Program-made: the position numbers and the translations under genes
Notes under the pieces: model-generated
Databases searched by the model: none
What the model was told of the DNA's origin: nothing
Seen by the model: the letters and a program-made list of their open reading frames with translations, nothing else
In this document: positions 1 through 22,256 of the stretch, piece by piece
How the letters are laid out: each line of letters opens with the position of its first letter
How positions within the stretch are numbered: the stretch's first letter is position 1
Virus record (IMG/VR): IMGVR_UViG_3300030105_002190
Coordinates: 1 to 22,256 of that record
Source of the DNA: a virus
Direction: 5' to 3' (one strand)
Length of the DNA: 22,256 nt

Positions 1-413
1 ATGTACTTGTCTTCTACAAATCTAATAAAATGATGTTGGTCTAAATATTCATTACCTTGTTGTCTTTTATAATCTATTTCAAATAAGAATTCAAGCCCAT
101 GTACTTTACCTATGTTAGCACCATCTGACCAGGAATTTTCAGTACCATCGTAAAATGTTTGTGCTTTGTTTTCATATCCAAATCTAGCGATTTTACGTAT
201 ACCAAGAGATAAATTATAGTCGTACGGAGTTTTTACTGTCGATGTTTCTAAACCGTTTGTAACAGAGAAAACATCCACATCAGAAACAGAAGTACCACCA
301 TTAGCCGCTGCATAAAACGTAGAGAACTTAAAAGTCTTTTTCAAATAATCATTAAATTGTGCGTTAGAAATTATTGCTATACACATTAGCGGCACCAGTA
401 TTAGTTTTTTCAT
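1..413 (-). CDS. Secreted, possibly outer-membrane phage protein, 3' part missing
   Basis: The frame begins with ATG at 413 and runs off the left edge after 137 codons, so the C-terminal part is missing. It starts one base after the stop of the giant gene (TAA-T-ATG), which supports this start. The N-terminus MKKLILVPLMCIAIISNAQ is a textbook signal peptide of Bacteroidetes type: two lysines, a hydrophobic core and cleavage near Ala-Gln. The mature part (FNDYLKKTFKFSTFYAAANG, then a stretch containing DYNLSLGIRKIARFGYEN) alternates polar and hydrophobic residues and is rich in aromatic residues, which suits beta strands of a small barrel or periplasmic protein. I do not recognise a characterised family. 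Its place at the end of a virion operon is odd for an exported protein. It may alter the envelope of the infected cell, for example to block superinfection, but that is inference. Confidence 0.8.
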   Translation of the reverse strand, partial: MKKLILVPLMCIAIISNAQFNDYLKKTFKFSTFYAAANGGTSVSDVDVFSVTNGLETSTVKTPYDYNLSLGIRKIARFGYENKAQTFYDGTENSWSDGANIGKVHGLEFLFEIDYKRQQGNEYLDQHHFIRFVEDKY

Positions 414-414
414 A

Positions 415-3400
415 TTATCTTGTTTTTCTTGTTTTTCTTGTTTTTCTTTTTTTCTTTTGGCCTTTTGATTTAGTACTTTCTTTTATAGCATCCATCTTTT
501 TGTTTTCAAGATCAAGGTTATATTGACTCCAACCTAAAAACAATAAAGTTCTTTCCCAAGCAGCGTGCTCATTGCTTAAACCTTGCCTTACGTTTTGTGT
601 TTTATTATACAACCTGTTCAGTGGTGCGTTAGTAAAAGCCTCTATATAGTTTGTTACCGCCGACCATTGAGGGTTGTCAATATCAAAAGTTTCCATTTCT
701 TTTATAACTTTTTTGTTATAATTAAGGGTTTTTTCAGCGTTTGATATTTTTCTAGCTTTAATACCTACTACAGGTGAAAAGTTTAAAGCTTCTATTAAAA
801 CAGCACCCTCATCAGGGTTGTAATCAACATCTCTTTGCCTAGCAAAAGCAATAGCAACATTTTTTAAAGTAGCGACAACAGCGCCAATTATACCACTACC
901 TCTTAACACAGAGTCAATACTACCATTTATTAATCTTTCTTTTTTCTTTAAAAATAAATTATTGTTATCTTCTTCGTCATCATCAAACATCATAGCAAAC
1001 AAAGCTGTTTGTAAAGTATAGAATATTAAATTTTGCACAGCAAAATAATATGTTATTCTAGAAGCGTTAGATATATCACTTTGTAATTGAGTTGTGTTAG
1101 GTTTTGTTATTCTTCTATTTTTTATATCTAAAAAAGCTTTTTTACCTAACCTGTTAAACTGAGACGTAACATTTTGAAAGTTTAATATAATTTTACCAAT
1201 TACAGAAGCTTGTTGCTGTGAAACCATATCAGGTCTTGCAGACTGTTGTGTTGACTGTGTTATGTCTTGAAAATCTGTAAATGCTTTTGCCTCTGCTTCT
1301 TTTTGACTTAAACCTTGTTTTAAATAAGTATTAATTCTATTTCTATAAAAAGTAGCACCACCTGTTGCTATTGCGATATTATCACCAATTTGCGTAGGTA
1401 AAAAACCTAGCTCTAATAATTTAGATATTAAAAACCTACTAGGATTTTTAGACTTACGCATGTCAGCTGCAAGTTCAGCGCCATTAACATCTGTCTGTAT
1501 ACCACCTCTTCTTTGCTTAAGCATGTCTGAGTTAAATATAAAAGCCCAATCAGTCCAGTATTGTTTTTGATTTGCAAAAGCTTTAGCCGCAGCAAATATA
1601 TTATTGTCAGCAAAGTTAATGTAATTAACTATAGACATTTGCTGTAACAAAGCAGATCTTATATTGATAAACATAACAGCTCCAACAGAGCCATTAACCC
1701 AATTCATAAGCGCGTTTACCATTGCGTTTTGGCCAGACGGTCGGTTTGTACCGGTTTTAATTCTATAAAGCATATCTTCTAAAGCTTCTCTAACACCTTT
1801 ACCGTAACCAGCTTCTATTTTGTTTAAATTTTCTGTAGAAAATATTATGTCAGCATTTTCAATAAATTCTTTAAAAAACTGTGCTCTACCAATCCTACCT
1901 GTAGCATCATCTAAATCCATACGAATATCTCCAGAATCCCAACCTTCTGTAGGGTTAACATAATTGTCCTGTTTTGATATAACGTTTAAAACCTCTGCGT
2001 AAGCCTTTAAGTCAGCATCATTTTCAACTAAATCACTTAACTTTACTTGGTCTGTTGGAGTTAACCCAGGTATTTTATAACCATGTTTATTCCATAAATA
2101 TACTCTTATAGCATCTTGATATGTAAAATCACCATCTGGAGTTTTCTTTGTAAGTTTCTTTTTAACATCTTTAAACTGTTTGTTTAACGCTTTAAAATCG
2201 TTAGCAACTGATTGTCTTGCTGTATCATATTCTTTATTAGCTCTATTTAATGGTCTAACCAAAGCTTGTTCAAAAAAGTCTCTATGAGCATTACCTTTTT
2301 TACCTTTACCTATAAAGTTGTACAACAATCCTACAAAATCTTCGTGAGATGGTGGTACAAAAAACCTAAACTTACCTTTACTAGCTCCACGTTTTCTAGC
2401 TTTAATAGCTGAAAATCTTTTTTCAGACTCAATACCAATAACGTTTTCTAGTATATCATTAAATTGATCGTTTATTGATTTACTAAACTGAATTTTTGCT
2501 TGTTGAACTTTTGATTTAACATCAAATTGCTCTAACATATTTTTTACAGCTTGAACGTTTTGTAAAGCATCATCAGCAAAATAAAAATCATTATAACCCT
2601 CACTTACTTTATCAGCCATCCAAAGCGCTTTAGCTTCTGCTGTAGAGTTTGCTAAACCAGTAATATTTTTTATAGGTATATTTAAACCATTAGCTTTTAA
2701 AAAGTCGTGTATTGCTTTAGCCGCTTGTGGTGGTCTTGCTGTTAATACAAACATATTCTCTGGTCCAAACTTACCTTGTAATTTTAAAGCTTTTTGAAAC
2801 AATGGTGCTAACTTACCTTTTACAACTTTATTAAACTCAGAAAAATCAAATGTATATCCTTGTCCTAATAAATCTTGATATGTATTTGCAAATTCTTCAG
2901 CATTTAATGTTCCAATAACACCATCAGGCGTTGTATATTTAACTAAAGATTTAGTTGTAGCCAATGTGTCATCAAAATCTAACACCGTAATACCTTTAGC
3001 CGGATTTACCGTCCTAGAACCGCTTATGGCATTGTTAAGTTTTTTTACCTTTTTAACGTTTTTATTATACTTAACTTTTTTAATTTGTTGTATTTCTTTT
3101 TTAGTTACATCTCCAGTTAAAAAATCTACAATTAATTCGTTTTGTCTAGTAATATCGTTTAAACCAGTTTCAGGGTCTTTAATACCATCAACGCCAAAAT
3201 ATTGTGCAATAGTCATTTTAACTCCAGCTAAAGAATACGCGTTTGGATCAATACCAGCAATAGCAAGTCTTACAAGAGAAGCATATCCATTTGGTATGTT
3301 TAAATCACCACTTATTAATCTAGGAACAACTTTATCGTAATAAACGTCGGGCATACTTTTTTCTAACCCCGCGGCTAAAAGCATGTCATTATGAACTTCT

Positions 3401-6400
3401 AACAATGCTCCTTGCATATAAGATTTACCAACAACCTGCCAAACTGTATCAAGATTTCCATTAAAAGCCCCTAACAATAAAGCTTTACCAATTAAATTCT
3501 GAGGATCTGTATGTTCTTCAGTAATTTTTTGATTAACAATAGCGTTGTTATTTGCGTTTACAGGATAAAAACTAAAAGGAGCTAAAATTCTAGTAAAAGT
3601 ATTTTGATGTTTACTAGTATCTAAAAGTATTTCTGCAAACATCCAAAGGTCATTTTTTGCTTCAGGAGACTTGTTTAAATGAATCTCTATGCCTTTAAAG
3701 ATATCAAAAAGTATTCCAAGTTTTTTATTTTCACTTAAACTATCATAATCCTTTAAGTAATTTTTATCAAAACCACCTCTATTAGGATCACCTTTCTTTT
3801 TATTTGTATATGAATCTCTTTTACCAACTTGCTCAACGTCTGTTTTTGGAAACAATTGATCAAAGTATTTAACATCTAAAAAGAAACCTCCAGATGAGTT
3901 GTTACCGCCAGTAGTAGTGCTTCTTATTAAACTTCTAAATTCTGGATTTTGATTAAGAAAAGTTTGTATAACTCTAATACCACCTTCTTCTATGGTTTCT
4001 CCAGTTTTTTTACCGTTAATAACCAAATCTTGTTTCAAATCTCTTGATCTAAAAGTTTTGCTTCCTTCACTATCTGTTCTACCGTCTGGGTATAAAATAT
4101 CAGTTTTTTTAGCTAACTCAACGTTTATAAGCTTTGCAATAGCTTCTATAGGTAATTCATAATAATTTTTAAGAGTAGTTTTACTAAAAGCAATTTTACT
4201 TTGCCCAGCTGTAATGTCAGCTGTTTGTTGTTTTAAAGCTTGTTTCTTTTCTACAGGTGCAGCTTCTGTTTTAGCTTGTAAACCTCTTTGAGCACCAGAT
4301 AAAGCCACACCAATTGAAAGTGTTTTTGCAGCGCCTTTTAATAACTGACCAATATCTCTGCTATACACATTTGGCTGAAGTTTAGGTGTTATACCTAAAT
4401 CTTGTTTAAACTTTTCAATAGTTTCAGGCGTTGGATTTCTAAACTCTGATTTTAATATTTTTACGTCTGGTTGAGTTGTTAGACCTAAACTTCTACCACT
4501 AGGAGATGTTTCAGCTTCTTTTTTAATTTTAGCTTCTTTGCTAATGGCTTTTGGATCAACATAATCTTCGTAAAAATAATCCATTATTAAACCTTTTAAA
4601 CCAATAGCTCTACCGTAAACATCTCTTGATACGTCTATATTTTCACCAACTTTATTTATATCAGCTGTTTTTCTAGCAACGTTTAGTAATGGTAATGTTT
4701 TAATAAACTTACTAGTATTTTCTCCTGCACTAAAAACTCTTTGTATACTTTGAGCTTCAGCGGGTATTGGCATACCTTCTTCATATACTGTAACAGCAGT
4801 TAAATTAGCACCACCCTCCATAATTTTTTTAACAGGTATATCAAATATAAGTTCTCCAACTTTACCAGCATATTTTTCTATCACTTGTTTAAAAGTATCA
4901 CCTTCTTTTACTTTTACTAAAGACTTTATTTTATTTGCAATCTTAGACACAATAGCAAAATCAGTAAGCATGTTTATTTTTTGTACAAAAGTATCTTGTG
5001 TGTTTGTTTTATCGTTTACATCACCAGCAAGATCTCTTACACTAGGATCATCAAGTTTAACACCGTCACGTATTGCAAGTATTTTAGCCTCTTCAAATAT
5101 AGTGTCGTTTTTAGGAGCTATGTTATTGTAAACATGAGTTGAAAACTTACCTTTTTTAGGATCATAATTTTTTAATATACTTGGGAAATAAACAGAAATA
5201 GCAGATATAACATTTTTTCTAGGTATATCACCTTTTTCTTCACTGTATTTTAAAGCATCTATAGATAAGGCTTCATATTGATTTATAAGTTCTTTTTCAG
5301 CTTCATCAATACTTTTTCTAGAACCTCTCTTCTTCTTTACTATTTTAGCTAACTCTTCTGGAGTTTTTTTAGAAGGTGTTTTAGAGGTTTGTATTTTACC
5401 TTCTGTTTTTCTTTTTAAACTTCTTTTGCCAAAATCAATAATACTTTTTCTTAACTTACCAGCAACTCTATCGCTGTCGTATGCTTTTAAAAAGTTATAC
5501 AAAGCTCTACCATCCTCAAATTCTAAATTTACAAAACCTTTTGGTTTAAAAAAGTTTTTAAATAAATTTATTAATTTTCTAAATAAACTTTCTTCAAACT
5601 TAATAGCTGGCTGGCCTTCAGATGGGTTTAAAGCATCAACAAAAACATTTATATATTCTTCAGCGTACTCTTCTAATTCTTTTTCACTACCATCTTCATT
5701 GTATCTATACGCATCGTCTATCCTTTCTTGAATAATTTTAAATTGAGAATTTTCTTTAATAATCTCAATAAATTGCTTAACAAGTTTTAAACCGTCTTTA
5801 GTAATATTAACCTCAACATCTTTATTATTGGAATCTTTTATTGTTCTTAAAGGACCATTAAGTGTTGACCACATTATACCATGTAATAGTTCATGCGCAC
5901 CAACATTAACAGCTTCTGTGGTTTTTGCAACTTCCTTATTAATATAAAATATTTTTGTATTTGGATCAAAAAACCCGTCCATGCCCTTAGTACCTTTAAT
6001 ACCAAGTTTTTTCATTAAAGCATCAAACTTTTTTTCTGTCTTTATAACCTTAGTATCTCCACCAATTTCTTTACCATACTTTTCAACAAAAGCAATTGAT
6101 TTTTGAAGTTTAGCATCAGTGTCTTTTAACCTTAATTCTTTTTTGTCTTTAAACGTAGATTTGGCAACTGTCTTTGGAACTAAAAATCCTTTTTCACCAA
6201 ATTTATAATTAGCTCTTTTTAATTCAAAATACTTTAAAGCGTCTTTTAGTTGTTGTATTTTTTTAGGATCTTTCTTTTCGTTTAACTCTTCTTTTCTTAA
6301 CTCTTGCTCGATATCAAATTGTGATCTGTTATTTATAAAATCAACTATTCTCATCGCCTTAGCGTTACTCATAACAACTCTACTTTGAGATTCTTTTGGA

Positions 6401-9400
6401 GCATATTTACCCATGATTTTATAAGCTTCTTTTTCTATATTAAAATTATTTTTAACTTTAATATTTAATTGTTTACCTTTTTTAAAATCACCATTATTTT
6501 TATGTGCTCTAATTCTTTTTAAAAACTCTTCTTTTGTATTGTAAGTTTTACCATCAATAGAATACTCAGGAGTTAGTAACATTTCCTGATCATATTGTTT
6601 TGTTAATTTAATTAATTCTTTTTTAAGTTCTTGTTTTTTCTTATCACCTATTTCTTTATTTTTAAGATCTTGTTTTATTTTTTTAATTTTTCTATCAATT
6701 TTCCAAATACTTCTTAAACTATTATCAAATTCAATAGTATTTTTCATGTTACCTATTTGAGAGTTTACGTTATCAAGCTCTTTTTGGTATTCTTCAGACA
6801 GGTTTGTATCTGTTTCATCCATTTTTGCTTGAATAGCATTTCTTTGAGTTATTAGTTTAATCAACTCGTCTGCTCTCTCCTCTGTAACTTTAACACTACC
6901 ATCTTCATTAAACAACAAGTCATCAATATCACCACTTATTAATATATAATTATCAAGTCTTTTTTTTATGTCTTCATATTTTTCAATAGCCAAATCCCCA
7001 GTAGAAAGTTGATTATCCATTTCTTCTATAAATGCGTCATAATTTTCACTAGCAACTCTTAAAACACCGCTTTGATCTGTTTTAGTTAAATTCCCACTTA
7101 AACCTCTCATTGCTAAAACCGATAAAGATGTAAGTACAAAAGTTTCTTTTATCTCATTATACTCTGGTAGTTTAAAATCTGTTTGAAAAGTATTATTATA
7201 AGACATGTCTATAGCTCCCTTGGAAAACAATTGTAAATATTCTTCTAATAATTCTTTAGGGACATCTGCAAAAGCCGCTTTTAAAGCAATTAATCTTTCA
7301 TTTTCTAAAGTTTTTAATAATGATTTTGGATCTTTTAATCCTCTTTTAATACTACTTACACTTCTTTTAATCATTTTAAAATCAGGATTTACTACTTCTA
7401 TAGCCGCCTCTACAAATGTAGTTTTAATAGAATAATCCATAGCATCTTCTGCAGTAAAGTTTCCATCTATAGCAGCAAATGCTTGACTCATATTTTGTGG
7501 TAACAATACTGGTAAACTTCCAACACCAACACTGGAAAGACTAACTGATTTTTTATAAAAATCACTAGCCCCCTTTAAGTTCTTTGGTTGTACACCCATT
7601 TTTAACAAACCTTTTTTTGTTAAATTACCAACCCCAGTTAATGTTTTGTAAGAAACTCTACTACCTCTAGACATCATAAACATATCACCCACTGTTTTTA
7701 CAACACTAGGTAAAAGTTTAGATAAATTCCACTCCCCTGTTTCGGGATCTACAAACGATGTTGAAGACGTAGGAATATTTGGTAAATCAACTTCAATAGC
7801 CTTGTTAAACAGAAAAGCTTCGGTATGATATCTTTCTTTATTTTCAGGATCTAAACCAGCCATAAGATTTGCTTTCGCAGTCGCAAGAACAGTCGCGGTT
7901 CCACCAAAAAAATCAACAACAGTATTTACCGCTGTTGGAACAGACTCTGTAACACCTCCAAGCCCCCACTTTTCATACCACTCATCAGTTGCTTTTTGAT
8001 CTTCAAATTTTTCATTTAATTTTTTACCAAATTCAGTTTTATCAAGAAATTTCATTTGTAAAGTTTTATTAAAAGATGCCTCATCTGATAACTTAAAATA
8101 ACCATCTAAAAGTTTTCTTGTGTGTGGACTTAATACTATATTAGCAGATTTAAGTAAGCTTTCATAGTTTTTATCAAGATTTAAAACATCTATTCTTAGA
8201 TCATTAAAAGTATTAACATTATCTTTGTTTTGCTCTAAGCTTCCGTTATTAAACTTGCTATACATCTCTTCAAGTTCTTTTATTTTAGTATCTCTTTCTT
8301 GTATTAAAACCTTTGTATCGTTTTCAAATAAGTTTAAATCATCAACAAGTTCTGGTATTCCATTTTTTTTGTATATATCTAAATCATTATTAAATTTACT
8401 ATGTTTGTAATTTATATAAGCACTAATTACATTAGATTTAAACCTTTGTTCATACGCTGGTTCTTCACCTTCTTTTTCATATCTTCTTTTTCTTCCACCT
8501 AAACTATGCTTTTTAACAAGTTTCTCTTTTTCTCTATAATGTTCAGCTTCATTACTTCCAAGATACCAAATTGCAAATCTTGCAGCTTCATCACCGCTTA
8601 AGTCTTCTCCAAATAAGGTTTTTAAATCATCATGAGACATACCAGCAAGTGACCACGCGTCATCCACGCCTGTCATTGAGTAAACTTCCCCATCATCCCC
8701 AATGTATTTTTTAGGATCTAGCTCAACTTCTTTTAACTTTTCTGGATCTATTATATTGCTTGGGATAAAATCAGTGTTGAATTCGTTTTTCCAAGTTTCG
8801 TAAGCTTTATTAACCGCGGATCTTTCTTTTTTTTTCCTCGCGCGGATATCCCTATCCCATCTTTCATTAACTTTTGTTTGATCTCCAACAGGCGTCATGT
8901 TAAGCACCATTCCAACCGCGTTCTTAGCTATACTAAAAGCATCCGTAACGTCTTGCCACTCTATGTCACCCTTGAAAGTAAGAGCGGTATAACCTATTGG
9001 GGTTGGTGTCATTTTCACTTTATCCCATACAACATCCATAAAACCTTCAGGATCTTTTCCAGCTTCAGGGTTTGCGGTTTTCCATTGTTCAAGAGTTACT
9101 TGCTGTCTTTCTTCATTTTTAATTTTTTGTTGCGCTAAAAAATCTTCATACGACAAACTTTCATCTACATCTTTAGTTAGCGGATCGTCAACTTTTTCTG
9201 AAGAAGAATACTTATTGGTTTCAAACTCAGGGAATTTACTATTTATAATACGCCAATCTCCACCATGTTTAGGATCATTTGCTGTCAAAACATATTCTTG
9301 CAATACAAACGGATCTATATCAGCTAATTCAGGAAATTTACTATTTATAACAGAGTAATCTCCGTTATATTCAGGGTCATTTGCTGTTAGTACATATTCT

Positions 9401-9426
9401 TGTAATACAAATTCTAATTCTTCCAT
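415..9426 (-). CDS. Giant polyvalent virion/ejection protein (3003 aa)
   Basis: This one uninterrupted frame fills about 40% of the window. It starts three bases after the upstream stop (TAA-AAT-ATG). Visible parts in order: a duplicated 28-residue motif (6-33 and 40-67); weakly hydrophobic segments near 505-530; a Lys/Glu-rich, probably coiled-coil stretch around 900-945; an HELLH zinc-peptidase-like motif at 1178-1182; a segment with NYDPKKGKFSTHVYNNI near 1422, faintly like sigma-factor helices; an Ala-rich hydrophobic segment at 1698-1734; an EHTDP motif at 1971-1975; a HAD phosphatase domain at about 2140-2310; a long helical C-terminal region with hydrophobic segments near 2790-2812 and 2840-2860 flanking an acidic DDDEED run; and a basic KTR tail. 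It follows two smaller ejection-type genes, the place of T7 gp16, so it is probably carried in the capsid and ejected with the DNA. A tape-measure role is unlikely, because the sequence is multidomain with enzyme motifs. Its enzymatic role is not proven. Confidence 0.85.
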   Translation of the reverse strand: MEELEFVLQEYVLTANDPEYNGDYSVINSKFPELADIDPFVLQEYVLTANDPKHGGDWRIINSKFPEFETNKYSSSEKVDDPLTKDVDESLSYEDFLAQQKIKNEERQQVTLEQWKTANPEAGKDPEGFMDVVWDKVKMTPTPIGYTALTFKGDIEWQDVTDAFSIAKNAVGMVLNMTPVGDQTKVNERWDRDIRARKKKERSAVNKAYETWKNEFNTDFIPSNIIDPEKLKEVELDPKKYIGDDGEVYSMTGVDDAWSLAGMSHDDLKTLFGEDLSGDEAARFAIWYLGSNEAEHYREKEKLVKKHSLGGRKRRYEKEGEEPAYEQRFKSNVISAYINYKHSKFNNDLDIYKKNGIPELVDDLNLFENDTKVLIQERDTKIKELEEMYSKFNNGSLEQNKDNVNTFNDLRIDVLNLDKNYESLLKSANIVLSPHTRKLLDGYFKLSDEASFNKTLQMKFLDKTEFGKKLNEKFEDQKATDEWYEKWGLGGVTESVPTAVNTVVDFFGGTATVLATAKANLMAGLDPENKERYHTEAFLFNKAIEVDLPNIPTSSTSFVDPETGEWNLSKLLPSVVKTVGDMFMMSRGSRVSYKTLTGVGNLTKKGLLKMGVQPKNLKGASDFYKKSVSLSSVGVGSLPVLLPQNMSQAFAAIDGNFTAEDAMDYSIKTTFVEAAIEVVNPDFKMIKRSVSSIKRGLKDPKSLLKTLENERLIALKAAFADVPKELLEEYLQLFSKGAIDMSYNNTFQTDFKLPEYNEIKETFVLTSLSVLAMRGLSGNLTKTDQSGVLRVASENYDAFIEEMDNQLSTGDLAIEKYEDIKKRLDNYILISGDIDDLLFNEDGSVKVTEERADELIKLITQRNAIQAKMDETDTNLSEEYQKELDNVNSQIGNMKNTIEFDNSLRSIWKIDRKIKKIKQDLKNKEIGDKKKQELKKELIKLTKQYDQEMLLTPEYSIDGKTYNTKEEFLKRIRAHKNNGDFKKGKQLNIKVKNNFNIEKEAYKIMGKYAPKESQSRVVMSNAKAMRIVDFINNRSQFDIEQELRKEELNEKKDPKKIQQLKDALKYFELKRANYKFGEKGFLVPKTVAKSTFKDKKELRLKDTDAKLQKSIAFVEKYGKEIGGDTKVIKTEKKFDALMKKLGIKGTKGMDGFFDPNTKIFYINKEVAKTTEAVNVGAHELLHGIMWSTLNGPLRTIKDSNNKDVEVNITKDGLKLVKQFIEIIKENSQFKIIQERIDDAYRYNEDGSEKELEEYAEEYINVFVDALNPSEGQPAIKFEESLFRKLINLFKNFFKPKGFVNLEFEDGRALYNFLKAYDSDRVAGKLRKSIIDFGKRSLKRKTEGKIQTSKTPSKKTPEELAKIVKKKRGSRKSIDEAEKELINQYEALSIDALKYSEEKGDIPRKNVISAISVYFPSILKNYDPKKGKFSTHVYNNIAPKNDTIFEEAKILAIRDGVKLDDPSVRDLAGDVNDKTNTQDTFVQKINMLTDFAIVSKIANKIKSLVKVKEGDTFKQVIEKYAGKVGELIFDIPVKKIMEGGANLTAVTVYEEGMPIPAEAQSIQRVFSAGENTSKFIKTLPLLNVARKTADINKVGENIDVSRDVYGRAIGLKGLIMDYFYEDYVDPKAISKEAKIKKEAETSPSGRSLGLTTQPDVKILKSEFRNPTPETIEKFKQDLGITPKLQPNVYSRDIGQLLKGAAKTLSIGVALSGAQRGLQAKTEAAPVEKKQALKQQTADITAGQSKIAFSKTTLKNYYELPIEAIAKLINVELAKKTDILYPDGRTDSEGSKTFRSRDLKQDLVINGKKTGETIEEGGIRVIQTFLNQNPEFRSLIRSTTTGGNNSSGGFFLDVKYFDQLFPKTDVEQVGKRDSYTNKKKGDPNRGGFDKNYLKDYDSLSENKKLGILFDIFKGIEIHLNKSPEAKNDLWMFAEILLDTSKHQNTFTRILAPFSFYPVNANNNAIVNQKITEEHTDPQNLIGKALLLGAFNGNLDTVWQVVGKSYMQGALLEVHNDMLLAAGLEKSMPDVYYDKVVPRLISGDLNIPNGYASLVRLAIAGIDPNAYSLAGVKMTIAQYFGVDGIKDPETGLNDITRQNELIVDFLTGDVTKKEIQQIKKVKYNKNVKKVKKLNNAISGSRTVNPAKGITVLDFDDTLATTKSLVKYTTPDGVIGTLNAEEFANTYQDLLGQGYTFDFSEFNKVVKGKLAPLFQKALKLQGKFGPENMFVLTARPPQAAKAIHDFLKANGLNIPIKNITGLANSTAEAKALWMADKVSEGYNDFYFADDALQNVQAVKNMLEQFDVKSKVQQAKIQFSKSINDQFNDILENVIGIESEKRFSAIKARKRGASKGKFRFFVPPSHEDFVGLLYNFIGKGKKGNAHRDFFEQALVRPLNRANKEYDTARQSVANDFKALNKQFKDVKKKLTKKTPDGDFTYQDAIRVYLWNKHGYKIPGLTPTDQVKLSDLVENDADLKAYAEVLNVISKQDNYVNPTEGWDSGDIRMDLDDATGRIGRAQFFKEFIENADIIFSTENLNKIEAGYGKGVREALEDMLYRIKTGTNRPSGQNAMVNALMNWVNGSVGAVMFINIRSALLQQMSIVNYINFADNNIFAAAKAFANQKQYWTDWAFIFNSDMLKQRRGGIQTDVNGAELAADMRKSKNPSRFLISKLLELGFLPTQIGDNIAIATGGATFYRNRINTYLKQGLSQKEAEAKAFTDFQDITQSTQQSARPDMVSQQQASVIGKIILNFQNVTSQFNRLGKKAFLDIKNRRITKPNTTQLQSDISNASRITYYFAVQNLIFYTLQTALFAMMFDDDEEDNNNLFLKKKERLINGSIDSVLRGSGIIGAVVATLKNVAIAFARQRDVDYNPDEGAVLIEALNFSPVVGIKARKISNAEKTLNYNKKVIKEMETFDIDNPQWSAVTNYIEAFTNAPLNRLYNKTQNVRQGLSNEHAAWERTLLFLGWSQYNLDLENKKMDAIKESTKSKGQKKKRKTRKTRKTR
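418..444 (-). repeat. 9-bp tandem repeat coding Lys-Thr-Arg x3
   Basis: Three exact copies of tcttgtttt (plus strand) immediately precede the stop codon of the giant gene. They encode a C-terminal KTRKTRKTR tail after a KKKR stretch. The repeat keeps the frame, so slippage would add or remove whole KTR units. The very basic tail could bind DNA or a negatively charged partner during packaging or ejection (inference). Confidence 0.85.
2497..3009 (-). other. HAD-superfamily phosphatase domain inside the giant protein
   Basis: Residues about 2140-2310 carry the full HAD motif set. Motif I is LDFDDTLA, with nucleophile D2150 and acid/base D2152. Motif II is FVLTARPP, with T2229. A motif III lysine sits in STAEAKALWM (K2266). 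Motif IV is FYFADDALQN, with metal-binding D2285 and D2286. A cap-like insertion of about 70 residues separates motifs I and II. Known HAD enzymes with this layout are mostly phosphatases, including nucleotidases and polynucleotide 3'-phosphatases. The substrate here cannot be told from the sequence. Because every catalytic residue is kept, an active enzyme is likely. Confidence 0.85.
5881..5895 (-). other. HELLH zinc-metallopeptidase-like motif in the giant protein
   Basis: Residues 1178-1182 read HELLH within VGAHELLHGIMW, the HExxH metal-binding and catalytic signature in a helix of typical hydrophobic pattern. About 75 residues downstream an acidic helix (ELEEYAEEYINVF) could provide a third glutamate ligand, as in gluzincins. 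The region just before the motif (FDPNTKIFYINKEV) resembles the edge strand that precedes the active-site helix in many such enzymes. The motif is short and can occur by chance, so the peptidase call is moderate. Cell-wall cleavage and self-processing are both possible roles. Confidence 0.55.
9226..9411 (-). repeat. Tandem duplication at the N-terminus of the giant protein
   Basis: Residues 6-33 and 40-67 are near copies. Both contain FVLQEYVLTANDP, then a Gly-Asp pair followed by Tyr or Trp, then INSKFPE. The spacing is 34 residues (102 nt). The unit looks like a short helix plus loop. It may serve as a docking or packaging tag at the free N-terminus (inference). The copies are at 9328-9411 and 9226-9309. 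Confidence 0.9.
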
Positions 9427-9429
9427 ATT

Positions 9430-10824
9430 TTATTTTCTAACCTTAGGAATTTTTGTAGCAGCTTCTATTTCTATAACACGTGACATAGGGATAAATCTAT
9501 TAGCATTCCAATTCTTTTGAGTACTATATTCTCTTTTACCAAATATTGCTTGCCATTGTTTTTTGTCTGAAGATAAATCACCATCTTTTTTATCTTTCAC
9601 AAAATCTTCATAAGAATCATATCTTAAATACATCGGTTCACTATTTTTTGGTGACTTTAATTTAGCATAATAACCTGAAGATCCTTGAAAGTTTTTTGTT
9701 TTGTTTTGCAGATGGTTATAAACTGCCGCCGCTTTAGTAGGGTCAATTTGTTTTTCTGTACCAGGATTATCAGGATCTGGGGCATATGAATAACCAAAAT
9801 AACCATCCGGCGGGTCGCCTGGAGGAGGAGTATCATCACCTTCTTTTTTTCTAGCATTTACACCTTCAGTAAATTTAGAATTACCATATCCTTCTGTAAA
9901 CCATCTAGAAACTATTTCTTTTCCACTTTCTAAATTATCACTATTTGGATTTACTATAGTATCATATAATTTTTGTTTATCTTGATTTCCTAAAATACCT
10001 AATAAATTTTTATCATCATTACTTGTATCTGTATCAAGTAAAGTTGATAAAGCTTTTTTAAAACTAATACCAGTGAGGGTTTCGTCTTCTATTATATTTA
10101 AATAAGAACTTTTGTCAGGCATTAACTTATTTATACTGGCTTGAAAAATGTCTTTTTCATCCTGCCACTTATTTTTGTTTTTTGCAGTTGAATTTCTTAA
10201 ACCCACCCCAATTTTACCTATTCCATTGACAGAGGTAGCATCTTTTAAATGAAGTTCTTTAAACAAATCTGTAACTTTTTGTGTTTCTCCATTAATAGTA
10301 GCGTTTAATTTGTTATTCTCATCCCAGCTAAAACTAACGTCATCATACTCACCATCTACATCCCATATTTTACCAAAAGCACTATAAAACTTATCATCTT
10401 CATTAATAATTAAATCTTTACCAATATATGCTTCCCCAAACTTTGTAAAACCAGCAGCTAAACCATTGATTTCAGCAGCCACTTGTTGAATTTTAAACTT
10501 TATTTTATCTTCTTTTTCTTTATCACCGTAGGCAGCGTTAAATTCTTTTTGAAGTTCTTTAAATCTAGTTACATTAGCAGGGTGCATACCACCTAATTGC
10601 TCACTTCCAGAAGCTAATTGTCTCATCATAACCTCTACAGGTTCAGCAATATTATCCCAAGCTTTTTGCTTTTCTTCATTCTTTTTCTGAAATATTTTGA
10701 CCATACCAGCCGACATAGCTAGCGGTATAGCTGCTTGACTTTCGTAAAACTTAGTCTTGTCTACACCTACTTTTGATTGCGCTTCTTTTAATGAAGCTTG
10801 TATTAAGCCTTGATCTGCTGCCAT
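9430..10824 (-). CDS. Ejection/cargo-like internal virion protein (464 aa)
   Basis: The protein is hydrophilic and mostly helical in appearance. It has an Ala/Gln/Lys-rich N-terminus (MAADQGLIQASLKEAQSKVG), a possible short hydrophobic helix at 30-45 (AAIPLAMSAGMVKIF), and long charged helices at 45-130. A Pro/Gly-rich linker near 330-350 (TPPPGDPPDGYFGYSYAPD) precedes a C-terminal domain. It has no signal peptide and no catalytic motif that I recognise. It sits between the Gln/Ala-rich 232-aa protein and the giant protein, the place of T7 gp15, so a role as second ejected core protein is likely from order alone. The start ATG lies 19 nt after the upstream stop, in the A-rich context CAATAAAAC-ATG without a Shine-Dalgarno. 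It ends three nt before the giant gene. Confidence 0.75.
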   Translation of the reverse strand: MAADQGLIQASLKEAQSKVGVDKTKFYESQAAIPLAMSAGMVKIFQKKNEEKQKAWDNIAEPVEVMMRQLASGSEQLGGMHPANVTRFKELQKEFNAAYGDKEKEDKIKFKIQQVAAEINGLAAGFTKFGEAYIGKDLIINEDDKFYSAFGKIWDVDGEYDDVSFSWDENNKLNATINGETQKVTDLFKELHLKDATSVNGIGKIGVGLRNSTAKNKNKWQDEKDIFQASINKLMPDKSSYLNIIEDETLTGISFKKALSTLLDTDTSNDDKNLLGILGNQDKQKLYDTIVNPNSDNLESGKEIVSRWFTEGYGNSKFTEGVNARKKEGDDTPPPGDPPDGYFGYSYAPDPDNPGTEKQIDPTKAAAVYNHLQNKTKNFQGSSGYYAKLKSPKNSEPMYLRYDSYEDFVKDKKDGDLSSDKKQWQAIFGKREYSTQKNWNANRFIPMSRVIEIEAATKIPKVRK

Positions 10825-10843
10825 GTTTTATTGTTTTATATTT

Positions 10844-11542
10844 TTATCTTCCTTTACCATCATTATACCACCAATCATCAGAGCCACCCGGTGGAGTAGT
10901 GCCTCCAGTTGGGAAGCTTGTACTAGCTGCTGTTGTAGCTAAATTACCCCAAGCTGCTGCATTTGCTGTTGCCGCTGATGTACGAGCGCCGTATAAATTC
11001 TTTTGCATTTGAGCGTAGTTTTGATTAGCTCCAGTTGCTTGACCAAACTGTATGCCTAATAAAGTTGATTGTCTATCAACATTCATTCCTTGTAACAACT
11101 CTTCACCACGTTGAACTTGTTGTTGGCCTTGAGCTGCTGCTCTTTGATTAGCCGCTTCTTGCACACCTATACTAGCTGATATTTGCTGTGTTTGTAACTG
11201 TCCTTGATTCGCTAGAGATTGGGCTAATCCAGCTATACCGCTACTTCCAGCAGCGCCTCTAAGACCTTGCATTATATTTGCTCTTTGCTGAGAACCTTGT
11301 TGAGCTTGGAATTGTGCTTGTTGTTGGTTTACTGTTAAATCTTCAAAAACATTTTCAGCATAAGGATTTTTAAAATCTTGAGCTCTATACTTATCCATTT
11401 CTTCAGTTAGTAATTGCTGTTGTTTTTGTCTATCTTCAAAAGCTTTTTGAGACTCGGCTCTAGCCGCGGATATATTTCTTCTACCAGCCTTAGCAGTTTG
11501 TATACTACCTATAGCAGAAACAGCGAGTGGTACCCACCACAT
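10844..11542 (-). CDS. Gln/Ala-rich ejection protein, T7 gp14-like in position (232 aa)
   Basis: The N-terminus MWWVPLAVSAIGSIQTAKAG is hydrophobic and could insert in a membrane. It is followed by long helices very rich in Gln and Ala (residues 30-165, with QQQ and QGQ runs), then a low-complexity tail with GGTTPPGG and WWYNDGKGR. This composition and size are typical of the smallest podoviral ejection proteins (T7 gp14, P22 gp7-like), which help form a channel through the host envelope. Homology cannot be proved by eye. The start overlaps the stop of an eight-codon frame (TAATG) in the preceding 66-nt gap. It is the first gene of the three-gene ejection cassette. Confidence 0.75.
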   Translation of the reverse strand: MWWVPLAVSAIGSIQTAKAGRRNISAARAESQKAFEDRQKQQQLLTEEMDKYRAQDFKNPYAENVFEDLTVNQQQAQFQAQQGSQQRANIMQGLRGAAGSSGIAGLAQSLANQGQLQTQQISASIGVQEAANQRAAAQGQQQVQRGEELLQGMNVDRQSTLLGIQFGQATGANQNYAQMQKNLYGARTSAATANAAAWGNLATTAASTSFPTGGTTPPGGSDDWWYNDGKGR

Positions 11543-11608
11543 TAGTTTTTTATGTTTTTTACATTCATAATATATTCTTTATCTATTTATAATTACAGTT
11601 TTTATGTA
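11543..11608 (-). other. 66-nt intergenic gap with an 8-codon leader-like frame
   Basis: This is the longest gap between genes in the window. It separates the tail genes from the ejection cassette. It is very AT-rich and shows no hairpin followed by T residues, no Bacteroidetes-style TANNTTTG box and no clear -35/-10 pair. It contains ATG at 11568 followed by seven codons (peptide MNVKNIKN). The TAA of this frame overlaps the ATG of the 232-aa gene as TAATG. This could be a translational coupler or chance in AT-rich DNA. A phage-specific promoter or processing site cannot be excluded. Confidence 0.4.
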
Positions 11609-11983
11609 TTATTTACTACTTTTGTTTATTTCAGAGTTAACTGCGAAGAGTTCTACTTTTTCTGTTGAATCATTTTCTAATCTTACCTCTGCAAAATAAC
11701 CTTTTACATCACCTAAATTGGCAACATCATTTTTTGAAAACATAATAAAAGTATTTGTATTAATTGGTATCGATGGAACTTGATTAACAATATGATATTT
11801 ACTAACCTTTAATATGTGCGCTCTATATTGGTGGCTTATAAACTCAACAGTACCTAGCTTTTCAACATATTCTTTTGGTGCTATATTAAAACCACCAGAA
11901 CTTTGTGTTTTAGTATACCAAATAGTATCCCCTACTTGTAGTGAGCTATTGAAAGGTTTATCAAATGTTAATGTTATTTCCAT
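11609..11983 (-). CDS. Small virion-associated protein of unknown function (124 aa)
   Basis: The protein begins MEITLTFDKPFNSSLQVGD and appears to be a compact beta-rich domain, with alternating strands through GDTIWYT, LGTVEFISH and YHIVNQVPSIP. A strand segment KGYFAEVRLENDS precedes a tail of KVELFAVNSEINKSSK. It has no signal peptide, membrane segment or catalytic motif. It starts one base after the 431-aa gene stop (TAA-C-ATG), so the two are probably translated together and may act together, for example as a minor tail or decoration component. I do not recognise the family. Confidence 0.7.
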   Translation of the reverse strand: MEITLTFDKPFNSSLQVGDTIWYTKTQSSGGFNIAPKEYVEKLGTVEFISHQYRAHILKVSKYHIVNQVPSIPINTNTFIMFSKNDVANLGDVKGYFAEVRLENDSTEKVELFAVNSEINKSSK

Positions 11984-11984
11984 G

Positions 11985-13280
11985 TTATGATACTGTTAAA
12001 ATATTATCTAATTCTAATGTTAATGTTAAATTGTCTTTACCATATCCTTGAATTTCAACATCACCGGTTACTGTTGCCGCTCTACTACTACCAGTAAAAA
12101 CAACTGTTTGGCCGTTTTCTATTGTTTGTGCAGCACTTACTACAACCGAAACACCAGCGTTTACAGTGTCTACATGCGGAGACGCTGCTGTAACGCCTAC
12201 ACCTGTCATTAAAACAGTGTCAACGTCTCTTATACCATTAGTACTAGTAATTGGTATTGTTGTACTGTTAGATACAACCGCGTCTGTAGTTGTTGTTACG
12301 GGGTTTATAACTACTTTTAAGTTTGAAATTGTAAATTTAGTAGAGTTAAATTCACTAGCTCCACTAAACCCATAACCCGTAAATGTTAAAGTTCTATCAG
12401 CAACAAAAGTAGAACTAGCACTAATAACCACCGTTCCACCAACACTGTCAATCATTGTTAAACCATCGCTACTTAACGCTTTTGGAATAACATAAACATG
12501 ATTTGCTGCTGTAGATTTATTTTCATCTTTATAACCTTTTATAATTTTAGTTATTGTAGCTCCACTTGCTATACCCGTACCGCTAACACCCATACCTATA
12601 CTTAAACCTTCAATATTTTTTAATTCAAGATAAGTACTTGTACCAGCTGTTAACGTATCTTTTGTAGTTGTAAAATAAAAATCATCAATTACCGGTTGTC
12701 GCGCTATTATAAAATCATTATCATTTAAAGCAAGAGCCCAAGATATTGAAAAAGAATTGTTAAATTTTTTCTTACTTACAGTAGAACTTAAACCTGTAGA
12801 AGTGTAATTACTTGGGTATGTACCATAAGATTCATCCCCAGCGTCTTGCAAAGTAGAACTTAAAGAAAAAGTTAAAGTAGTATCTACAATTTGTTCTATT
12901 TTTGAAGTATAATAAACCATATTTGAAGACATTTCTTTTACAAAACTAGTATTTGAATCTGCGTCTGCTTCTAAAATTACTGAATATTCATCATCATCAG
13001 TAACTGTTGGAAAACTTATAACACCATTATAAACTCCAGATTTGTCTATTGTTTTTTGTGATAATTTATTTGCAGTCGAAGAAAAGCTTCCAGACGGTTT
13101 AACAGTGCTTTCTTCTTCACTAACAATAGTATTTTCAGGAAAATTATAAAAATGACCATCTTCATTTAATACAATCATACTAAAAACAGCGCCAGGGTCT
13201 GCATTAATAGTATACTCTCTAGTTGTTTTAAAACCAGGCATTGGATTTCCGTTTATAGCAAATGCTTTTATTAATTTCAT
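11985..13280 (-). CDS. Beta-rich tail/virion structural protein (431 aa)
   Basis: The protein is Ser/Thr/Val/Gly-rich and strand-rich throughout, with no signal peptide. It begins MKLIKAFAINGNPMPGFKTT, like the opening of an Ig-like or tail-appendage domain. Two related modules follow. The first, at about 208-305, contains GMGVSGTGIASGATITKI and later VVISASSTFVADRTLTFTG. The second, at about 332-402, contains DTVLMTGVGVTAA and VVVSAAQTIENGQTVVFTG. The same GM-V-G-GI pattern occurs in the 506-aa tail protein. It lies between the fibre-like gene and the 124-aa gene, 3 nt after the former (TAA-AAT-ATG). A role as tail appendage or decoration protein is plausible; there is no sign of an enzyme. 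Confidence 0.7.
   Translation of the reverse strand: MKLIKAFAINGNPMPGFKTTREYTINADPGAVFSMIVLNEDGHFYNFPENTIVSEEESTVKPSGSFSSTANKLSQKTIDKSGVYNGVISFPTVTDDDEYSVILEADADSNTSFVKEMSSNMVYYTSKIEQIVDTTLTFSLSSTLQDAGDESYGTYPSNYTSTGLSSTVSKKKFNNSFSISWALALNDNDFIIARQPVIDDFYFTTTKDTLTAGTSTYLELKNIEGLSIGMGVSGTGIASGATITKIIKGYKDENKSTAANHVYVIPKALSSDGLTMIDSVGGTVVISASSTFVADRTLTFTGYGFSGASEFNSTKFTISNLKVVINPVTTTTDAVVSNSTTIPITSTNGIRDVDTVLMTGVGVTAASPHVDTVNAGVSVVVSAAQTIENGQTVVFTGSSRAATVTGDVEIQGYGKDNLTLTLELDNILTVS
12075..12285 (-). repeat. GMxVxGxGI-type module, copy 2 of the 431-aa protein
   Basis: The module runs from IPITSTNGIRDVDTVLMTG to VVVSAAQTIENGQTVVFTG. The final strand pair aligns residue by residue with copy 1 (SA at the start, TxxFTG at the end). 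The GM-V core is changed to VLMTGVGV, so this copy has drifted more. Confidence 0.55.
12366..12658 (-). repeat. GMxVxGxGI module, copy 1 of the 431-aa protein
   Basis: The module starts near LELKNIEGLSIGMGVSGTGI and ends with VVISASSTFVADRTLTFTG. Its first half matches the module in the 506-aa protein, and its last strand pair matches copy 2 at 12075-12285. It is a short beta module, probably stabilising or solvent-facing. Function unknown. Confidence 0.65.
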
Positions 13281-13283
13281 ATT

Positions 13284-14870
13284 TTATATAATATTTGGAT
13301 CTACCCAGCTAAGATCTCCCTGGTTTTCTGTATTATGATAAAGATTTATAGGTATACTAAACACTGTGCCACTTTGTGGAGTGGGCATTATAAAGTTTAA
13401 GTCAACTGTTACTTTAAGTTTTTCAGGAAACCACTCAAATTGCTCGTAAAATGGACTGGTTTGATACATTTCTAAAACAGTTACTGAATTAGTTATAGTA
13501 ATCCCATTATCATCATCAAAATTATTAAAATTAACAATTTGAGTTGGTCGTAATCCAGTTGGATCTGCGCCATTATGCCATTCAGAATACACTGGACTAT
13601 AATTAACGTAATTAGGATCTATATACATAGGACTTTCCCAAGTACCAGTAAAAGGTTGTTGTATTCTTAAACTAGCCGCTGTTAAATTATTTTTAGTATT
13701 ACCCCAGCCGTAATACATTCTTTGTGAATAACCAGGTGTTGGAGAAATATTACCATTAGGTCCTTGTAGTGACCCTGCAAAGGGATAATTATAAACATTA
13801 AATCCTCCATAACCTAATGATGGATATATAAAAAACTCTTCAGTATGTTGTACTGAAACTCCGGCTTGATATGTGCCTGGTAGTGTAATAGTTTGTGATA
13901 CAGTACCACTACCAAGCTGTATGTTTCCATTAGGATTTGCGGTTTCATCAAAATCAATTGTTATATACGTCATACCATTACTATGCGTGTACATAGAACC
14001 ATCTGTATAAGGTCCTGATGAACCTCCATAATAATCAACATTAGCAACTAATTCAACAGTATATTCAGGCGGTGGATATTGACAAAGAGTAGGATCAGAT
14101 ACAGTTGCGTTTGGATTATAAGTACCGTTTATAGCGGTAGGATCAGTACAACCAACAATTGTATCAGAACAATCAAAATCAATAGCAATAGTTTCATTTC
14201 TTTGCATTGGTGTACTAGGATCATAAACAATAAACACATAAGCATCTATACGTATTGGTTTGCCAGAATAATGAAAACCAGGACTTGGTAAATAACTTAC
14301 ACCATCCCACACTTGCCACTCCCATGAGTTGTCTTTTAATAACTCACCATTTTCCATGCTATCATTGATTAAGGTTTGAAATCCTTCGAGTTGATAAACT
14401 TCAACTAAATTTATCTCACTCCAAGTTACAGGTACGTTGTCACTTAAAAAAGCGCCATTAGTATAATCTGTATTAAGAAATCTAATTGGTCCTTGAACAG
14501 AACGACGACTAAAACTAGTACTAATACCACCACCACAACTTGATGGCAGATGATAACTATGACTTCTAGTAAAAGAACAATTAATACCGTGTGGTGTTGT
14601 TGGTGGTACACAATTTGAATTTGGATTATGAGTATGCCTCCATTGATAATATCCATTAGTATTGTTACTTCCAGGTATTTTAAAATTTTGAGCAAAAGGC
14701 ATACGATGATAACCTGAATGTGGTGCTATTAAATTAAGATGTTTTGGTGTTATTGCAATTTTATAATACGGTTTTCCGCTTGCTGTGTACAAAATTGGAG
14801 AACTATTTCCAGAATCGTCTACAACTATTTCTACTGTATATAAGTTATTAGGATTGTTTGTAACACTCAT
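13284..14870 (-). CDS. Probable tail fibre/tip protein with duplicated domains (528 aa)
   Basis: The protein is rich in Asn, Tyr, Pro and Gly, as in extracellular fibre and tip proteins, with no signal peptide. It has two related halves: residues about 10-235 start YTVEIVVDD, and about 269-515 start YTVELVANV. Each ends with a strand pair after VEVYQ or LEMYQ and then IRIDAYVFIVYDPSTP or LKVTVDLNFIMPTPQ. A degenerate GCTDP repeat (240-265) joins them. Half one also has a His-rich loop (GYHRMPFAQ, WRHTHN, HSYH) and extra Cys residues, which might bind metal. The gene lies 11 nt after the nozzle-like gene, the usual place for fibre or host-contact proteins, so receptor binding is a reasonable but unproved guess. 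The start ATG follows AATATATAAA. Confidence 0.7.
   Translation of the reverse strand: MSVTNNPNNLYTVEIVVDDSGNSSPILYTASGKPYYKIAITPKHLNLIAPHSGYHRMPFAQNFKIPGSNNTNGYYQWRHTHNPNSNCVPPTTPHGINCSFTRSHSYHLPSSCGGGISTSFSRRSVQGPIRFLNTDYTNGAFLSDNVPVTWSEINLVEVYQLEGFQTLINDSMENGELLKDNSWEWQVWDGVSYLPSPGFHYSGKPIRIDAYVFIVYDPSTPMQRNETIAIDFDCSDTIVGCTDPTAINGTYNPNATVSDPTLCQYPPPEYTVELVANVDYYGGSSGPYTDGSMYTHSNGMTYITIDFDETANPNGNIQLGSGTVSQTITLPGTYQAGVSVQHTEEFFIYPSLGYGGFNVYNYPFAGSLQGPNGNISPTPGYSQRMYYGWGNTKNNLTAASLRIQQPFTGTWESPMYIDPNYVNYSPVYSEWHNGADPTGLRPTQIVNFNNFDDDNGITITNSVTVLEMYQTSPFYEQFEWFPEKLKVTVDLNFIMPTPQSGTVFSIPINLYHNTENQGDLSWVDPNII
14076..14153 (-). repeat. Degenerate GCTDP repeat linking two halves of the 528-aa protein
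   Basis: Residues 240-265 read GCTDPTAINGTYNP, then NATVSDPTLCQY. This matches the 23-residue unit of the neighbouring 1731-aa protein, but with a three-residue insertion and with DDGSC changed to DPTLC. Both cysteines are kept, so a disulfide-closed loop is still possible. It is followed by a Pro-rich hinge (PPPEY). Confidence 0.8.
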
Positions 14871-14881
14871 TTTATATATTT

Positions 14882-17800
14882 TTAATCATCATCATTAAGA
14901 TCTTGAATTGTTAGGTTATAAACACAGCTACCATCATCAATAGTTGCAATATCACTATAATTTAACGCATTTGGATCAGTACAACCGTAATTACTACCAA
15001 CATAGACACAACTACCATCATCAATGGTTGCCAATGGATCGTAGTTAGACGCACTAGGGTCTGTACAACCTTCAATTTTATCTAATGTTGCTGTATCATC
15101 ATAAACACAAGATCCATCATTAACTGTAGCTTGATTATTATAATTAAGAGCAAGTGGATCAGTACATCCGGGTATTGGTGTTGGTGTGTATAAACAACTC
15201 CCATCATCAACGGTAGCTTGATTATTATAATTTAACGCCAAAGGATCCATACATCCATAAACCGAAGGTATATATAAACAACTTCCATCATCTGTGTTCG
15301 CTAGAGGATCATAATTAAGAGCATCTACATCTGTGCATCCTAAAACTCCATCTTCAACATATACCGCGTCATCTATAGTTATTTCTTTAGCGTTACCTAT
15401 ACCTTGAAAAGAAAACTGTTCTGTTTTTACATCTAAAGTTTTTGCAACATCTTCACCTTTTATGAAATTAAACCACTTTCCTTCTTTTTCAATAAACTCA
15501 TTAACAACACCTTGTTGTTTGTCTGTTTTTATATATGACGAATACCAACCTTTTTTTGAAGTTAAATTATAATAACCCGTTCTAACATCAGTTATCTCTT
15601 GCTTAACATGTGATTGTGTTCCTTCATAACCTAAAGTTTTATAATTTTTTATAATACCTGGCTCGTCATTTAATAATACCGTTACAGACGATGGTGTAAA
15701 CTGTTGATAAAAAGTGTTTCTAGATATATTGTTACCCAGAAAATCTTGTTCTATATGATGTTTATACAAATCACCATCTTTAAACGTATAATAATCATTA
15801 GTCATACTCACGCCAATTTCAGGAATAAAAGATTTACGACTAACCCATCCTTTAACTTTTTCATCAAATGAAATTGTCGCTTGCGTTGAAGTTAAAGTTA
15901 CGTTATATTCATTTTTTTTACCATCGTAACTACCAATTATTTTTGTATTAAACTTTAAATTATCAGAAAAATAATCTGTCATACCGTTTTTTGATATAGG
16001 TGTTAAACCATCCATAGACAATCTAAGTACAGCACCTCTCTGTTTGTCTGTAAAATAAACTCTATAGTTTTCTACTGCAAATGATTCAGGATTTTGTGAT
16101 ATTCCATATTCACCAGAAAAAGGATCTGATTGTCCTAAAACCCTATTTGTCGATACTAGATTTATATTACCATCAGCATTATACAAAGCATCTTTATTTG
16201 CGTATATTCTTATTACTTTGTCTTCACAAAAAGCTAATAAATCACTATCTCTACTGTATAGTTTTTGTATACTACCATATGTAGGGTTTAAATCTTTTGT
16301 AATTTTTTCAGCAGCTATAAATTGATTCAGATTATTTACTCCACTTGTAGAGTTATATAAACCAGAATATATTAATCCGCTTTTTCTTGTTTCTTGTTCA
16401 TAAACAAAATCTATAGTAGAAGAAACCACAGCCCCTTTATCAACAGTTGTTTGATTAAAGTCATCTCTCAATCTGTTTGATTCAACTCCATTGTTAAAAG
16501 AGTAACAATTAAACCAATCTAATTCCTGCGTAGTTCCGTGTAGTGAAATATCAAAACACTCGCTGGCCTCATAGTAAATGTCTAAATCTACATTTTCTTT
16601 TGGCTCTGTTTCCCAAATAGCTGGATTATCACTAATCAACTGATCTTCTTCACCCTCACTAATATCTAAAAATAATATTGATCTAGCCGTATCATTATCA
16701 GCCCCATGACCATCCCTTGTTCCGTTGCGCGTCGGTGCATCTGTATCTATAAAGTTAGTGTAAGCGGTTGTTCCGTCAGTATGTAGAAAATGACTATTTA
16801 ATAACGGATCGGCTGGAGCGTATACAGGCTGTTGTGATATGGTGTTAATAGGAGCATCTTCTTGATGGAGTGCAAAAGGTATAATATAGGTTACTCTTCT
16901 ATTAAAAGACTCTGTAAACTCATTCCACGCGTCTTGTAGTGTGGCTCTATAACCATTAGCAACACCAAAATGTAAAAAAGAAGAATGACTTGGCACTATA
17001 TTTGTATCTTCCAGTATATCCATTGCATCCCTAACAGTTGTAAAAGGCATATAATTAAATCTTTTTTCCATTGAAACAGTGCCGTTAATTATATACTTTG
17101 TTTCTCTATTTTGATCACCAACAAATTTAAACAATTTATTTTGTTTAAGTTGCGATACTATAGAGTTCTGGTCTTCGTGTTCAGGGTTTGAACTAGACCC
17201 TATTGCAAACAATTTTGGATCTTGTATAATATCTTCGTTTAATCTACCTCTATGATGACTTCCAAGATCAACATCTAATAAAGCGTCGCCTTGCCCACCA
17301 TATTCAATAAAAGTACTGTCAGGATCAGGTTCTATTTTAGAAAATGATAATTCCATATACCATTGATCTACACCACCAGGACCTCCACCTGGAACTTTAT
17401 ATATACCCTTACCATACCCACTTGGCGAGTTGTGGGAATCATTAACATCTCCACTTGTAAAGCTACCAGCATAATAAACTTGATCAACAAACCACTCACT
17501 ACTTCTCTCGTTGTTGTTAAAATTTAAAATATTACTAACCCAAGCGCTTCTATTGTCAGAACTCCAATTACCAGTAGTACCAGTATTAGCAAGATCAACT
17601 AAACTTACTAAGCTGTTAGTATAGGTGTCAGCACCTGTATCAGATATATAAAAACAATTAACAACACCAACAGACGTATACGATGTTGCATCAATAACGC
17701 CTTTTAAAACATACCGCTCTGTTGAAGCGTCGTTAAGAATTTTCACAAAAAACTTACCATCAAATTTTGGCTGATCTTTTACCACATTTTTGTAAACCCT

Positions 17801-20077
17801 TAAAGTTAAATCAGAGTTTAAATTAGAAGCTGCAAAAGAAGTTATATTAGCATAGTTATTATAAATCCAACTATCAGATTCTTTAATTTTATTTTTTAAA
17901 GTTATGTTGTAGTGTGGTGCTTTAAATTCTAAAAAAGCAATTTCATAAAAATCAGAAGATATACCAGCAGCCGTATCTCTAAACTTTATACTTAATGTTT
18001 CTGTGAAATTATCAATACTTGGTCCATTGTCTGTTTTCCAAACCTCTTCACTAATTTCAAAATACTTATCATTTATCAAAGGCATGTCACCTGTAAATAA
18101 ATTTGCTATTGTACCATTACCATTAGAACTAGCAACAAAAGCTGTATTAGTTTTTACTTCAACTGGAGCTTCATTTTCTATGGCTATTATTTTATATTTT
18201 AAATTTTCTTCAACCTGAACGTTGGCATCTAATTGTTTTTTTAATATTAAAAATGTTTCTTCATCTACTTTGTTTCTTTCAGAAGAAGGAAAAGAAAGCC
18301 ATATATTACCATCTTGAGCTTTATACACTCTATCCATAGCTAAATTATAGTATTCATTAGAAGTTTCTTTAACAAATATTTTATATGATTTAGCCCAATC
18401 AGGTGCAGATGTTATAGTTGTAAATTGTAAAGCGTTAGAGTTTTGAGCTTCGTCTTTTGGGATTTTAAAAGAAGATATTGTATTGCTAAAAATAGGTGTT
18501 TGTCTACCATAATCGTCTAAATAAGAAATACCTAGTTGGTAGTTTCTTAAAGATTTTAAAGATTTGTTTGGAATTCCATCAGCAACAGTAACACCTGTTC
18601 TAGGCGTATAACTAGAATTTATTATTGGTTTTTTTGTTAAATTATAGTTTTGAACATAATTACCATACACTATTCTATTACCAGTAATTTCTTGTGCTAA
18701 GGCTTTTCTTGGCACGTTATCATAAGGTCTTAGTAGTTGATTTGAAGGAAGTAGAGCGTATATAAGATCTGAATTTATTTGATATGCATTATCATCCCAG
18801 CTATTATTAGGGTTTCTAAAATCATTATATTTTAAACTCTCTACAATATATACATTTGGTGAGTTTGATTCTTTGTATAATAAATCTATTTGAATAACAT
18901 CTTCTAAAATATCTGTTTCAACAAAGTTTTTTAGTTTTAATTCTTTTAATTTGTTTTGCATACCTAGGTTGTATGCTTTTTTAGTTTCATAATCAAAAAC
19001 AGAAGGTTTAAACGCTATTTCAGAAAAAGGTGCAAAAGTAGAATATTCACCATCTTGATACTTGTATCGATAACTAAATCTAGCAAATTGTTTTTCAAAA
19101 AAATCTTCTTGTTTTGCTTTTTTAAATACGTTCCAGTTTTCTTGACCAAGAACAACGTAACCATCTACAATTTCAGCGCGATAAGACATAGGTGGAAACG
19201 TACTACCGCTAACGCTACCATCTGGTGTTCCACTAAGATCTGCTAGTATTTTTAATTTAATACTATAATCTTTTGGTAAACTACCAGCAGAAGCTTGGTC
19301 TAATAATAAAATTTCATCTCCAACCACAAGTGCTTCGCCTGCTGTACTGCTAAACGTACCTGTTTGTATACCTATAAAAAGCCCCGCACCAACTAAAGGT
19401 ATAACAGACCCTGATGCCATTGGTAGTAAGTTACCAAAAAGATCTGTAAAAGTAGCGTCCGAAAGCACGGCTGTCGTATTTACTTCTACACCCATATTTA
19501 ACGTAAGCTTTGTTTTAGGGGCTTTTTTTATAACGGTAATATGCTCTTCTCTAATTTTAATACCATCACTTGCTGTTATATTTCTATCGGGAACTATTAA
19601 AAGAGTGTGACCTGGATTATCGTGTGAACCTTGTTTACAAAGATCTATATTAATTTTTTTCGGTTCTGTAACGTTATCAGTCCAAAATAATAAATTATCA
19701 ATAATATTTATACCTGTTATTAGATTGTCAGGGCTAAATTTTAAAACAGCATCAACAGTACCAACTTTAGTGTCTACAAGTACTGGTGTAATTACATTAT
19801 CTTTGTACTCTAGTATTGAATCTTTAACGCTATTTGTTATAAACCAATATAAAGCATTGTTTTTTTCATCAGCTATTGCACTAACACATGTTGAATTTGG
19901 TAGTACCGTTGACATTTTAAGGTTACCCAATAAATTTTGAACAGCCCCAACATCAGATCCTTCTGAGGTTGATACCTGTATATTCATTGCATCTCTATAT
20001 TGACCATTAGGTACTAATCTCTCATCAAGGTCTTTATTCATTTTACCTTGACCAAAAACATGTTTAATCTCCGGCAT
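14882..20077 (-). CDS. Tail nozzle/muzzle-like structural protein with C-terminal GCTDP repeats (1731 aa)
   Basis: The N-terminus (MPEIKHVFGQGKMNKDLDER, then LVPNGQYRDAMNIQV) and the following strands (ALYWFITNS, LLFWTDNVTEPKKI) resemble large phage tail stabilisation or tubular proteins of the T7 gp12/crAss muzzle kind. These are beta-propeller proteins at the tail tip. Further blade-like strands (YRYKYQDGEYSTFAPFSEIA near 350; LYSRDSDLLAFCEDKVIRIY near 1275; YRVYFTDKQRGAVLRLSMDG near 1340) support a propeller-like fold. Residues 1580-1720 hold five 23-residue GCTDP repeats, followed by an acidic end (NLTIQDLNDDD). The start lies three nt after the upstream TAG. At 1731 aa it is far longer than T7 gp12 (about 800 aa), so it must carry added domains. 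It probably forms the distal tail and presents the repeats outwards. Confidence 0.8.
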   Translation of the reverse strand: MPEIKHVFGQGKMNKDLDERLVPNGQYRDAMNIQVSTSEGSDVGAVQNLLGNLKMSTVLPNSTCVSAIADEKNNALYWFITNSVKDSILEYKDNVITPVLVDTKVGTVDAVLKFSPDNLITGINIIDNLLFWTDNVTEPKKINIDLCKQGSHDNPGHTLLIVPDRNITASDGIKIREEHITVIKKAPKTKLTLNMGVEVNTTAVLSDATFTDLFGNLLPMASGSVIPLVGAGLFIGIQTGTFSSTAGEALVVGDEILLLDQASAGSLPKDYSIKLKILADLSGTPDGSVSGSTFPPMSYRAEIVDGYVVLGQENWNVFKKAKQEDFFEKQFARFSYRYKYQDGEYSTFAPFSEIAFKPSVFDYETKKAYNLGMQNKLKELKLKNFVETDILEDVIQIDLLYKESNSPNVYIVESLKYNDFRNPNNSWDDNAYQINSDLIYALLPSNQLLRPYDNVPRKALAQEITGNRIVYGNYVQNYNLTKKPIINSSYTPRTGVTVADGIPNKSLKSLRNYQLGISYLDDYGRQTPIFSNTISSFKIPKDEAQNSNALQFTTITSAPDWAKSYKIFVKETSNEYYNLAMDRVYKAQDGNIWLSFPSSERNKVDEETFLILKKQLDANVQVEENLKYKIIAIENEAPVEVKTNTAFVASSNGNGTIANLFTGDMPLINDKYFEISEEVWKTDNGPSIDNFTETLSIKFRDTAAGISSDFYEIAFLEFKAPHYNITLKNKIKESDSWIYNNYANITSFAASNLNSDLTLRVYKNVVKDQPKFDGKFFVKILNDASTERYVLKGVIDATSYTSVGVVNCFYISDTGADTYTNSLVSLVDLANTGTTGNWSSDNRSAWVSNILNFNNNERSSEWFVDQVYYAGSFTSGDVNDSHNSPSGYGKGIYKVPGGGPGGVDQWYMELSFSKIEPDPDSTFIEYGGQGDALLDVDLGSHHRGRLNEDIIQDPKLFAIGSSSNPEHEDQNSIVSQLKQNKLFKFVGDQNRETKYIINGTVSMEKRFNYMPFTTVRDAMDILEDTNIVPSHSSFLHFGVANGYRATLQDAWNEFTESFNRRVTYIIPFALHQEDAPINTISQQPVYAPADPLLNSHFLHTDGTTAYTNFIDTDAPTRNGTRDGHGADNDTARSILFLDISEGEEDQLISDNPAIWETEPKENVDLDIYYEASECFDISLHGTTQELDWFNCYSFNNGVESNRLRDDFNQTTVDKGAVVSSTIDFVYEQETRKSGLIYSGLYNSTSGVNNLNQFIAAEKITKDLNPTYGSIQKLYSRDSDLLAFCEDKVIRIYANKDALYNADGNINLVSTNRVLGQSDPFSGEYGISQNPESFAVENYRVYFTDKQRGAVLRLSMDGLTPISKNGMTDYFSDNLKFNTKIIGSYDGKKNEYNVTLTSTQATISFDEKVKGWVSRKSFIPEIGVSMTNDYYTFKDGDLYKHHIEQDFLGNNISRNTFYQQFTPSSVTVLLNDEPGIIKNYKTLGYEGTQSHVKQEITDVRTGYYNLTSKKGWYSSYIKTDKQQGVVNEFIEKEGKWFNFIKGEDVAKTLDVKTEQFSFQGIGNAKEITIDDAVYVEDGVLGCTDVDALNYDPLANTDDGSCLYIPSVYGCMDPLALNYNNQATVDDGSCLYTPTPIPGCTDPLALNYNNQATVNDGSCVYDDTATLDKIEGCTDPSASNYDPLATIDDGSCVYVGSNYGCTDPNALNYSDIATIDDGSCVYNLTIQDLNDDD
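14918..15340 (-). repeat. Array of five 23-residue GCTDP...DDGSC repeats
   Basis: Five 69-nt units lie in frame at 15272-15340, 15188-15256, 15101-15169, 15002-15070 and 14918-14986. Spacers are 5, 6, 10 and 5 codons. Each unit has GC(T/M)D at the start, ALNY or ASNY in the middle, an AT or AN step, (D/N)DGSC and a final (L/V)Y. Units 2 and 3 are nearly identical as protein, but many of their base differences are synonymous. Two Cys per unit suggest a disulfide, and the Asp/Asn pattern is compatible with calcium binding. Similar repeats occur in secreted Bacteroidetes proteins and in marine phage proteins. Confidence 0.95.
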
Positions 20078-20080
20078 ATG

Positions 20081-21601
20081 CTAGTGTTTTATTTGCTTAG
20101 ATTTACCTCTAAGTATTTGAGTTAATTCTTCTAACTTTAAACTTGACAATCTTAGTTTAGCTGTTCTTACTGCTGCAAACTTATCTTTTTGAAATCTACG
20201 AACTATATATTCTTGCACGTTAGCTCTTGTGGACATTACCGCGTATGCTATACACTTGTACATTGCTTCTTCGGCGAACTTATGTATTCGCATTTCAGAA
20301 TCGGTACCAAGACTATCACTTAAATAATCTAGCACTACAGTTTTACCAGATATAGCGGAACCAAAATGAATGTTACCACTATTATCATCTATATAATAAG
20401 AACCATTCGCTTGCGCATGTTGTGGGTCTAAACCATATCTACTTCCTTGATTAGGCCAATACGTATCGTCTTCATAATCATTAGTTGTTGTTGTAGATGT
20501 GTGCCCTCTATACTTGTTCCAAGAATTTGACTCGCTATTTAAATCAACAAATATAAGTTCTGTTCCATATAATTGAGAATTAACAAGCACAATAGGATAA
20601 CCTGGATTAACTGCAGGTTGATTTACATCATCATCCATTAATTTCCACTTTTGATATTGTGGGTTTGTTATATGCAGCGCTATACCTGGATATGTTTCAG
20701 CAGTTGTAATACCATCAACAGAAGTTACCGTTGTATTGTTTGGTATACCAGGACCAAAAACAGACATACCAACTTCTATACCACCAGGATCTGTAAATAG
20801 TTGTATTATCATACCGTCATTAGCAGCGTTACCATTTTCGTTTATAGTCTCGCCGTAGTTTGCGCTTTGAAGATTATTAGTTGTAACACCACTAATCGTT
20901 TTAGTTACGCCTTCTAAATCAAATCTGACTTCTTTTTTATATTGCGGGAGTGGTGTTTTTGATACAAAGTTTTGAGTTGAAGCTATACGATTCCCAAAAG
21001 AATCATAAGATCTTGTAATTCCATACTCTATATATTTATCATAATATTGATGTTCTGCTGTTGGATCTACAACAAAAGCGCCATCTACAATTGTTGCGTC
21101 TTTAATATTAACCTTCCAAGTGTTAGTTTCAAATTTTAAATCACCAGTTGTTTCTTGTTGATAAGATACTGGATTAGAAGTTTTAGATGTAGGATATATA
21201 ATTCTTTTTATACCAGCAGCATCAACCCAAGATACTTTTGTATAATGAACATAATCCTGAGGTAATGGTATTTGTAAAGATGGTGGAACCTCTATTTCAA
21301 ATGATTTTACGGATTTTAAAGTATCAAAACTTAATTCCGCAAGAGATCTTTGCGCGTGAAAAGCAATATCAGTTCTACTTGCCTTGCTTATTATTTTACC
21401 TTCACCAACGTACGCAACAATAAAAGAATTTATAATATCTTCTAAAGATACAAATTGATAATTACCATAACTAGCATTACCAGTTCTTTGAACTCCATCA
21501 GCACCACTATAGTATTGTTTTGAATCTAAACCTAAATCTATAAGTTCACCCTCACCAGTAATTGCGTTTTGTTTGTTATATGCTGCGTCTAATAATCCCA
21601 T
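20081..21601 (-). CDS. Head-tail connector / tail ring-like structural protein (506 aa)
   Basis: The N-terminal half contains SLEDIINSFIVAYVGEGKII, then DIAFHAQRSLAELSFDTLKS and VPPSLQIPLPQDYVHYTKVS. This helix-then-beta layout is typical of gp11/ring-like adaptor proteins of short-tailed phages. A module at 261-316 has IEVGMSVFGPGIPNNTTVTSV, shared with the 431-aa protein. The C-terminus is a basic helical segment (MYKCIAYAVMSTRANVQEYI, then VRRFQKDKFAAVRTAKLRLS). Its place between the connector-like gene at the right edge and the large nozzle-like gene supports a neck or ring role. It starts three nt after the upstream stop (TAA-TAT-ATG). No signal peptide or enzyme motif is seen. The exact equivalent in T7 or crAss phages is not certain. 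Confidence 0.75.
   Translation of the reverse strand: MGLLDAAYNKQNAITGEGELIDLGLDSKQYYSGADGVQRTGNASYGNYQFVSLEDIINSFIVAYVGEGKIISKASRTDIAFHAQRSLAELSFDTLKSVKSFEIEVPPSLQIPLPQDYVHYTKVSWVDAAGIKRIIYPTSKTSNPVSYQQETTGDLKFETNTWKVNIKDATIVDGAFVVDPTAEHQYYDKYIEYGITRSYDSFGNRIASTQNFVSKTPLPQYKKEVRFDLEGVTKTISGVTTNNLQSANYGETINENGNAANDGMIIQLFTDPGGIEVGMSVFGPGIPNNTTVTSVDGITTAETYPGIALHITNPQYQKWKLMDDDVNQPAVNPGYPIVLVNSQLYGTELIFVDLNSESNSWNKYRGHTSTTTTNDYEDDTYWPNQGSRYGLDPQHAQANGSYYIDDNSGNIHFGSAISGKTVVLDYLSDSLGTDSEMRIHKFAEEAMYKCIAYAVMSTRANVQEYIVRRFQKDKFAAVRTAKLRLSSLKLEELTQILRGKSKQIKH
20655..20820 (-). repeat. GMxVxGxGI module inserted in the 506-aa protein
   Basis: Residues about 261-316 include IEVGMSVFGPGIPNNTTVTSV and end near IALHITNPQYQ. 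The same pattern of Gly-Met, Val, Gly, Gly-Ile, then Thr-Val or Thr-Ile occurs in copy 1 of the 431-aa protein. It seems to interrupt the connector domain and is probably a surface-exposed insertion. Confidence 0.65.
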
Positions 21602-21604
21602 ATA

Positions 21605-22256
21605 TTATGATTTTTCTTGTTGAATGTCATTTGCTTCTTTTTGTCCAGCGGCTTGAGTTAAATTATAGTCTTTCATAGCTATACCTGCTAAGGATAGTAT
21701 TTTAATAATTAAATTATTCTCTTCAGAAGGATGTAATTGAAAATCCTCTGTTTTTCCAGGATCATATAAGGCGTTTTCACCAATAACATTATAACCCCAA
21801 CTAGCTGTTTTAGGTTTTCTTATATAGTGGCAATGCACATTGTTTGTAAAAGTTGGATAAACCCTATATCCCCTAGGCATATCAATAAACACTGCTCTTT
21901 TTAAAGTAGGTTTTGCAAGTGGAGAAAGTTTGATTTTTAAATACTCTTTATGAGTAATTTGTTCTATTTCACCATAACCAGTTTCTAACGTACCTAATCT
22001 ATACAATTCTCTTGGTTTTTGGTAATAAGGAGAATGATAATATAATAGTTTAATATTTTTAAATATCGCTATCTTTTCCTCTAATAAATCTAACATGTCT
22101 GCGTATTCAGTATTATTACCAGGAACTCTATTAAATTGATTTGTATCATAAAAATATTGTTCAAATATATCCATTTGAGCTTGATCAGCAAATAAGTTAA
22201 ACTCTTGAGGCGTTATATAACCCCTTTGCTCTTTATTAGCAATAGCTAAAACTTTT
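21605..22256 (-). CDS. Head-to-tail/virion structural protein, 5' part missing
   Basis: The frame is open to the right edge, giving 217 visible codons. It passes through an internal ATG at 22174 that could be mistaken for the start. The upstream in-frame residues (KVLAIANKEQRGYITPQEFN, then LFADQAQ) lead smoothly into MDIFEQYFYD as one continuous amphipathic helix region. The true start is therefore beyond the window. The rest has mixed helices and strands (TGYGEIEQITHKEYLKIKLS; VHCHYIRKPKTASWGY) and ends with a helical segment (LIIKILSLAGIAMKDYNLTQ) and a polar tail. No enzyme motif, signal peptide or membrane span is seen. Being directly upstream of the ring-like 506-aa gene, it is probably a neck or tail-hub component. 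I do not recognise the exact family. Confidence 0.75.
   Translation of the reverse strand, partial: KVLAIANKEQRGYITPQEFNLFADQAQMDIFEQYFYDTNQFNRVPGNNTEYADMLDLLEEKIAIFKNIKLLYYHSPYYQKPRELYRLGTLETGYGEIEQITHKEYLKIKLSPLAKPTLKRAVFIDMPRGYRVYPTFTNNVHCHYIRKPKTASWGYNVIGENALYDPGKTEDFQLHPSEENNLIIKILSLAGIAMKDYNLTQAAGQKEANDIQQEKS

Follow-up and report, generated by a model that had tools for sequence, protein, structure and literature searches.

The gene that opens the analysed DNA, positions 1-22256 of a virus record of 29,036 bases (hereafter the window), is predicted from the modelled structure of its full-length relatives to be the start of a gene for an outer-membrane beta-barrel protein. Export of this protein through Sec and its insertion into the outer membrane can be assumed with great confidence, and it is also very likely that the gene belongs to a cassette encoding exported proteins. 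The best explanation, which is offered tentatively and may be right, is that the cassette barrel is the outer-membrane partner of a large repeat protein encoded nearby, that the two jointly remodel the surface of the infected cell and that the barrel is not part of the virion.

The barrel ORF runs from position 413 to position 3 on the minus strand and comprises the N-terminal 137 codons of the gene, as established from the ORF call, the relatives, the dN/dS ratio and the structure of full-length relatives. Window base 1 is also the end of the contig, which leaves the ORF open at its 3' end and the 3' part of the gene missing. The preliminary description had pointed to a tight coupling with a giant virion protein gene, and indeed a single base (414) lies between the start of the barrel gene and the stop of a 3003-aa ORF (415-9426, minus strand). 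The product of the latter, judged by the ORF and by gene order in the relatives, is a presumed ejected virion protein. A search for homologues at this locus in related phages was also proposed there, and such homologues exist: where relatives share the gene order, the barrel is preceded by a giant-type protein of 2000-3300 aa. The minus strand upstream of the barrel gene also carries the end of the terminase gene, the portal gene and other virion structural genes. Besides the 137 barrel residues the window contains none of the cassette partners described below.

The giant 3003-aa protein contains a metalloprotease-like HELLH (HExxH) motif at residue 1178 (window 5881-5895, minus strand) and a HAD-like DFDDT motif at residue 2150 (window 2965-2979, minus strand), together with a weak match to a polynucleotide-kinase PHROG (E 0.0027). 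Its N-terminus begins with a tandem repeat, FVLQEYVLTANDP being found at residue 6 and again at residue 40 (window 9271-9411, minus strand). At or just past the other end of the window, a 283-aa protein (L002:5247-6098, record positions ~22246-23097) has ambiguous bases, translated as X, near its C-terminus, and the window seems to end at a scaffold gap.

The barrel protein starts with a predicted Sec signal peptide, MKKLILVPLMCIAIISNAQ (357-413, minus strand), recognized from its sequence and from the comparison of signal types in the family; it is of type I in the window gene (MKKLILVPLMCIAIISNA|Q) and takes a lipoprotein form in many relatives. Of all long regions of the family, the N-terminus is conserved least, with a mean majority frequency of 0.50 versus 0.66-0.89 in the strands, but it stays a Sec-type signal throughout the family despite this low conservation. 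The signal alternates between cleaved type I forms ending in ...TAQ or ...SNAQ and a lipobox form ending in ...LVACAAPKKCCSQ. With signal types assigned by pattern and by eye, without a dedicated predictor such as SignalP, at least 21 changes of type were counted by parsimony on a tree of the mature part, at least nine of them on strongly supported branches. Since the Sec signal is retained while its sequence and type switch, selection appears to keep export and not one particular N-terminal sequence, and the earlier proposal of an exported protein is borne out.

Lipobox-type signals of the barrel (e.g. L004:10001) and of the repeat protein of one locus (L048:11815) carry, immediately behind the lipobox cysteine, the unusual motif C-x-x-(P/T)-K-K-C-C-(S/G)-Q. 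The KKCCSQ motif was considered as a possible counterpart of the cysteine pair in SprF and was dropped, as type I members, including the window gene, do not have it. Signal-peptide-like starts ending in ...AQ or ...SQ were also noticed in two cultured members of Pachyviridae, namely in the annotated virion structural protein gp084 (6865-8286 of L170) and the pectate lyases gp086 (8530-10863) and gp087 (10868-12844) of phi13:2 (L170), and in the hypothetical protein gp081 (24012-24860 of L171) of Gundel_1.

The barrel is widespread among marine viruses. With the window fragment as the query, 162 stretches that code for a relative were recovered from viral contigs, and a divergent member as the second query gave 101; relatives are present on well over 100 marine viral contigs, and full-length members have 342-376 aa. 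The mature part of the window protein (118 residues) is 82-86 % identical to its near relatives, in comparison to which dN was ~0.08-0.12 and dS ~1.0-1.4, giving a dN/dS ratio of ~0.09. The mature barrel part is under strong purifying selection, and the ORF is a real gene, far beyond chance. Many charged and polar residues are invariant in the family. One locus (L065) carries two barrel genes, at 9998-11098 and 15732-16808, one in each of the alternative positions described below, and in another (L008, 9983-10845) the barrel is split into two ORFs by a frameshift or a sequencing error.

Homologues in cultured phages were sought among 50,697 phage records, and tblastn gave no match with either the N-terminus or a full-length relative. 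An HMM search of the examined stretches of phi40:1, phi13:2, Gundel_1, elemo, Panino and MW202828 likewise gave no relative of the barrel, the sorting domain, the coiled-coil protein or the thioredoxin-like protein. No sequence family for the barrel was found in Pfam, NCBIfam or PDB, and matches in PHROGs reached only E 0.02-0.1. The viral protein A0A516LKJ4 (342 aa) is a distant structural match (TM 0.59) with 20-21 % identity and E-values of 4e-19 to 2e-21; it seems to be a remote member of the family and is the only such candidate among annotated viral outer-membrane proteins. When 84,980 prokaryote genomes were scanned with just two short patterns, three contigs (L086-L088), assigned to Nitrosopelagicus and Maricaulis MAGs, matched. 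A cellular origin was rejected because L087 and L088 show the phage order of giant gene followed by barrel; the matching contigs are read as viral sequences that were assigned to MAGs by mistake.

The host is almost certainly a marine member of Bacteroidota, to judge from the portal protein of the window, which is closest (26-53 % identity) to those of podoviruses of Flavobacterium, Cellulophaga, Maribacter and Tenacibaculum and of an environmental genome. A search of 30 related records, mostly fragments, revealed no phage-type integrase, and the phages look lytic. One of the contigs, IMGVR_UViG_3300030098_004828 (L145; 245,646 bases), contains two portal genes of ~920 aa each about 127 kb apart, which suggests a tandem or concatenated assembly of a phage genome of ~127 kb.

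To model the fold, AlphaFold was given L013, a close relative of full length, in place of the truncated window protein, together with an alignment of 68 members. The model (mean pLDDT 76.7, pTM 0.71) contains 12 long strands, and the protein ends two residues past the last of them, in ...YDFKFGVNYVIF. The C-terminal residue of the 140 full-length members is F in 94, L in 23 and R in 23. The nearest solved folds are all 12-stranded outer-membrane barrels, namely Tsx, EstA, NalP, KdgM, NanC and OMPLA. The beta-barrel character proposed in the preliminary description thereby gained support from strand number, terminal residue and structural neighbours of the full-length relatives; many members also have a lipobox, and no homologue was found to be a proven virion protein. 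The match to Tsx reached Z 13.7-15.2 (rmsd 3.7 over 196 aligned residues at Z 13.7). The Z-scores of mutually unrelated 12-stranded barrels are nearly tied and the identities are ~10 %, therefore the matches give the outer-membrane location and the number of strands and not the function. A function deduced from the fold (Tsx, OMPLA) was rejected, as 12-stranded barrels all score alike. T9SS barrels are absent from the list of structural neighbours, which excludes nothing.

Two regions outside the strands are well conserved. Residues ~182-256 form a large loop that is as conserved as the strands (0.76) and that, given a periplasmic N-terminus, would be extracellular in the model. Among the long segments outside the strands, the one with the highest conservation, approximately IARFGYENKAQTFYDGTENSWSDGANIGKVHGL, is encoded in the window at about 87-185 (minus strand) and was delimited by regional conservation and the AlphaFold model; it connects strands 2 and 3, has no ordered structure in the model (residues 80-105 with pLDDT below 50) and is placed there on the predicted periplasmic side.

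The barrel gene occurs in the company of three further genes. In the order found in relatives of the window type the barrel comes behind the giant gene; then follow, in some cases after an SNase gene (PF00565), a coiled-coil gene, a thioredoxin-like gene and the repeat-protein gene, the last lying ~0.6-3.4 kb downstream of the barrel. In the other order the repeat-protein gene stands before the barrel, often directly. Gene order changed at least six times on the barrel tree. The preliminary description had set the barrel gene at the end of an operon, which has to be corrected, since in relatives with the window order it heads an exported cassette whose other genes lie downstream. The coiled-coil protein (~93 aa) has one TM helix and a coiled coil, an i-spanin-like layout, and searches of Pfam and PHROGs gave it no match to a spanin family. 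The thioredoxin-like protein (~107-120 aa) is exported and gives a sub-threshold match to PF00085; the CxxC motif is present in only one of 115 such proteins. The repeat protein is exported, has 600-1400 aa and contains many GCxDxxxxNYxP repeats.

Among the 73 loci with 4.5 kb of flanking sequence on both sides, every one had the repeat-protein gene within 6 kb of the barrel gene and 70 had both the coiled-coil and the thioredoxin-like genes. Reverse searches led back to the barrel: it was found in 29 of 33 loci when starting from the thioredoxin-like gene, and in all 53 well-flanked loci, 50 of which also had the repeat protein, when starting from the coiled-coil gene; the forward and reverse scans share contigs and so are not independent samples. 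The genes for the repeat protein and the barrel are directly adjacent in 24 loci, overlapping by 1 or 4 nt in 23, and a YPNP-type sorting tail is present in nine of the 24. Two divergent barrels (L210 and L246) are not accompanied by a repeat protein and lie beside holin- and lysin-like genes, the order in L246 being lysin-like, coiled coil, thioredoxin-like, barrel and holin-like. Among 125 loci, 66 have holin-like genes within 7-8 kb of the barrel, and 88 have a lysin-like gene (M15, DUF5675 or a 205-aa type) at that distance.

Repeats of the type GC(T/M)DxxxxNY, the same type that fills the exported repeat protein of the relatives, are also found in the window, where five make up the C-terminal end of a 1731-aa virion protein and one is present in a 528-aa protein (jointly 14957-15340 and 14127-14153, minus strand). 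The module is common to virion and secreted proteins.

Several of the repeat proteins end in a recognizable sorting domain. The type A profile TIGR04183 scored 41.2, 38.4, 37.0 and 31.4 bits in the proteins of L116, L159, L004 and L057, respectively, at a cut-off of 23, and PF18962 was above its cut-off in these four and in L048; L004 falls in the window barrel's own clade. The repeat proteins tested match the type A profile or nothing, and none matched the type B profile TIGR04131. The repeat proteins of L052, L028, L123 and L098 end in a short tail that matched neither TIGR04183 nor PF18962 and showed no significant similarity to the type A domain. This short tail, ITDLLGRPxK...FYIYDDGTVEKKxIK, is present in 55 of the 80 repeat proteins whose tail was typed on the tree; it matched no T9SS profile where tested, and on its own its profile was not significantly similar to the type A tail. 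A T9SS role for it was not claimed, the tail-alone profile comparison having given a probability of 3.6 %, slightly above that of shuffled columns. A flanking domain is common to the short-tail and type A repeat proteins, and tail type changed at least eight times on the barrel tree. Repeat proteins with the sorting domain are expected to be carried to the surface by the host T9SS; for those with the short tail the same route is an inference from gene position and the shared body of the protein.

These arrangements resemble the porP/sprF-like genes, which commonly lie directly downstream of the genes for type B T9SS cargo and encode shuttles or anchors for it (PMC12618676, PMC9143113), being required for cargo secretion (PMC12618676) and for cargo anchorage (PMC9143113). 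In the best explanation, the phage-specific 12-stranded barrel would be made, presumably late, in a marine Bacteroidota (flavobacterial) host, exported by the host Sec system and inserted by the host BAM machinery without entering the virion. The coiled-coil partner would sit in the inner membrane by its one TM helix and extend the coiled coil into the periplasm, while the repeat protein, equipped in many members with the T9SS type A domain, would reach the cell surface through the host's T9SS. There the barrel could act as its outer-membrane anchor, receptor or shuttle, in function like SprF/PorP, so that both proteins would coat or remodel the surface of the infected cell before lysis. The most plausible use of such a coat would be to mask receptors against superinfecting phage or to keep the progeny from sticking to debris. 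A physical partnership of barrel and repeat protein is plausible, at a little under an even chance. Alteration of the surface by superinfection exclusion or receptor masking, as put forward in the preliminary description, is still the leading purpose, and remodelling against superinfection in particular is a possibility that we regard as rather doubtful. Equally doubtful is the broader notion that phages of marine Bacteroidota take over T9SS surface display of the host by means of an SprF-like barrel and cargo pair of independent origin.

Three observations weaken the partner reading. Type A cargo normally uses the PorV of the host and not a cognate barrel; tail types switch on the barrel tree, so that the barrel tracks no single sorting signal; and the divergent barrels of L210 and L246, found without a repeat protein, adjoin holin- and lysin-like genes. 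The many repeat proteins that end in the short tail also speak against it. Lysis genes are near in most loci, which makes an outer-membrane role at lysis the main rival. The barrel and the spanin-like one-TM coiled-coil protein would then breach or weaken the outer membrane, with the repeat protein as a passenger. The holin- and lysin-like neighbours counted above, the flanking of the L246 barrel by such genes, the absence of a repeat protein in L246 and L210, and the coiled-coil and thioredoxin-like genes, whose association with the barrel is as regular as that of the repeat protein, all agree with such a module. However, late genes neighbour each other in any phage, which makes proximity weak evidence; the tight overlap of 4 or 1 nt is with the repeat-protein gene and not with lysis genes, and the barrel, too, has no spanin match (Pfam). 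Moreover, we know of no 12-stranded barrel among the known spanins or disruptins. The lysis explanation is judged unlikely. A somewhat lower probability is given to a barrel acting alone in superinfection exclusion or as a receptor decoy, for instance by occluding a host receptor, without any need for the repeat protein. Barrels without a repeat protein do exist, the phages look lytic, and a precedent is offered by Llp of T5, the outer-membrane exclusion protein of a lytic phage (PMC9586334). The conserved loop 182-256, extracellular in the model, would be compatible with binding of a conserved partner, but receptor blockers are expected to diversify with the receptors of their hosts and this predicted loop is as conserved as the strands. 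Nor would a solitary blocker explain the near-invariable company of three other exported proteins.

An outer-membrane channel for nutrients or nucleosides, similar to Tsx or KdgM, or a barrel enzyme that modifies lipids, similar to OMPLA or LpxR, altering the permeability or the lipids of the infected cell, is improbable. The best structural neighbours are the nucleoside channel Tsx, KdgM, NanC and OMPLA, and the many invariant charged or polar residues would suit such an activity; against this stand the near-tied scores and low identities, and searches of Pfam, NCBIfam and PDB revealed no sequence relation of the barrel to Tsx, KdgM, NanC or OMPLA. Least probable of all, and very much so, is a virion component placed by way of the host export path, an option raised in the preliminary description. 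The gene does stand directly behind the virion operon, and the phi13:2 proteins gp084, gp086 and gp087 also have signal-peptide-like starts. On the other hand, the cultured relative phi40:1, the structural proteins of which were annotated by mass spectrometry, has no such gene in the stretch examined, and we know of no route by which an outer-membrane barrel would enter a capsid assembled in the cytoplasm. The preferred explanation remains the tentative partnership of barrel and repeat protein at the surface of the infected cell.

Most of the outer-membrane proteins known from phages belong to coliphages and prophages. No conserved cassette of barrel and T9SS cargo spanning marine podovirus-like lineages was found in the open-access literature searched, in which a single report of phage-encoded T9SS cargo was found. 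The paired barrel/T9SS-cargo cassette appears to be new, while precedents exist for outer-membrane proteins of phages and for T9SS cargo of phages taken singly. Its presence on well over 100 marine contigs from several podovirus-like lineages suggests that reworking of the infected-cell surface is routine in phages of Bacteroidota, one of the main bacterial phyla of the ocean. The cassette supplies concrete genes on which three steps that are poorly understood in Bacteroidota can be examined, namely superinfection exclusion, hijacking of the T9SS and breakdown of the outer membrane.

Among the known systems the closest in layout is PorP/SprF, represented by SprF-SprB of Flavobacterium johnsoniae. 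Like these proteins, the phage barrel is a Sec-exported outer-membrane barrel of Bacteroidota, and many of its genes lie directly downstream of, and overlap, a large repeat-protein gene able to carry a T9SS sorting domain. Unlike PorP/SprF, it is phage-borne, and the tail of its putative cargo is of type A or unassigned, not of type B. SprF of F. johnsoniae and its close homologues have a cysteine-containing periplasmic C-tail (PMC12635249), whereas the phage barrel stops at the last strand. No PF11751 match was found in 68 members (Pfam, E up to 1) and no NCBIfam PorP match at E up to 5, which leaves room for homology below the sensitivity of HMMER; a PF11751 control search gave no match in any control genome and was uninformative. 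With no profile match, no cysteine C-tail and no type B partner, the barrel falls outside PorP/SprF by these tests, and it may still work like one.

The outer-membrane lipoprotein Llp of T5 is a small periplasmic protein that blocks the receptor FhuA (PMC9586334). The statement in the preliminary description that a lytic phage has little need for an envelope protein was too strong in view of Llp and of the outer-membrane proteins annotated in many phages, e.g. E1A206 of Aeromonas phage phiAS5 and porins of uncultured Caudovirales. The barrel resembles Llp/Cor as an outer-membrane-directed protein of a lytic phage encoded beside virion genes and in the lipobox of many members. It is not an Llp/Cor lipoprotein, being a 12-stranded barrel of ~350 aa with a cassette of three partners and, in its window form, a type I signal. 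With the annotated phage outer-membrane proteins and porins it shares a viral gene and a barrel fold, but their sizes differ and the identity is 5-11 %.

Cryophage (Bellas et al. 2020) carries phage-borne T9SS type A cargo that was described as a unique occurrence (PMC7468147). In both cases phage-encoded proteins with type A sorting domains are expected to use the T9SS of the host. The cargo of Cryophage consists of an endoglucanase, a GH39 protein and a PA14 protein located among variable genes, whereas here it is a repeat protein that belongs, together with the barrel, to a conserved cassette present in several phage lineages.

Follow-up and report, generated by a model that had tools for sequence, protein, structure and literature searches.

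What would a HAD phosphatase do inside a giant phage virion protein, is its active site intact, and on what would it act? These questions are raised by a 3003-residue ORF (P0001; positions 415–9426, minus strand) in the DNA analysed here, bases 1–22256 of a 29,036-bp virus record; this whole stretch of 22,256 nucleotides is referred to in the following as the window. The ORF probably encodes an ejected virion protein of the large polyvalent type.

Genomic context of the giant ORF

All genes described here lie on the minus strand. Two virion structural genes with matches to phrog_14543 and phrog_13977 (20081–22255) come first in the gene order, followed by the gene for a 1731-residue muzzle (tail-tip) protein (14882–20077; crAss_MUZ PF25731, 1e-12; phrog_14478, 7e-148), several more genes and, last, the 3003-residue ORF. 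The muzzle gene places the ORF in the virion cluster, and order and sequence suggest to us that the remaining ORFs of the record are terminase, portal, scaffold-like and capsid genes. A matching gene order is found in two cultured flavophages, phi38:1 (Pervagoviridae) and elemo. The positional equivalents of the ORF, Cellulophaga phage phi38:1 gp101 (1691 residues) and Flavobacterium phage elemo gp18 (3694 residues), also follow the muzzle gene, are very large and are both annotated as structural protein. Judged by gene order and profile matches, the ORF terminates a virion gene cluster of the crAss/Pervagoviridae type.

Scans of the whole ORF with Pfam, PHROG and NCBIfam gave no match. No HAD was found in gp101 or gp18, and a profile comparison between these proteins and the core of the window protein was not significant. 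When the C-terminal part, the N-terminal part and the HAD consensus were searched against cultured phages by tblastn, no match appeared even at E ≤ 10, which was surprising and to which we give little weight. Two uncharacterised proteins of uncultured viruses in UniProt, A0A218MMX7 and A0A218MLT5, belong to the same family with 76% and 48% identity, respectively, in a structural alignment; the second is named a kinase by database annotation.

Three further features of the two large proteins were seen. A HELLH motif resembling those of zincin metallopeptidases is found at residues 1178–1182 (5881–5895), in the variable N-terminal half of the protein, with ≈65% coverage among relatives; Pfam gave no match in this region. 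The segment YDPKKGKFSTHVYNNI (residues ≈1421–1436, 5119–5166) resembles sigma-70 region 2, and a Pfam scan did not find a sigma family. The C-terminus of the muzzle protein (≈14890–15300) has about five cysteine-containing repeats of the form GCTDPxAxNYDPxATxDDGSCxY.

Probable delivery with the DNA

The original prediction had assumed that the protein is ejected with the DNA at the start of infection. Beyond close relatives, a search of predicted viral structures with the fold of the C-terminal core returned dozens of phage proteins with ≈9–15% identity and E values of about 1e-12 to 1e-5, several of them annotated as large polyvalent (LPD), ART-PolyVal or MuF proteins, and one relative of the window protein (L051) had an LPD14 match. 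A giant multidomain protein with a polyvalent-type core is what defines a large polyvalent protein, and the core fold matches and the LPD14 match in L051 indicate such a core here; the HELLH motif may be a further likeness. In a survey of this class, such proteins were described as being delivered early against host defences (Iyer et al. 2017, PMC5512222), and in a structural study of a crassvirus, large cargo proteins are proposed to exit the particle ahead of the DNA (PMC10172136). The window protein may be likened to those cargo proteins in its size, in the muzzle and ring tail of the phages and in the expected ejection before the DNA; it differs from them in that they form channels and are associated with RNA polymerase. 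Because of its position in the virion cluster and the core fold matches to large polyvalent proteins, we consider it likely, by analogy, that the 3003-residue protein is delivered with the DNA. Synteny with the structural cluster of the flavophages and the same fold matches thus lend indirect support to the assumed ejection.

The protein might instead be a capsid or tail structural component, or one made late, with its HAD domain acting in the producing cell. This would agree with the annotation of the positional equivalents in cultured phages, which are named only as structural protein. We nevertheless consider it very unlikely in view of the giant size of the protein, the HELLH motif, the module slot described below and the core fold matches to polyvalent proteins.

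The HAD domain and its active site

The HAD domain comprises residues ≈2140–2311 (2497–3009), as delimited by a HAD profile that spans residues 2143–2311, its motifs and a structural model. Motif I is DFDDT (2965–2979), in which D2150 is the predicted nucleophile and D2152 the acid/base, the string DFDDTLA starting at residue 2150. It is followed by a small C1 cap region (2758–2949), which consists of a hairpin, a helix and an FDFSEF segment according to the secondary structure of the model, and which includes the conserved F54 and F57. Motif II is LTAR (2734–2745; T2229 and R2231, LTARPP from residue 2228), motif III is lysine K2266 (2629–2631), and motif IV is the pair D2285 and D2286 (2569–2574; FADDALQN from residue 2283). 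In the AlphaFold model of an 862-residue part of the protein (pLDDT 81 overall, ≈70–87 in the HAD), the domain has the Rossmannoid HAD order with a small hairpin-and-helix C1 cap, followed by ≈690 residues of helices. These correspond to the conserved, all-alpha C-terminal core (residues ≈2330–2990, 457–2439). The domain thus has the sequence and fold features that define the HAD superfamily, namely the DxDxT motif I, T/S in motif II, K in motif III, an acidic motif IV and the Rossmannoid fold. By profile and motif positions, the complete domain that had been predicted was found in full and in place.

Conservation of the domain was assessed in 242 relatives fetched with queries containing the HAD. 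The spacing between motifs I and II was 78 residues in 155 of the 238 relatives with a measurable domain, and this recurrence shows that the HAD match is not due to chance. Both motif I positions were Asp in every complete domain, whereas profile-based tallies gave 241/242 for the T, R and K and 240/242 for both motif IV aspartates, with the gaps due to truncated contigs or to alignment breaks around inserts. Loss of motif I in four relatives (L128, L153, L155 and L127) was only apparent, being caused by an alignment break or by a DFDYT or DLDDT variant.

Since this set had been picked by the HAD itself, two scans were run with the C-terminal core only. These yielded 105 loci with enough upstream sequence, of which 77 had a HAD; all seven catalytic residues were present in 76 of these, the lone exception (L322) being a decayed remnant that lacks both motif I and motif II. 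Loss of D2150 and D2152 in homologues, named beforehand as the observation that would count against the original prediction, was therefore confined to this remnant, although in 28 of the 105 core relatives the HAD was missing or replaced (seven with a kinase alone, 21 with neither). Pairwise comparisons gave a median pN/pS of 0.30 for the HAD; for two stretches of the adjoining core, in which pS was similar, the medians were 0.54 and 0.59. Purifying selection is stronger on the HAD than on the core of its own protein, and no other part of the 3003 residues is as well conserved. Conservation of the catalytic residues and selection on the domain back the claim that catalysis is likely, as far as sequence can speak to it.

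High conservation might also be expected if the giant protein needed the HAD fold for its structure, packing or ejection and catalysis were incidental. The residues that are fixed, however, are the catalytic ones, and the domain is dispensable in the core relatives with a kinase alone or with neither domain. We regard this as the most improbable of the explanations considered.

An exchangeable slot upstream of the core

Sequence comparison indicates an exchangeable region directly upstream of the core. In most relatives this region holds the HAD alone, without a kinase. A P-loop kinase of ≈200 residues is inserted within the HAD, where the cap hairpin has its tip ≈20 residues past the motif I aspartate, in 37 of 238 relatives, or ≈15% of a sample that was partly picked with a kinase query, so that this and the other kinase and HAD proportions describe the samples and not the population. 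Thirteen relatives have a 45-residue insert at the same point. In the window, the hairpin tip (2911–2922) carries no insert, and a Pfam scan of the 3003-residue protein did not find a 5'-kinase domain. In other relatives the kinase takes the place of the HAD (L122, L123, L131 and L309–L315), and in two (L126 and L130) it lies ≈1000 residues upstream of it. On a tree of 213 leaves (FastTree; long branches flagged), the kinase state changed at least 13 times, which shows that the module has moved often. As far as the sequences show, what is new here is the P-loop kinase nested in a HAD cap, or replacing the HAD, in these relatives.

In four relatives (L332, L334, L335 and L341), the HAD upstream of the core is replaced by a segment of the form KGDIVV...YKVEVKLN, which resembles a PD-(D/E)xK nuclease motif; a Pfam scan of L332 gave no support for such a nuclease. 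One contig (IMGVR_UViG_3300025131_000066) encodes two different giant kinase–HAD proteins (L115 and L143; 3457 and 3524 residues), ≈12 kb apart and in opposite orientation, and is possibly a chimeric or concatenated assembly. Four other relatives (L083, L084, L085 and L086) lie within MAGs labelled Ilumatobacteraceae, Aliivibrio and Woesearchaeota; these contigs are probably viral and were placed in the wrong bin.

Identity of the kinase in relatives

The kinase matched AAA_33 (4e-17) and zeta toxin (2e-13) in Pfam. Among PDB profiles it matched the kinase domain of Clostridium thermocellum Pnkp (7.5e-6; an entry that the fold table names polynucleotide kinase and the sequence table "metallophosphoesterase"), zeta toxin (6e-5) and T4 polynucleotide kinase (1e-3), and among PHROGs the uncharacterised phrog_12810 (9e-22) and phrog_505, the T4 PNK family (7e-13). 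A fold search with a model of a kinase–HAD composite (pLDDT 88) returned C. thermocellum Pnkp at 4e-8 and T4 Pnkp at 3e-7, the latter over 369 columns that span both domains, although the domains are oriented differently. The kinases have an invariant Walker-A lysine and invariant counterparts of T4 D35, R122 and R126 in the alignment (32/32), and L or I at the position of T4 R38. Together, the profile and fold scores and the invariant residues make a polynucleotide kinase the better, though not the only, reading of these sequences and models, with a modest margin over a zeta-type enzyme.

The zeta-type reading is part of the main rival explanation, in which the ejected HAD would have a small-molecule substrate (nucleotide, nucleotide-sugar or defence signal) and the kinase would be a zeta-toxin-like UDP-GlcNAc kinase. 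The zeta-toxin model does fit the kinase well in both Pfam and the PDB profiles, the kinase lacks the T4 R38, and a homologue in BFVD is named UDP-N-acetylglucosamine kinase. Polyvalent proteins with zeta-like kinases fused to MuF are also on record (PMC5512222), and the main text of that survey contains neither "phosphatase" nor "polynucleotide kinase". On the other hand, PNK families ranked above zeta toxin in both PDB searches, by profile and by fold, if by small margins, and AAA_33 did so in Pfam. On the phosphatase side, a pyrimidine-5'-nucleotidase model matched one member only, at E 0.09, and the cap in the AlphaFold model appears small for a classic nucleotidase. We consider a small-molecule substrate quite possible, if less probable than not.

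Affinities of the phosphatase

The closest phage HAD family was phrog_415, whose members are labelled polynucleotide kinase: 40 of 54 members of the window family matched it, at best at 3e-7. The window HAD itself matched at 0.0026, compared with 3e-24 for the phosphatase domain of T4 Pnkp, and because 10 of 14 control genomes also had a match, phrog_415 is partly a general HAD model. The DNA 3'-phosphatase model TIGR01664 matched six members weakly. None of the tested members matched Pfam HAD_PNKP (PF25109) at E ≤ 1, while the positive control, T4 PseT, did so at 3e-59. R176, R246 and D254, which are essential residues of the T4 phosphatase, were without clear counterparts in the HAD in a hand alignment. 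PDB sequence searches with the HAD gave nothing credible, and a PDB fold search with the 862-residue model gave weak matches to mixed HADs, with no PNKP among the best 50. Weighing the phrog_415 link against the missing HAD_PNKP match and the mixed fold matches, we conclude that the sequence is compatible with a HAD that may work like a PNKP phosphatase, yet is not a HAD_PNKP member. The structural comparison with known phosphatases called for in the original prediction was made with two models: the kinase-bearing composite matched Pnkp, but the whole 862-residue model discriminated no substrate.

The best HADs in that fold search were bacterial-effector HADs and the LNS2 domain of Nir2, and the commonest Pfam match was the DUF2608 HAD family (52 of 54 members, best 9e-6). 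Both would fit an ejected HAD that acts on host proteins or lipids, like the effector HAD protein phosphatases or LNS2-type domains. All of these fold matches, however, had E > 0.2, none reaching E < 0.001, DUF2608 is a family without known function, and the kinase that recurs as a partner belongs to a nucleic-acid or nucleotide type; such a target is unlikely.

Five short viral proteins in UniProt (A0A516M7E0, A0A6J5L613, A0A6J5MB30, A0A6J7WD63 and A0A516MB33; 197–283 residues) gave fold matches at 18–29% identity and are apparently, judging from the models, stand-alone versions of the HAD.

Partner ligases were also considered. RNA repair through a partner ligase was discarded, as no RNA ligase scored above the cut-off in 37 long relatives. 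A DNA ligase was present in 28 of 37 records with a HAD and in 4 of 21 without; when only records of 50 kb or more were counted, the figures were 26/33 and 4/9, and the association was too weak to use.

Discussion

Some relatives resemble T4 PseT/Pnkp and C. thermocellum Pnkp in combining a kinase and a HAD phosphatase in one protein. The likeness extends to the DxD, T/S.R, K and DD motifs, to the kinase of the relatives by profile and fold, and to the HAD through phrog_415. The differences are that the window protein has a HAD only, without a HAD_PNKP Pfam match, that the kinase of the relatives is nested in the HAD cap whereas that of PNKP is N-terminal, and that the domain sits in a giant virion protein and not in a stand-alone early enzyme.

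The nesting of an enzyme resembling a DNA/RNA-end kinase in the HAD of relatives, or its replacement of the HAD, suggests an injected enzyme for nucleic-acid ends. Our preferred explanation, held tentatively and at a little less than an even chance, is therefore a virion-delivered, PNKP-like HAD phosphatase in an interchangeable effector slot, acting most likely on nucleic-acid 3' ends. Its solid footing is an active site that is intact and under selection, the virion-cluster context and the recurrent nesting of, or swapping with, a polynucleotide-kinase-like module. Beyond this we infer that the protein is packaged and ejected and that its HAD is catalytic, as well as the 3'-phosphate substrate and the purpose. 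In the proposed mechanism, the HAD would be an active Mg-dependent phosphohydrolase and an exchangeable module of a large virion protein, which would be packed in the particle and ejected along with the DNA. Like the phosphatase half of PNKP, it would remove 3'-phosphates or 2',3'-cyclic phosphates as infection begins, and the cleaned ends of the incoming genome (or of nicked RNA) could then be used by a ligase or polymerase. In relatives whose cap holds the polynucleotide-kinase-like domain, the enzyme would be bifunctional and heal ends with both activities. Among the roles first proposed for the domain, repair of DNA or RNA ends thus gained ground from the nested kinase-like domain and the phrog_415 link, while removal of a cyclic signal and nucleotide salvage gained none.

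More broadly, and more doubtfully, marine crAss-like flavophages may inject, together with their genome, an enzyme that heals ends, namely a PNKP-like phosphatase accompanied in some lineages by a cap-nested polynucleotide kinase, in a slot that also takes other enzymes, and breaks made by host nucleases may be repaired in this way before phage expression. It is in the first minutes, ahead of phage gene expression, that host nucleases pose the greatest threat to the DNA of a phage; if the explanation is true, a virion-carried end phosphatase, or a kinase–phosphatase in relatives, would provide this period with a repair step made in advance. For a PNKP-like enzyme, having the kinase in the cap would be unusual as a domain architecture, and the exchangeable slot is a place to seek other injected enzymes in uncultured marine phages.
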